Below are positions 1 to 64,000 of a DNA stretch of 64,000 nt, one piece after another; the first letter of the stretch is position 1; each line of letters begins with the position of its first letter. Source of the stretch: Asterias amurensis. Taxonomy: Eukaryota > Echinodermata > Asteroidea > Forcipulatida > Asteriidae. The position numbers were made by a program, and so were the translations under genes. The notes under the pieces were generated by a model. That model did not search any database, was not told the origin of the DNA, and saw only the letters and a program-made list of their open reading frames with translations. The stretch spans positions 14,859,501-14,923,500 of the forward strand of contig NC_092668.1 of the NCBI RefSeq assembly GCF_032118995.1, in the 5' to 3' direction.

Positions 1-687
1 ATGGGTGTATTTTGTACAAGTTGGTTTGTGTAAATCATACTGCTAAGAAAAATATTCATTGTGCAATGGTAATAAAAATTTAAAATAGTTAAAAACTAAA
101 GCAAAAACAATCAAATTAAATATGCACTCTGCTGAGTCTGACTGAAACACTGCCCTTTAAGTTATACTCTTATTTGCCAAAGGGCATGTAGGGCCAATAT
201 TCAAAGGGAATCCAGAGTACTAAATTTGTGATTGGCAAGTGAAGCAACCCCACCCCAAACATAAAAGAGAGGTATAGATAATAAGATAGCAATAGCGCAC
301 AAACTTATTTATAATTTATTGACAACTGAACTAGCCACAGTGGCACTGAGTTAGCCTCCTTCTCAAGTTCTCCCTTGCGTTTGCCTCCTACCTCAATGAA
401 AATACTGATTGCAATGGCACTGGCAGTAACGAGTTTGGGCTGCAAACAACGCACGTTACTCATTAAGTGATCATGTAATGTTGATTGTGACTTGTGTTGT
501 TACGGTTGTGCTGTACACACTGGGACTCCCGTGGTGGGAGCAGAGTCGCACGACAGTTTCCTCAAAAGTCGCCAGAGTAAAACGTCTAGCAAATCTTCCT
601 TTTTAAATAACATATTCTTATAAAGAGATGTACATTATGTTATGCACTTTGTTATTTATATACACAATTCTGGATAAAAACTTACCT
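1..687. other. No gene identified; left window edge
   Basis: I see no convincing coding exon in this stretch. It is AT-rich at first and becomes CpG-containing around 430-590. A weak minus-strand open stretch at about 455-572 could follow the candidate first exon at 688-759 by splicing, but its acceptor has a poor pyrimidine tract. The region is best read as flanking or intronic DNA of a gene running off the left edge. Confidence 0.4.
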
Positions 688-759
688 TTACATGAGCTGT
701 TTTGAAGCGAAAACATTTGATTTTGAAGACGATGTTGACGACGTGTGAGCAGACGACAT
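688..759 (-). CDS. Possible first exon or short upstream ORF of a leftward gene
   Basis: On the minus strand an ATG at 759 in a good context (CAAAATGTCG) opens a Ser/Thr-rich 23-codon frame beginning MSSAHTSSTSSSKSN. It ends in TAA five bases before a strong donor (AAAG|GTAAGT, exon end at 686). The sequence just upstream on this strand (760-810) is CpG-bearing and contains ATGCGCAT, so it could be a promoter. Either this is an upstream ORF in a 5' UTR exon, or a weaker donor (GTAAAG) inside the ATG-TAA stretch is used and the frame continues to the left. I do not recognise the protein. The call rests only on the start context and the donor. Confidence 0.2.
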   Translation of the reverse strand: MSSAHTSSTSSSKSNVFASKQLM

Positions 760-1008
760 TTTGCTTTTTGTGTGGAGGGGAGGCTGAATGCGCATGTGCA
801 TATCTGTGGATGACACAAATGAAAGGGCGACCTCTATCTTCTAAGTCAATAACGCATTATTCCGTCAGTCTGAAACTAGTAGGGAAACCCCCGCGACTAT
901 AATTAATTCCATGGAATGTGGTTTTCGTTGTTTTTATAAAGAAGACTTGTGATGAAAATGTGGATCAAGGGACATCTAATAATACAGATAGATAATTACG
1001 GGGGGTAG

Positions 1009-1130
1009 GGTGGGGGGGGGGGGCTGACATCTCACTTCAAAACAAATCCTGCCCCTATAGTAAGCATAAGTTTTTGCTGGAAGTCTACCTCCCATGCATA
1101 CTTGCATAAGGGGGGGGGGGGGGGGGGGGG
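1009..1130 (+). repeat. Two poly-G tracts
   Basis: A run of about 12 G (ending at 1023) and a run of about 20 G (1111-1130) lie some 90 bp apart on the plus strand. They can form G-quadruplexes and are prone to length change. The exact length may also be a sequencing artefact. Confidence 0.6.
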
Positions 1131-1695
1131 CGTGATTAATTGTGTACGTGATCCGTCTTTGCGCATGAGCAGTTAGAAGGAGGTATAAACAGGGAAGATG
1201 CACACTGTCAAAATTTATATGTCGTCTGCTAATTTTCGTGTCCTACAAACTCCAAAATGCTTTCACTGAAAACGCTTTTTGATCACTGTTTGTTCATGAT
1301 AATATTGAGCATTGGCTTGTGTTTTCTCCATTTTTATAATAGCAAAACAAAATCTGCTTAGCAAAGAGCAAAAGGTGAGTGGCAACAGTGTAAACTTTAT
1401 AGAGCTTATGCTGGTTACCTGGGCCAAATTTCACAGAACTACTGCTTTCTAAGCAGATTAATTACGACCAAAGCAACTATTGTCTTTTATTCATTGTTTT
1501 GATTATGCCAACCCAAGGGTCCAATATAATAGAGCCGTTTATTAAGTAGAAAATATTACTTAAAAATGTTCTGCTACAAGCAAAAAGGAGCAAGATACAT
1601 TTTGACATCCTATTTTGGACGGTATTATCATAGATGTTTTGTGCTAAGCTACTTTTTGTGCTCACAAACAGCTATATTATGAAAGTGGGCCCCAT

Positions 1696-2054
1696 AAAGA
1701 CACTGGACACCTTTGGTAATTATTGTCAGACCAGTGTTCTCACTTGGTGTATCTCAACGTTGTATTTTGCATTAAATAATAAACATGTGAACATTTTGGC
1801 TCAATATTGGTCTTCGAAGTTGCGAGAGAATAAAGAAACACCCTTGTCGCACTGGTTATGTGCTTTTATATGCCTTGAATTCGAGACCTCAGCTGAGACC
1901 TCTTAATTCAAGTGCAAATTTTCCACTTTCTCAAAAACTATGTTACTTATAAGAGGGAGCCAGTTGTCACAATGTTTTATAGTACTATCAACAGCTATAA
2001 GTTGTGCTAACAATAATAATTTCGCGCAATTACCAATAGTATCCAGTGCTTTTA
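1696..2054 (+). mobile_element. MITE-like repeat family A, copy 1 (diverged)
   Basis: This copy starts with a version of AAAGGCAGTGGACACTATTG and ends with its inverted complement, AATAGTATCCAGTGCTTTT. Inside, a quasi-palindrome around GAGACCTCAGCTGAGACCTC matches the centre of the copies at 38142-38524 and 63456-63819. There is no coding capacity. The short terminal inverted repeats, ~360-bp length and multiple copies fit a non-autonomous DNA transposon. This is the most diverged of the three copies. Confidence 0.65.
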
Positions 2055-2647
2055 AGCATTACCATAATAAAACGAGCTCTCCTTATTATTGTCAAATCGT
2101 CATGAGACGGTTTTATTGTTTATCTGACAGAGTACTCCTATAATAAATTTGATTACCGAGACACTGTTGTTTTGATAGATGCTAACCATTTTATTAAAAA
2201 CTCATTCTGTAAACACAAAAATATATATTACACAATCTATATACTTAAATCAAAACTTTGAGCACTTTTGTGCAATAGGAAAATTTCATAAAACTTTCAA
2301 TCTCATAATAACATTCAGGGATGAGGGTCATCAACTTGAGCTGGACTTATTTTATAAGCCTTTTCGAAGGATGGCGGACGTGAGTACACTGTTTGGTTTT
2401 GGGGTGTATACATACAATACCCAAACCTTATAGTTTTGTTTTATTGTGTCCGTAAAAACAGTCTTAACTCACACAAAAGTCTGAAATTTCTTATCAATTC
2501 CTGTGTACACAACTTACACATGGTTTCAGATAATATTATAGCAACTGAAATTTGTGTAATGAGCCGAAATATCTCTTCAAGAATTTTGTTTCCAACAACT
2601 TCAATATATTTTGAATAATAATTGTGTAACATTTCTTCAAACGATGG

Positions 2648-5600
2648 CTATCTGTTTTTCATTTGCATTGATAGCTTTCCATAGTTTTCCAACTCGTTTG
2701 GCAACAACTGAGGCTGGTCATAGTGAGTCTCCATGACTACGGTAATGATCCAACTCGAATTCCAGTTCCTCGATGTATGTCCACTAGCATCCTAGAAAAC
2801 AAAACGAGAAAAGACACCACTGAGTTTATAAATCAACAAAACGTTACAAGGGCCATTATATGCACGCATATTTACAATTAAGCGAAAAGTTATTTATTTT
2901 CTTTATTCTCTTTTTTGGTATTTGGTTGCATTATCCCTCGTGCTTTGTATCCTTTGGAAAAGGCTCTCTCCAAATATTATATTTTATTATTATTATTATT
3001 ATTAGTTTTAACTGTAACAAAGGGCACAAATAATAATAAGTTATTTACCAACCTGTAAAGGGACGGGACAAACTTATGATAAGTTGTTCACAAACCTGTA
3101 AAGAGAAGATACAAAATTAGTAAGTTATTTACAAACCTGTAAAGAGAAGGGGAAAAATTAATAAATTATTTACAAATCTGTACGGAGAAGGGGAAAAATA
3201 ATAAGTTATTTACAAACCTGTACAGAGAAGGGGAAAAATTAAGAAGTTATTTACAAATCTGTACGGAGAAGGGGAAAAATAATAAGTTATTTACAAACCT
3301 GTACAGAGAAGGGAAAAATTAATAAGTTATTTACAAACCTGTACAGAGAAGGGAAAATTAATAAGTTATTTACAAACCTGTACAGAGAAGGGGAAAAATT
3401 AATAAGTTATTTACAAACCTGTACAGAGAAGGGGGAAAATTAATAAGTTATTTACAAACCTGTACAGAGAAGGGAAAAAATTAATAAGTTATTTACAAAC
3501 CTGTACAGAGAAGGGAAAAAATTAATAAGTTATTTACAAACCTGTACAGAGAAGGGGAAAAATTAATAAGTTATTTACAAACCTGTACAGAGAAGGGGAA
3601 AAATTAATAAGTTATATACAAATCTGTACGGAGAAGGAGAAAAAATAATAAGTTATTTACAAACCTGTACAGAGAAGGGGAAAAATTAATAAGTTATTTA
3701 CAAACCTGTACAGAGAAGGGGAAAATTAATAAGTTATTTACAAACCTGTACAGAGAAGGGGAAAAATTAATAAGTTATTTACAAACCTGTACAGAGAAGG
3801 GGAAAAATTAATAAATTATTTACAAATCTGTACGGAGAAGGGGAAAAATAATAAGTTATTTACAAACCTGTACAGAGAAGGGGAAAAATTAATAAGGTAT
3901 TTACAAACCTGTACAGAGAAGGGGAAAAATTGATAAGTTATTTACAACCCTGTACAGAGAAGGGGAAAAATTAATAAGTTATTTACAAACCTGTAGAGAG
4001 GTGGAAAAATTAATTAGTTATTTACAAACCTGTACAGAGAAGGGAAAAATTAATAAGTTATTTACAAACCTGTACAGAGAAGGGGAAAAATTAATAAGTT
4101 ATTTACAAACCTGTACAGAGAAGGGAAAAAAATAATAAGTTATTTACAAACCTGTACAGAGAAGGGGAAAAATTAATAAGTTATTAACAAACCTGTACAG
4201 AGAAGGGGAAAAATTAATAAGTTATATACAAATCTGTACGGAGAAGGAGAAAAAATAATAAGTTATTTACAAACCTGTACAGAGAAGGGGAAAAATTAAT
4301 AAGTTATTTACAAACCTGTACAGAGAAGGGGAAAATTAATAAGTTATTTACAAACCTGTACAGAGAAGGGGAAAAATTAATAAGTTATTTACAAACCTGT
4401 ACAGAGAAGGGGAAAAATAAGTTATATACAAATCTGTACGGAGAAGGGGAAAAATTAATAAGGTATTTACAAACCTGTACAGAGAAGGGGAAAAATTGAT
4501 AAGTTATTTACAAACCTGTACAGAGAAGGGGAAAAATAATAAGTTATTTACAAACCTGTACAGAGAAGGGGAAAAATTAATAAAGTATTTACAAACCTGT
4601 ACAGAGAAGGGGAAAAATTAATAAGTTATTTACAAACCTGTACAGAGAAGGGGAAAAATTAATAAGTTATATACAAATCTGTACGGAGAAGGGGAAAAAT
4701 TAAGAAGTTATTTACAAATCTGTACGGAGAAGGGGAAAAATAATAAGTTATTTACAAACCTGTACAGAGAAGGGAAAAATTAATAAGTTATTTACAAACC
4801 TGTACAGAGAAGGGAAAAAATTAATAAGTTATTTACAAACCTGTACAGAGAAGGGGAAAAATTAATAAGTTATTTACCAACCTGTACAGAGAAGGGGGAA
4901 AATTAATAAGTTATTTACAAATCTGTACGGAGAAGGGGAAAAATAATAAGTTATTTACAAACCTGTACAGAGAAGGGAAAAAATTAATAAGTTATTTACA
5001 AACCTGTACAGAGAAGAGAAAATTAATAATTTATTTACAAATCTGTACGGAGAAGGGGAAAAATAATAAGTTATTTACAAACCTGTACAGAGAGGGGGAA
5101 AAATTAATAAGTTATATACAAATCTGTACAGAGAAGGGGAAAAATAATAAGTTATTTACAAACCTGTACAGAGAAGGGGGAAAATTAATAAGTTATTTAC
5201 AAACCTGTACGGAGAAGGAGAAAAACTAATAAGTTATTTACAAACCTGTACGGAGAAGGGGAAAAATAATAAGTTATTTACAAACCTGTACAGAGGGGGG
5301 AAAAATTAATAAGTTATTTACAAACCTGTAGAGAGGTGGAAAAATTAATAAGTTATTTACAAACCTGTACAGAGAAGGGAAAAATTAATAAGTTATTTAC
5401 AAACCTGTACAGAGAAGGGGAAAAATTAATAAGTTATTTACAAACCTGTACAGAGAAGGGAAAAAATTAATAAGTTATTTACAAACCTGTACAGAGAAGG
5501 GGAAAAATTAATAAGTTATTTACAAACCTGTACAGAGAAGGGGAAAAATTAATAAGTTATATACAAATCTGTACGGAGAAGGAGAAAAAATAATAAGTTA

Positions 5601-8336
5601 TTTACAAACCTGTACAGAGAAGGGGAAACATTAATAAGTTATTTACAAACCTGTACAGAGAAGGGGAAAATTAATAAGTTATTTACAAACCTGTACAGAG
5701 AAGGGGAAAAATTAATAAGTTATTTACAAACCTGTACAGAGAAGGAGAAAAATAAGTTATATACAAATCTGTACGGAGAAGGGGAAAAATTAATAAGGTA
5801 TTTACAAACCTGTACAGAGAAGGGGAAAAATTGATAAGTTATTTACAAACCTGTACAGAGAAGGGGAAAATTAATAAGTTATTTACAAACCTGTACAGAG
5901 AAGGGGAAAAATTAATAAGTTATTTACAAACCTGTACAGAGAAGGGGAAAATTAATAAGTTATTTACAAACCTGTACAGAGAAGGGGGAAAATTAGTAAG
6001 TTATTTTCAAACCTGCACGGAGAAGGGGAAAAATAATAAGTTATTTACAAACCTGTACAGAGAAGGGGAAAAATTAATAAGTTATTTACAAACCTGTACA
6101 GAGAAGGGGAAAAATTAATAAGTTATTTACAAACCTGTACAGAGAAGGGGAAAAATTAATAAGTTATATACAAATCTGTACGGAGAAGGGGAAAAATTAA
6201 GAAGTTATTTACAAATCTGTACGGAGAAGGGGAAAAATAATAAGTTATTTACAAACCTGTACAGAGAAGGGAAAAATTAATAAGTTATTTACAAACCTGT
6301 ACAGAGAAGGGAAAAAATTAATAAGTTATTTACAAACCTGTACAGAGAAGGGGAAAAATTAATAAGTTATTTACCAACCTGTACAGAGAAGGGAGAAAAT
6401 TAATAAGTTATTTACAAATCTGTACGGAGAAGGGGAAAAATAATAAGTTATTTACAAACCTGTACAGAGAAGGGAAAAAATTAATAAGTTATTTACAAAC
6501 CTGTACAGAGAAGGGGAAAAATTAATAAGTTATTTACAAATCTGTACGGAGAAGGGGAAAATAATAAGTTATTTACAAACCTGTACAGAGAGGGGGAAAA
6601 ATTAATAAGTTATATACAAATCTGTACGGAGAAGGGGAAAAATAATAAGTTATTTACAAACCTGTACAGAGAAGGGGGAAAATAATAAGTTATTTACAAA
6701 CCTGTACAGAGAAGGGGAAAAATTAATAAGTTATTAACAAACCTGTACAGAGAAGGGGAAAAATTAATACGTTATTTACAAACATGTAAAGAGAAGGGAC
6801 AAAATTATGATAAGTTATTTACAAACCTGTACAGAGAAGGGGAAAAATTAATAAGTTATTTACAAACCTGTACAGAGAAGGGGAAAAACTAATAAGTTAT
6901 TTACAAACCTGTAAACAGAAGCGACAAAAATAATAAGTTATTTACAAACCTGTACAGAGAAGGGGAAAAATAATAAGTTATTTACAAATCTGTACGGAGA
7001 AGGGGAAAAATAATAAGTTATTTACAAACCTGTACAGAGAAGGGAAAAATTAATACGTTATTTACAAACCTGTACAGAGAAGGGGAAAAATTAATAAGTT
7101 ATATACAAATCTGTACGGAGAAGGGGAAAAATAATAAGTTATTTACAAACCTGTACAGAGAAGGGGGAAAATTAATAAGTTATTTACAAACCTGTACAGA
7201 GAAGGGGAAAAATTAATAAGTTATTTACAAACCTGTACAGAGAAGGGGAAAAATTAATAAGTTATTTACAAATCTGTACAGAGAAGGGGAAAAATTAATA
7301 AGTTATTTACAAACCTGTACAGAGAAGGGGAAAAATTAATAAGTTATTTACAAACCTGTACAGAGAAGGGGAAAAATTAGTAAGTTATTTACCAACCTGT
7401 ACAGAGAAGGGGGAAAATTAATAAGTTATTTACAAACCTGTACAGAGAAGGGGAAAAATTAATAAGTTATTAAAACCTGTAAAGAGAAAAGACAGAATTA
7501 GTAAGTTATTTACAAACCTGTACAGAGAAGGGGAAAATTAAAGTTATTTACAAACCTGTAAAGAAAAGAGACAAAAATAATAAGTTATTTACAAACCTGT
7601 ACAGAGAAGGGGAAAAATTAATAAGTTATTTACAAACCTGTACAGAGAAGGGGAAAAATAATAAGTTATTTACAAACCTGTACAGAGAAGGGGAAAAATT
7701 AATAAGTTATTTTCAAACCTGTACAGAGAAGGGGAAAAATTAATAAGTTATTTACAAACCTGTACAGAGAAGGGGAAAAATTAATAAGTTATTTACAAAC
7801 CTGTAAAGAGAATGAAAAAAAAAATAAGTTATTAACAAACCTGTACAGAGAAGGAAACAAATTAATTAGTTTTTTTCAAACCGGTAAAGAGAAGGGACAA
7901 AATTATGATAAGTTATTTACAAACCGGTAAAGAGAAGGGACAAAATTATGATAAGTTATTTACAAACCGGTAAAGAGAAGGGACAAAATTATGATAAGTT
8001 AACTACAAACCTGTAAAGAGAAGGGGAAAAAACTGGTTAATAAACTTGCAAAAATACCTTATAAGTTGATTACAAACCTGTACAGAGAAGGGGAAAATAA
8101 TAAGTTATTTACACATTGTGCAGTTTTGGGCGTTTCAAAATGGCGTCCGTGGTGAATTCAATGAACGCACTCACGTGTGTCCAGTCAGCGGCTGTACGGT
8201 GATCATGCGGTCTGAGGCCCACATTGCAAACACGCAAACATAAAACATAAACGTATCAGGAAATGCATATTCTCAATATATAACCATATAAAACATACCT
8301 TAGTATCTGCGGCCAGCCTCTGTCGAACAGCCACAT
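2648..8336 (-). CDS. Candidate three-exon gene for a 72-aa protein of unknown function
   Basis: Coding exons on the minus strand: 8336-8299, 8211-8175 and 2791-2648. Splice sites are good (AAG|GTATGT, CCTCAG|A, CAC|GTGAGT, TTTCTAG|G) and the phases agree (38 + 37 + 144 = 219 nt, 73 codons with stop). The frame starts MWLFDRGWPQ after an in-frame TAA and ends GKLSMQMKNR. The middle is rich in Asp, His, Arg and Trp (RPHDHRTAADWTH, then NWNSSWIITVVMETHYD). There is no signal peptide or membrane segment. The exons are more GC-rich than their surroundings. I do not recognise the family. An alternative reading of exon 1 in another frame (QNVSFKPIHRIHV) is open but does not continue into exon 2. The 5.4-kb second intron is almost all satellite. 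A possible AATAAA lies on this strand at 2445-2440. Confidence 0.45.
3029..8113. repeat. 5-kb tandem satellite array, ~41-bp unit
   Basis: About 120 head-to-tail copies of a unit of ~41 bp (range about 36-42). The core reads AAGTTATTTACAAACCTGTA then CAGAGAAGGGGAAAAATTAAT. Two main variants are interleaved: CCTGTACAGAG and TCTGTACGGAG, the second often with TTATATAC. The edges (before 3130 and after 7790) carry more diverged units with TGTAAAGAG, as expected for an array homogenised from its middle. Blocks of several units recur in the same order about 1.33 kb apart (for example around 3995 and 5329, and 4217 and 5549) and about 1.5 kb apart (around 4700 and 6195, and 5090 and 6590), showing higher-order duplication. 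The array lies within the second intron of the candidate small gene. Confidence 0.97.
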
Positions 8337-8377
8337 TTACATGAATCCTATGGATGGGCTTGAAGGAGACATTTTGC

Positions 8378-10616
8378 CTGAAGTTTACAGACTAAAGAAT
8401 TTCAACCAAGATCCAAAATTTCCCTCTTTTACCTTACCTACCTATAACTGAACTACAGAGGGCGCAATCCATTAAAAATAATTAAAAACGGGTGGCACTT
8501 GAGTCACACACCAAAACAAACAAACTTTATTTTCATGACTTTTGTGATAATATTTATGGGCAGTTTCCTGAGTAAGTCATGAAAACATTTTAACTTTAAA
8601 AAAACCTTAATTTGTTTAGTTTGAAGCCTAAATTTAATGTACCAATTTGAAATAAGACGTCTTACAAGTCACAATGTCAAATTAATTTTCTTATTGCGTG
8701 TTCAACTTCTCCTTGCTCAAGCTGTTGTTTATAAAAAGAAAAAGCAGGACTTACTTAACCTCATGTGTTTTTCCATTTTGGAAATTGTCAGAGAAAAAAA
8801 AAGAAAGAAAGACAATGCTTGGCTGGGCACATTTAATGAGAAAAACAAACCGGCCTAAAATCAGGGGTAATTTATATTTTGAGTAACTCTCAAGTTGAAA
8901 CTTGTTTCCAAGTACATGTAGTTATTTTATTATCATTAGCAACCTTCACAGTCAATAAAATGTTTGTCTGACAAATTACAATTATATCATAAAAAACAAA
9001 CTGCTTTAATGTCCACACTTTCATTACAATCCATTTTAGGAATATCTTTTATTTCCACGGATACCACAGATAAATTTGCCTTTTGTTTTACTCTATGCTT
9101 TTTGTACACATATTTACATTTTATGATGTCGGACAAAAAACCATAAAACGTTTTAGTGTCCCATAGAATCATGATAGACATTGAGAATGCATTTATGTTT
9201 GCACTTGTTCAAAAGTAAACAGTTTGAATGCAAGTTCTTATTTGATTTACCATTAAAAACACAGTTATTGACAAACATTAAGAACATGAAATCAATAATT
9301 ATTAATTTTTACGCCAAGTTTCTTTGAAGTGTGTCACTTTGGAAGAGAGGGGTTAAACGAACAAGTATTTGGGTAAGAACTTGGCAGTTTAGGTTTTCAC
9401 AGTATAAGCTTTTACAGTTCTTGGTTACCATGACAATTTGAATCGTTAAAAAGGTTACACATAAATGAGACATAAACAAAAGGCAACAACAACAACATTC
9501 CATCCAAATTTATAGGCAAGTAAAACAAGACGCTTATTTAAAAATAAAACTTTTGGACCCTATTCTATGCTTGCACGTTTTTAACAATGGACAATGTGGT
9601 TGACTAAACACTAACAAGCTTCACTGAAAATTTGATTAACTTCTTTTTCCTTCAAAGGTGAACATTTGTTCTGAATAAAGTTGAAGCGGTTTACTGAACA
9701 TTAAATAAACAGAAAATCCCCCAGAGGTGGATACCGATCATGACAATGTCGAGGAACATTCATCACTGAACCAAGGAAGTGATCCGCTTAAAAATACAAA
9801 AAAATTAATAAATAAATAAATCAAAAAGCACAGACATTGGTGTTTAAAAGTACGCCAACTTTCTTTCCTTTACGTAAACAATTTTGAGTTTATCTTCGCT
9901 AGCATAGAAAAAAGACTTGAAGCAAAATTGCTGTGTGCTTTATAAATATTTATTCTCCTTTAATGAAGTCTAGTAACAAATTCAAATGGATTCATTTCAT
10001 ACTTTCCTTTTTACAATTAACAGTGATTTGAAGTTTATTTGCAATTTATTTATTTCTCTAACATTATGTTTTCAGCACCTTTGGCAAATTGTTACTGAAC
10101 TTCAAAGGTATGCATTGTTCTTGACTTGGAGAAACCATCTCTACCCATCTCAGACCTAGATTTTATATAATAACCAGATAAATATATTTGTATGATATCA
10201 AAGTGTTCATTATTTAACCTTCCAGACCTTAGAGGCACTTTTAACCTCAACGTCAGTGAGTGATTTACTAGGATTCTGCCACTTTTACAAAACCCGTTGC
10301 TATACAATATAGCTCAACATCCAAACTGTTGGTTTGCTTGATTCCATATCATGCATAATCATGTCAGTGGTGTGGACCTCAGTTCAACAGAATCAAACAA
10401 AACATTCAGTTGATGGGTGTGGGGCATTTTGGGTAAAAGCAACAGTGTTTTTCAAAGCTTTTTTTCATTTTTCCATTAAAAAAAGCTAAGGCATATAGAA
10501 TGGAAGAATTGCAACAGAGAATGTACGAATTTGACACCAAAAACACTAAAAGATAGTTACGTTAAAAAATATTTGGCTCTTAACAGGGACTTTACAATAA
10601 GCTTACAATATACTGA
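8378..10616. other. No gene identified; possible SEC31 3' UTR and intergenic DNA
   Basis: AT-rich DNA between the candidate small gene and SEC31. No exon-like frame with splice sites is visible on either strand. Part of the right side is probably SEC31 3' untranslated sequence, since SEC31 is transcribed leftwards and ends at 10832, but I cannot place its polyadenylation site. Confidence 0.45.
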
Positions 10617-10829
10617 CCAATCAAACCTTTAAGATTGGATCACATGGTCGAAATCAACCAAATCGGCTGACGTATTTAATGAGGTTTTCTGGTGATAAAC
10701 CAATCAGAAAAGATCACATGATCCTCAGTAACCAATCAGGTTCATCTATCGATTAAAGTTCCCATGTGATCATGTCACATGGTATGCTTGAACCAATTGG
10801 AATCAGTCACATGGTACAAATAGACCAAT
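10617..10829. promoter_or_regulatory. Cluster of alternating CCAAT and TCACATG motifs
   Basis: In 213 bp there are at least six CCAAT or ATTGG boxes (near 10617, 10634, 10700, 10732, 10793 and 10825) and five TCACATG or CATGTGA motifs (near 10640, 10714, 10763, 10775 and 10807). They alternate at roughly 30-50 bp. CCAAT is the NF-Y site; TCACATG is the M-box type E-box bound by MITF/TFE/USF factors. The cluster begins right after the SEC31 stop codon, so it lies in its 3' UTR or just beyond. It may be an enhancer or only a degenerate tandem repeat; the sequence does not decide. Confidence 0.4.
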
Positions 10830-10831
10830 GA

Positions 10832-13800
10832 TCATACTCTAAGTTGAACAGCAACCTGAAGTAGGACTTTAAGACCCGGCATGAAGGTGCTGATCTCAGA
10901 GAAGTAGACGCTGGAGACGAGACGTTTGTGAACGGAGAGACCCGTCTGGTAATCATAGGTTAGGATGCCTTGGGCAATCTCATGAAGACCACTTAAGATC
11001 ATTGGTGATAACTGAAAAATGGAAAAACCAAAACCAAAACTTGAATCAATTGTTAAGACCCAAATTCCAGAATGCCGGCTTATTGCAACAGGCTTGACCG
11101 ACTAAGCTAAGACCGTCTAAGCTGGCTATAACTGACTGGTCTTAGACCGCTGACTTTGACTGTTTTATTGCAACCCGCCCCAGAGCATGAATCTGGTGCT
11201 CTTATCCATTTGGCCGTGACACGCCACTTGTTATTACTCCAGTAGCATCCACTTCTATTATTATGTTTGCAAATTTCACTCACCATTCCTTCTCGTAGTT
11301 TGTCGTAGAGAATTCCCAACTTCTTAATAACGTCTTCCAGTTTTCGCTTCATTTGCTGCAATAAAAATAATTGAAAATTAATTTTCTATGGGAAACTTTT
11401 GAAGGGGGTCTAAGGCCAAGACCAGAGGGCAACAGAGGTCATAGCCTCTAGTGTTGTTGTACATTACAGGTCTGGAATTTCATCTTTGAGAGGGCAAGGC
11501 CATTTTCATTTTGCAAAGGGCAATTTCATTTGGAAAACTAATAGAGTATGGTAACTTTTGAAGGGGCACCATGACAAAGCCAAAGACCAGGGCAACATAA
11601 GTCATGGCCTTCATGTAACTACAGTCATGCAGTGCAAGTAGCTTTTTAAGGCTCCCTTCCCAGCTAAAACAGCTCCAAGTATTGCCATCAACTCCAGGGG
11701 AGGCCTAGCACCAGCTCCTGGCTGGAAGAGACCCAGAGGCCGCCCTCGATCATCCTGGGCCCAACAACTTGGCCAGCCTAGCGAAATCGACCACATGTGG
11801 CATGAGGTGTAGGACGTGTACACAGGAGATCGGCGCGACGGACCCTTGCTGTCTCTGCGGTTGATTGATTTATTGGTTTCATTAGCAGAAAATACCCGGT
11901 ACTAATGATAATGGATCAGCCAGCTTGGTTTTTATTTGATTGATAGAAAGGTTAGGGTTACTGGCCCTTATACATACCGGATTACTACCAGCTGCTTCTT
12001 TACATCGTTTAACCAGAGCATCGTAAGTCTCAACCAAATACTGGTGCTCGGCAGGAATGGGTGCTTTAGGCGTTTCTGGCTCTGGAGCCTAAGGAAGACA
12101 AATTCAGTTTGACAAAAATATACATTTAGCTCTCGTTAGAGAAGATCGCTGGGACTGGCCAAATGACCTTTTATAACAGGAGTATTGTTATAAGAGGACA
12201 GCAAAAAAAAGAAACACTAAGCAGAAATGAGATTCAGGACTTGAGAATGTACTCTTTATAAGCAGAATCTCTTTATAACAGTGCTCTATAACAGTGCTTT
12301 ATAACTAGGGTTGACTATACATATTTTTTTGATACATACTCAAACAGGGAGGCAAAAACTATTTTTTGGGGTGAACGTTACATGGGATCAGGCATACCAT
12401 TAACAGTTTGAGTGTTTTTATGTTACAGAGTGACGAATGATCCTTGTACCCGTAAACGAACCAAGAGGGGGTTAGTGTGTTTAAGAACGCTGTACCTTTC
12501 ATTATCTTGTGCGACCATGCTTCAGGAAAGGAGGACACAAAGAGTCAGGCCCAGAATGAATATTAGTATTTGTTACAGTTAGGGAACACCCAGACCATCC
12601 AAGATTAGCAAGCTGAGAGTTAAATAAGGGAGGATTATTGACCACTTGACGCAATATGATCTTGTTGAACCTAAGCGATAATTAGCATTAAAGATTACCA
12701 TGATGTTAGTGAAAATATTACCTTTGCGAATTGAGCAATTTGTGCGGATGGAAGTGGGTTACCCATAGGCTGGTTATACATGCTGTTATTAGCATATACC
12801 TGCTGATTAGGGACCATGGCTGGGTTGTATACCCCTGGGTTACTGGGTACCGCTGAGGGCGATTCGGGTGGAGTCTCCTGCACTGATCCTATAATAGGTG
12901 CCATGATGGGTTCAGGGGCAACGTAACTTTTCTGTTCCTGTCAAAATGAAAAAATTTGGGAAAACATGTTACAGACAACACAGCTTGGTTTAATAACTAG
13001 CGAAAGGTGAAAACACTAGTCCCAAAAATCTGCGAGCTAGTCAAACATGGGCGGTCTAGTTTAATTTGTCTTTTAGGTAGCCTGGTGAGCTAGTCAAAAC
13101 CAGGCTCCTAACAGATAAACCAGCAGCCTAGTAAAACTTGTCTTTAAAGTAACCGAGCAGGTTAGTAGAACTTGGCTCCTAGATAGCTCAGCATGATCTC
13201 TTCCCGAAAGATAAAATTAAGTGAACAGCCACACAGACTTAACCCGACTGCATCTCATGAACTAGATTTGGACTAGACCAATATGACCCAGGGGCTTGGA
13301 CTCAGACTCAACATTGCATCTGCGCAGTTTCGTCCAGTCTGTTCATTAGTTTAGCATTTTTTATGCCCATTCATTGGATGCCAGTAATCGAAAAATGAAT
13401 CAACAGTGTATCTGAAAAAAAGTGGACTTCCCTTGGACACAAGAAGATCTCACATATTTGCTGGAAAATCTCGTTAAAAAAAGAATAACTTACCTTTGGT
13501 TTGATTAATGGAGGATCGTTCCAAGCTCCAACAACTGCCTTAGGTTTCAATGAAGCGGGGACAGGGGTTGCCATGTTGGGCTGGTACCCTGTTGGGGCTG
13601 CTGGTGGTGCACTCGTTGGCTGTTGCCGTTGTGGGTAACCAGCTAACCCCTGTGGTGCTGCGGGTGAGGTTGTCTTGTAATCTGCCGGGTTATAGACACT
13701 GGGGTTGGGAAACTGATCTCTCTGCTGCTGCATTAGCTGCTCCTGTGTGGGTTCATGGTGGTAATACTGTTGCATACCGGCTTGTTGGTAGTCTGGATAC

Positions 13801-16800
13801 CGACGCGGACCAGAGAGGTTAGCGTTGAGGTTACCACCGCTAGAATTACGTTGTCTGCCTGAGGCGTCGCCGGCAGCTGCCTTGGGTTGAACTGGTTGTT
13901 GAGTGGGTTGGTTGTAATTGTAATTGGTCGTCTGAGGTGTGGCACTAACTTGGGATGTATAGTACTGACTACTGGAGACAGTCGTTGTTTTGAATGAGTT
14001 AGAGACATTCTGCTGGGTTGATCAAAGAACAACGAAAAAGAGAAAGTGAAAAATCACTTAATGAAAACCTTGCAACAATTAATCAAGTCGAGGCAATACA
14101 CCATCTCAAGCCTGCCCAGTGATCTTGGTACAGATGACTCGGTCCAGCAAGAACGCAGCTCTTAAGCTCTTCAGCATTGGACAGTGCTCAAAGTGCAAGA
14201 CAGCCCTACTGTAAACAACAGTTAAAACCATAAAACTGAGTGCCCTAACATTTGATAAAACTTCTGAAGAAGGGTGACTTACCCTACTGAACGGAGATCT
14301 CTGAGGTTGTTCTGCCGTTGACTGCCTTGTGGGTGCCACTCCAAGCGTACTCTTCTGAACAACTACACCAGACGCCATTCCCTGCGCTCGGTACAGTCGA
14401 TCTCTCAACTCCTGTATCTTAGGCTGATTCGAATCCCCGAGGTACCCCGTTGCGGAGGACATGTTCCCCTGAGCGGCGAGCAGCTCAGCGTAGCTGGTGA
14501 GCTTCTCAGCTAGAATTGGAGAGGTTACCTCTGTCCCGTTGCCTGTCTTTAGTTGCAAGGCCTTTCTCAGGATCATCACCTTCTCAACAAGATCCTTAAA
14601 GACAGAAGTGGGGAGTTTGTTAAACCAGCCTGCTAGCATGTAAAAAACTAAGCAACATTAAACCCAATGAACATGTACACCTTTGTTATTGTCCCATGTT
14701 GTTGTCCCACCTTATCTAACAATAAAATATTGTGTCCCGCTTTTTTTTCCGTTTGTAAAATTTCATAGACTGCAGCACCTAAAATGACCATTACAAGACA
14801 TTGATTTGCAGTTGATCATACAGCAGTGTACTTTTTTCTCTTTTCTTTCCTGTATGTGTTCAATTAAAGTGTGGCAACTCTTCACCAATTCTGGGCCGAT
14901 ATTATTTTGCTAAATGAAAGAAAAGGGAGCAGATATATTTGGAGGACTAGACATTTTTACCTGTAGGTTAAGAGGTGAGTTTGCCCCATGCATCATCTTA
15001 GCCCAGCAAGCAACAAGTCTATCTACATTCCCTGAGCAGATATAGCACAAACAAGCTTCAGCAGAGAGATCAGTGTCATCTTGGGACTCCAGTCGACCTC
15101 CGAGAGTGTCTGAATCGGAGACAAGAACAACATTATGATTTTGTGAACTTTGAGAATGAAAACTTCATCAGTCCAGGTCTGAGGTCATCGGACAGCATGC
15201 AGTTTGTTCCTGGACTGGCCTTGCCACTTTATGGTGCTAGGGCCTTTTCTAACACTGCCCCCTACCTCTAGAACTCTTTGCCTAAACCCTACCTCTAGAA
15301 CTCTTTGCCTAAATATATAAGAGACTCACACAACATTTCAAATTACCAAAACTCTCTTAAAGCACATCTTTTCAGATTGGCCTATAAACACATTTCAGAA
15401 TTCTTTGATTGACTTATTCCGGCGCCTTCAAATGCCCTGAAAATGCTGTATTATTACAATGTCTTGAGAAACTCACCACATAACGTTGAGAAATCTTTGA
15501 CCGATGCATAGGTAAGCAACGCTGTCAGTGTTTCCTTCCAGTTCTCAAGATCACAACAATCCACAATGTCCGATAGATCCTTCGTTACAATTGATGATAT
15601 CAACTGAAGGAAAACATAGGAAAGTATCAAGAATTAGCATCAAAGAAAACCTATCAACAGCTTAAGAGGGATGATTGGATAAAAATTGAAAGATCAGGAA
15701 CTTAAATATTAAAAAAAAATAAAAAATATTTGAGTATTGCTGCAATCATGCATAGATGGTGGCTTGTTTGTAATGACCAGCGTTCTCCTGGAACAGTGAA
15801 ATAACTGGTAGACTAGTAAAACGACAAGCTAAATGGTCCTGCTGGTCACTGAAAAACTTATGAGCAAATCTTTCAAAACTAAAGTGCTCATTTATAATTT
15901 CAATTGGTAATAAGACTGTAGGTACTGTCAGTTTAAGCCACTTGCGAGAAGCGCACATCTAGTAAGAGGGTTAACCTTGTTTTCTGTAACCTACCCTTGA
16001 GATATTACTCTTGGTCTTCTTGAAGTATTTTCGTTGTGTTCTGGCAAGAAGTTCTGGCCCTCCAGCAATAGCTAATAAGATGGCGTCTGCCATTCGGTCG
16101 TTATGGAGACACATCTCAACAGCTGCCTCAAAGTTTCCTGTAAGAACGGCTTGACTTATAAGACCCTCAGTATCTGAAACAGAAATAGCAAATTAGGAAT
16201 AAAGAAGCATATTAAGCTGGTTTAACACCAATGAGTGATACATACTGTACAGGGCTTGGTTTAACACCAATGAGTGGTACATACTGTACAGGGCTTGGTT
16301 TAACACCAATGAGTGATACATACTGTACAGGGCTTGGTTTAACACCAATGAGTGATACATACTGTACAGGGCTTGGTTTAACACCAATGAGTGATACATA
16401 CTGTACAGGGCTTGGTTTAACACCAATGAGTGATACATACTGTACAGGGCTTGGTTTAACACCAATGAGTGATACATACTGTACAGGGCTTGGTTTAACA
16501 CCAATGAGTGATACATACTGTACAGGGCTTGGTTTAACACCAATGAGTGATACATACTGTACAGGGCTTGGTTTAACACCAATGAGTGATACATACTGTA
16601 CAGGGCTTGGAATTAATGGTGGACCACAAGCCCGTGGCCAGTGATTTTAGCATCGGGCCAGTAAACTTACGACTGTACAAGTCTGATGGATTTGAATAAT
16701 AACAACATCACTGCAGTTTTAATTTAAACTGATCAATTCAAACATCTTTCAATGCCGGTGATTATTACCCAAAATGAGATAAATATTCTCCGAGTGCTTG

Positions 16801-16838
16801 TTCCAAAAACAGCTCAAATGTGAAACTGCTTGATTGAG

Positions 16839-16898
<60 letters not shown>

Positions 16899-19800
16899 CT
16901 ATGGCCTCATAAACCTCACCTTCTTTCTTGGATATAGTGAAAGGAGATGCAGCTCTTGGCTCTTCATCTATTTGGTTTTCAACCTCCACAGGTCCACCAG
17001 CCGCTATGGCATCAAACGCTGCTGCTCCATCGGAGTCTCCTGTCATGTCACTTGGTGTCTAAATTAAACATCGGGATGAAACAGGTATAAGTGAAATCTT
17101 CTCAAGGATTGTTTCAGGTTGTCCTTTGAATCTAAAAATGCAACAAAAGTCACAGACTTTCCACATTCATAGTATGGATCACAGTTTAGGATTACAAATC
17201 TTACTTTGACCAATTTAGGTCAAGTGGAGGTTTGTAAAAGCTTGCAGCTGTTTCAGTTCCATCTTGGCATTTTGGTACACGCCACTGACTTGCAGTTACT
17301 ACGGGTGATTAGTTGAATTTCAGTGCACAGTTAAATCAAAGTTGTTTTTTAAAAGTTCACTGACCTTTGACCCTACTGCAGGTGACCCAGTCCCGCTCCC
17401 TAGTGTGGCCTCTGACCCCGAGAACCCTACATCAAGATTCTCCATCCTCTCGGCTAATTCCTCGGCATCCACCGCTCCCGGCATCCCATTGGTCAATCCG
17501 GTAGGTGCTCCTGTTGCTAGAGCAACCTTCCTGGCAAGCTCGTCTGAATCAAAGCCAAGGAGGGAGACGAAATGTGGGCGTGGTTCCTTCTCAAAGCTCG
17601 CCTGAAATAAAAGAACAAATTAGCATTTGATTATTGAAAACTTCACCAGAGCAGGGTTTGAACCAATGACCTCAGGTTTACTGTGCCAGTGCTCAACCAT
17701 CCGAGCTATCTAGCCCTCTGTTGTCAGTCTCCGTAATTTCTTAATATCTTTGTCACCCCTGAACAAAACATATAGACCAAATAGGGAGACCGCTTAAACA
17801 CAGGGCTAGATAGCTCAGTTGGTGGAGTGAGGCTTGTTAATCCAGAGGAAGTTGGTTCAAATCCTGTAATAGTTATTATTATTTTTTTTTTAATCTGTGA
17901 CCTTCAGAATAACGTGCCGGTGCTCTACCACCTGAGCTATCTATGATTATCTGCAATTGTTTACTTACCTTCATGAATTTCCATATTTGTGACTCCATAC
18001 TGTCTTTTGCCATGGCAACCTTCGTATTGCAGAAGTCAACAAACTTCCCGTTGGTCAAAGACTCCTCCAGGGCGTTGGAGCGATTGACAAGCTCTGTTTC
18101 CGTGACGACCTGGCTGATGTAAACACGACTCGCAGGTTGCTGTTTGGAGACCTCGAAGGACACAAGTTTCCCACCAAACTGAAAAACGAATATAAATCAT
18201 TTGAGCACATTTTCTAGAAGCACAAGCCATTTAACTGTCATGTATGAATAACTCCCCACCTCCCCCCACCCAAAACCAACCCAAAAACATAAATTTTGTC
18301 TTTGAATTTCATCTCACAATTTTCCCCAAAAATTTAAATAATAGAATCTAGTAGTCCCTTACCCCAAACGTTGCTCCTACAGGTCGTCTTAGCCACTTTG
18401 GAGGTTTCTTCAAGACTTGGGGTTCAGCTGATTGTTGGGATGATTGCTGAGGTTGGTTGAAACCAGCAGTGTCAGGAAAGGAAGATGCAAGCTAAATGTA
18501 CAAAGAAAAACAACAGTAAATACTCAAGAAAACATTCCTGTGACAAGTAATATTAATAACAAAGATCCGAAAGTACCAAGACATGGCTAAATTTGGGGAG
18601 TGGAAGTGAAAGTAGTACACTTGGCACCATTCCGAAATCACTGGAGAAACATCTAGATGAAATAGGGACAAATGTGAGGATAGATCTGTAGCAGAGAGCG
18701 GCGCTTTTGGGAACAGCAAGGATTCTGAGAATGACCCTGAAAGATCTAGGCTAAGGGTTGTAGCACGAATCGAGGAGTTACCGGCACAAAGAGAAATGTA
18801 TCATTCTTTGCTGTGATACGATAAAATATAAAGCAGATTGAAGCACGAAAACAGGAATATTTTTGGCTATTTTAAGGAGATGAACTAACCTTGTCAGCTT
18901 GGCGTTGCTGCAATTGCTCGTCCCCCTTTCCCCCGCCCATCAAGGAGTAAAACGTCACATGACCATCAAATGAGGAGCTAGCGATGACTGCCGGGTTGCG
19001 TGGACACCATTGTACGTCAAAGCTCCACTGAGATGAGGTGGGTAGCTCATAAACAACCTCACCTCCCGGGACTGAGCTGTTGGGGTTCCAGCAGAGGATA
19101 CGGTTGTCTTTACCACAACTCAGCAGAAGATCTGGATCCTGGCGACACCAGGCAATGGAGAGTACTCCCCTGGAAAATCAACAGCGACAGTGATTAAAAA
19201 ACTTTCACAATACTGGTGCTTCAAGTTGGAATTTTCTCGTGTACAGTTTTTTAAAATCGTTAACCACTTTTACACATGTTTTTGGTTTAGCCCGTTTCTT
19301 TTTGACGATGTTACTCTCCAAAAATTCTACCTGGTGCTTCAAAACTTAATCCCATTGAGCAGTACCAGAATATAAATAATGCAAAAATATCATACATGTA
19401 GACACACCCACAAATATCAACCTACCTTTGATGATTTTCAAGAACCTTTAGGGGGGATGTAGCGAATCTAAGATCCCAAATCTGAACAACTGGTGAATGG
19501 TCATCTTCAGAGGCTAGTGCCATCTGTGTTGCAACGTCTGGGTGCCAGGCTACTGCTTTACATTGAATCTAAAAGAATGATAAAATGTATGAATGATCAA
19601 GAGTTAGATGAAAGACCATCAAACTTCTGGGTGCCAGGCTACTGCTGCATATTGAATACAAGTCAACACAACAAGGAACACATGACTGAACTCTGAGTTC
19701 CAGGCTACTTGAATTTAATCTGGACAAAACAGGGTACACTTGGTTGCATTTTGGTGGTCGTACCCAATAACTGGTTCGGTTCAATTTGCCATCGGTTAAT

Positions 19801-21905
19801 CAGTGGCCAATAACCAAACAGTTATTGAATACGGCGGCCGCACCCCTGTATACAAAACCCAAAACCCTTACCCTCTTGCTGTGATCAGTAACTTTGATGA
19901 TTGGTTCATTCTTGCGCAGATCCCATACCACACAGCGCCCTCCAGGGTTCGTTGATGCCAGGATGTATTGAACCTGGCGATTCCAAGCCACACAACTGAT
20001 CTCATCTGTTGGCTGTGAATCAGTTAAAAACAAATTAATGCTTGGAAAATGTTTAAAAAAATTATGTTGTCCTTAAAGGAACTACTAAAATAATAATAAT
20101 AATAAAACAAACAAACGCAAAGGAGCCAATGAAGAAAACAATAAATAAAAAGCTAAGAAAATATAGGAATATATAAAAAAAAAACAAGAAGTAAAAGGTC
20201 CTTAAAAAACCCTATTAAGAGTCATGCTTTGAACAATTACTCACCACTGATTTGGCACCTGGGGTCATGGGTGTGGTCAAGTTATTCAAATCCCAAATAT
20301 AGATTTCTGATTCGCTGGCTCCTGACGCTAAGAGGTTTGGCTGGAATGGGTTGAGGTCAAGGGCTTTCACCGAGCCTGTATGCTGAACAAAATAAAAGGA
20401 ATGGTCATAGATTAGTAAAGATACAATATTTTACAGCCACCTGTGAGAGTTTCATCTTAATTCAGTGCCTACTTGTTGAGAAAACAACAAATTGTCACAG
20501 TTTTTTCATCAAGAGAGTTGAATTCAGCCACAATCAACAAGGAGACAGCAGGCAATCACATTATTGGGCCACAGTATTCACAAACAGACACCTCATAATT
20601 TGAATCTTCAAAACCCATCTTGAAGTTTAAAAACAAAGGAAATTTGGCATTGGATTTCAAATTCTTCATTAACGATTAACATAAAGTCAATTTTGATCTC
20701 CAAAACTCATCTTGAGGTGATTTATTTTTATTAAAACTTGTTTTACATTCTAAAATGATTTTTAGCTAAGAGGGCATTTCAGACGGAATAATGAATTTAT
20801 CATCTTCATAACAAGCATACCAACCCAAGCCCATATAAGTGTAACATCCCCTAAAGTCTCCAAGTTCAATCAATTTGAACCTAGACTGGATCTGTCTGTG
20901 CATCTTCCTTACCTTTTCTATAACTGAGATAGAGGCCTCTTCGTTGTTTAAAAGCTTTGCCGCATCGTAGATATGAATCGCTCCACTGTCTGTGCCTCCA
21001 ACAATAATGCCACTCGGCTTTGTCTCGTTCCCCATGCCATAGTTTCCCCATACGACTTTATGGAATCTATCAACGATAACAATCAAAAAGGTTAACCAAG
21101 AAGTAACTTGCAAATTACAGTTTTAAAAATGTGGTTCTGGATATACCTTCCTGGTTCTTTGAGTAAATGCACTTCAAATAAGGTTTCTTTATAATAATAA
21201 TTAATTATAGGGAATATAGTGTTCACATTCGTCACTCAGTGACGCCCTAACATTATTACCCCTCGTTACTGGGCCATTTGTTAAATTTCTTATACCATCT
21301 CAGCTCCCTGGGGAGTATACAGCCTGTGCAACAAATATGCGCTACTCGGCAAAATCAATCACAAGAACCATCTGTGCCCTCTAAGGTACCCATTTACCCC
21401 TGGGTGGAGAGAAGCAATTATAGTTAGAAGTGTCCTGCTCAAGGACACAAAGGTCTTTACCGTGATTTGAACCCACACCCTGATGAATAAGCGACCTGCA
21501 TAGAGCTGCTTGAGGACAAGAATTTGCAAAGCACAACAAAACAATGCTTACCAGAACAATGTTACCAGCTAAAATACAATGTCATATACAATTTGTGACT
21601 GGTATCCTGCTCATTTCTGCTTAGTAAACAATTTTCTTTCCAAGCAGCTCTATGAAACTTGGCTGTTAGTGTTAATCCTATTACATTACAAAGACAACAA
21701 ACCTGTGTTCAGTTTTGAGGGTAGATTTTAACTGCATATCAACCGATGCATCGGCTAGATCCAAGGCGTAGATCTCAAGCGCGGCACTGGTACTGAAGGT
21801 AGCATCTAGCTGTTGGGCTGCAGTCCCAGCAGCAACATAGACGGGGTACTGCTGAGCAGGACTCCATGCTATGTTAGCAGTCCTGCTAATCTCTTTAACT
21901 TTCAT
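10832..21905 (-). CDS. SEC31A: Protein transport protein Sec31 (COPII outer coat)
   Basis: Sec31 pairs with Sec13 to form the outer cage of COPII vesicles at ER exit sites. Nineteen coding exons: 21905-21703, 21066-20913, 20382-20245, 20012-19872, 19568-19426, 19169-18890, 18491-18363, 18178-17969, 17601-17365, 17058-16920, 16173-15995, 15603-15477, 15109-14961, 14594-14283, 14009-13494, 12937-12722, 12088-11978, 11355-11284, 11011-10832. They sum to 3636 nt, 1211 aa (human SEC31A about 1220). Residues 1-350 are WD40 blades ([43 protein letters not shown]). Residues ~590-800 are the alpha-solenoid. Residues ~850-1125 are Pro/Gln-rich and disordered and keep the WNDPP motif (W1010, N1011) that contacts Sec23-Sar1. 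The end is a helical domain ([11 protein letters not shown]). The start [18 protein letters not shown] matches the family; an acceptor 10 nt upstream implies a noncoding first exon. It is the vertebrate SEC31A/B type; the single-copy symbol is inferred. Confidence 0.97.
11386..11612 (+). repeat. Dispersed short repeat (family C)
   Basis: This intronic stretch carries GGAATTTCATCTTTGA, AGGGCAAGGCCATTTTCA and GAAGGGGCACCATGACAAAG. Related pieces occur around 30103-30215, 36017-36052, 44805-44885 and (inverted) 48475-48541. There is no coding potential and I could not fix the element ends. The family type is unknown. Confidence 0.5.
11700..11815 (+). mobile_element. LINE fragment (C-terminal ORF2 motif)
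   Basis: A GC-rich patch in a SEC31 intron reads, on the plus strand, [20 protein letters not shown] and then [10 protein letters not shown] before a stop. The RPRGRPxxxW motif is typical of the end of non-LTR retrotransposon ORF2 proteins. It is a short dead fragment opposite to the direction of the host gene. Confidence 0.5.
15230..15412 (+). mobile_element. LINE fragment (ORF2 C-terminus) with internal 27-bp duplication
   Basis: In the SEC31 intron between exons 12 and 13 the plus strand reads [13 protein letters not shown], a stop, NSLPK, then after a repeat [20 protein letters not shown] and [17 protein letters not shown] ending in TGA. This is the usual closing motif of CR1/jockey-like ORF2 proteins (RxFSxxAPxLWNSLP...LKxHLF). 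The Trp codon of LWNSLP is TAG in both copies of a directly repeated 27-bp segment, so the duplication came after that mutation. Confidence 0.7.
16216..16610. repeat. 39-bp minisatellite, ~10 copies
   Basis: About ten nearly identical units begin GGCTTGGTTTAACACCAATG and continue AGTGATACATACTGTACAG. One copy has GTGGTAC instead of GTGATAC. Because 39 is a multiple of three, long frames stay open on both strands, but these are by-products of the repeat. The array sits in the SEC31 intron between exons 10 and 11 and begins only 43 nt from the exon 11 acceptor (exon start 16173). The near-identity of the units indicates recent expansion. Confidence 0.97.
16831..16898. repeat. (TGAT)n microsatellite
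   Basis: About 16 copies of a tetranucleotide TGAT repeat, almost perfect, about 20 nt inside the intron from the SEC31 exon 10 donor (exon end 16920). Confidence 0.95.
17640..17950. mobile_element. Three tRNA-like SINE heads filling one SEC31 intron
   Basis: The intron between exons 8 and 9 (17602-17968) holds three tRNA-like segments. The first, on the minus strand at 17640-17713, has GCTAGATAGCTCGGATGG and GGTTCAAACCC. The second, on the plus strand at about 17803-17866, has GCTAGATAGCTCAGTTGG (box A) and GGTTCAAATCC (box B). The third, on the minus strand at about 17895-17947, has GATAGCTCAGGTGGTAGAGC. These are pol III box A and box B promoters as in tRNA-derived SINEs. None folds as a complete functional tRNA by eye. 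Confidence 0.65.
19600..19725 (-). repeat. Partial intronic duplications of the start of SEC31 exon 5
   Basis: The first ~32 nt of exon 5 (19568-19537) recur about 90 bp upstream in the intron at 19658-19625, including GCAGTAGCCTGGCACCCAGA. A weaker third copy lies at about 19720-19691 (AAGTAGCCTGGAACTCAGAG). The second copy carries its own AG and could act as a decoy acceptor, but reading from it meets a stop within a few codons. Confidence 0.7.
21340..21540 (-). mobile_element. tRNA-derived SINE fragment
   Basis: On the minus strand this reads GGGTGTGGGTTCAAATCACG (box B type), then TGTGTCCTTGAGCAGGACAC, then CTCTCCACCCAGGGGTAAAT and GGGTACC. This order is typical of tRNA-derived SINEs of marine invertebrates. 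It lies in the first coding intron of SEC31. An adjacent piece at 21545-21662 belongs to fold-back family B. Confidence 0.6.
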
Positions 21906-22629
21906 CGTGTACTTCCTAGTGATTTTAATAAATTAAATAAGCACAAATATTGAAGCTAATAATAAATGTTTCGCACGTAATTGTGTGACCTTTAAATTAA
22001 TAGTACACAACAGTAAACTCAACAGCTTTTGTCGTCATTTTCTCTGGTTTTTGTCAGTCACAGATGACTGTAAATCTATTCTAAAGTAAAAATGTAAACA
22101 TGCAATTTGAAAAATATATAATAAACTGCTTCTACTAGTACTCATCAAGAGGTTCTGCTTCTGGTTTGTTACTGCTTAATCTCCTAGGATGGGATGTTTT
22201 GATTAATAACAATCATGGCTATCTTTAAATATAGAAAATAAACTGCCCTGCCCCCCCCCCCCCCCAAGTAAGAAAGATTTCCTTGCTTGACCTTCCTTGA
22301 GGTCGAGTTGACAAAAATTACAATCAATGACAATTGTGACAATAAAATAGATTTTGGAGCAGTTTTTTGGCACTCCCTGCTTTTTTGGGGAGACCTGGGT
22401 TCTACAATCTCATTTGCTTTCATTCATAGAATTTCCGAATACCGCCCTGTATAAACTAATGGATAAAATCAATCCAACCGGCATTAGCCATGAACACACA
22501 CGGAGTCGGCTCCCGGTTAAAACAGCATTGAAATTACGTTGCAAAAAATGACTTCATAAATTTCCAACAAAACCTTAACATACTCACCCTTCAAAACCAC
22601 CCTCTATCCAATAATTCTATCCTACTGAT

Positions 22630-22820
22630 AAATTATATACTACCAGTAAGTGTTGAAGTCCCTAAATTGACACAGTGAGTTACAAGGTTGATCCTAAAAA
22701 GCCGAAAAATCAACGATTTTGCCGGCATTCGTGTCCTGTCAACTACATCAACGTGGCATACACGACATACCCACAATTCATTACGATCTGCGGTTTGCGC
22801 ATGCGTGTGACACGTGGAGG
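22630..22820 (-). promoter_or_regulatory. Probable SEC31 promoter with NRF1-like and ACGTGG motifs
   Basis: An acceptor directly before the SEC31 start codon (CACTAG|GAAGTACACGATG) implies an upstream noncoding exon. The GC-richer stretch around 22640-22820 is the best candidate, with a possible donor CAACCTT|GTAACT. It holds TGCGCATGCG (22796-22805, NRF1 type) and two ACGTGG cores (22751-22756 and 22812-22817). The second lies in CACGTGG, the core bound by XBP1/ATF6-type bZIP factors that raise secretory-pathway genes. No TATA box is evident. The transcription start is inferred only. Confidence 0.4.
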
Positions 22821-23206
22821 AAATTATTAAAGACGAAATAGGTCAAAAGTTTTGTTTATTTTTGTATAATATTATCAACAATCGGCACTTTTTGTTAGTT
22901 CTTCTCCAATATTTGTGACCCAGTTCAACAGCAATATTTAAGGATTTTGGGTTGATAATTAAAAAAAGCAATGTTGTTTGTTTGCGACAAATTCTTATGA
23001 GAGTGTTTTATTATCATGGATGTAGAAATATACTGTTTTTCGGAAAGTGCCGATTTCAAGAGGTTTAAAAAAAAGCAAAACAAAAACAATTATGGTAGGA
23101 CTAAATATCGCCGAATAAGAGTTCTAAATATGTTATATAACGCAATAGTCAAAATAAACCGTTATTGAACATGTTATAACCATCTTCTTTAAAAAAAAAT
23201 GTTGGG

Positions 23207-23657
23207 GACCACTCATCTTGTATACCGCCCTCTAGAGTGATAACTTACATTGTTCAACATGGGAGGGGCGGGGCAGACGCTGGGGCCGAGCAAAGTGGGG
23301 ACTTGATTTACTTGCTAAGTATAATCATAATGCATCATCTGGTTCCAGCAACTACATTGGGCACTTTGGCACTTTCACTTATGAAAACAAGCCAAGCATT
23401 CTTGAATAATTTCACAAAGCCACGAGACCACTCATCTTATATACCGCCCTCTAGTGACAAATTAATGTACAACATGGGACAGGAGGGGCGGGGCAAGGCA
23501 CTGGGGCCGCGCAAAGCGGGAATTGGATTTACTTGCTTTAGACATGGAGGTAAACATGCTTTAAATGTGTCATGTGGTTCCAGCAACTACATTGACACAG
23601 CCAACATACTTTTACTTTATGAAAAAAAGCCAAGCGTTCCTAAATAACTTCACAAAG
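23207..23657. repeat. Two-copy tandem duplication, ~218-bp unit
   Basis: The segment starting GACCACTCATCTTGTATACC at 23207 repeats at 23425. Both copies keep CCGCCCTCTAG, GGAGGGGCGGGGC (an Sp1-type GC box), TGGTTCCAGCAACTACATTG and AAGCCAAGC. The copies differ by substitutions and small indels, so the duplication is not recent. It lies about 0.4-0.9 kb upstream of the presumed SEC31 promoter. Confidence 0.85.
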
Positions 23658-26280
23658 TAAACATAAATTTGTTTGAAAAAGTCTTGTCAACTTTATTTCT
23701 TTATTTATCTTATAGAGAGAAAAGTTGAAAAGAGTGGACTAATTACAATGTCAGTAATAAATCCAAGTTAATTTTTACAGATAAACTTACATGTGTACAT
23801 TTGCCTCCAATATATAACTATTTTAAGCTGAAAGTTCAAACGAAGCAAATGTTCAGGCAAAACTTTGAAAGGTTAATTGAACTTTTAAACGACTATTGGA
23901 CCTAATGGTAGTGGATGGTTGTTTTCTTCATTCAATTAAAACAAATATTTGAATCAGTTCTTATTTTTTTTTTTTACAAGAGACTAATTTGAACTATCCT
24001 CTTGTCATTGGCCATGCTGAGTGGTTTAAAGGTGAAAACATCTACCCTAGACTTAAGTGGTTGGGGGTTTGAATCCCAGCTGAGCAGCCCACAGGAACCT
24101 GAATAGTTCTACACACACCACTTCCAATCTCACTTGTCTCATATACTATGCATCAAATTGTCTAAATATAAATAAATAAACAACATTTTCACCATTACTT
24201 TGTATTCAAAATTAACAAAATGTCAATAATCTATAATTAAAAGAAAGTACACAAATAAATATCGTAAATACTACCTGACAATTAAAAACTCTTTTCCCAG
24301 ACCACTTTGATTCTTCAATCATTTACATCTACAGTTGTGAGAATTGAAAGTTGATCAAACTGCTTCAAAATTGTTTTTCAGCCAATCTTTTGAAGCAATT
24401 GCCTAAAGTTTGAGCTGCATTAGTCAGATCTATGGCTAAAGTTGCTTCAGCCAGACTGGGTCTGAAGTTGTTCAACATGGCTTTCAGCTGTACCAGAATT
24501 TAATTAATCCCATGTTGCACCTTCAGTACACCTTTGATGGTTCCCATACAAGGCTCTAAAGAAGGCGATCACACAATTGAAAAACTATCATAACAAACTT
24601 CTGAATTAAAAACCTTGTGAAAATGTGTTAAATTATTTCATAGCAATACCTATACTGTAAGTGCATTCAACATTCTAATGAGTACACAATTATTTCTTAT
24701 AACAATTCTGATTTCTGGCAATAATATGTTTAATGTTCTTGCAAATGGAATTACTATTGCATAAAATATTTGTAACACACAACTAGTTAACATTTGAAAA
24801 GTAATAACTAATATCTGTAAGAAAAAAACTGTACGAATGATTTTTTTATCAAGGCATTGAATAAACAACTTTGAGAGAAACTTTTTTAATGGGGAAAAAA
24901 TTTAGATCGGGAAGAAAAATCTACAAGAAAAAGAAAAACTTAAAATGACCAACAGGAAAGAGTTTTCTAACTTCAACAACTTGAAGGTGGCTGGAAAAAA
25001 AACCTGCAATTTTTTTGTAGACCTCGAAATTAATTTTAATGGCAGGAAATATTGCTAAGCTAAGCAAGTTTTCAATGAGCAGATATTTGCAGAAACCCAG
25101 TCACAATCACACAGTACATCACATGGTGTTTTAGCTGGTACAAGTTGCTTAGCAAATGTTGTTTCTGCTTACCTAACTAGTCTTTTCATTTTCGCTGCTT
25201 CTTGTGAACTTAATTTTTAGCTCACTAAATCTTGTTTTGAAAAAAAGGTTCAAATTCTTTATCAGCCAAACTGCAGTAGAATTTAAATGTTTTCTTAGTT
25301 TAAGTAAATGCTCACCACAAACATTTCTGCTTCGCATCTTGCGTTACTTTTTCTTAGAAATTGAATTATAACTAATCTACGTACACATTTAGATATCAAA
25401 ATTTTATTTTCATCACTACAAAAGTTCAATAATCAGATATATAATTACCTATATTTCCATATATTTTAATAGTACATGGATTAATAGTAAAGCCAAATAT
25501 TGGACCATGTCATGTTATTCATTTCCAAACAAACCCACTGGCACTTATTAGAGACCAATTCTTCAATATTATTAACTATTTACAAATCATCTTTAGACCC
25601 CAACTTCATGGAGCCACTTCAGCGCAAAACATTGTTACTTACCACAATACAGTTACCAACCTAAATCACATGGTGCATGTACAGTTTCCGACCGGTATCC
25701 TGTTAATTTCTGCTTAGCAATATTTTGTCTTAAGCGGCTCGATGAAATTGTCCCCATTAGCGATAATATTTATTATGTTCTTAAACATTTTTAACACACC
25801 CTGTTTGTGCTTTATAAAACAATTATCTTTGAATCAAATCAATCCATTTTCATTATATGCAGCAAATCAGTTTGAACACTGTTTATAAACTGGTTTATAT
25901 ACAAGTCGCTCCGGCTTTGTACATGCACATGGTTAATGAGAGTAAATCATTGCAGCTGCTGTAGGCATTTGGGTACAAGCCTTTAAGTTTTAACAATGAA
26001 AAAATGGTGATGATATTTGCTTTAGAATGTGCCACAAACTGTGGGTTCGAATCCCACACAGGCTGCCAGAGGTTGTTTACACAGTGCTCAGAGTGCATTA
26101 AGCATATATTCTAGAATGTCGTAAGTTATGGGTTCGAATCCCACTTGGGGCACTTGTGTTGTGTCTTTGATTCAAATTCTTTTGTAGGACCCCGTTAGGG
26201 TAAATCAAGTTAAGTTTTTTAGTTTTCCGATACCTTCATGTTTTCAAATGTTGTTAGTAATGTCTACGAGAAGGGTACAA
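23658..26280. other. No gene identified; intergenic DNA with MCU 3' UTR at its right
   Basis: AT-rich DNA without an exon-like frame. It contains fold-back family B material (25596-25756) and tRNA-like box B remnants (about 24050-24078, 26033-26058 and 26128-26150, each near GGTTCGAATCCCA), which are probably SINE debris. MCU is transcribed leftwards and stops at 26281, so its 3' UTR must occupy part of the right side. Confidence 0.5.
25596..25756. mobile_element. Fold-back repeat family B copy
   Basis: It begins CCCCAACTTCATGGAGC and ends GCTCGATGAAATTGTCCCC, which is its inverted complement. The inner part (GACCGGTATCCTGTTAATTT, CTGCTTAGCAA) matches the copies at 45573-45762 and 62170-62366. 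It is a short non-coding inverted-repeat element present many times in the window. Confidence 0.6.
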
Positions 26281-29200
26281 TCATTCTTCTATCTTCTCTG
26301 CTGGGGGCGGTGTGATTGGGAGGTGAAGGGTCAAGGGGTCGCGTAGTCTTCCAAGATCCATTTCCAGCTGGAAAAAAACCCAATCAAACAAAAGATTACA
26401 ACCAAACCTTTGTAAACAGATCCCCATAGACTGTAGAGGGCAGCAGACTAAGGCCTGTTTATATTGTAAGCAACAATGGCAAAGCATAGTTTCAAAAACT
26501 TTCTAAACTGATCATTAGACAACATAGAGGGCAGCAGACTAAAATCTTTTTTTGTTGTCTGAAACTGGTTTGAGGGTTGTTGACTGATTATTTTTGTTTC
26601 TACTGCCAACAGGTTCAACCAAGTAATAGCAGCATACTAGTTAACATATTTTAACAGTCTACAAATTTTACCTGTGCTATTTGGTCCCTGAGTTGGTTGT
26701 ATTTCTCGATGTCCAATTTTTGTTTCTTGGCAAACCTATGAAAGCTAAGGAGGTGCTGTCGATCTTTTGCGTCTGGATTGGTATACTCCTACAAGAAGAC
26801 AAAGATGAATTTAATAACTCATCTACCCAACAACATACATTTGTAGGAAGAAACTATACATAAATAGTAAACTTGTAGTAAAATAGTAAATGTGTAAATC
26901 TCTTTTGTGTGAGTGTTGCCTCTGAGAAGAGCCAGTGTGGTCTCGACGTTTCAAACAGTATACTCTCATGCTCGTCTCAAAGACGAGCAGAGTCTACTGT
27001 TTGAAACATAGAGACCACACATGCACTTCTCAGAGGCAACACTCACACAAAAGAGATTTTGTGGTCAGCAACTGCATTTGCTCTTTTGATGTCACCCAAA
27101 CTGCATCCTCACAGAGGTTAAAGTATCCAGTTAAGCCTATTACATCAAACCCTTTTCACACTACTCTATTCCCAGGGGTTGCCTCTATGATCCCTTTACC
27201 CCCAGTCTTCCCCTGGTCTACCCTGGCAAATGGGCATACCCCGGGGAATAGCCACCCCTGCTCTGGAGTAGGGGTAGGCAGTAAAACCCTGGGGGTATTC
27301 TTGACCTGTGCAAGATGAACCCCCTGGAATAGGAACACAGTGTGAAAATGGGACGGCGTAACCTGTGATGTAAAAAAAGTACTGCTGCCTCCAAGGGGCT
27401 GTATTCCACAGAGATAAGATATACAGTGTGAAAGGGCTAAATTGTGTGAGTTAAAACTGATCAATGTCTTTGTTGGATTATCAAGATTAGAGAGTTTTGA
27501 CTTACCTGTCTGGTCAGGACAAAGTAACCATACATGAAGATCATTCCACCGTACGTCACAAAGTATGTGATAGGTTCCACAATATCCCAGGAGTATTCCC
27601 ACCACGTCAGTCGAGCTAGGAGTCCAAATTGAAGCCCCATGTAACCCAGTCCGCCCCACACCCACATGTTGGCATTACGGGCGGCTTTCACTTCCAAATC
27701 TAATCTCAGCTGAAATTATAATTGATATAAATGGATTAAAAGCTGCTTTGGTTGGGGGTTTGGGAGTTGGAACATAAAATCTGTTTCAAAGATTCTTCCA
27801 AGAAGTCTAGGAAGCTAGGAGAAGCTTTTGTATAGACCTTTATCATGGGGTGGCCATCTTGGTTTTTCTCCCATTCAAACCAATGAAACCAAAGCGAGGC
27901 TGGAAGGAAAAATACTCTGGTTTCTTTTTGTGAAATGAATATTAGCATCTGTTACTGTTCTTGGATACAGGGAACACGACCAAGAGGGTGAAGGCATGAT
28001 ACAAAGTCTATGGGACACACTGGGCTGTTTTTTATTATCTACTAGAAGGGCCATATTTTGAGTACCTACCTTTTCCATGGGTTCTATTTCTACTTTGAGA
28101 TTCTCCAGTTGTCCTCGTAGATCTTTCTCTTTCTCTAGTTGATGTTGCTCGACGTGAAGAGTAGAATAAAGCTGATAGATCATAGACTTGACATCTGCCA
28201 TCGTTCTCGCATCCTCACTGATTAGTTTTACTGTAGCAATGATAAAAGTCATTCATGTTACAAATTGATTTCCTTTCTCTTTTAATTAAACTTTTTTTAA
28301 AGATGTACTTAAAAATTAAAATAAAGATTACATTCTTTTGGAGCAGGGCCTAATGGTATGTGAAAATGTGAAAGAGGAACGCATTTCTATAGTTTCTCCT
28401 TTTTGCTGCATAGAGGTTTTACCAATTTATTTCACAGGTTAGCAAGAAACACTTTACTTGTGAGTGCGTATCTCACACTACTAAGCATTCTTAGCTTATG
28501 CAGCTAGTGCAGAAAAGTGGTGAACGGTTACTCAGTGCAGAATTCTGTAGTAAGCAGAGTTCTGAGTAAGCAGAATTCTGTAGTAAGAAGAGTTATGAGT
28601 AAGCAGAATTCTGTAGTAAGCAGAGTTATGAGTAAGCAGAATTCTGTAGTAAGCACAATTCCATGGTACCCACTATTACAAAAAAACTGGTGAAGAGACT
28701 GTCGAATTTACTTTCACAAAATATTCTCTTAACACTGCATGGGGCCACACTGTGACACACATTTGAATTGTAACAAAAAAGTAAATATATTTTTGTCCGT
28801 TCTGTATTTCTTCTTCAAATAATCAAATCACAGTTTCAAAAATAATTTCATTATTCCTAAAGAATACATATCTAGCCCTAACATTTTAATAATTGACAGT
28901 TCTTTTATTTGTCAATACTGTCTGATTGCTGAGTCAACATCTGATTTTGATCCCTTGTTATCAAATGCATTTACAGACAAAGACGAAGATGAGTTCAATT
29001 AAAGCGAGCGTTTGCGATCAAAGCAACCCCATCTGTTTTTAACTGCCTTCTGTAGACAGATCCTTTTAGTCTGTGATGGCATGCTGAGATTTAAGTTGGC
29101 GGGACGCCACAGGATTGTACTCACTTAAAGAGAGACTCTAAGGTCAAGAACAGTTTGGAGATGCAATCATTTTCCAATAGATTGTTTTAATATTTTGTTT

Positions 29201-32200
29201 ATGCAAGTCGCCAGACACACAAGGCCTGAAGGCTCTAATTAAATGTGTGGGCTATAATCTATTTTTTTCCAGGCGCCTTTGACATCTACTCCTGGGACTG
29301 AAACAGGGTTACCCCCTTTACAGTCCATACAAATATAGGCTTGGATATCATCCATCAGAAGCCTGGGTAGTAGAGCCGAAAGCACTACCTCCCCAACTTT
29401 ACGAAGCAATCGCGGTTAAGTGTCTTGCTTAAGGACACAAGTGTCAAGACCAGGACTCGAACCCACACTCTGCTGATCAAACACCAATTTATAATTACGA
29501 ATACTTGTAGTAAATAAACCAAAGTTTTTGTGAGAGAGATTGGTTGTTGCCAGCTTGGTGTTTATATCCCCTTGTGGGAGTTTGCGGAGTTCCCTTGATG
29601 GGAAGATCATTCAGACAAACAAACAAACTACAAAGACAATGGAACCCGTTAGTGACTGATAGTCTTACTCTATGCTCCTAATAATTATTATTATTATTAT
29701 TATTATTATTACTGGTTTATTGTAAAACATCTGCTTGTCGCAGTCCAGAGACTGATTTAAAATACAGATTTACATTTTTATATACAAAATTTAAAAAGCA
29801 CAGGAGAAAATTTATACACAAGAAACATTGAAAATTTAAAAGCACTGAAAAACTAATAGAGCTTTCCAAACACCAATGATGCATCCCACCTTTAAATCCC
29901 CAGATCCAACGTCTCTAATTGTATTTCCATGTATTAGCGAACTACCCAGGGAATAATGTTATTGGACGGACCATAGAGCAAGGAACGACTTGGGGTGCTT
30001 CAGAGTAAATGAAGCATATTGTAATGTAGTTTTTGGAGCTTGTTTTTTCAGGGATTTCTACTGACATGGCTGAGCTCCTAATTCAAATGATGCCCCCTGG
30101 GCCTGAAATTTCATCTTTGAAGGGGCATGGCTAATTTGTTTTACAGAGGGCAGCACTTCTGGGCAATCTGAAGTGTTTGGGAGTATTTTGAAAGGGCACT
30201 AAGGCCAATACATGTAGATGATCAAAGGTGAACTATACAACGGGGGCTAACAATCAAGCGAGGTTTTTCTGTGCTTTCCTAATACATGATTACTTTATGT
30301 TTTAAGAAGTTAAGCCATGTGAAATTTGCTTTGAATATTAAGTACATGTTGTTTAAGTTATTTTAGACTTGAGTCAGTTTACTGTAGTTTATAGCCCCTT
30401 TCACACAAGAGCAATTTAGCAAGTGTCCCCTGCTAAGTTGTAGCATGGTTGTAACATTTTACAAAATGTACCTCCTGTGAAAGGACAACTGCGCTGTACT
30501 GTCATCCATTGATCATGCTTATATTGATTGCCGGACGGAGCATGCTTATTCTCCTCACAACAGACACGTTTTCATCTTGTTTAGCTTTTAGCATTCCTTT
30601 TTGGTTATCAGCAGTGGACAGTAAAGCTGATGGATTGTAATGTTAGCCAAAGGCTTCAGGACTGGAAAACACAATACAGAATCAAATTTTAAAGGTTCAT
30701 TTTCTGGCTTGGATGAGGAGATGGTCAATGGTATAACTGAAAGAAAACAAAACAAAGACAAACAAAAAACTTCGGAACAAAAACAATTCATGAGATGAAA
30801 ACTATACACTATTGTACTTCAAATTGAATTGACCCACAAGGTTAAAAACTACCCACAACTTGAGGAAGATTGTTAAGTGCATTTCATCAATGCACTATTG
30901 CCAGAGAAATAATTACATGACCTTGTATCTTACAATCTAACAAAATAAAATAAAATTTAATGGTGGTGGAGTGACATGGCCGAGCATTCTACAGCAGGCG
31001 ACTTAAGTATATATATATTACACAGAATATAGGAATTTTTTTAGCAGCCTATAGCAGACTGTTTATCATGGTAGGGAGAAACTATGGATAATGCGCCTCC
31101 AGACTATTTAACCTCTTGCTCTGAACATCCAAGAAGGAAATGATTACCGGTCATAATTCCCTCTGGCTTATTTAGTTATTCTTCCTCTTCCTTTAATGGA
31201 TGTTGTTCAGCTTCTTAAACCATCTCCTTTCGTTTCCCCCTTTGTCTCATTGTTCATTGTTCAACCTTTATTTGTCTGTCTGTGTTCTTCCTTTCCCTCA
31301 AGTTGCATTTATTTCCTCTTCACTGCTTTTATTACACCAATCTACCTGTTTATAGATGTTGTGGTGTCATTTAGCATTCAAGAAAGCTAGGGTCAAAACG
31401 TCAGGCCATTAACTATTGAATTAGACAGTACAGTAATAGACCAGGAGGGAAACTGATTGGTGTAGTAGACAGCCAACGTTAGAGTGATTTCTTGCTCCAT
31501 GGTTGATAATAAGGGCAAGAGTGCCAGCAAATTATTCCAGAGCCATTGTCATTTTCTCTATAGAGTTCACCTGGAAATTAAGTTGAATTAGATGTAATTC
31601 TGAAGAATTTTGCCAATTCAAATCTACAAACAACAAAACATCGCCCTGGAGGCCTTAATATTCCCAGACCCAGAAAAAAACCTAAAGATATGCTTGCAGA
31701 AAAGCTGTGAATCAAACTGGTTTGCTTGACATCCAAGAAATGTTTCTTAATTAAATTGAATTTATGTCCAATGCTGTCTAGAGAAACAAGCAAAAGCTCC
31801 CTGACCTACAAGACGCCTCCCTCTCTTCCCTTTCCTGAGAATAAAACCACCAAGAGGCCCAACCTGACGGAACTCAACAATCCAGATGACGGCAAACACC
31901 TGACTGTTGGCTCAGTCGATAAAATAATCATCATCGTGTCCAGAAAAAAATATTGGCAGGCGTGAATTCATGCGGGAGTAATATTTTTCTTGTGAGCGGG
32001 TGCCAGCCGAAGTAGGGAGATAAGGTAGCACCTTCATAAAAATGAGTTTTAAAGGGAGATTGTCAGCTTTTTTTATAAGGAGGTTGCAAAGTGATTTAGG
32101 TGTTTGTATTGGGATTCAATCCCTTACCAAGTTGTAATTAAAATTCTGCAAAGAATTCCGCAAAGTCGGGAATGGCAAGCAGCTCTGAATGATTTGATAA

Positions 32201-35200
32201 CAAACTAAAACAATAATCATAAAATAAATTTCAACAGGCCAGAATACAATCCCGAGAGTATTAGAGCCACACCTAATCCTTAGAATCTACAGCGCTCATG
32301 GGGAGGATTAGTGAAGATTAAGCTTGTCTGGATTAAGCCGCTTAAACTCTCTGTTCAATTAAATTCAAAAAATGTCAGTGAGAAATATTTTAATTTCCCG
32401 GAATACAGGTAGAGAAATAGATACCTTAAGAACTATAGTCAACTTTTTTTTTTACCCACTTGTAATTTTTGATTTTAATATTTGATTTAAGTATCTGTTA
32501 ACTCAACTTTTTCCAAACAATCAAATATTCTGGTAAAACAATATCCCGTTTTATTTGTTTTTTCACTTAAACGTAACAACGGAATTAAATGAAACTATCA
32601 TATGTTGGTTGTAATGGTGTGTTCAGTATACACTAAAGGATGAACATGTTAAGATGCAGTATCCCTTTAAGCTGTTTTGGGTCTCACTTTGTCGTAACCT
32701 CAAACCTTATTGATAGATCTTGAAGAGGGGAAGGACTGATGTCTGTACTGATGGGTTTCTCAGGACTCTCCCCAATGCAATAACCCGTAAGTGGCGTGCA
32801 CGTCATGCTAATCAGTCTTCAAGTCGAAGTCTCTTCTAGGAACAACCCCCAAGATCGCTTCCCCTCTGACTACCCATCCCTCACACAATAATATTGATTG
32901 CTGAACGATATGTTCATCTTACTCCATGTGCTCTGATAATAGCACCAGGCTGACGCTGGTACACATTTCTGCTGATCAGAATTTTTCTTTGCTTGGGAAA
33001 TTTCTGTGCCAAATAGCAATAAATTAAATTGGGCTTAATCTTCTAATGGCAGTCAACTTTAATGCAATCTATCCGGGCACCTTGAAAATAAATTAGCGAC
33101 AATAAATAAATTAATAAATAATTATACATATATATGTAAATAATGTAGTAAAAAAAATACATGATGATAATAATAACAACATTTATAGAGCACTAAAAAA
33201 AAAAACCAAAACACAACAAAAAAACCAAAACACACACTTTTCTTGAGTGTTGTTTAGTACTTTATGCAGATCAAAGGGCTCCCTATATACACAATGAGAA
33301 AGACATCTCATTTCTCATATCATCAGGAGCCAGACTAAACTTTCCTCTGAGCCTCATTATGGTTACATTGGGTTACATACTGTAGCAAGATGGCTTCAAT
33401 ATTAAATTAGAAGAGTCTGTAGGTTTCTTACCTAACTCTGGAGGATCAACCCTGAAGGAATCATCGTTGATTGTTAACGTGAATGGATTTCTCATCAGAA
33501 CGTCGATGCTTGTAGATTTAGCAATCTTCACTCCTTCTACAAGACACAAAAAGCAAATGTTTAATTAGAATCTATATGCCAGACTGGCTAAAGTACTAAA
33601 GCAACATAAGTGGATGTAGGTCACATCAGAGGCTGTTAGTAAACCTTATAAGCATTTAAGTACAAGCCATTTCCAGCCCTGCTATGGGCTTTTTGGTACA
33701 AGTCAAATAACTGATCAGTTTTTTTTTGTGGCTAATAACTAATAAGCAGCTCTATGAAAATTGGCCCCAAACTGAATGCAGTTCAATGTTCTGGCTCTGC
33801 ATACTGTTGAATTATTGACCTATAGCACCTAGAGAATGTGGTCCCTTCTCTATGAATTGATAGAACTATGTTCTTAAAAGGGCACCGTAAGCGCAGAATT
33901 CCGCAGAAAACATAGTCATGAAGTTAGACCCAGATTATGCATTTTTCATCTGTTTCTCTGAAGTAAAGTTTTTAACTTAAAAAAATGAGTGAAAAAAAAC
34001 CACCAAAAAAACTGAGTGTTACATAGCAAATTATTCAATGTTAATTCACTCTTTGCCATTGTGACTACAACTTCATAAATATACCAAGAACAAGTAACTA
34101 AAATACACAGGACATAGTACAATCACAATTAGTTAACCATTCGAAAATAAAACAGCGTCTTACATTCCAAACAAATATTTACCCACTCTCTGTACTTCGT
34201 TTGTTTTAGCGGACATGTCACCCTAATATAGGACTGACATTTAAGGTGAGACAACTACAATTCCCTTGTGATGAACCGTTCTTCATTGACTATTTGCATG
34301 AGTCATAACTCACAGCTGGGAATCATATAATACAAACAGTGAGCCTGTGGCATGCACTTTGTCGTTTTATTAGAGGCAAACTACAGTGTTGGCCATAAAT
34401 AAAGGAAGATTCAATCCTCACTGGTTTAAAGTTCACGGCAGAACTTATCCTCCAGAGAATTATCCCAATCTGAAAAACTGTCAGAGTTGAGGAAAATGTA
34501 ATTATTTGAAATTATTTGGCTTGCAGCAGTAGAAATGAGCAGGAATATTGATAACATGATAAAACATGGATGAAACATTAAACCGCTCTTCGTAATTTCA
34601 CCTGGGAAAAATGTGTAAATTGTCAAAGACCACGATCTGCACTTTGTGTTCTGACCCAAACATTATGAAAAAACAAACCTGTTAAAATAAAAACCCTTAA
34701 ACCAATGTGTGATAAGCACCGAGTACTCGCTGCTTTCTTGGTCCTAAGGAGAGAAATATGTATGCTACTCAGGTGGGATTCAACCCTCCAAGACCTGCCG
34801 CAGTCTTAACCAAAGTGTGGATATTTCTAATTGTATAATTAGTAACAAAACAAAAGAGATGTAGGGGGATATTGTGCGGTCGGAATCAGTCTTAAATAGC
34901 AGAGAGATTTTCAACCAAATGTGTACAACTTTGAGGCAACAAATTGCACTGCATGCCAAAGAGGGTACTCAGTACCAAACAGGAGGCACAATGTTCCCTC
35001 ATATTGCCAACCAGAGGTGTTAAAGCGCATTATGTGTGATTTACCTTCATTGGAAAGATCTATTGCGTTGTGTGTGACAGCCCCCAAAATCATCAGAATT
35101 TGTGTCATTCAGTTGGAGCATAAAGCTAATAATGTAAATTTATGCGTAAATTGAGGCAACAGTATCGACTTGTACAGCCAGACCGGTCAATATCAGCCAC

Positions 35201-38200
35201 TATTGGTTTTGAATGACAGAAGAGCTCCGCTAGCTGACAATTGGATAACATGTGGTAATTTATTATTGCATAGTACACTGTAGTTTAATACAATTGTGCA
35301 TCCGTGCACAACCTCTGCAACTAAATGGTTTCAAATGGTTGATAGGTTTTAAAAATGTTACAAGTATGAAGGTTAACACATGGGATTTGGGGCATGGTGA
35401 GGTACACTGCAGCAACAGTTTGTGTATCTATTTGCTGGGTAGATTTAGAGAACTTGTCTTGCCTTTTTCTATTGCCGTAAAAATAAGTTAACGAAGACTC
35501 CACATCTTGTTGCTGATGTTGTTGATAAAAAAAGGACCTTTATGATATAAATGTCATCAAACATTGTGCGTACCTTCGTTGTATATTCCTGCCCAATCCA
35601 CTCCCCCATCTTCAGCTTTAACATGGTTGATGAAGTCGCCGACTGTCTCTGTTACGGGTTTCAGGGTAAACTGGCAGCGTTCTCGTCTTGAGGGCAGAGG
35701 TACGAGTAGGACAGGGAGACCATTCTGGTACTCACACTGCACGCCTGTAGGGAATAACAAACAAATAAACAAATAAACAAATAGACAAACAGTAAGTCAA
35801 AGTATTGATGCACACATATTTAAAAATACTCAATTCTTAAAATATTTGTAGGTGTTTTTTGACAGTCCTAAAATATCTTTGAATAGAATTGCAACAGGCT
35901 CTTCTTAAAACAAGTTTTCTCTGTCTTGAGAAAATCGGTCATAGAATATCATCTTTAAATGAGAAACACTAAGTCATTTTGCAACAGGCTCTTCTATTTA
36001 AATACTCGGAAAGTTATGAATATATTTTAAGGGGCACAAAGGCCAAGACAAGTGGTGTAGCTTTAAAAAGATCGTTGATCACTTTACGCTCATGAACGCC
36101 TATCACACGATGGATCAAAGAAAGTATGTGATGTGTGGCATGGTTAAATATCCTAAGAAAAATACATGCCCTGTCAAAAGTAAACACTTACAGGAACTAC
36201 AGTAAACCTATGTACACGGCACTACTAATTGCTTTTACATGTTTGTTTTAAGATGAACTGGCAGGATTTGGCAAGACACTAGCACAGTAGTACAATGTAC
36301 ACAATGTAGGCATTGGCTTTTAAGTGGCTTACTTAGTTCACGCCTGAAACAACACAACAGATTTATGAGGATTTGAGATGGTTTTTTTTTTAACCAGATT
36401 GATCCTAGACTTCGCTAAATTGCTCCAGTACCACTCACATTACTTGTACATCAATCACACAAATTTTGTTTGTGGAATATTGTTGTTGAAAATAAAATGA
36501 CTTTATGAAAGAAACAGCAGGCAGTTTCAGTTAATATCAGCCGCTAGTTGGCACACAGTCGTTGTGCCAACTTGCTCATGACCAACAATGCTCATGACAC
36601 AGGCTAAACAAAATATTTCCTACTATAGATGTTAAATTTGCAATCAGGGATAAAGAATATTAATTTAGGTTTAACCCTTTCACCATGTACACTAATGTGT
36701 GTTAACACTGTTGTACACATCACTGTAAGGCAAAAACAGAAATTAATATATTCTTTACCCTGATGTTCAATTCTGATATCAAAAGATTTAGATCAGACCG
36801 TATTAAACTGATTATTTAGCCTATCATGTTGAGAACCAATTAATTATAAATCCAATACAAGGAAATCCACTGACAAACTGGACATGTTGACACAAGTGTC
36901 ATGTTACCATGGCGACTGTAATCAGTACAAATAGGGCAGACCAAGATAAGCAAGTATGTCTATTTTTTTTACAAATTGTTCTGCTTTAGAAACTACAGAG
37001 TTTGTTTTACAGCAAGTTCATTTTGAAAATTTTGTGTGGTTTAAAGGACAATTAAACAAAAAAAGTGTACAACATATTTAATATTTTAAAAATGAAACAA
37101 ATTAGTGAAAACCTCCAGACTTAATTTTTTTTTATATTGCACACACAGACCCTTGTCATTCAATAGTTTGCCAGTTATGTATTGCACTTCCCCGCCTGTT
37201 TGTTCAAACACGGCAATGTCATATCATTGCAAACTTGTGAAAATACATTCGCCAACAATGCACTCTTATGCTCCAATATTTGTATAATAATTGCTCCACG
37301 TTTAGAAAGAGGTTTATGGCAGTTAAACATGAAAAGCTAACGTGCATACTCTTGAAAGATTTTTTTTTTAAAACACGGAGGCTACGGAGGAGGCAATTTG
37401 CCTCAACGATGCTGGCTATTGGATTGCCTTGATGCCCTAAGCAGAATTTGACCTTTTTGCTGATAGATGTACATGTGCCTTTCACTCATGGGCAACTCAG
37501 TACATGGCCCTTATAGGCCTGTAAATGCTCCCCACAAACCCAATTAAATTACTGCTTAATCGCAAGCTTTGTCAAATTCCCTTACCCAACATAGAAATAA
37601 AACACTTGCTTTTCAAACGGGTGAAAAAAAAAAGAGCCAGACTTATTACAAATTCTTAAAAGCTTCAATTTATTTCCGGGGACTTGTAGATGATTGACAT
37701 TTTGCTTGAGGCAGACCGATATGGAAATTATGAGTATGTGATTAAATTTAAAGGAAGCACTGCCAGAAATTGCAGTGTTCTGGATGCTTACAATTATGTA
37801 AGCGTTGTCCTTTCCCTATGATGTAAGTGTGTCAAGGATGTCTGCAAGCTCCTTTTGAAGCCAAGGTTTTTAACTTGTTTGTTCTTCACTCCAACACATT
37901 TTCTCTACCCACATTCAAGTGAGGTGACAGTAGGTCACGTCATCTCTTGCCCATTTCAAGGCAGAATTCAAACAGGAATACCCAAATGTTGCTTTGTATC
38001 GAGTCAGATTTTTTTTAACATGATTTTTTTTTTTAAAGGTTTCAGATACTAATTTTACAGAATGCTCAATACCATTGCTATTTTTAAAACAAGTCAGGCT
38101 TTTGGAAAAAAAAAAAAAAACAATTTCTGTTTTGGGTCCTCAAAGGCAGTGGACACTATTGATAATTAATCAAAATAAATATTAGCATAAAACCTTTCTT

Positions 38201-41200
38201 GGTGACAAGTAATGGGGAGAGGTTGATGGTATAAAACATTGTGAGAAACGGCTCCCTCTAAAGTGCCATAGTTTTCGAGAAAGAAGTAATTTTCCACGAA
38301 TTTGATTTCAAGACCTCAGATTTAGAACTTGAGGTCTCGAAATCAACCATCTAAACGCACACAACTTTGTGTGCCAAGGGTGTTTTCTTCTTTCATTATA
38401 ATCTCGCAAGTTCGATGACCGATTGAGCTCAAATTTTCACAGGTTTGTTATTTTATGCATATGTTGAGATACACCAACTATGAAGGCTTGTCTTTGACAA
38501 TTATCAATAGTATCCACTGCCTTTAACACTGTATGCATCTCAACTGGACAGGCAATATAATGAACTGAGTGTTCATTCCATAGTTAAAAAGTAATACCTT
38601 TACAGGATTTACAGGTTTGGCTGGTCAGTGAAGGACTGATGTACACAAATACAACCATCGAGCAAGGAAGACATCAGTTTGCCTTTAAGTAGGATTTTAA
38701 ACTTTGCCTTTAAACATTATTTGATTAATTCACTACATTCATGAATCTCTAACAGTCAGACAGTACAGTTAGCACACTGACTGCTTGACACATTTATGTT
38801 ATATGCAGGTGTAGCGACAGGGAAGCCAGAGTGCCTAGGATGCGTCTATTGTGTAGACCCAACAACTCTTGATTCATTAGAATTTTAAATTTGAGTTTTT
38901 CAAGAGGACTTTTTTGAGACCGTGGCAACATGTGATGTATTTAACCACGACCCAGCAAATTGGATTAATATTATTTGCACAATTTTGAATAATTTAAGAG
39001 GAGACTTGTACACACTGTCAGAAAGTATCTACTGGTTAATATATGAGTCGGGCACGATCATAAATGCAAATTTGTGGATGTTGGACTTACGAGATCTACT
39101 CAATACTCATTTAGTGTAAATTTCAAGCACTGTATTATAATTTTTGTTATTTCAATTTATGATGAGCAATTTGCATCCAATGCAGTCACTTCCACAACAA
39201 GTTTCTGTCCATGAGCGTAACGGGTGATTAAGTTTAATGATCAGTGTAATAAATATTAATTCACCACAACACTACAAGTACGTGCACAGGGTGTACAGTA
39301 CGCAAAGAAATGCATAGTTCTACCGTTTGCTTTTGGAAAACAACAAAGGGTAGGACTACTATTAGAAGTACTAAGGGAATCAATGTGTGGTGAAGAGGTT
39401 TTCAACTAGTGGTTTAAACCTGTCGAGGCCTGGTGCTTGATAATTTTACCAAGATGAAGTCAAGGTAAATTATAAAGAACCAGGCCTCGGCAGGTTTAAA
39501 CCACTAGTTGAAAATCGATTCAACACACTTTGATTCCCATTCATAAATACCTTTTCGGTCAAAAAAACATCAAACATTTTTGGTCATAAAGTAAAATAAT
39601 GCAAAAACTATATTGTTCAATGATTTATTTCAACACAACACCCCTCCAGCTATAAAAAGGTTTTGCGTGATGTGGCACAACTGTTCCAGCCGTTGCTCTC
39701 GACCAATAGGAATGAAGAAACTGTCTTATAAGCACAGGTGCAAGCTCGCGTGTCACGCCCAAGTTTCAACACTTTTTACTTTTGTTTTATCATCCGTTCA
39801 AACAACCCCTCGTGGATGCGACCAATCAGAATGGATAAACTGTCTCAGGTATTTATGAATGTTGATTCCAGGCTATTAAAGAGTGGTTGATTAAAGAGTG
39901 GTTGTTAGTGAGCTAAACTAAAAGGACAGTGTTTCCTTTGGTATACAATCTTAGGGTACCACCTCTATAATAATGAGATCCTTCAAGGACAATCTAAAGG
40001 CAATGACAAGGGGAATTGAGGCAATGACCAGGGCAGGGGGCATGGATGGCAATTGGGGGCAGGCATGGGGGCAATTGCTTCTATTGCTTCACAATTACAT
40101 AGAGCAGGACTGTATCTCACCATTATCGCTTGATGCTGAACAGTAAGCCGCTGCACAAAGTCTTAAACTCCCAGGTAGGAATCGATGAGCATCCTGAGGA
40201 ATGAAAGAAAAACCAAGAAATGCATCAGAGACAAGATTGATTGATTGATCCACTCTACTCCTAGAACTTAAGGTTTGTATAGTGAAACCATGGAGCTAAG
40301 TAATAGTTCCATGGTGTAACGAACCTCATGAGTGGATCCACTAAGCCCCGCCCATTTAGAGGGTGTGTCCCTGTCCCTTGCTCAATCAATCATTCAATGA
40401 TTGTATTTAATATGACAGAAAAATTGTAAATTGCAGTTTGAAGACTACAGAGTCAAAGATGTGTAGTATAGAATAGGCCTATAGTAATCTATCTAATTTA
40501 AACAAATGTATGTTTTTAATTTTTAATTTAAGTATGTTTTTTTATTGATTGAAATGAAAATTTAAACTGGAAATGGAATAACTTTCCAGATGGCGTCACC
40601 ACTTTTTCACTCAATTTTACAAAAAGGGATATTCATTGATATAGGATTTGAGGCATTGCATGGTGGGGTATCAATATATGTTTGGTTTGCGGTAACATCA
40701 TGTGTGTATCTACTTGCCAGGTAGAGTTGTTTTTAGGGAACTGTCTTGCTTTATTCTACTGCCGTGGAGTAGATAATCGGAGGTTCGGGAGACTTCTCAG
40801 TTCTGAAAAGAACTGTCCTGCTTTATAACTATTACCAGGGCGGATGGTATAGACATTTGACTGGACTGCTACTTTAGCTTATAGGATCGTAATAACTGTA
40901 CTGCCGCGGAGTCAGTTCGGAATTGGTCTCAACGTTTCGACTAGCTTGCTCTAGTCATCGTCAGGAGACTGAAGAGGTAGAGATAAATAAGCCCACTCCT
41001 CTCATATATTGATATTCATTGAGGTAAAATTATATTATTTCATATCGAATGAAAAAGTACTAAGTAGTGGCGCCATACGGAAACTTTTCCCTGAAGAGAA
41101 CGAGAAATAATTATTGAGAAAATAGAAGGATCCAAATAGAATTAGCTGTTGCAAACAATATGACTGGGCCACCGGCTTTCCCATTTTAAAGTTTAAGTTT

Positions 41201-41419
41201 TGTGTTTATCTTTATCCGTCGTTCGTGTGTGTTTGTGATACAGATATATTTATTTATAGTTGCAAAGAACAGTTCTATTAACCAGAATTTCTAGTAAATA
41301 GTGTCTCCAAATAAAGAAACATTATTTCTTACCCTTTTGCCAGCTTTAGAGAGAGCAGAAAAAGCAAAAAATGCTTGTTGTTTGCAGCGGTCCAAACGGA
41401 AGATGGATCTGAACGCCAT
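26281..41419 (-). CDS. MCU: Mitochondrial calcium uniporter pore subunit
   Basis: MCU forms the tetrameric Ca2+ channel of the inner mitochondrial membrane. Eight coding exons: 41419-41333, 40193-40121, 35744-35574, 33536-33432, 28230-28070, 27709-27506, 26788-26672, 26367-26281. They sum to 1005 nt, 334 aa (human 351). The start [15 protein letters not shown] is basic and amphipathic, as for a matrix-targeting presequence. Next come the N-terminal domain ([19 protein letters not shown]), a coiled coil (~148-199), TM1 (~215-233), the acidic filter WDIVEP (240-245), TM2 (~246-262) and a second coiled coil. The filter fits the family pattern W-D-x-x-E-P; human has WDIMEP. Arg232 and Glu237 before the filter are kept, which separates MCU from the inhibitory paralogue MCUB. 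Large introns carry SINEs, a MITE, fold-backs and a minisatellite. It is divergent to MICU1. Confidence 0.97.
26896..27059. mobile_element. 164-bp near-perfect fold-back element
   Basis: Arms of about 75 bp run from TCTTTTGTGTGAGTGTTGCC to the mirror GGCAACACTCACACAAAAGA around a centre CTCGTCTCAAAGACGAG. The arms include GGTCTCGACGTTTCAAACAG, whose complement contains GAAACGTCGAGACC. It sits in the MCU intron before exon 7 and is non-coding. Confidence 0.85.
28538..28654. repeat. 33-bp minisatellite, ~3.5 copies
   Basis: Units of GCAGAATTCTGTAGTAAGC followed by AGAGTTATGAGTAA repeat about three and a half times in the 5-kb MCU intron. The flanks (28430-28680) resemble fold-back family B, so the minisatellite may have grown inside such an element. 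Confidence 0.85.
29205..29490 (-). mobile_element. tRNA-derived SINE, family D, copy 1
   Basis: On the minus strand it reads AGAGTGTGGGTTCGAGTCCT (box B), ACACTTGTGTCCTTAAGCAA, GGGGAGGTAGTGCTTTCGGC, GGGGGTAACCCTGTTTCAGT, CCCAGGAGTAG and AAGGCCTTGTGTGTCTGGCG. The same modules occur in the same order at 46555-46885, 50058-50278 and 54107-54240. It lies antisense to the family and sense to MCU, in an intron. Confidence 0.75.
29678..29711. repeat. (ATT)n microsatellite
   Basis: About eleven ATT units in the MCU intron between exons 4 and 5. A shorter (TTA)n run lies at 2982-3004 beside the satellite array. Confidence 0.9.
31374..31406 (+). ncRNA. Degenerate hammerhead-like motif, remnant
   Basis: The sequence AAGCTAGGGTCAAAACGTCA followed by GGCC resembles the second half of a hammerhead ribozyme (stem II, GAAAC, GTC cleavage triplet), but G12 of GAAA is lost and the CTGANGA box is only weakly present. 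It parallels the motif at 47856-47896. It is likely a dead repeat fragment. Confidence 0.25.
35196..35490. repeat. Dispersed repeat (family E) copy in MCU intron
   Basis: The stretch shares TTGGTTTTGAATGA and GTTTCAAATGATTGGT-like blocks with 43795-43930, and GTATCTATTTGCTGGGTAGA, GAACTTGTCTTGC and TCTATTGCCGT-like blocks with 40640-40800. These look like different parts of one larger, old element. No coding frame is recognisable. Confidence 0.5.
38142..38524 (-). mobile_element. MITE-like repeat family A, copy 2
   Basis: A 383-bp element with terminal inverted repeats AAAGGCAGTGGACACTATTG and CAATAGTATCCACTGCCTTT. Its centre pairs as a hairpin (GATTTCAAGACCTCAG against TTGAGGTCTCGAAATC). 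It is inverted relative to the copy at 63456-63819 and similar to it over the whole length. It lies in the MCU intron between exons 2 and 3 and has no coding capacity. Confidence 0.8.
39375..39538. mobile_element. 164-bp fold-back element
   Basis: Imperfect palindrome with ~75-bp arms: GGGAATCAATGTG against CACTTTGATTCCC at the ends, and TTTTCAACTAGTGGTTTAAA, CCTGTCGAGGCCTGGT against its complement further in. It lies in the MCU intron between exons 2 and 3. Confidence 0.85.
40640..41050. mobile_element. Dispersed element (family E) with a hammerhead-like motif
   Basis: This repeat in the first MCU intron shares its left part with 35370-35490. At 40971-40925, on the minus strand, it holds GTCTC, CTGACGA, T, GACTAG-AGCAAG-CTAGTC, GAAAC, GTT and GAGAC in that order. 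Stem I (GTCTC/GAGAC) and stem II (GACTAG/CTAGTC) pair fully, and the boxes match the hammerhead core CTGANGA and GAAA with a minimal stem III. One extra T lies between the core and stem II and the cleavage triplet is GTT rather than GTC. Hammerheads with very short stem III are known from Penelope-like elements and retrozymes. Confidence 0.45.
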
Positions 41420-41930
41420 TTTGCTGTCAAGTTGGTTGTAGTCTGGTTCTTCCGCTATACCTCGAACGCATTGGATGCACAGTGGCTGAATTAGAGGCAG
41501 ATGAACCAGACATAACACCCTGCCCATTTAGACTGGTACCACAATTCAATAACAAAAATGACCTATTTACTATGTGTAGTAAACCTAATTTTGAAAAGGG
41601 TACCATTTAACAAAGTACAGAAGAGAGAAATGCACACTTTCGACGGGTTGTGGTGATGTTTTGATCAGGTAAAATTCACCCTTTTAACTTTCTAACAACG
41701 GAATTGAAATGTTTGTTATACACAATGTACGTTTGATGGTTTTTCATTGTGTATTCTGAGGGTATTTCATGTGCGTAGATGGTTTTCTTGCTTATTTATA
41801 ATGGTGATATTTTGTAACCGAAAATATAGTTGTAAAATTTACTTTTATTTTTTTTAGCTCATCATTAAATGTTGTTTCAGTCGTATAATCTTTATTGATG
41901 GATTAGGTGAAGTGACGGTTTCCAAACAGG
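41420..41930. promoter_or_regulatory. Shared divergent promoter region of MCU and MICU1
   Basis: Only 511 bp separate the MCU start codon (minus) from the MICU1 start codon (plus). There is no TATA box at a fitting place for either gene. Near MCU the minus strand has ATAGCGGAAGAACC, an ETS-type GGAAG core. For MICU1 a noncoding first exon ending GATCAG|GTAAAA at 41668 and an acceptor after a long T-tract (TTTTTTTTAG at 41857) can be read, which would leave a 190-nt intron in the 5' UTR. Transcription starts are inferred. Confidence 0.6.
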
Positions 41931-44900
41931 ATGTTCAGATCTGTAGCACGACGGACCCTTCAAGTCCTCGTTCAGCAGCGATGGAGGACCCTGTCAAGTG
42001 CGCCCCCTAGTGTCGTCATCCAGTCTCCATCTCGTATGAAACACATCTTGTCCCTCTTTGGGGGCGGGGCTGGTGTGGTTACCGCAGCGATCATGTGGGA
42101 AAGGTTAGCACTTTAGGGCGTGCCTGATGATTGTGACTGATTTCGTGAAAGTTTAGGACTCAAGGGTCAGGGAGGATACCAGTTAAAGGGGGCGGGGTCG
42201 AGGTTGGGGAGGTGATGAGTGGGGTTGCGTCCGATAAAACTGGGCATGCTGGATGTGAATTCTTTTATACCGAAAAAAATCAACAAAGCAGAGAGTTGGT
42301 AACCCGAGTGTAAGACTTGGCGAAACTGGACTGAAGACTTGCTCTAAAAAAGATTTGCCAAGAAAGATTTAGACTTGCCCGGAAAAGACTTGGAATAGAT
42401 GACAGATAATCAGCAATACTTACAAATATTGTGAATGCTGTTCCATTGATCTCTGTTTTCTTTGAGGTTTAAAACGTTTTATTTAATGTACTGATGAATA
42501 CTATTTTGGTTCTCAGGGCACAGACAATTCATGCCCAAGAGGTGCAGAAATCAGAAGAAGATGTTGCCATGGCATCAGAGGACCAGAGTGTTGAGGAAGG
42601 AGAAGAAGTTGAGAAGAAAAAGAAAGGACCTGGATTCAGAGATAGAAAGGTAAACCCTAACTTTAAGAAGCTTAATCTCGCTTTTACCAGAAAGATGTAA
42701 AAGAAACATAAATATGAATAATGTGTCGCATCTGTAAAGCAGAGAACAATAATATATTTTAATATTTTTTTTATGTCATGAAGATTATCGAGTATGAAAA
42801 TCGCATCCGCGCCTACTCAACTCCAGACAAGATATTCCGCTACTTTGCCACGTTGAAAGTTTTCACGGATGACGGTATTTCAGAAATCTTTATGACGGCA
42901 GAAGATTTCATACGAAGCATCACTCCAGACGAGAAACAGCCAGAAGGTGAGACTTTCTTTATAAGTTTTAATCAAGGATTAACTCTTACAAACTTCAGTC
43001 ACCACTGGGCTTGAACTAAGGGGGAGAATTCACAAGACTGCTGGGATTGTTGCCAAGAATGTTAATAACTTTCAGTTATAACCATATATTTGTTCTCTTT
43101 TTGTTAAAAGGACTTGGACTAGATCAGTTCAAGAGAGTAGAAGCAAAGGTATGTGGAAAGTTGTAGAATTCTAATTTTATTTCAGACCATGAAATTGGTG
43201 TTTGGTGAATGTAAAAGTTCAGTTTGTAAAAGATTCTTAGTAGGGTGCGTTCAGACAAGGTACTAAAGTTGGTTTAACTCATGGTTCAACTCGATTGAGT
43301 TCAACTCAGTGTGTCTGAACGGATCTAAAGTTAGTCCGAATTGAGTTCAACCCACAAAAGATAAACCGTCCAGGGAGGGGGTTTATCTTTAGACCGCTTC
43401 GGGTTTATCTTTTAACACTGTGTGTGGACAGAATAGAAAAGACCACATCCGGTTTAACTCACAACATGCGACCCATTGACCTCCGTAATCATTACGTAAA
43501 CACACGGTGACCAATGTACAGGACAATAAACAGGAAGTTAGAGTAACGGGGTCGCGTTTTCTTTGACCTCTTAAAACCAAAGATAAACCGGATCGGGTTT
43601 AACTCAGTGCTGTCTGAACGCAAAGGGGTTTTATTTTTACAATCACCCCCTGCTGCTCGTAAAAGTTAAACCGGTTCGGTCTAACTTAGTACGCTGTCTG
43701 AACATACCCACTATGTATCTGATCTCACTGGGGATAATCTATATATCATCCTGCAATATGATTTCATATTTCTGACCATTCAATATCATCTACTGTGGTT
43801 TTGAATGATAGATGCACTAAGCCAGCCGGTAATATGATGTTTTGTGGTGAATGCATCTATACACTGCTGCATAGAACCATTGTAGTTGGTTTCAAATGAT
43901 TGGTCAAGTTACTGGACAATGTAGGAGGTTGATGACAAAAATCATTTCTTTCCACTTATATTTCCAGAGAAGTACTGACATAGTTAGTTCTTTGTAACTG
44001 AAGAAAGAACGAACTGATTTTCTTTAAATTCTTTTCTGTGTTGTGTAGAAACTAAACTTGAAGAACCAGAAGTTTGGAGAGGATAGTATATTTGGGATGT
44101 TGGGCGAGTGCGGATTGATCTCCTTTGCTGACTACATGTTTCTCATCACAGTCTTGTCAAGTAAGTTTGTTTTAAAAGCAGTGGTTATATTTTACAATTG
44201 ATGCCAACAATCAGTATTGTTTTCTGTTGTGCACAAAATTTGCTGCAAAATTGCGTGAAATGTGACCAGGCTTAAGACATTTACAACTTGGCTGCTGGAA
44301 CTCAAGTCCAATGAACTAGACAGCTTGGCTACGGATCTTGCTACAAATCACATCAGAATATCTGAAACTTGTAATTTTACTTAATGTTTGATATAGTGTG
44401 TAAAAATGTTAGATTGTTTTCCAGTTGTTTTTTTTTTACCATAATTTTGTATGTTTTATTTGATAGCTCCCGAGAGACATTTTGAGATAGCTTTTCGTCT
44501 CTTCGACATCAACGGGGATGGTGATGTTTCTTATGATGAATTCCAACAGGTGAGGATTGAGGAAATCTTCATAACATGATTTTAGAAATACACTTCATGA
44601 AGTATTTATGGAGGTTGTTTCAACCAACAGCCACTGGGATTCTTGCAACAGTCACTGTGACTTCCTGTGTGATTATTTTCACTCAAACATTTTAAGCAAT
44701 GAAATATTATTGTTATCAATGAAACTACAGCGTCTTGTAAAGACACTCACATGGTCTTTAGCACTTGTGTGTACAGTTAAGTTTTCAATTGATAGTTCTT
44801 GAAAAATGGTCCATTGGGGCACCAAGGCCAAGACCAGGGGCAACAGAGGTCATTGCCACCGTGTCCTGCGTGAAATTCCAGGCTCACACACCTCAGTGCT

Positions 44901-47535
44901 GAGATCAATAGAGGCAGCTATTCAGTCTATTTAATAACTTCATATTTCCCCAATTTTCTCACTTGTAGGTGACGGATGTCATCAGAGCTCAAACAGCAAC
45001 AGGAAAGAAACATCGTGATCGTAAGACCACTGGAAACACTCTGAACAAACCCTTCAACAGCTCTCTCGACACTTTCTTCTTTGGCCCAAACCTGGACAAG
45101 AAGTTGACTTTTGAATCCTTCGGTAAATTTCACAAACATCTGAAGGAGGAGATTCTGAAAATGGAGGTAGGTCAACCCGTGGAGGTAGAAACCATGGTCA
45201 ACCTGTGCCTTTTCTTCAAAGTGGTGCCAAAATTTAACAATTTCACTAGAAAGAATTATAACGAGCATTTATAATGAGTCTTGAGAGAAGTTTTGAACAG
45301 AGCTAGTGATGGAGAAAGTTAAACATGATCCGACAAGCTGTTCCATAATGAGGGGGCAGCAGAAGTAAACGCTCGTTCACCTTGTGATGTTTTGGCCAGG
45401 GGTTAAAATCTCAAAGACTGGCGGTAAAAAAGATAGGGTTGGAGTCTTTCTGAGAGATATGGTGGTGCAGTGCCTTTTGATGAGTGATAGACATATGCAA
45501 GGATCTTGAAAATAATTCTGTCCTTCGTGGGTAGCCAAAGTATCAGGATGGGTGTGATGTTTGCTAACATCAGGGCCCAACTTCATGAAGCCTGTAAGCA
45601 TAACAACTGGTGAAGCACAGAAAATGTAAGCACAGAAATCGATTACCAACCAAAGTTCCATAAAGTTAACATTGTTGAAATTGGTGCCCCACTCAGTTTA
45701 TGCTCAGCATAGAAATTTGCTAAGTAGAATTTTCTGCTAAACAGCTTGATGAAATTGGGCCCTGGAAGCAGAAAGTGACTTCATACTGCATTTTCTCTCT
45801 TTTACAGTTTGAACGCTATGAGCCGATCAATGGTAAAATCACTGAGCTGAACCTGGCTAACTTCCTCCTGGTCTACGCCGATCAGATTCCAAAACCAAGA
45901 AAATTAAGGATGAGGAAGAGGGTCAAGAAGAAGTTTGCCGAAGATGCAAAGGGACATGTAAGTATCTTTACTTTTCAACTTTGACCTCTACGTTTCTCAG
46001 ATTTGCTTAAAGGGATTGTAAATAAATCTTTATGAAGCCCAAAATGGACACAGGAAAGTGCCAAAAATTGTGCCTTACTAAAAATTTGTTGAGATCTGAC
46101 ATTTTTGCAAGGAATGCCTCATGCAAGATGGGATAGGATTTCATCAACACAATGATATGGTAATGGTTGTACAGAAATGCAGAGTGCCTTGTGGAACTCG
46201 GTATTTCATAATTATTTAGGACTTCTTTTTTTGTAAAGCCCCTTTTATAGGCTTTATTGACCCAATGCATGTCATCACAATAATCTTGGTTGTGCCATTT
46301 CAAGAGATTGTCCCAAATGTCATACAGTGTAGTAGTGGGTGATTTATGCAAGGTGGTATTTACACATTTACTGTCTTTGTATTGTTGACTTCAGGGAATC
46401 ACACTGCAGGAGTTTATGGACCTTCAGCGTTTTCTGAGTAGCATACATGATGTGGATACAGCGTTATCGTTTTACCATGTGGCTGGTGCAGCTATTGATC
46501 AAGGTAAGCAACTCACTCTGTGGAATTATGGTCTGTTTCTGTGCTTTTATGACGTGTCATGGCTAAGAGCACCAGATTCAAGCTCTGGTGTTTGATCGGC
46601 AGAGTGTGGGTCCGAGTCCCGGTTGTGACACTTGTGTCCTTCAGCAAGACATTTAACGTTGATTGCTTTGTAAAATTGGGGAGGTAGTGCTTTCTGCTCT
46701 ACCAGCCAGGCTTCAGATGGATGATACCCAAGCCTACATACGCATGGACTGTAAAGGGGGTAACCCTGTTTCAGCCCCAGGAGTAGGTGGCACAGCCACT
46801 GGAAAAATAGTTGATTGTAGCCCACTCCTTGAAATGGCCTTCAGGCCTTGTGTGTCTGGCGACTTGCATACAAAAGTAAAGAAATAAACCTTTTAAAAAC
46901 CCAAAGCTTTTGTCCTTCAAGCTCTCGATATTCAGACTGTTTTCATTTATTGGTACTTCCATCCATCTTTGAACAGAAACCTTGAAGCATGTTGGGAACA
47001 TGGTTGCACATGTACAGCTGACAGACAGGGTACTAGACATTGTATTTACCCTCTTTGATGAAAATGGTGAGTGAGGTTTCATTTTTCAGAAATACATTAC
47101 CTTGACGTTTACTTTAACCAATGATAACTGCACATTTATTTATGACCAATCAGAGGCCTTCCTCTTGGTATGTCATAACAATGCACCCACTTGAATCTAT
47201 CTATCTTTTCTGATTTAATAAATACAACAATTGTTTGGTAGTGTTGTTGAGAAACACTCTCACTTGAAAGAGGATCAGCCCTGACTAAGTATCTCAGAAG
47301 GAGTGTAGATGAACACACAATATATACAAAATCTCTGAACTAACACAATTTATTTTACTTTTGTTTTTATTTCCTAGATGATGGGAAGTTAAGCAACAAG
47401 GAATTCGTAGGAGTTGTCAAAAACCGAATACAGAGAGGACTGGACAAGTCTAAGGAGCTGGGCCTCTCACGCATTTTGGATGCAATGTGGAAATGTGCCA
47501 GGAAAACACAGATATTCCCAAGTACTGGGAGCTAG
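41931..47535 (+). CDS. MICU1: Mitochondrial calcium uptake protein 1 (uniporter gatekeeper)
   Basis: MICU1 sits in the intermembrane space and closes the MCU pore at low Ca2+. Eleven coding exons: 41931-42103, 42517-42649, 42784-42946, 43111-43148, 44049-44160, 44467-44549, 44969-45166, 45808-45957, 46395-46503, 46977-47066, 47378-47535. They sum to 1407 nt, 468 aa (human 476). The N-terminus [19 protein letters not shown] is a mitochondrial presequence, followed by a hydrophobic segment ([13 protein letters not shown]). The polybasic [12 protein letters not shown] (91-102) and [20 protein letters not shown] are diagnostic of MICU1 over MICU2/3. EF-hand 1 is [12 protein letters not shown] (220-231), EF-hand 2 [12 protein letters not shown] (414-425); both have intact ligands. 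Cys456 in AMWKCARK corresponds to the Cys that links human MICU1 to MICU2. Introns hold a MITE, a SINE and a fold-back. Confidence 0.97.
43243..43709. mobile_element. ~467-bp MITE-like element in MICU1 intron 4
   Basis: The ends GGGTGCGTTCAGACAAGGTA and TACGCTGTCTGAACATACCC are imperfect inverted repeats. Inside, GGTTTAACTC- and GTCTGAACG-like blocks recur. There is no coding capacity, and I could not identify a clear target-site duplication. Confidence 0.65.
45573..45762. mobile_element. Fold-back repeat family B copy
   Basis: The element starts GGGCCCAACTTCATGAAGC and ends GCTTGATGAAATTGGGCCC, an inverted repeat of about 19 bp, with inner AAGCACAGAAATCGATTACC. It lies in MICU1 intron 7 and is related to 25596-25756 and 62170-62366. 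Confidence 0.75.
46555..46885 (+). mobile_element. tRNA-derived SINE, family D, copy 2 (fullest)
   Basis: The head has box A (TGGCTAAGAGC), GATTCAAGCTCTGGTG and box B (GGGTCCGAGTCCC), so it derives from a tRNA. The body follows with TGTGTCCTTCAGCAAGACAT, GGGGAGGTAGTGCTTTCTGC, GATGGATGATACCCAAGCC, GGGGGTAACCCTGTTTCAGC, CAGGAGTAGGTGG and GGCCTTGTGTGTCTGGCG. It lies in MICU1 intron 9, in the same direction as the gene. Confidence 0.8.
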
Positions 47536-48850
47536 TCTATTCTGGTTACAATGTTCTATATTATCTTACTTGAATTTTACTGCTCATCAACTAACTTAAA
47601 GCATTCTCTGAGGCTTCTAAGCTAAAAACTCCATCTTCAGCAGTTGGAATAGATATTATGCTTAATCACATGAGGGCGCTATCTGGTGATAAAACTGTAA
47701 ATCCTCAAGCAATAGTGTTACGACCTTGAAAAAAAAGCCAACTATGAAAGTTTAGGATTTGACTCACTAAGTCAATTAAGCTTCTGGAAATAATGAAATC
47801 AAATTTAGTTGTAAAAACAAAGAAACAACGCTGAAGTATATCGTTAATAGAATTGAGCCTTCACGAAAGACTCTGCTAGGGTTAAAACATTAGGCCATTG
47901 ACCATTTTTTGCAGTTTTAAAAGTACTTTGAAACTTGAAAATGAAGGATGTACATTTAAGAAAACAAAGCGGAGATAGAAGTCACAAACTCTTTCTGTTT
48001 TTTATGTAGCTCTCTGAATGATTTTGGTCAGTGAACTTGTGAAAGTTAACTAGTTTCTAGTCAGAGTCACCAAGATATGCCCTGGGTAACTAACTGTAGA
48101 GGGGAACTTACAATAAACTGGTTATTTTGCAATAGAAACCTAAACTGTAAATATTATTTGTTTGTCACTTCAATCTCAATTTATCATTCTTATATGACTT
48201 TTAAAAACCAGTCATATTCTCATAATCAGTAAGAAAGTCATGACAATTATAAATTGAACTAATTCATAAATAAGACTTTCTTGTTTTGTTTCTTTCAATG
48301 TCCCTTTATGCTTTTATATTTATCTCCAAAAGTCATGGTTAGTTTTTTGTTTATTGGATAGGATTGTTTATACAAAACATACAAATAACACTTACAAAAT
48401 GTAAAAAACATACAATTTAACCAGTTTCCTGAAGTTGTACCTTTTTGGTAAAACAGTGAATGGAATTTTTTTTCTTCTTCAGATTTGCTTACTTTTTCAA
48501 AATGGAATTGGCCTTGCCCTCTCAAAGATGAAAGTCCAGACATGATATAGAGGATATGTTTGGATTATATTGGTAGCTTACACTTGTACAGAGTACCGCA
48601 AACCTTAATTTATTATATTGTTTACAATAATTCATACATTCTACCGCTAGGTTATTTATGTAAAATACACTCTTGGATATTTTAATTGTTATCCTTAGGA
48701 AGTTACAATTAATTAAACAGCTTTTTTCAATTTGATGTAATAATATTTCTGTCAAATTTGACCAAAATGATGAGGTTTTAAGTGTATGTTGAAGGAACTA
48801 CAATGTTCATTGTGGTAATATACCATGCTGTGAATAAAATATTGAAATAT
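47536..48850 (+). other. MICU1 3' untranslated region (presumed)
   Basis: AT-rich, non-coding DNA after the MICU1 stop. AATAAA at 48833-48838 (in GTGAATAAAATATTG) is the clearest polyadenylation signal. Within it, 47856-47896 reads GCCTTCACGAAAGACTCTGC and then TAGGGTTAAAACATTAGGC, a degenerate hammerhead-like layout (GCCT/AGGC stem I, GACTC/GGGTT stem II). The transcript end is inferred. Confidence 0.5.
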
Positions 48851-49130
48851 TGACCATCAAAAATGTGTACCTTGTACAAGAAAAGAAGCATTGATATCCC
48901 CCCCCCCCCCAACAGCAACAACAACCCCTCCAGCAATAATAATAGTAATGTGTAAGGTTAGGGGATGAGAGAGATAATTTGCTTTACAAAAGTTCAAGTT
49001 GTTATTTCCAGAGAAGATTTTTTATAGAACTTAGATTTTTGTTTACACCACTCAACACCCTGCCCTTTAACAACAGTTATAAACGTATGACCCGCCCCCT
49101 CCAGAAAAAAAAGTAAATAAAAGTGAAGAC

Positions 49131-49210
49131 CGCCCTCAAGTTTGAGGGCGCTCTTCAAAAATTTGCCCTGCTTGATCGACGACGAGGGCGCGCTCTTCAA
49201 AAATTTGCCC
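49131..49210 (+). promoter_or_regulatory. PBLD upstream region: palindrome and direct repeats
   Basis: Just upstream of the PBLD start there is a near-palindrome CGCCCTCAAGTTTGAGGGCG (49131-49150). Overlapping it is a direct repeat: GAGGGCGCTCTTCAAAAATT with TGCCC (49144-49168) recurs with two extra bases at 49184-49210. The repeat ends 30 bp before the ATG at 49241, so it is in the promoter or 5' UTR. Confidence 0.6.
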
Positions 49211-49240
49211 GGCGCTTAGAAGTAAAAAGTTAAGTCTGAA

Positions 49241-52200
49241 ATGGCAGCCGAAAAGTTTGGACATTTTGCTGTTTCTGGACAAGAAGGACGGTTACCAATG
49301 GTAACAGTGGATGCATTCACCGATATACCGTTTGCTGGAAACCCAGCTGCTATCTGCCTGCTAAATGAGGTAAGGGAGCAGTGTTTGTTTGAGGTCATGT
49401 TTTTTCTTTCTACTAAAGAATCTAAATGTTGGCGTTTAGAAAATAGTGATATAGTCCAAGACTAAATCAAACTTTAAAAGCACCGAGCATAAACTTTATC
49501 ATCCTACATACATAGAGCAAGTCACGACTTATAAATTGTGAGCTTAACTTTAATTATATTAATAAGTTTTAGGTAGCAAACACAACAGAGGAATGAAATC
49601 AAAATGGTGTACTTCCCAAAAAGCAAAGACTGAATGAAAGAGAAAGTGAATTGACAATGAATAATGATGGGGGGGGGGGGGGGGGCATGAGTGAGACTTG
49701 CTGCTGGAAATTTAGAGTACTAGGTAGTCCTTACTAAGCAAGTTGGCCTGTAAGTATTAGTATTAAGGCTAAATCATGTGCTTTTGTTAATTCACTCTGA
49801 CCTGACTCGTCACGTGGAGTCATGATTCATGATGTACATCAAATAATCTAGAAAACGATGAATTTAAACTTGTCTGTGACTACTGGAGCAATTTTTTTCT
49901 TGTTGTTACATTTTTTATTGATTTTTGTCTACTTAGGATATTAGGATAAGATGAAAATTGCAGCCGAGATGAATCTATCAGAGACGGCTTATTTACAGAC
50001 AGTCCAACCGGAAGAATCATTTCAGAATGGTAAATACAAGAGTCGATCATAATGTAGCTTTCGTAAAGTTGGGGAAGTAGTGGTTTTTGCTCAACCAGCC
50101 AGGCTTCTAATGGATGATACCCTAGCCTACATCCGTGTGGACTGTAAATGGGGTAACCCTGTTTCAGCCCTAGGAGTAGGTGGCAACAACCCCTGGAAAC
50201 ATAGTTGAATTGTACCCCACACCTTGAAGTGGCCTTCAGGCTTTGTGTGTCTTGCCCCAAAATGTGTGTGAATGCTCTGCGCACCGGGGCGTGTTACTAG
50301 ATGTGCATTCATTTGACGTAATGGTTTACAGTTGCCTATTAATATCCTTTTTCTTTCATACAGCAAGTCGGGTGAAGATTCGTTGGTTTACTCCCACCAA
50401 TGAGGTCAATCTTTGTGGCCATGCGACCCTAGCATCTGCAGCAGCCTTGTTTAACGTCGTTGGTAACAGGTGCGATTCCATCAGGTTTCAGTCCAAGAGT
50501 GGGGAGCTGATAGCGAGTCGAGAAGGGAAGTCCATCGGCTTGGATTTCCCTCTAAATAAACCATCAAAAGAGGTATTCATTCAGACTTTCTCAAATACTT
50601 TTCCATAAATTTGCCAGTAAAGAACGTAACCACAACATTTTTGACTAAAATCCTTTTCTGCCCTCTGTTGCCCTACGGCTGACACAACTGCACCGGATTG
50701 AATCCCTACAAAAGTTGGACCGTATAGTAAAGTTTGAGCTAAAAAACATTTATATTTTTTATTTTCTCTTGGTTTGTTTAGGATGAGGCACCTCTATCAG
50801 AATTAATTCAGGTAAGTTTCCTTCAAATAAACTATCAATCATGAAATTTTGTTTGGTCCAATTTTTCTGGTATACTTTTGTTTAACCCTAACTCCTTGAG
50901 TAAGTTACTTAAAACGTTGCTCAATAAACAAAAACCTCATCTCCCATTTTGATGCCTTGGCTAAAAATTCACAATGCACTTAGGACAAGTTGTCAGTATC
51001 ACCTTCATTTTATGACATCACACTTCTCTTAGCAATTAGTTTTGGGTCAATTTAAACTGCCACATATCAGTTTAGTATAACCCCAAGTTCAATAGAATCA
51101 GACTGGACTGGTGGTTGAATATTTGAAAATGACAACTTTTCTCAATTTGTGTACAGGTAACCATTGGTGACTATAAACCCCAAGAAGTTTTTTATTCTGA
51201 AACAACTAAAAAACTGCTGCTTAGACTTTCGGACTCTGAGACAAGGTACTAGAACTTGTAAGTGTTTAGAATGAGAATTGTTACTTTTGCCGTTAAATGT
51301 TGGCAAGTAGTATGCTATATGATCTTATAAACTAAATTTTTTTCATGCTACAAGGGGAATGTAAATGTGCCTATGGGTTTGGAAGGGGGTCGCTTAGCAG
51401 TCATATAAATCAAATTCTGCTTAGGGAGAATAGTTGGGTATCAAGTGCCTTCATTTCAAACGAGAGCAACCGGTCCTTAACATAGTTATGTATTATTTTC
51501 TCCTATTCTACAGAGACACTTTGGAGAGTCTGAAACCAGACTGTACAGCCATGATGGCTGCCCCTAATGCTTCTCATGTACGGGGTGTTATAGTGACACT
51601 GAAGGGTAACCGTGACAACGGTGCCGTGGATGCAGAAGACAGACAGTATGATTTCATCTCCAGGTATTTTTCTCCGTGGAACGGTATCCCAGAAGACCCT
51701 GTTACAGGTTAGTTGATCCAGACACTGGAAAAGTTTAGATAACCTTGTTGTATAAATATAATGTTGTGACAGAACCGTCTTGTGCACAGAGGTCATCATG
51801 ATGATATCCCCTTGAACAAAGAACTTGACCATAATTTGCTTCTCTCACCCTCACCATATGTAAGGCTCGATCATTTCTCACATGGACATCCCTGCCAGTT
51901 TTAAATGTTGACTTAAGACCCCGTCACCTACTCTTTTATTCCCTTATTAAAAAGATGTTCACTGTATCTTTTGTTCAGGTTCTGCACACACTGTTTTAGC
52001 TGGTTACTGGGCAGAGAAACTGAGCAAGAAAGAACTTTATGGTAAGATTTCAAATTGATCTTATTTGATACTTTCTTAATGTTTAAAATGGAAGTAGTAG
52101 TGGCCTACAGTTGACATGTAAGCTACTGTTGATCTCAGTTGAGTGAGATGAAGCAATGTTTTCATCGTGAAATGTAAACGTAGATTACATCGTTCTCTGA

Positions 52201-52972
52201 AAATGATTCAGATTTTGCTTTTGCTGAGTAGGATTGAGTTCTCATTCTCATCGAGTATGATTGAGATACATTTAGTTGTATACAATACTGAGTAGGATTA
52301 AAACTCACCACTGAGTTTCATAGGGTTTTGGATCTCACTTTAATTTTGGTAGAATTCTGACTGATTGCCGTGTAGGGTAAGAGATCTCACTATCACAAAA
52401 TGCGACTAGGGTCTAGGGTCTCACTCTCACCAACACTCAGTAAGATTAGGGTCTCACCAAGCTAGGATGCCGCTGATCTAACTCATCGAGTAAGATTTGC
52501 TTTTCACCATAATCTGAGTTAGTTTGGAATATCAGTACAGATAATTGGGATCGAGATTTGATATTTTTAGCCGAGTAGGACAAAAAACTTATGGTTGAGT
52601 AGGTTTGACATTTGAGATTCACCATAGCTGATTAGGACTGAGAACTCACTTTCATTGATAAGGATACATTTCTGTATCAAACAATCAATGAGGTCAAATT
52701 GATCTCGCCATGTTGATAGGAACAAATTTGTCTACTACTGCTACTTGATGTTTTGTGTGTGAAGTTGATACTCTGCAACTTAATTGGTGACATTTTTGTT
52801 CAAGAGCGCCCTCTACTGACAACCCAAGTCATGATTGTCAAATGATTGTGTTTTAACAGCTCGTCAGCGTTCCAAGAGGGGTGGTGATATTGAGATGAGG
52901 GTACGGGATGACGGGCGCGTTGATCTACTTGGACGAGCTACGGTTGTACTTCAGGGTGAAATTGCTATTTAG
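49241..52972 (+). CDS. PBLD: Phenazine biosynthesis-like domain-containing protein (PhzF fold)
   Basis: A PhzF-family isomerase-like protein; the human protein is PBLD (MAWBP) and its natural substrate is not established. Eight coding exons: 49241-49369, 49945-50029, 50364-50572, 50782-50811, 51157-51245, 51514-51707, 51979-52041, 52860-52972. They sum to 912 nt, 303 aa (human 288). Family motifs are in order: VDAFTDIPFAGNPAAICLL (~23-41), MNLSETAY with the catalytic-type Glu56, IRWFTPTNEVNLCGHATLAS, then a C-terminal half with FISRYFSPWNGIPEDPVTGS and AHTVLAGYW. The N-terminus is about 15 residues longer than the human one. Exon 2 has two candidate AGs four codons apart at its start (TTAG|GATATTAG|GAT); only the second keeps the frame. 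It points towards the FABP gene. Confidence 0.96.
50058..50278 (+). mobile_element. tRNA-derived SINE, family D, copy 3 (headless)
   Basis: It starts at GTAAAGTTGGGGAAGTAGTG and carries ATGGATGATACCCTAGCC, GGGGTAACCCTGTTTCAGCC, TAGGAGTAGGTGGC and AGTGGCCTTCAGGC. The tRNA head is missing, a usual 5' truncation of SINE copies. It lies in PBLD intron 2. Confidence 0.75.
52120..52690. repeat. Degenerate tandem repeat in PBLD intron 7
   Basis: The motif GAGTAGGATT followed by variations of GGTCTCACTCTCA recurs some ten times at roughly 40-60 bp (for example GAGTAGGATTGAG, GAGTAGGATTAAA, AGTAAGATTAGGGTCTCAC, GAGTAGGACA, GATTAGGACTGAG). The units are strongly diverged, so this is an old array. Confidence 0.55.
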
Positions 52973-53020
52973 GACATCACTCCCTTGCTTTGGTTATTTG
53001 GCTTGCCTCAACAAGTGTTA

Positions 53021-53204
53021 AGGCCCAGTCACACAGGCCCCGATAATGAGAACGAAAACGATAACGATAAAAATAAAAATGCACGCCCTCGATTGGTTGA
53101 ATGACGTGGGCGTTTTCTGCAAGGAGCAATTCAACCAATCGCGAGCTTGCATTTTTATCGTTATCGTTTTCATTCTCGTTATCGGGGCCTGTGTGACCGG
53201 GCCT
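53021..53204. mobile_element. 184-bp PIF/Harbinger-type MITE
   Basis: Long terminal inverted repeats start AGGCCCAGTCACACAGGCCC and extend through CGATAATGAGAACGAAAACG; the right end mirrors them and closes GTGTGACCGGGCCT. TTA flanks both ends (53018-53020 and 53205-53207), a 3-bp target-site duplication as for PIF/Harbinger elements. There is no coding capacity. It lies 48 bp past the PBLD stop, probably within its 3' UTR. Confidence 0.8.
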
Positions 53205-53844
53205 TTAGAAGTATAAAGGCCGACTTCGAATGGACTGCTGTGGTGTCGGCGTTGGTCTTGGCATTGGTCTTGGCCTCAGAGACTCAGAACTTGGACTTGG
53301 CTTTGGGCTTCGGAGGTCGTGTACTTGACTACAACACTAGTGGTTATGATGACCATAGTCACTCATTGAATACATTCTGTTATACAAAGACGGTTGTAGG
53401 ACTCTTTTTTTTAACCAACATTGGGGTTGAGACGGGAGCACCCCCTTTCAGAACCCCTCCCCCCAAGTACAATCAAGAACCTGCTCCAAAGATTGGTTCC
53501 TTACACCAAAAAGCCCCCAAATCTATGCCCGTGCCCCTGTTTGCAAAACTCTAGTTGTGCCACTGTTAAGTTTTGATCTGAAATATAATTAGTCAGTAGT
53601 TAAAAGAGAAACATCCGACTGAGTCAATAATTATTTGACTAAAACACATGATTCATTGATACATGTACAAAAATGTGTGATTTATTTCAACGTTTCAAAC
53701 TTCCTATACAGCTTCATGAGATATACAGTTATATAGTTAATGAGTGAAAGGACTTGTGTAATTTTTTACATGATTTTATAATATAATAAAACCTTTATCA
53801 TTTTGTACTGATCATAAATGTTCGACTGCAGTTGTTGATGATGT

Positions 53845-54872
53845 TTATGCCTTGTTGAAGAATCTTGTTGCCTTGGTTCCCATAATGTCAAAACTCATGA
53901 CTAGTTGACCTCCAACAATCTCACGGGTCGCTGTCCCGTTTCCACCAGACCCTTTGAGGACGAGCTTATCTCCCTCCCAGCAAGGTGTGGCTTTAACCTC
54001 AACCCCTCGGAGGGCCTTGATGTCTGGGTCGGAAAACTCAACACCTGAAGAAAAGAAAATACAATCATAGTTATTAATTAGAATAATAGTAATAATAATT
54101 GTTGTGAAGGTAGTGCAATCTGTTCTACCAGGGAGGGTCCTTGTGGATGATACCCATGCCAACATCTGAAGGAAGGGGGTAACCCTGTTTCAGCCCTAGG
54201 AGTAAGTGGCAATGAGCCCCTGGTGGCAGTTAAGTAGCCCTCACCTGTGGCCTTGTGATGTTACGTGATCTTTCATAAAAACATTTATAACATTTTAAAG
54301 TAGGATTTTAAACTTTGCTTGATGGAATGCCATCTTAGTAGGATTTGCTATGGAAACCATCTCTCTGTGCAAGTTGAGGTAATACTTAGAATTTGAGACA
54401 TCATGGCCAACTGATTAAAACAATAAATTGTTACACTGCAAGTTGTTTTTAGATTACCAAAACTCATAAAGACCTTAAACGATTGTCAAGGCCCTTTAAA
54501 GATTGTACTGTAGTGTGTTGGTACTCATAAATAGAAGTTTAACAAGGAGACCCGAGGGGGTGGAAGTAATTTTAAATGAACTTCAAGAAACTTAAATTAA
54601 GATTCTTTATGAAATTCCTTGTTTTTCCAAGACAAGAATAAATCTGGAAATCACAATAGATTGTTACACTCACCAATTGTGAACTTAGCCTCACGGCAGT
54701 TGCCATCGGCAGCGGTTGTCTTGACAGTGAAGTCATCTCCACTTTGGGTGATCTCTACGGTAGAGGAGGGGTCAGTAGGGCGCTTCTCAGCCGGTACCTT
54801 AAGAAGGTCTAATAGAGCATCCATACCATCTCCGCTGGCATACACCCACTTTCCGCTCAAGTCACAAGGCAT
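53845..54872 (-). CDS. Fatty-acid-binding protein (intracellular lipid-binding family)
   Basis: A small cytosolic beta-barrel carrier of fatty acids or related lipids. Two coding exons, 54872-54674 and 54044-53845, sum to 399 nt, 132 aa, the exact size of many FABPs. Family features are the start LSGKWVYASGDGMDALLDLL (fingerprint G-x-W), then VEITQSGDDFTVKTT, and the end FDIMGTKATRFFNKA. The usual carboxylate-binding Arg-x-Tyr near the C-terminus is Arg-Phe-Phe here, so the Tyr is replaced. Vertebrate FABP genes have three introns; this one has a single coding intron, plus one in the 5' UTR (acceptor TTTACAG 25 nt before the ATG, noncoding exon near 56265-56330). Two TGT/TGC Cys codons lie in the protein, one at residue 3. 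Subfamily is not clear. It is convergent with PBLD. Confidence 0.93.
54107..54240 (+). mobile_element. tRNA-derived SINE, family D, copy 4 (fragment)
   Basis: The fragment carries GAAGGTAGTGCAATCTGTTC, TGGATGATACCCATGCC, GGGGGTAACCCTGTTTCAGC, CTAGGAGTAAGTGGCAA and GGCCTTGTGATG. It lies in the single coding intron of the FABP gene, opposite to it. Confidence 0.65.
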
Positions 54873-56264
54873 GTTGGTTGAGATGAGTTGGGTAACTGTA
54901 AAGAGAGGAAGGATTGTTTTGAGTTAAGTAAAACCACTATCACACAGTAAATTGTGTTTGGGATGCGAATGTGACTTAAGACCAATGGAATGAAAGCCAT
55001 TTCATACGTCTCTCGAGGTCATTTGAAAAGGACGAGGTAGTTAGAATATTATCGATTGATGTTTACGATAATTGCAAGATGGAAACCTATATATAGAAAC
55101 AGAAGAATCCAAGCATCCACAAAAATGACAACTCGGAACTAGAATAGCAAGAAGGGGAAACTAATAGTAATAACATGAGAAGGGCTTCACCCAGTGGACA
55201 AACACTGCCTGATGATAAACTATATAATTTGTGTTGCCATGGTAAAACAGACAATAACAAGCAATATATATATATATGTGTATTCTAATGAATTGTCACA
55301 TTCTATAAGATTATCTTAATGTTGACATAATGACTGAAAGTAAACAGCGCACCTTTGATATATTAGTTTGCCTTCGCGCCGAGGGGATTTGTATACAGTT
55401 GCGAGTTGACAGAACAAACAGAATGTCATTATGGTGATTTTATTGCGAAGATCGGGCACAAGATTAAATGTATCTTTGAGCTAAGTGGAGGGAGTGTTTG
55501 TTTACCCATTGGCCCTTGGGTTTATCGAGTCTTTGCTTTTGTTTTGGAGTTATAAAACAACTGGTAACTTCTTAAAATTCTGAACAACCCGAATGAAGTG
55601 TTACATTTCACGGAAAAGGGTTCATCAAGAAAATGTCTTTTTACAAAAAAAAAATTCAGGAGAATGAAACTTGATGTAGAGTCTTCACTCCTGTAATCCA
55701 ATTTCTCGCATTATTTCAAACAGTTTTACTTGTAGCAAATATCATTGTATACCCATACTCTACTGCGGTAAATACTTTAAACTGGAAGTGTTAACAAGTA
55801 GGCTTATCAAACAACACATCTTGCCAGATCAGAACTTCTCCAAATGTACATTTGTTCTACCTCCATGGTTTAATTCAACTTTGAAACAATACGACGTAAC
55901 AAGACGACAAAACATGCCAACTGGTAAACCAAACAACTGGTAAACTGCAGTTCCAAGGTTTGGGTTACTACTTCGACCCCCATGGGTTATCGGACATGCA
56001 ATAAGAACAAGAAGAAATAGAACCTTGCTTGGAAAAGAGCAAATAATATTGCACAAGGCACAGTAAAAGGAGGACGGAAGCTCGAGGGAAATACACCATC
56101 AAAGAGTGGACAGGAGCTGAGAGTTTGCCTAACTAGAGGGCAGAGAGGCATTGGTGCCGAACACCTGAGGGTATAAGGAATTGATGAAAATGAATCCTGT
56201 GAAAGGCTTTATCTTTAAAAGTGTACAGAGAAAGAAACAACATATCAAGAATTCGGTATCTTAC

Positions 56265-56364
56265 CTTTCGTAGGGAAGAAAGAGTAGTCAGTTGACGAGA
56301 TCCTTTCAAGATGTTTGGCTGGAGAGAGATGCTCCTGAATGCCCAATCTACTCCTTCTTATAAG
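56265..56364 (-). promoter_or_regulatory. FABP promoter (TATA box) and noncoding first exon
   Basis: On the minus strand TTATAAG (within 56357-56364) stands where a TATA box is expected. A first exon from about 56330 to 56265 would follow, ending CTACGAAAG|GTAAGATAC. It joins to the acceptor before the FABP start codon at 54897. The transcription start is inferred from the usual 25-30 bp spacing. Confidence 0.6.
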
Positions 56365-58559
56365 CTACACCCTCAAGCTTCCGACCAATCAGAACCCAGC
56401 ATGTCACCACGCCCCGTGTTCTGATTGGCTACCGGTGAAGATAAGAGATGGAATTATGACTTTAACCTCCCTCTGTTGGTGACACAGTTATTAGTGACAC
56501 GATGACCTCTGTCGTGTGTGTATTTTCACTCTGAGTTCCTTTTTGAATACACGTACAAAGTTCGCAATATGTGTTACAGTGTTACGTAATAAACGTATAT
56601 TTTTAAAAATACGACCATCGTAAAACACTGACATTTATTGGCAATAAACTGCAGGGAGGTTTTTCGTCACAATTCAAGTCTGGTTCTTGAAATGGTTACA
56701 GCAAACAGCTAACAAATATATGTCTGCCTCAACAACCTGCTCATTACTGTTTTTTTGTTGGAACAGATGTTTTTTCATAATATCTAACTTTTTACACGCA
56801 CCACAACACCAATTTGTTAATATATCATCCACAGAATAGGTGTTCGCGATTCAGTGAAAACAAAAACTATATGGTTGATGTTTTACCAGGAATTTTGCTC
56901 ACATTATTCATAGGCTAATTCATGTTTTAATTGCTGCAAATTGTGTATGGGAGTTGTGTTAGTCTTCAGATTACGCATGGATTTGAGCTTTTGGTTGGAT
57001 ATATTCTGTCCTCAAATATCAACTCTTCAGTTTGTCTTTAAAGCCTCCTTCGTGTTAATTTTGTTCATGTTTCTTTCGAAGAACATGAAAGTCTAAAGCA
57101 TTGCATTGGAAGGTACTGTTGGTATAAACATAATTTCTAAAGTCGAAACAACTTCCTGAACATTCTTAATCGAAAGCTTTGCATTATGTATCAGGTTGAT
57201 GTTTGTCAGGGAGTGTAAATTTATCGCAGTCTAATTCCTGTTTCGATTGCTAAAATCAAAGAAACAATTATGTTTGGTGATGGGAAGAGCTGGATGGGGC
57301 CTTTAGTGACAGATAGTCTGAACGTATCATTATTAAGCTCGAGTGCTCCATGTTGAAACTATATTGACATCAACTCTTTAGGTTGCATTTTCCATTTATC
57401 AAGGATTTTGCACAAAAGTGCTTCTTCAAAACGGAGCCTTGCTTATTTTTTAATGTTTACTAAAACAATGTACAGATTGATACATTCAACAAACTTACAT
57501 CCAGAGCTAAAAAAAAAAACTTGGCACTCATTTTATACAAAGAATTATCCTACTTTTAAAATACAGTTATGGATCGACACATGCTCTATATCATTTGCTG
57601 TTGTAAAGTTGTATTATTTAGTTGAGTACTATAGACGACGTGCTGGGTTTATTCTTCCTCCATGGCCCAACAAAACACCAACGCTGTGTGTTATCAGTTA
57701 TATAATTCTCTATAATAGTGATACTGCTATGATGACTCACAGCTTAGCATATAACCAACAAAATGCTCTTGGCCTTTGACCTAGTGCCTAGCTTCACGGT
57801 GATGGCTTAGTATCTTTGTTTATCAGATGAGTACATAATTCATCTTGGAAGAAATCATTTTCAAACACTCAATCCCAAACCATAGCAACAGATGATCTGG
57901 AGTAAATGTTGCTAGCCATTGCCAAAGTACGCAGTCAAAGTATCACTGGGGACACCCAATTCGTTATTAATTTTAGAAGTAATTATGTCTTAATTAATTG
58001 AATGCCGGTGCTTTAAATGTTGTGGGAAGAGTACATTCATTTTAATTTCTCTCTTCTCCACATGGTACAAAGTTATAAAACGTCCCTAGCACACCTGGTA
58101 GTATTGCTCCGCAAATTTCTGCCAAGCAAAAAAAGAGCAAGAAATCAGTCACAAATTGTACACAAGACATTTTATTTTGGCCGGTGACCTTTTTACGGGT
58201 AGCTCCCAATATTTTGGAGTATTATTATAACTTCTTTAAATTACCATACAATATATCTCCCCATAAGTTATTTAACCCAGTATATATTGTATTCACTACA
58301 GAGGTGTCAAATGTCTGGTTGAATAATATTGTTTCTTGGTCAGTAATCATCAATGAAGACTGCTTGGGTTATATTTAGTTTATCATGCATGAATTTGCCA
58401 TTGACCTTGTTGATAACAGAATCCTAGTCCAGTTATCAAAGCATAACCAAACGGGGTACATCAACATTTCCCAAAACCATTGTTTGCGAAAATAGAAACA
58501 CAAACAGTTTTTCGTCCTTCGTTAAGAAATGGATCGGGTCACGACTTCCATCTTAAAAG
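56365..58559. other. No gene identified; intergenic
   Basis: AT-rich DNA between the divergent FABP and LRR-Ig genes. A 123-codon open frame at 57408-57779 begins with TTG and looks like chance. I see no tandem repeats, RNA genes or clear elements here. Confidence 0.5.
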
Positions 58560-58748
58560 CACAATTCTGAAACAAGAAACGAGTCGTTAGAATAGTCTGC
58601 TTGAAAGTTAAGTCTTTGGTTCTCAACTACTGCTGGATTTTGCCAGTCCTTGCGATTCTGATTGTCTTGTTTTCTGCCAGCGATTATTTTCTTCGAAAGT
58701 TAAACTCCAGCTACGCTTGTTTTCATCCAGTCAACCTTTACCACCACG
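58560..58748 (+). other. Possible noncoding first exon of the LRR-Ig gene
   Basis: The LRR-Ig start codon lies 10 nt after an acceptor (CATTTCAG|AAAGCCAAAATG), so a 5' UTR exon is expected upstream. The best donor is CCACCACG|GTAAGTTTT at 58748/58749. The exon start is a guess. A frame within it encodes a hydrophobic stretch but has no ATG. Confidence 0.4.
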
Positions 58749-59160
58749 GTAAGTTTTTGCCTTTCACAAAGTTATATGTAGACTTTTTATTTTATTTCAA
58801 ATGAAGATAAAAAGTTCATTGTTGTTCGAATATGTTGAATATTATAATTATGATTATTAAAGAAATGTAGGCCTAGTTGCGTTGTTATCATGTTTCTGGG
58901 AACATTTATTGTGTTGGGAAATTTCACCTCTTTATTAGCTTTTTTTCCTTCTTAGTATTTAATCAATTCTTTAGGGGGGCTTAATCCTCTCAAAAAGAAA
59001 ATGGTGATGAAACACGGTAAACGTAACACGTTGGGCGTGGTACAAGGTTTTTTTTTACTAGAAATTACCTTCTCGTATAAATTATATCTAATTCTATATG
59101 GAAATAGTTTTATAATGGTAAAAATAGTGATTTTGTTTTGCTTCATTTCAGAAAGCCAAA

Positions 59161-61509
59161 ATGCCATATTTGGAATTGATCTTGATTTTGCTTCTTCTAC
59201 AAATCCCTATTGGATTCTGCCAGGCATCAAGCTGTCATGCACAGTGTGATTACGATCACGTGACTGCAATGGCTGACTGCTCTAACCGGAACCTCGGATG
59301 CGTTCCTGACAACTACCCAGATTCCCTTGTAATGGATCTACGTCACAACTCTATCAATACTGTAGATCCGGACGATCTCAACCCCGGATTAACCAAACTG
59401 ATCTTGGACTGGAACAACATCTCAGATATCACGTCACTGATGACGTCAGAGAGGATGGAGAACCTGACACTAGTTTCAGTTCAACACAACTCCATTTCGG
59501 TTCTGCGTGCGGATTGTAACTTACGCTCCTTGCAGACCCTCCAACTTGACTCCAACTTGATAACGAGCCTCGAGGTACCGAGGTGTAGCTCTCTGGAACG
59601 GCTCTCAGCGAACTCAAACTTAGTCTATGGTACCATTAAGCTGGAGCTATGCATGTACATATCACCCTCTGCGTCAATAAGCTTACAGTTCAATTTAATA
59701 ACAAATGTCAAAGTTTTATTTAACGGTGGCCAGAATTGTAATATCACTCTTGAACTAGACAACAACGTCATTCGCCATTTTGATTACGATAATGATTTCG
59801 GGAATACCAAGTTGTTCCACAAGCTTTCTTTGAGTCATAATCAAGTTCAAAGTATTAGTAGTTCTAATGGTATGCTTATCACCTCCATATTCAACATAGA
59901 GAGTAATGAACTGCGTGATTGGGACGTATTGGCAGATGCTTTACGGTATGGCTTCCCGTATGTGGAAAGTCTAAGCATACGTGGTAACTCACTTGACTCT
60001 CTAATCCAGGCACCGTCGTGGACAGAAGAGCTTCAGGTCCTGAATGCAGATGGAAACAGTCTAAAGAACCTGTCCTCTGAAAGCATTCAAGGTTTCTTGA
60101 GTCTAACGGAGCTCCATGTGTCGAACAACCAGATACTCTTCATCTCAGAATCTGCATTTAGGGAACTGAAGATGCTTAGATACTTGTACCTAGATGGGAA
60201 TCCTTTGACGTCTTTATTTGGAGGTGTCTTTCGAAGCCAGGGCGACCTGTTGATTCTGTCTCTCGCAAACTGCAATCTCAACGAGCTTCACCCAGAGTAC
60301 TTCCTTGGGCTGGACTCCCTGGAGCGCTTGGATCTCTCCGAGAATCAGCTGGTTCAACTCCACTCGGAGATGTTCCGCCTTCTACCACAGATCGTCACAA
60401 TGAATTTCTCTAACAACAACATTAAGAACTTTGATTTGGAGGATTGTCAACTTGTTGATGGTTTGAAAATCTTGCTCCTTGCTCGCAATTCCATCAGTGA
60501 TATCAGTAGCATCTTGGGACACTGTGGTCACCTGGAGACTGTGGACTTGAGCTCGAATCATATCGAGATCGTACCGGGAGATTCCATCGTCGGAATCAGC
60601 CCAACCCTGTCCCGGCTGGACCTGTTCGGCAACCCACTTCAGTGTGACTGCAGAATGGCTAGCATACGCGACTGGCTGCAAAACAATCCACCACCATCTA
60701 CCCCTCTTTGTCACGGACCACAAGGGTTAGAAGGACGCGCTCTCATAGATCTAGCAACACACGATCTGGCGTGTGAGCCCCCTCTAGCTGTTTTAGGCTT
60801 CAAAATGCTCCAAACGGTAGCTGGTGGCACAGTAACTCTACCTTGTAAATCCACGGGAATACCAGCACCCAGTACTTCATGGTTGAGTCCCAATGGTACA
60901 GTGATTGACGGTAACCTGAAAGGGAAATATTTCATCACTCAAGAAATGACTCTACACATAATAAAAGTTGAGAAATCAGACCAAGGGTTGTTTACTTGTA
61001 GAGTCATGAATGAGCTTGGAGAAACTGATGAAGCTGTGATCCATCTTACTGTAGCTGAAGAACCTGGATCTCCTGCTTCACCATCGTCTTACATCCTACC
61101 AACGATGTTTCTTACGGTCTTGTTCACTCTTCTAGCCGTGGTGCTTGCTTACTTTCTCCGTAAACCTCTTGAGAAAAGATCCCAAACAATCACAACCTCT
61201 AAAGCTAAGATTGACTGCCGTAAGAGTAGGGTGGATTCTGTGGACTCATCGCGGTATGTGAATTCTGTGATTGATGATGGGGAGGTCGAGCCAGGTGGGG
61301 ATGAAGGAGATAGGTACGAGGACCATGAAGGGGATGGGTACGAGGACCATGAAGGGGATGGGTACGAGGACCATGAAGGGGATGGGTACGAGGACACTGC
61401 GTCCTTCAATGAAGATTGCCCATCTTCGGCTTACGATAATACGGTGTCCTTGAGTGAACGTGGGGATTGTGATGACTATGAAGCAGTAGAGATCGGTAGC
61501 GTCTCTTAA
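59161..61509 (+). CDS. Single-pass membrane protein with leucine-rich repeats and one Ig domain
   Basis: A 782-aa protein from one coding exon. Residues 1-21 are a signal peptide (LELILILLLLQIPIGFC). A Cys-containing LRR N-cap follows, then about 15-17 leucine-rich repeats (for example LTELHVSNNQILFISESAF and LERLDLSENQLVQLHSEMF). The LRR C-cap (NPLQCDCRM ... LACEPP, ~490-536) leads into an I-set Ig domain (~541-630; VTLPCKSTG, then DQGLFTCRV). A transmembrane helix spans ~643-665. The 115-residue tail is acidic, with an 8-residue repeat (EGDGYEDH) at ~717-747 and Tyr motifs YVNS (699), YDNT (758) and YEAV (773). The layout matches LRR-Ig receptors such as LINGO, AMIGO, LRIG and LRRN; I cannot assign an orthologue. 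Such proteins act in cell adhesion, neural wiring or immunity. AATAAA overlaps the stop codon. Confidence 0.93.
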   Translation: MPYLELILILLLLQIPIGFCQASSCHAQCDYDHVTAMADCSNRNLGCVPDNYPDSLVMDLRHNSINTVDPDDLNPGLTKLILDWNNISDITSLMTSERMENLTLVSVQHNSISVLRADCNLRSLQTLQLDSNLITSLEVPRCSSLERLSANSNLVYGTIKLELCMYISPSASISLQFNLITNVKVLFNGGQNCNITLELDNNVIRHFDYDNDFGNTKLFHKLSLSHNQVQSISSSNGMLITSIFNIESNELRDWDVLADALRYGFPYVESLSIRGNSLDSLIQAPSWTEELQVLNADGNSLKNLSSESIQGFLSLTELHVSNNQILFISESAFRELKMLRYLYLDGNPLTSLFGGVFRSQGDLLILSLANCNLNELHPEYFLGLDSLERLDLSENQLVQLHSEMFRLLPQIVTMNFSNNNIKNFDLEDCQLVDGLKILLLARNSISDISSILGHCGHLETVDLSSNHIEIVPGDSIVGISPTLSRLDLFGNPLQCDCRMASIRDWLQNNPPPSTPLCHGPQGLEGRALIDLATHDLACEPPLAVLGFKMLQTVAGGTVTLPCKSTGIPAPSTSWLSPNGTVIDGNLKGKYFITQEMTLHIIKVEKSDQGLFTCRVMNELGETDEAVIHLTVAEEPGSPASPSSYILPTMFLTVLFTLLAVVLAYFLRKPLEKRSQTITTSKAKIDCRKSRVDSVDSSRYVNSVIDDGEVEPGGDEGDRYEDHEGDGYEDHEGDGYEDHEGDGYEDTASFNEDCPSSAYDNTVSLSERGDCDDYEAVEIGSVS
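61310..61400 (+). repeat. 24-bp coding tandem repeat in the LRR-Ig tail
   Basis: Units of GACCATGAAGGGGATGGGTA plus CGAG repeat about 3.7 times and encode EGDGYEDH. The copies are almost identical at DNA level, so the number of Tyr-Glu-Asp motifs in the tail is likely variable among individuals. Confidence 0.92.
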
Positions 61510-63455
61510 TAAAAGTTCTTTCATAACTCTCTCCAAGACGTAAACGAGGGAAATTTACCTGGTTAGTTTGCTGCCACCTAGCGTTCAAAAATCTGTATTC
61601 ACAATCACTTTTTTGTGTACTGTTTGCTCTGATTTGTTTAAATTATTTTTACTTTGTGATCATGTTTGTGTTGTCCCCTTTTAACATTCACTGTAAGTAT
61701 ACCAGGGTCCATTTTTCTGATTTTTCTGTATCATACTCGGTAATGAACTTTGAATTTACTTGGTGTTCGTTTAGCTCTTTCTTCATCAAGTATTAACTTT
61801 AGGAACATAAGGAACATTAATAGTAAATTGTTCTCCATAAAATAGGAAATAGTTTGGACTAACAGCAAATGCCAACAATATTGAGTTATTGTACATCGAG
61901 CACAGCAGCAAACTCAAGGCATAGTGTTGTAAAACCACCCAATACAAAGGTCGGTGTGTTTGAACTCAATTTATCTTTGTTGGCATGGAAACCTATCTAT
62001 TGTTTTCTGTGTTTGCTCTCACGATTTACGTTCAACAACAATACATTCGTATCCTTGTAGCTACAATAAATCCTTGCTCTTTAATTCAATGTTCTCATGA
62101 CAAACTTGTTCATGATAATCTATTGTTGAATTGTTGAATTGCTTCAACTACTTTTCTGTATCCAAACCAGTGCCCAACTTCATAGAGCTGCTTCAGCACG
62201 AAAGGTGGCTACATGTACAAGCATAATAAAATTACCAGAAATCGGTTAGCAGCCAAACTACCATATCACATTTACAATTTGTGACTGGTATCGTGCTCAT
62301 TTCTGCTCAGCAGACAAGTGTTCAGCAACATTTTTGCTTTAAACAGCTCTATAAAATAGTGCCCAGCATATTTGATTCCACCACCATCAAGCGCTTTAGA
62401 TAAGCTGCGTTTGTTTACTCGTTGTATCCCAAGCTCTAATCGATCAAAGCAACACAAACTTCAGACAAATCCTTAATGCAAATGTGTCAATGTTGTAGAT
62501 ACAGTGTAGTCTAATGGCCCCATAACCTTTCGCATACTGGAAATGACTAAAGGGTGCTCATAAAATGACACTTAAAGGTGTGGAATTAATCACATATGGT
62601 GTTAGTTTTAATGCGTTAATGGCTATTTAATAGATCATAATATTGAGCGATAAAACTGTAGGAATTCCGTATGTAGGTTGTGCTTTGCTGTAATAAAAAC
62701 TCTTCAATTTTAATGTGTTCTTTTGATATACGATGAAGTGCAATGTGGTGCATGCAAAGGGAAGTAATTGTCATTTACTTGAACTATTATATTAGTTTTG
62801 GTTTTTACCCATACACCGATGAGCCTTGCTCAATGCAGTCACATTATTCACGACGCTGTAAACCCACCTGTACTGTATCCGCATACACACTGTCAACGCC
62901 CACCCGTACGACTACTGTGCACGAGTCATCCGCACTAGCATTCGTACTACTCGTACCACTTATCCGCATGATTTATTGAAAGACAGAAACAACCGACCTT
63001 GTGCCCAAATCCTCTAACTTCACAGAACAGGATACAACTTTGTACTATCTTCAAAATGTATCAGCCTGGAAGTACAGAGGGTGTCACTTTGACCAAGATA
63101 CACCCTCCCTATTCTCAATGTTTAATTTGTGTAATACAAACCCCTGAGTTAAAAAAATAAACAACATAGCCGACCAAAACTTTCCATGGGATAAAAAGTA
63201 CGTAGCCCGGTGTGGCACGAGATTCTGTCCCCATTATCGCGGCAACACTCAAAATACCGCTTGTCTCTGCCCACCCTTAGTATTATTGGGGAATTATCAT
63301 TGGCTGAAAGGTTAGGGGTTGATTCAAGAGAGGGCGCTATTTAAAAAAGTGCACAATTCATTGTATGGTGGGGAGGGGGTGGGGCAGAGTTACGGGGGGG
63401 GGACCACAGCAAGAACCTCCTGCTACGCGTGTGTACACGAGAGATTCTGTCTTTT
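61510..63455. other. LRR-Ig 3' UTR and intergenic DNA; no further gene seen
   Basis: Non-coding, AT-rich sequence. Possible polyadenylation signals are AATAAA at 61508-61513 (overlapping the stop) and one near 62064. A 78-codon frame at 62743-62979 has no family features or splice sites. A fold-back copy lies at 62170-62366. Confidence 0.5.
62170..62366. mobile_element. Fold-back repeat family B copy
   Basis: It starts GTGCCCAACTTCATAGAGCT and ends AGCTCTATAAAATAGTGCCC. The interior (ACAATTTGTGACTGGTATCG, TCATTTCTGCTCAGCA) matches the copies at 21545-21662 and 25596-25756. Confidence 0.75.
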
Positions 63456-63819
63456 AAAGGCAGTGGACACTATTGGTAGCCTTCACAGTTGGTGTATCTC
63501 AACATATGCATAAAATAACTAAGCTGTGAAAATTTGAGCTCATTCGGTCATCAAAGTTGCGAGATAAAATTGAAAGAAGAAAACACCCTAGTCAAAAGAA
63601 GTTGTGTGCGTTTAGATGGTTGATTTCGAGACCTCAAGTTGAGGTCTCGAAATCAAATTCGTGGAAAATTACTTCTATCTCGAAAACTACTCCACTAATT
63701 CAGAGGGAGCCGTTTCTCACAATGTTTTATGCTGCCAACCTCTCCCCATTACTCTTTACCAAGTGAGGTTTAATGCTAATAATTATTTTGAGTAATTACC
63801 AATAGTGTCTACTGCCTTT
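63456..63819 (+). mobile_element. MITE-like repeat family A, copy 3
   Basis: A 364-bp element with inverted ends AAAGGCAGTGGACACTATTG and CAATAGTGTCTACTGCCTTT. Its centre is a hairpin, GATTTCGAGACCTCAAG against TTGAGGTCTCGAAATC. It is the best preserved of the three copies in the window and ends 180 bp before the window edge. Confidence 0.82.
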
Positions 63820-64000
63820 AAGAAATACAAACTTAAATTCCATTTACAGCATTTTTTTTGCCGAGTCAATCCCACAATATAAGAGTGTTTGTACCCAGAC
63901 AGTCACTACCCCTTGTGGTTCATTATTGATACCTTATATGGGCACATTTTGGTTTCATGACCTCGATCTGTTCATCAACGATTCAAACGGCCACGACCAA

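Follow-up and report, generated by a model that had tools for sequence, protein, structure and literature searches.

In Drosophila and vertebrates, most divergent gene pairs have a start-site distance of 0–400 bp (PMC2670823) and, across metazoa and fungi, conserved divergent pairs are more often related in function (PMC2871058). HSPD1 and HSPE1, two partners of one mitochondrial machine, are divergently transcribed, with a spacing of 49 bp in the human table and with 14 species on record (PMC2871058). Another head-to-head pair less than 1 kb apart, PREPL-C2ORF34, is jointly driven by NRF-2 (an ETS factor) and YY-1; it has ETS (NRF-2) and YY-1 sites, no TATA near the starts, and a GC-rich minimal promoter for which mutation and reporter experiments were carried out (PMC2713978). 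Among the genes of the uniporter, human MCU and MICU1 have been placed in a 10q22.1 cluster (PMC10088886), a gene order table reads "...DNAJB12, MICU1, MCU, OIT3..." (PMC4256931), and the same neighbourhood on 10q22 is reported in PMC9265474.

In the window analyzed here (the whole stretch of 64,000 nucleotides of Asterias amurensis), the same two orthologous genes, encoding the pore (MCU) and its gatekeeper (MICU1), are intact, adjacent and divergent, with their 5' ends facing. The MCU start codon is located at 41419 (minus strand) and that of MICU1 at 41931 (plus strand), leaving a gap of 511 bp (41420–41930). As in HSPD1-HSPE1, two partners of one mitochondrial machine are involved, whereas the compact MCU-MICU1 arrangement is known from one window. 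Like PREPL-C2ORF34, the two genes are head to head, with start codons less than 1 kb apart and with candidate ETS and YY1-like sites; unlike in that pair, these sites are predictions, the gap is rich in AT, and no full GABP consensus is present. The human genes, which we take to be divergent as well, presumably have 5' ends tens of kb apart, compared with 511 bp between the start codons here, which would leave no shared core promoter in human.

The MCU:MICU1 ratio sets the mitochondrial calcium threshold and, to our knowledge, how cells maintain this ratio is not settled. The 511-bp gap makes one answer directly testable, given that a single short region would be involved in both transcripts.

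Gene models of the pore and the gatekeeper

The coding part of MICU1 spans 41931–47535 on the plus strand and consists of 11 exons (41931–42103, 42517–42649, 42784–42946, 43111–43148, 44049–44160, 44467–44549, 44969–45166, 45808–45957, 46395–46503, 46977–47066 and 47378–47535) with an open spliced translation of 468 aa. Sequence similarity identifies the gatekeeper as MICU1 rather than MICU2 or MICU3: with a query that lacked exons 10–11 and two residues, the PDB matches were 4.1e-113 for MICU1 vs 2.9e-22 for MICU3 and 1.5e-20 for MICU2. Five EF-hand Pfam families match the protein (at 212–235 and 381–432), and the translation contains two canonical EF-hands with a 12-letter motif each, a 13-letter basic stretch before the core, and MWKCA, with the C-terminal Cys. 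In MICU1, a basic stretch precedes the core and the C-terminal Cys pairs with MICU2.

The coding part of MCU spans 26281–41419 on the minus strand and comprises 8 exons (41419–41333, 40193–40121, 35744–35574, 33536–33432, 28230–28070, 27709–27506, 26788–26672 and 26367–26281), likewise with an open spliced translation, of 334 aa. The Pfam profile PF04678 is matched over its entire length (1–177 of 177) at 7.1e-64, and a partial query, from which exons 1, 2 and 4 were missing together with some residues of exons 3 and 5, matched MCU in the PDB sequence comparison at 5.8e-92. The selectivity filter, DIME in the canonical motif, is DIVE here, i.e., both acidic residues are retained and Met is replaced by Val. 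The Arg and Glu of an 11-residue segment are the same as in the aligned solved MCU chains, which made up the comparison set. MCUB alters the Arg and Glu of that segment.

The identities of both genes, their head-to-head orientation and the 511 bp between them, all noted in the first-pass annotation, are borne out by the spliced gene models and by the Pfam and PDB matches. Both genes had also been described as intact, and indeed all 17 introns of MCU and MICU1 in the window have a GT donor and an AG acceptor, with no internal stops in the spliced translations. The interval that had been singled out, 41333–42103, is bounded exactly by the final bases of the first coding exons of MCU and MICU1.

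The N-terminal part of MCU is less straightforward. Coding exon 1 (41333–41419, minus strand), a predicted mitochondrial leader of 29 protein letters, starts in the context AGCAAA-ATG-GCG and ends in a donor, AGG/GTAAGAAA, that scores 8.9; this exon has no homology of its own and is based on the strong donor and the phase fit to the predicted exon 2. The latter (40121–40193, minus strand; 73 bp, 24 protein letters plus a split codon) was absent from the first-pass annotation and is the best of 10 phase-compatible candidates, with a summed splice score of 16.5; the candidates ranked second and third (10.4 and 9.4) have their donor in common with it. The search admitted only acceptors scoring above 0; since two of the ten in the coding part of MICU1 have negative scores, a true exon could have been missed. 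We disfavor direct joining of exon 1 to a second acceptor, at 35736, which scores –0.35 vs 5.57 for that at 35744, although the same two MICU1 acceptors are negative as well. Between 40300 and 43000, there are five ATG-to-phase-0-donor candidates for exon 1 (donor score above 4), two long ones that use the same 8.9 donor and three that encode 4–7 residues, with donors of at most 5.2. A possible MCU 5' leader (41420–41527, minus strand) contains an in-frame ATG at 41527, right after a TAA, use of which would shrink the gap to 403 bp and add a 36-residue extension. As the main start, this ATG was set aside because the extension is not leader-like (K+R 3, D+E 4, compared with K+R 9, D+E 2 over the initial 48 residues when translation starts at 41419); it would be a possible alternative.

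On the MICU1 side, the gap contains 14 plus-strand ATGs before the start codon, which argue against a long unspliced leader. A hypothetical 5' leader intron (41669–41857, plus strand, with the donor at 41669 and the acceptor before 41858) scores 7.3 and 4.1 and is inside the range of the coding introns; equally good donors and acceptors occur in the window about 1.1 and 1.8 times per kb per strand, respectively.

Composition and motifs of the gap

Eight other open reading frames of at least 40 aa touch the gap; the four that were scanned against Pfam gave no indication of a gene between the pair, with one weak match below the cut-off (E 0.051) and three without matches. No part of 41334–42103 has a copy elsewhere in the window (E<=1e-3), and there were neither Rfam matches at the gathering threshold nor ARAGORN tRNAs.

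The region is poor in GC (0.30–0.44 in 300-bp windows over 41300–42099). The observed/expected CpG ratio is about 0.5 over 41300–41699, equal to the window average (0.495), and reaches about 1.0 only over 41600–41999, i.e., there is no CpG island or GC-rich promoter in the gap region. Bidirectional promoters with CpG islands and high GC content are typical of mammals and are not required elsewhere. The single TATAAA in 41334–42103 is located at 41800 on the minus strand, which is 381 bp away from the ATG of MCU; judged from the start codons, there is no TATA near the starts.

A YY1-like motif, AAAATGGCG (41414–41422, minus strand), overlaps the start codon of MCU. Close by are two ETS cores, CGGAAG, one within the coding sequence of MCU exon 1 (41397–41402, plus strand) and the other upstream of the MCU start (41449–41454, minus strand). 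The YY1-like pattern AANATGGCG occurs five times in the window, on both strands; one occurrence is at the MCU start, and the remaining four (8137, 16077, 52714 and 59781) are at no recognised gene start. With 0.98 expected from simulation, this pattern is common in the window, which speaks against the shared-promoter reading, and the site at the MCU start may simply represent a good start context followed by an Ala codon. Conversely, CGGAAG is rarer than expected (5 vs 10.2 in the simulation), and two of the five occurrences are in 41334–42103. Among 300 simulated 64-kb first-order Markov sequences, none contained a YY1-like site and two ETS cores within 70 bp and one contained a YY1-like site with one ETS core, figures that apply to motifs picked after the fact from 21 patterns examined. 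In 41334–42103, there is no full GABP consensus MGGAAGT and no match to NRF1, NRF1-half, E-box or full CRE patterns. The same segment contains two CRE half sites (0.59 expected), two ZNF143-core sites (0.49 expected), one SP1 site and one CCAAT.

One control region or two

The two start codons are only 511 bp apart, so that MCU and MICU1 could share one control region. We lean toward the view that the divergent pair places pore and gatekeeper around one short, putative shared intergenic promoter region (41420–41930, unstranded). Under this scenario, the transcription starts of MCU and MICU1 would both be inside the gap or at its edges, so that one open region would load polymerase both ways; factors of the ETS and YY1 types, acting close to the start of MCU (41397–41454), would help to drive both genes, and pore and gatekeeper would be transcribed at roughly matched levels. 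A common on-switch for the two genes is plausible. Among the matches listed from the open-licence literature, as judged by title or the start of the abstract, none presents MCU-MICU1 as a bidirectional promoter; the main text of PMC7423614, on uniporter evolution, does not contain "synteny", "neighbo" or "adjacent", and that of PMC2871058 does not contain "CCDC109", "CBARA1" or "uniporter".

It is also possible, although in our estimate less probable, that the genes became neighbours via an ancient block and that the short gap reflects ordinary compaction of two independent back-to-back promoters, each gene having its own core promoter and enhancers, with no functional coupling. We know of no uniporter role for the SEC31-like and PhzF-family genes that belong to the same neighbourhood (see below), so linkage needs no co-regulation, and the human pair is linked despite a gap that we take to be large. 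Furthermore, the YY1-like site and both ETS cores are all on the MCU side of the gap, and divergent pairs less than 1 kb apart are common, accounting for 31.6% of Drosophila genes (PMC2670823). MCU and MICU1 have been reported to be co-expressed in colon adenocarcinoma, but MCUB, which is encoded on a different chromosome, also correlates strongly with both (PMC10088886), so this co-expression is no pointer to a shared promoter and is compatible with separate ones. Nevertheless, two insulated promoters would have little space within 511 bp, and the functional relatedness that is more frequent among conserved divergent pairs (PMC2871058) also favors a shared region over independent ones.

Quite improbably, MCU (or MICU1) could actually begin with a first exon that is non-coding or different and located elsewhere, e.g., inside the partner gene, in which case the starts would be outside the gap and the transcripts would overlap or use distant promoters. 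The lack of homology support for MCU exon 1 would be compatible with such displacement, as would the possible leader intron of MICU1, a gene that in vertebrates has a non-coding first exon. However, the MCU exon 1 donor is strong and in phase with the predicted exon 2, the other candidates in 40300–43000 are just the three very short ones, and the gap would also contain the candidate leader intron of MICU1.

Neighbours and ancestry of the pair

Downstream, MCU adjoins a SEC31-like gene for a coat protein (approximately 11107–21932, minus strand). Hand-joined open reading frame pieces from 18872–21932 match Sec31A in the PDB at 1.3e-122; the extension to 11107 was judged by eye, and two pieces from it had no Pfam match. 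On the other side, MICU1 adjoins downstream a partial PhzC/PhzF-family gene (approximately 49241–51712, plus strand), one piece of which matches PF02567 at 5e-17 (the N-terminal piece, at 0.0005, is below the cut-off); the hand-joined pieces match the PhzF family in the PDB at 3.9e-18. We take this gene to be PBLD-like, the human member of the family presumably being PBLD. The chance that two partners adjoin is about 8e-5, and about 2e-5 for a head-to-head arrangement, assuming 25,000 genes and leaving other noticeable partner pairs uncounted.

The first-pass annotation placed human MCU and MICU1 side by side on 10q22, which is documented in print (PMC10088886, PMC4256931, PMC9265474); the linkage is already published, and what is added here are the SEC31-like and PBLD-like neighbours. 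The suggested antiquity of the linkage gains some support from these neighbours, human relatives of which are also on chromosome 10: SEC31B, with SEC31A on chromosome 4 (PMC3112091), and PBLD, at 10q21.3 (PMC3909616). MCUB maps to 4q25 (PMC10088886). On the basis of one window and the human map, SEC31-MCU-MICU1-PBLD looks like an inherited ancestral block; its members are found on human chromosome 10, and SEC31A and MCUB on chromosome 4 would be partial duplicates. The distribution of SEC31B and SEC31A over chromosomes 10 and 4, which MCU and MCUB share, belongs to the NK-linked paralogon of human chromosomes 10/4/5/2-8 (PMC3112091); we suggest that this paralogon may extend to the uniporter genes, the passages concerned in that source making no mention of MCU or MICU1. 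Only 12 of 1427 human divergent pairs are fully conserved in Drosophila, and such pairs were concluded to have arisen independently in different lineages (PMC2670823).

The SEC31-like and PhzF-family neighbours suggest how vertebrate MCU, MICU1 and MCUB reached their present locations. A bolder proposal, which we consider rather unlikely, is that the ancestral deuterostome had a compact "uniporter locus" whose single bidirectional promoter determined the MCU:MICU1 ratio transcriptionally, an arrangement kept here and from which vertebrates diverged. If so, vertebrates widened the gap and, after duplication, retained MCU-MICU1 together on human chromosome 10 and left MCUB on chromosome 4 with no MICU1 at its side. 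Balance at the level of the locus would then have given way to separate regulation and to MCUB, a dominant-negative pore subunit. In Drosophila, sfl and jv flank MCU, i.e., the pairing is absent in flies (PMC6506686), which implies that a uniporter can work without the head-to-head arrangement.

The MCU/MICU1 gene pair

The mitochondrial calcium uniporter pore gene, MCU (41419-26281, minus strand; 8 coding exons, 334 residues), and its gatekeeper gene, MICU1 (41931-47535, plus strand; 11 coding exons, 468 residues), were modeled with splice-site and reading-frame checks; all 17 introns have GT/AG borders and neither spliced frame contains an internal stop. The head-to-head arrangement claimed in the first-pass annotation, with 511 bp between the start codons, is confirmed by the rebuilt models, and the interval 41333-42103 proposed there corresponds exactly to both first coding exons plus the gap (41420-41930).

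The MCU model covers the whole Pfam profile PF04678 (7.1e-64), and a search with part of the protein finds solved MCU chains (5.8e-92). The pore segment retains the Arg and Glu that are altered in the paralogue MCUB; the pore motif, encoded in exon 6 (27506-27709), is WDIVEP, i.e., DIVE in place of DIME, with Met replaced by Val and the acidic residues of the filter retained. Searched against solved chains, the gatekeeper query gives 4.1e-113 with MICU1, compared to 2.9e-22 with MICU3 and 1.5e-20 with MICU2, and is therefore the MICU1 paralogue. Its translation contains two EF-hands, the basic stretch that precedes the core and the C-terminal cysteine that serves in pairing with MICU2.

The least secure part of the models is MCU exon 1 (41333-41419, minus strand), because leaders are poorly conserved and its support comes from splice, start and compositional signals rather than homology. 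Its donor scores 8.9 (the remaining six MCU donors score 7.3-12.7), the start context is AGCAAA|ATG|GCG, and the predicted leader is basic (9 K+R vs 2 D+E in the first 48 residues). The exon agrees in phase with the predicted exon 2 (40193-40121), which ranks first among 10 phase-compatible candidates (16.5 vs 10.4 for the next) in a search that kept only acceptors scoring above 0, a threshold not reached by 2 of the 10 coding acceptors of MICU1; the second and third candidates use the same donor. The last 12 residues encoded by exon 2 resemble the human sequence at that place. Among the five ATG-to-donor candidates in 40300-43000 (donor >4), the only long ones start at 41419 and at the in-frame ATG 41527 and both use the donor of exon 1; with the latter start, the gap would be 403 bp long.

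The gap as a candidate shared promoter

Our preferred explanation, which we hold to be somewhat better than an even bet, is that the gap is a shared MCU/MICU1 promoter, although we infer every regulatory step. No part of 41334-42103 has a copy elsewhere in the window, and a Pfam scan of four of the eight other ORFs touching the gap gave one weak match, under its cut-off. A YY1-like site, AAAATGGCG, lies on the MCU start codon, and ETS cores (CGGAAG) are found at 41397 (plus strand) and 41454 (minus strand), all on the MCU side; the full GABP consensus, MGGAAGT, was not found in 41334-42103. These motifs were picked post hoc from 21 patterns tried on the interval. Of 300 simulated 64-kb sequences, none contained a YY1-like site together with two ETS cores inside 70 bp, and one contained it with a single ETS core. 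When 20,000 sequences of 770 bp were simulated with the local composition, the cluster occurred in none, the YY1-like site in 1.8% and two ETS cores in 1.5%. Several points weigh against this evidence: besides the post hoc choice of motifs, the missing GABP consensus and the one-sided position of the sites, the YY1-like pattern AANATGGCG is found 5 times in the window vs 0.98 expected by simulation (off-gap at 8137, 16077, 52714 and 59781), and CGGAAG 5 times vs 10.2 expected. The YY1-like site may also be no more than a good start context.

The observed/expected CpG ratio is ~0.5, the average value, near MCU and ~1.0 over 41600-41999. The 14 plus-strand ATGs upstream of the MICU1 start inside the gap favor either a transcription start near the MICU1 ATG or a spliced leader; a MICU1 leader intron is possible at 41669-41857, but splice sites of that quality are not rare in the window. 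If both transcription starts fall in the gap, they would be less than ~0.5 kb apart; a survey of divergent pairs gives a start distance of 0-400 bp for most Drosophila and vertebrate pairs (PMC2670823).

Linkage and gene neighborhood

Human MCU and MICU1 form a cluster at 10q22.1, with MCUB at 4q25 (PMC10088886), MICU1 is close to MCU (PMC9265474), and the two appear side by side in a table (PMC4256931). Thus, the linkage itself is already known. The pair described here adds a compact case to a known class; among the published matches listed, neither a compact head-to-head MCU-MICU1 arrangement nor a shared promoter is evident. The Drosophila MCU has sfl and jv as neighbors (PMC6506686). Deep conservation of divergent pairs is rare, given that 12 of 1427 human pairs are fully conserved in Drosophila (PMC2670823). 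MCU and MICU1 are reported to be co-expressed in colon adenocarcinoma, but MCUB also correlates with both (PMC10088886), so this co-expression is not specific to the two linked genes.

Beyond MCU lies a SEC31-like gene (hand-joined pieces, 18872-21932; 1.3e-122 to Sec31A), and beyond MICU1 a PhzC/PhzF-family gene (Pfam 5e-17; PDB 3.9e-18 with hand-joined pieces), which is taken to be PBLD-like. Taking 3.7% as the share of human genes on chromosome 10, the probability that SEC31 and PBLD both have a chromosome-10 member by chance is ~0.003. In human, SEC31B maps to chromosome 10 and its duplicate SEC31A to chromosome 4, and the origin of this pair is consistent with the genome duplications of early vertebrates (PMC3112091); PBLD maps to 10q21.3 (PMC3909616). 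From one window and the human map, we interpret the SEC31-like/MCU/MICU1/PBLD-like neighborhood as what is left of an ancestral linkage block.

The window also contains two genes from large families, a fatty-acid-binding-protein-like gene (53845-54872, minus strand; at least 2 exons; PF14651, 2.9e-07, hand-joined pieces) and an LRR-Ig protein gene (59161-61509, plus strand; a long single ORF; LRR_8 1.6e-33, Ig_3 9.7e-11), the C-terminal part of which includes four copies of a 24-bp tandem repeat (61301-61395). An interspersed repeat, with copies 76-88% identical, is found at 46560-46890, 29193-29486, 50057-50255 and 54102-54223, one copy lying within the ninth intron of MICU1. By eye, the initial portion of the repeat looks like a tRNA-derived SINE; ARAGORN calls no tRNA. 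A 39-bp tandem repeat (16218-16610; 10 copies, 99% matches) falls inside the SEC31-like gene as approximately delimited, and a minisatellite with a 41-bp unit (~123 copies, 91% matches) occupies almost 5 kb at 3034-8031.
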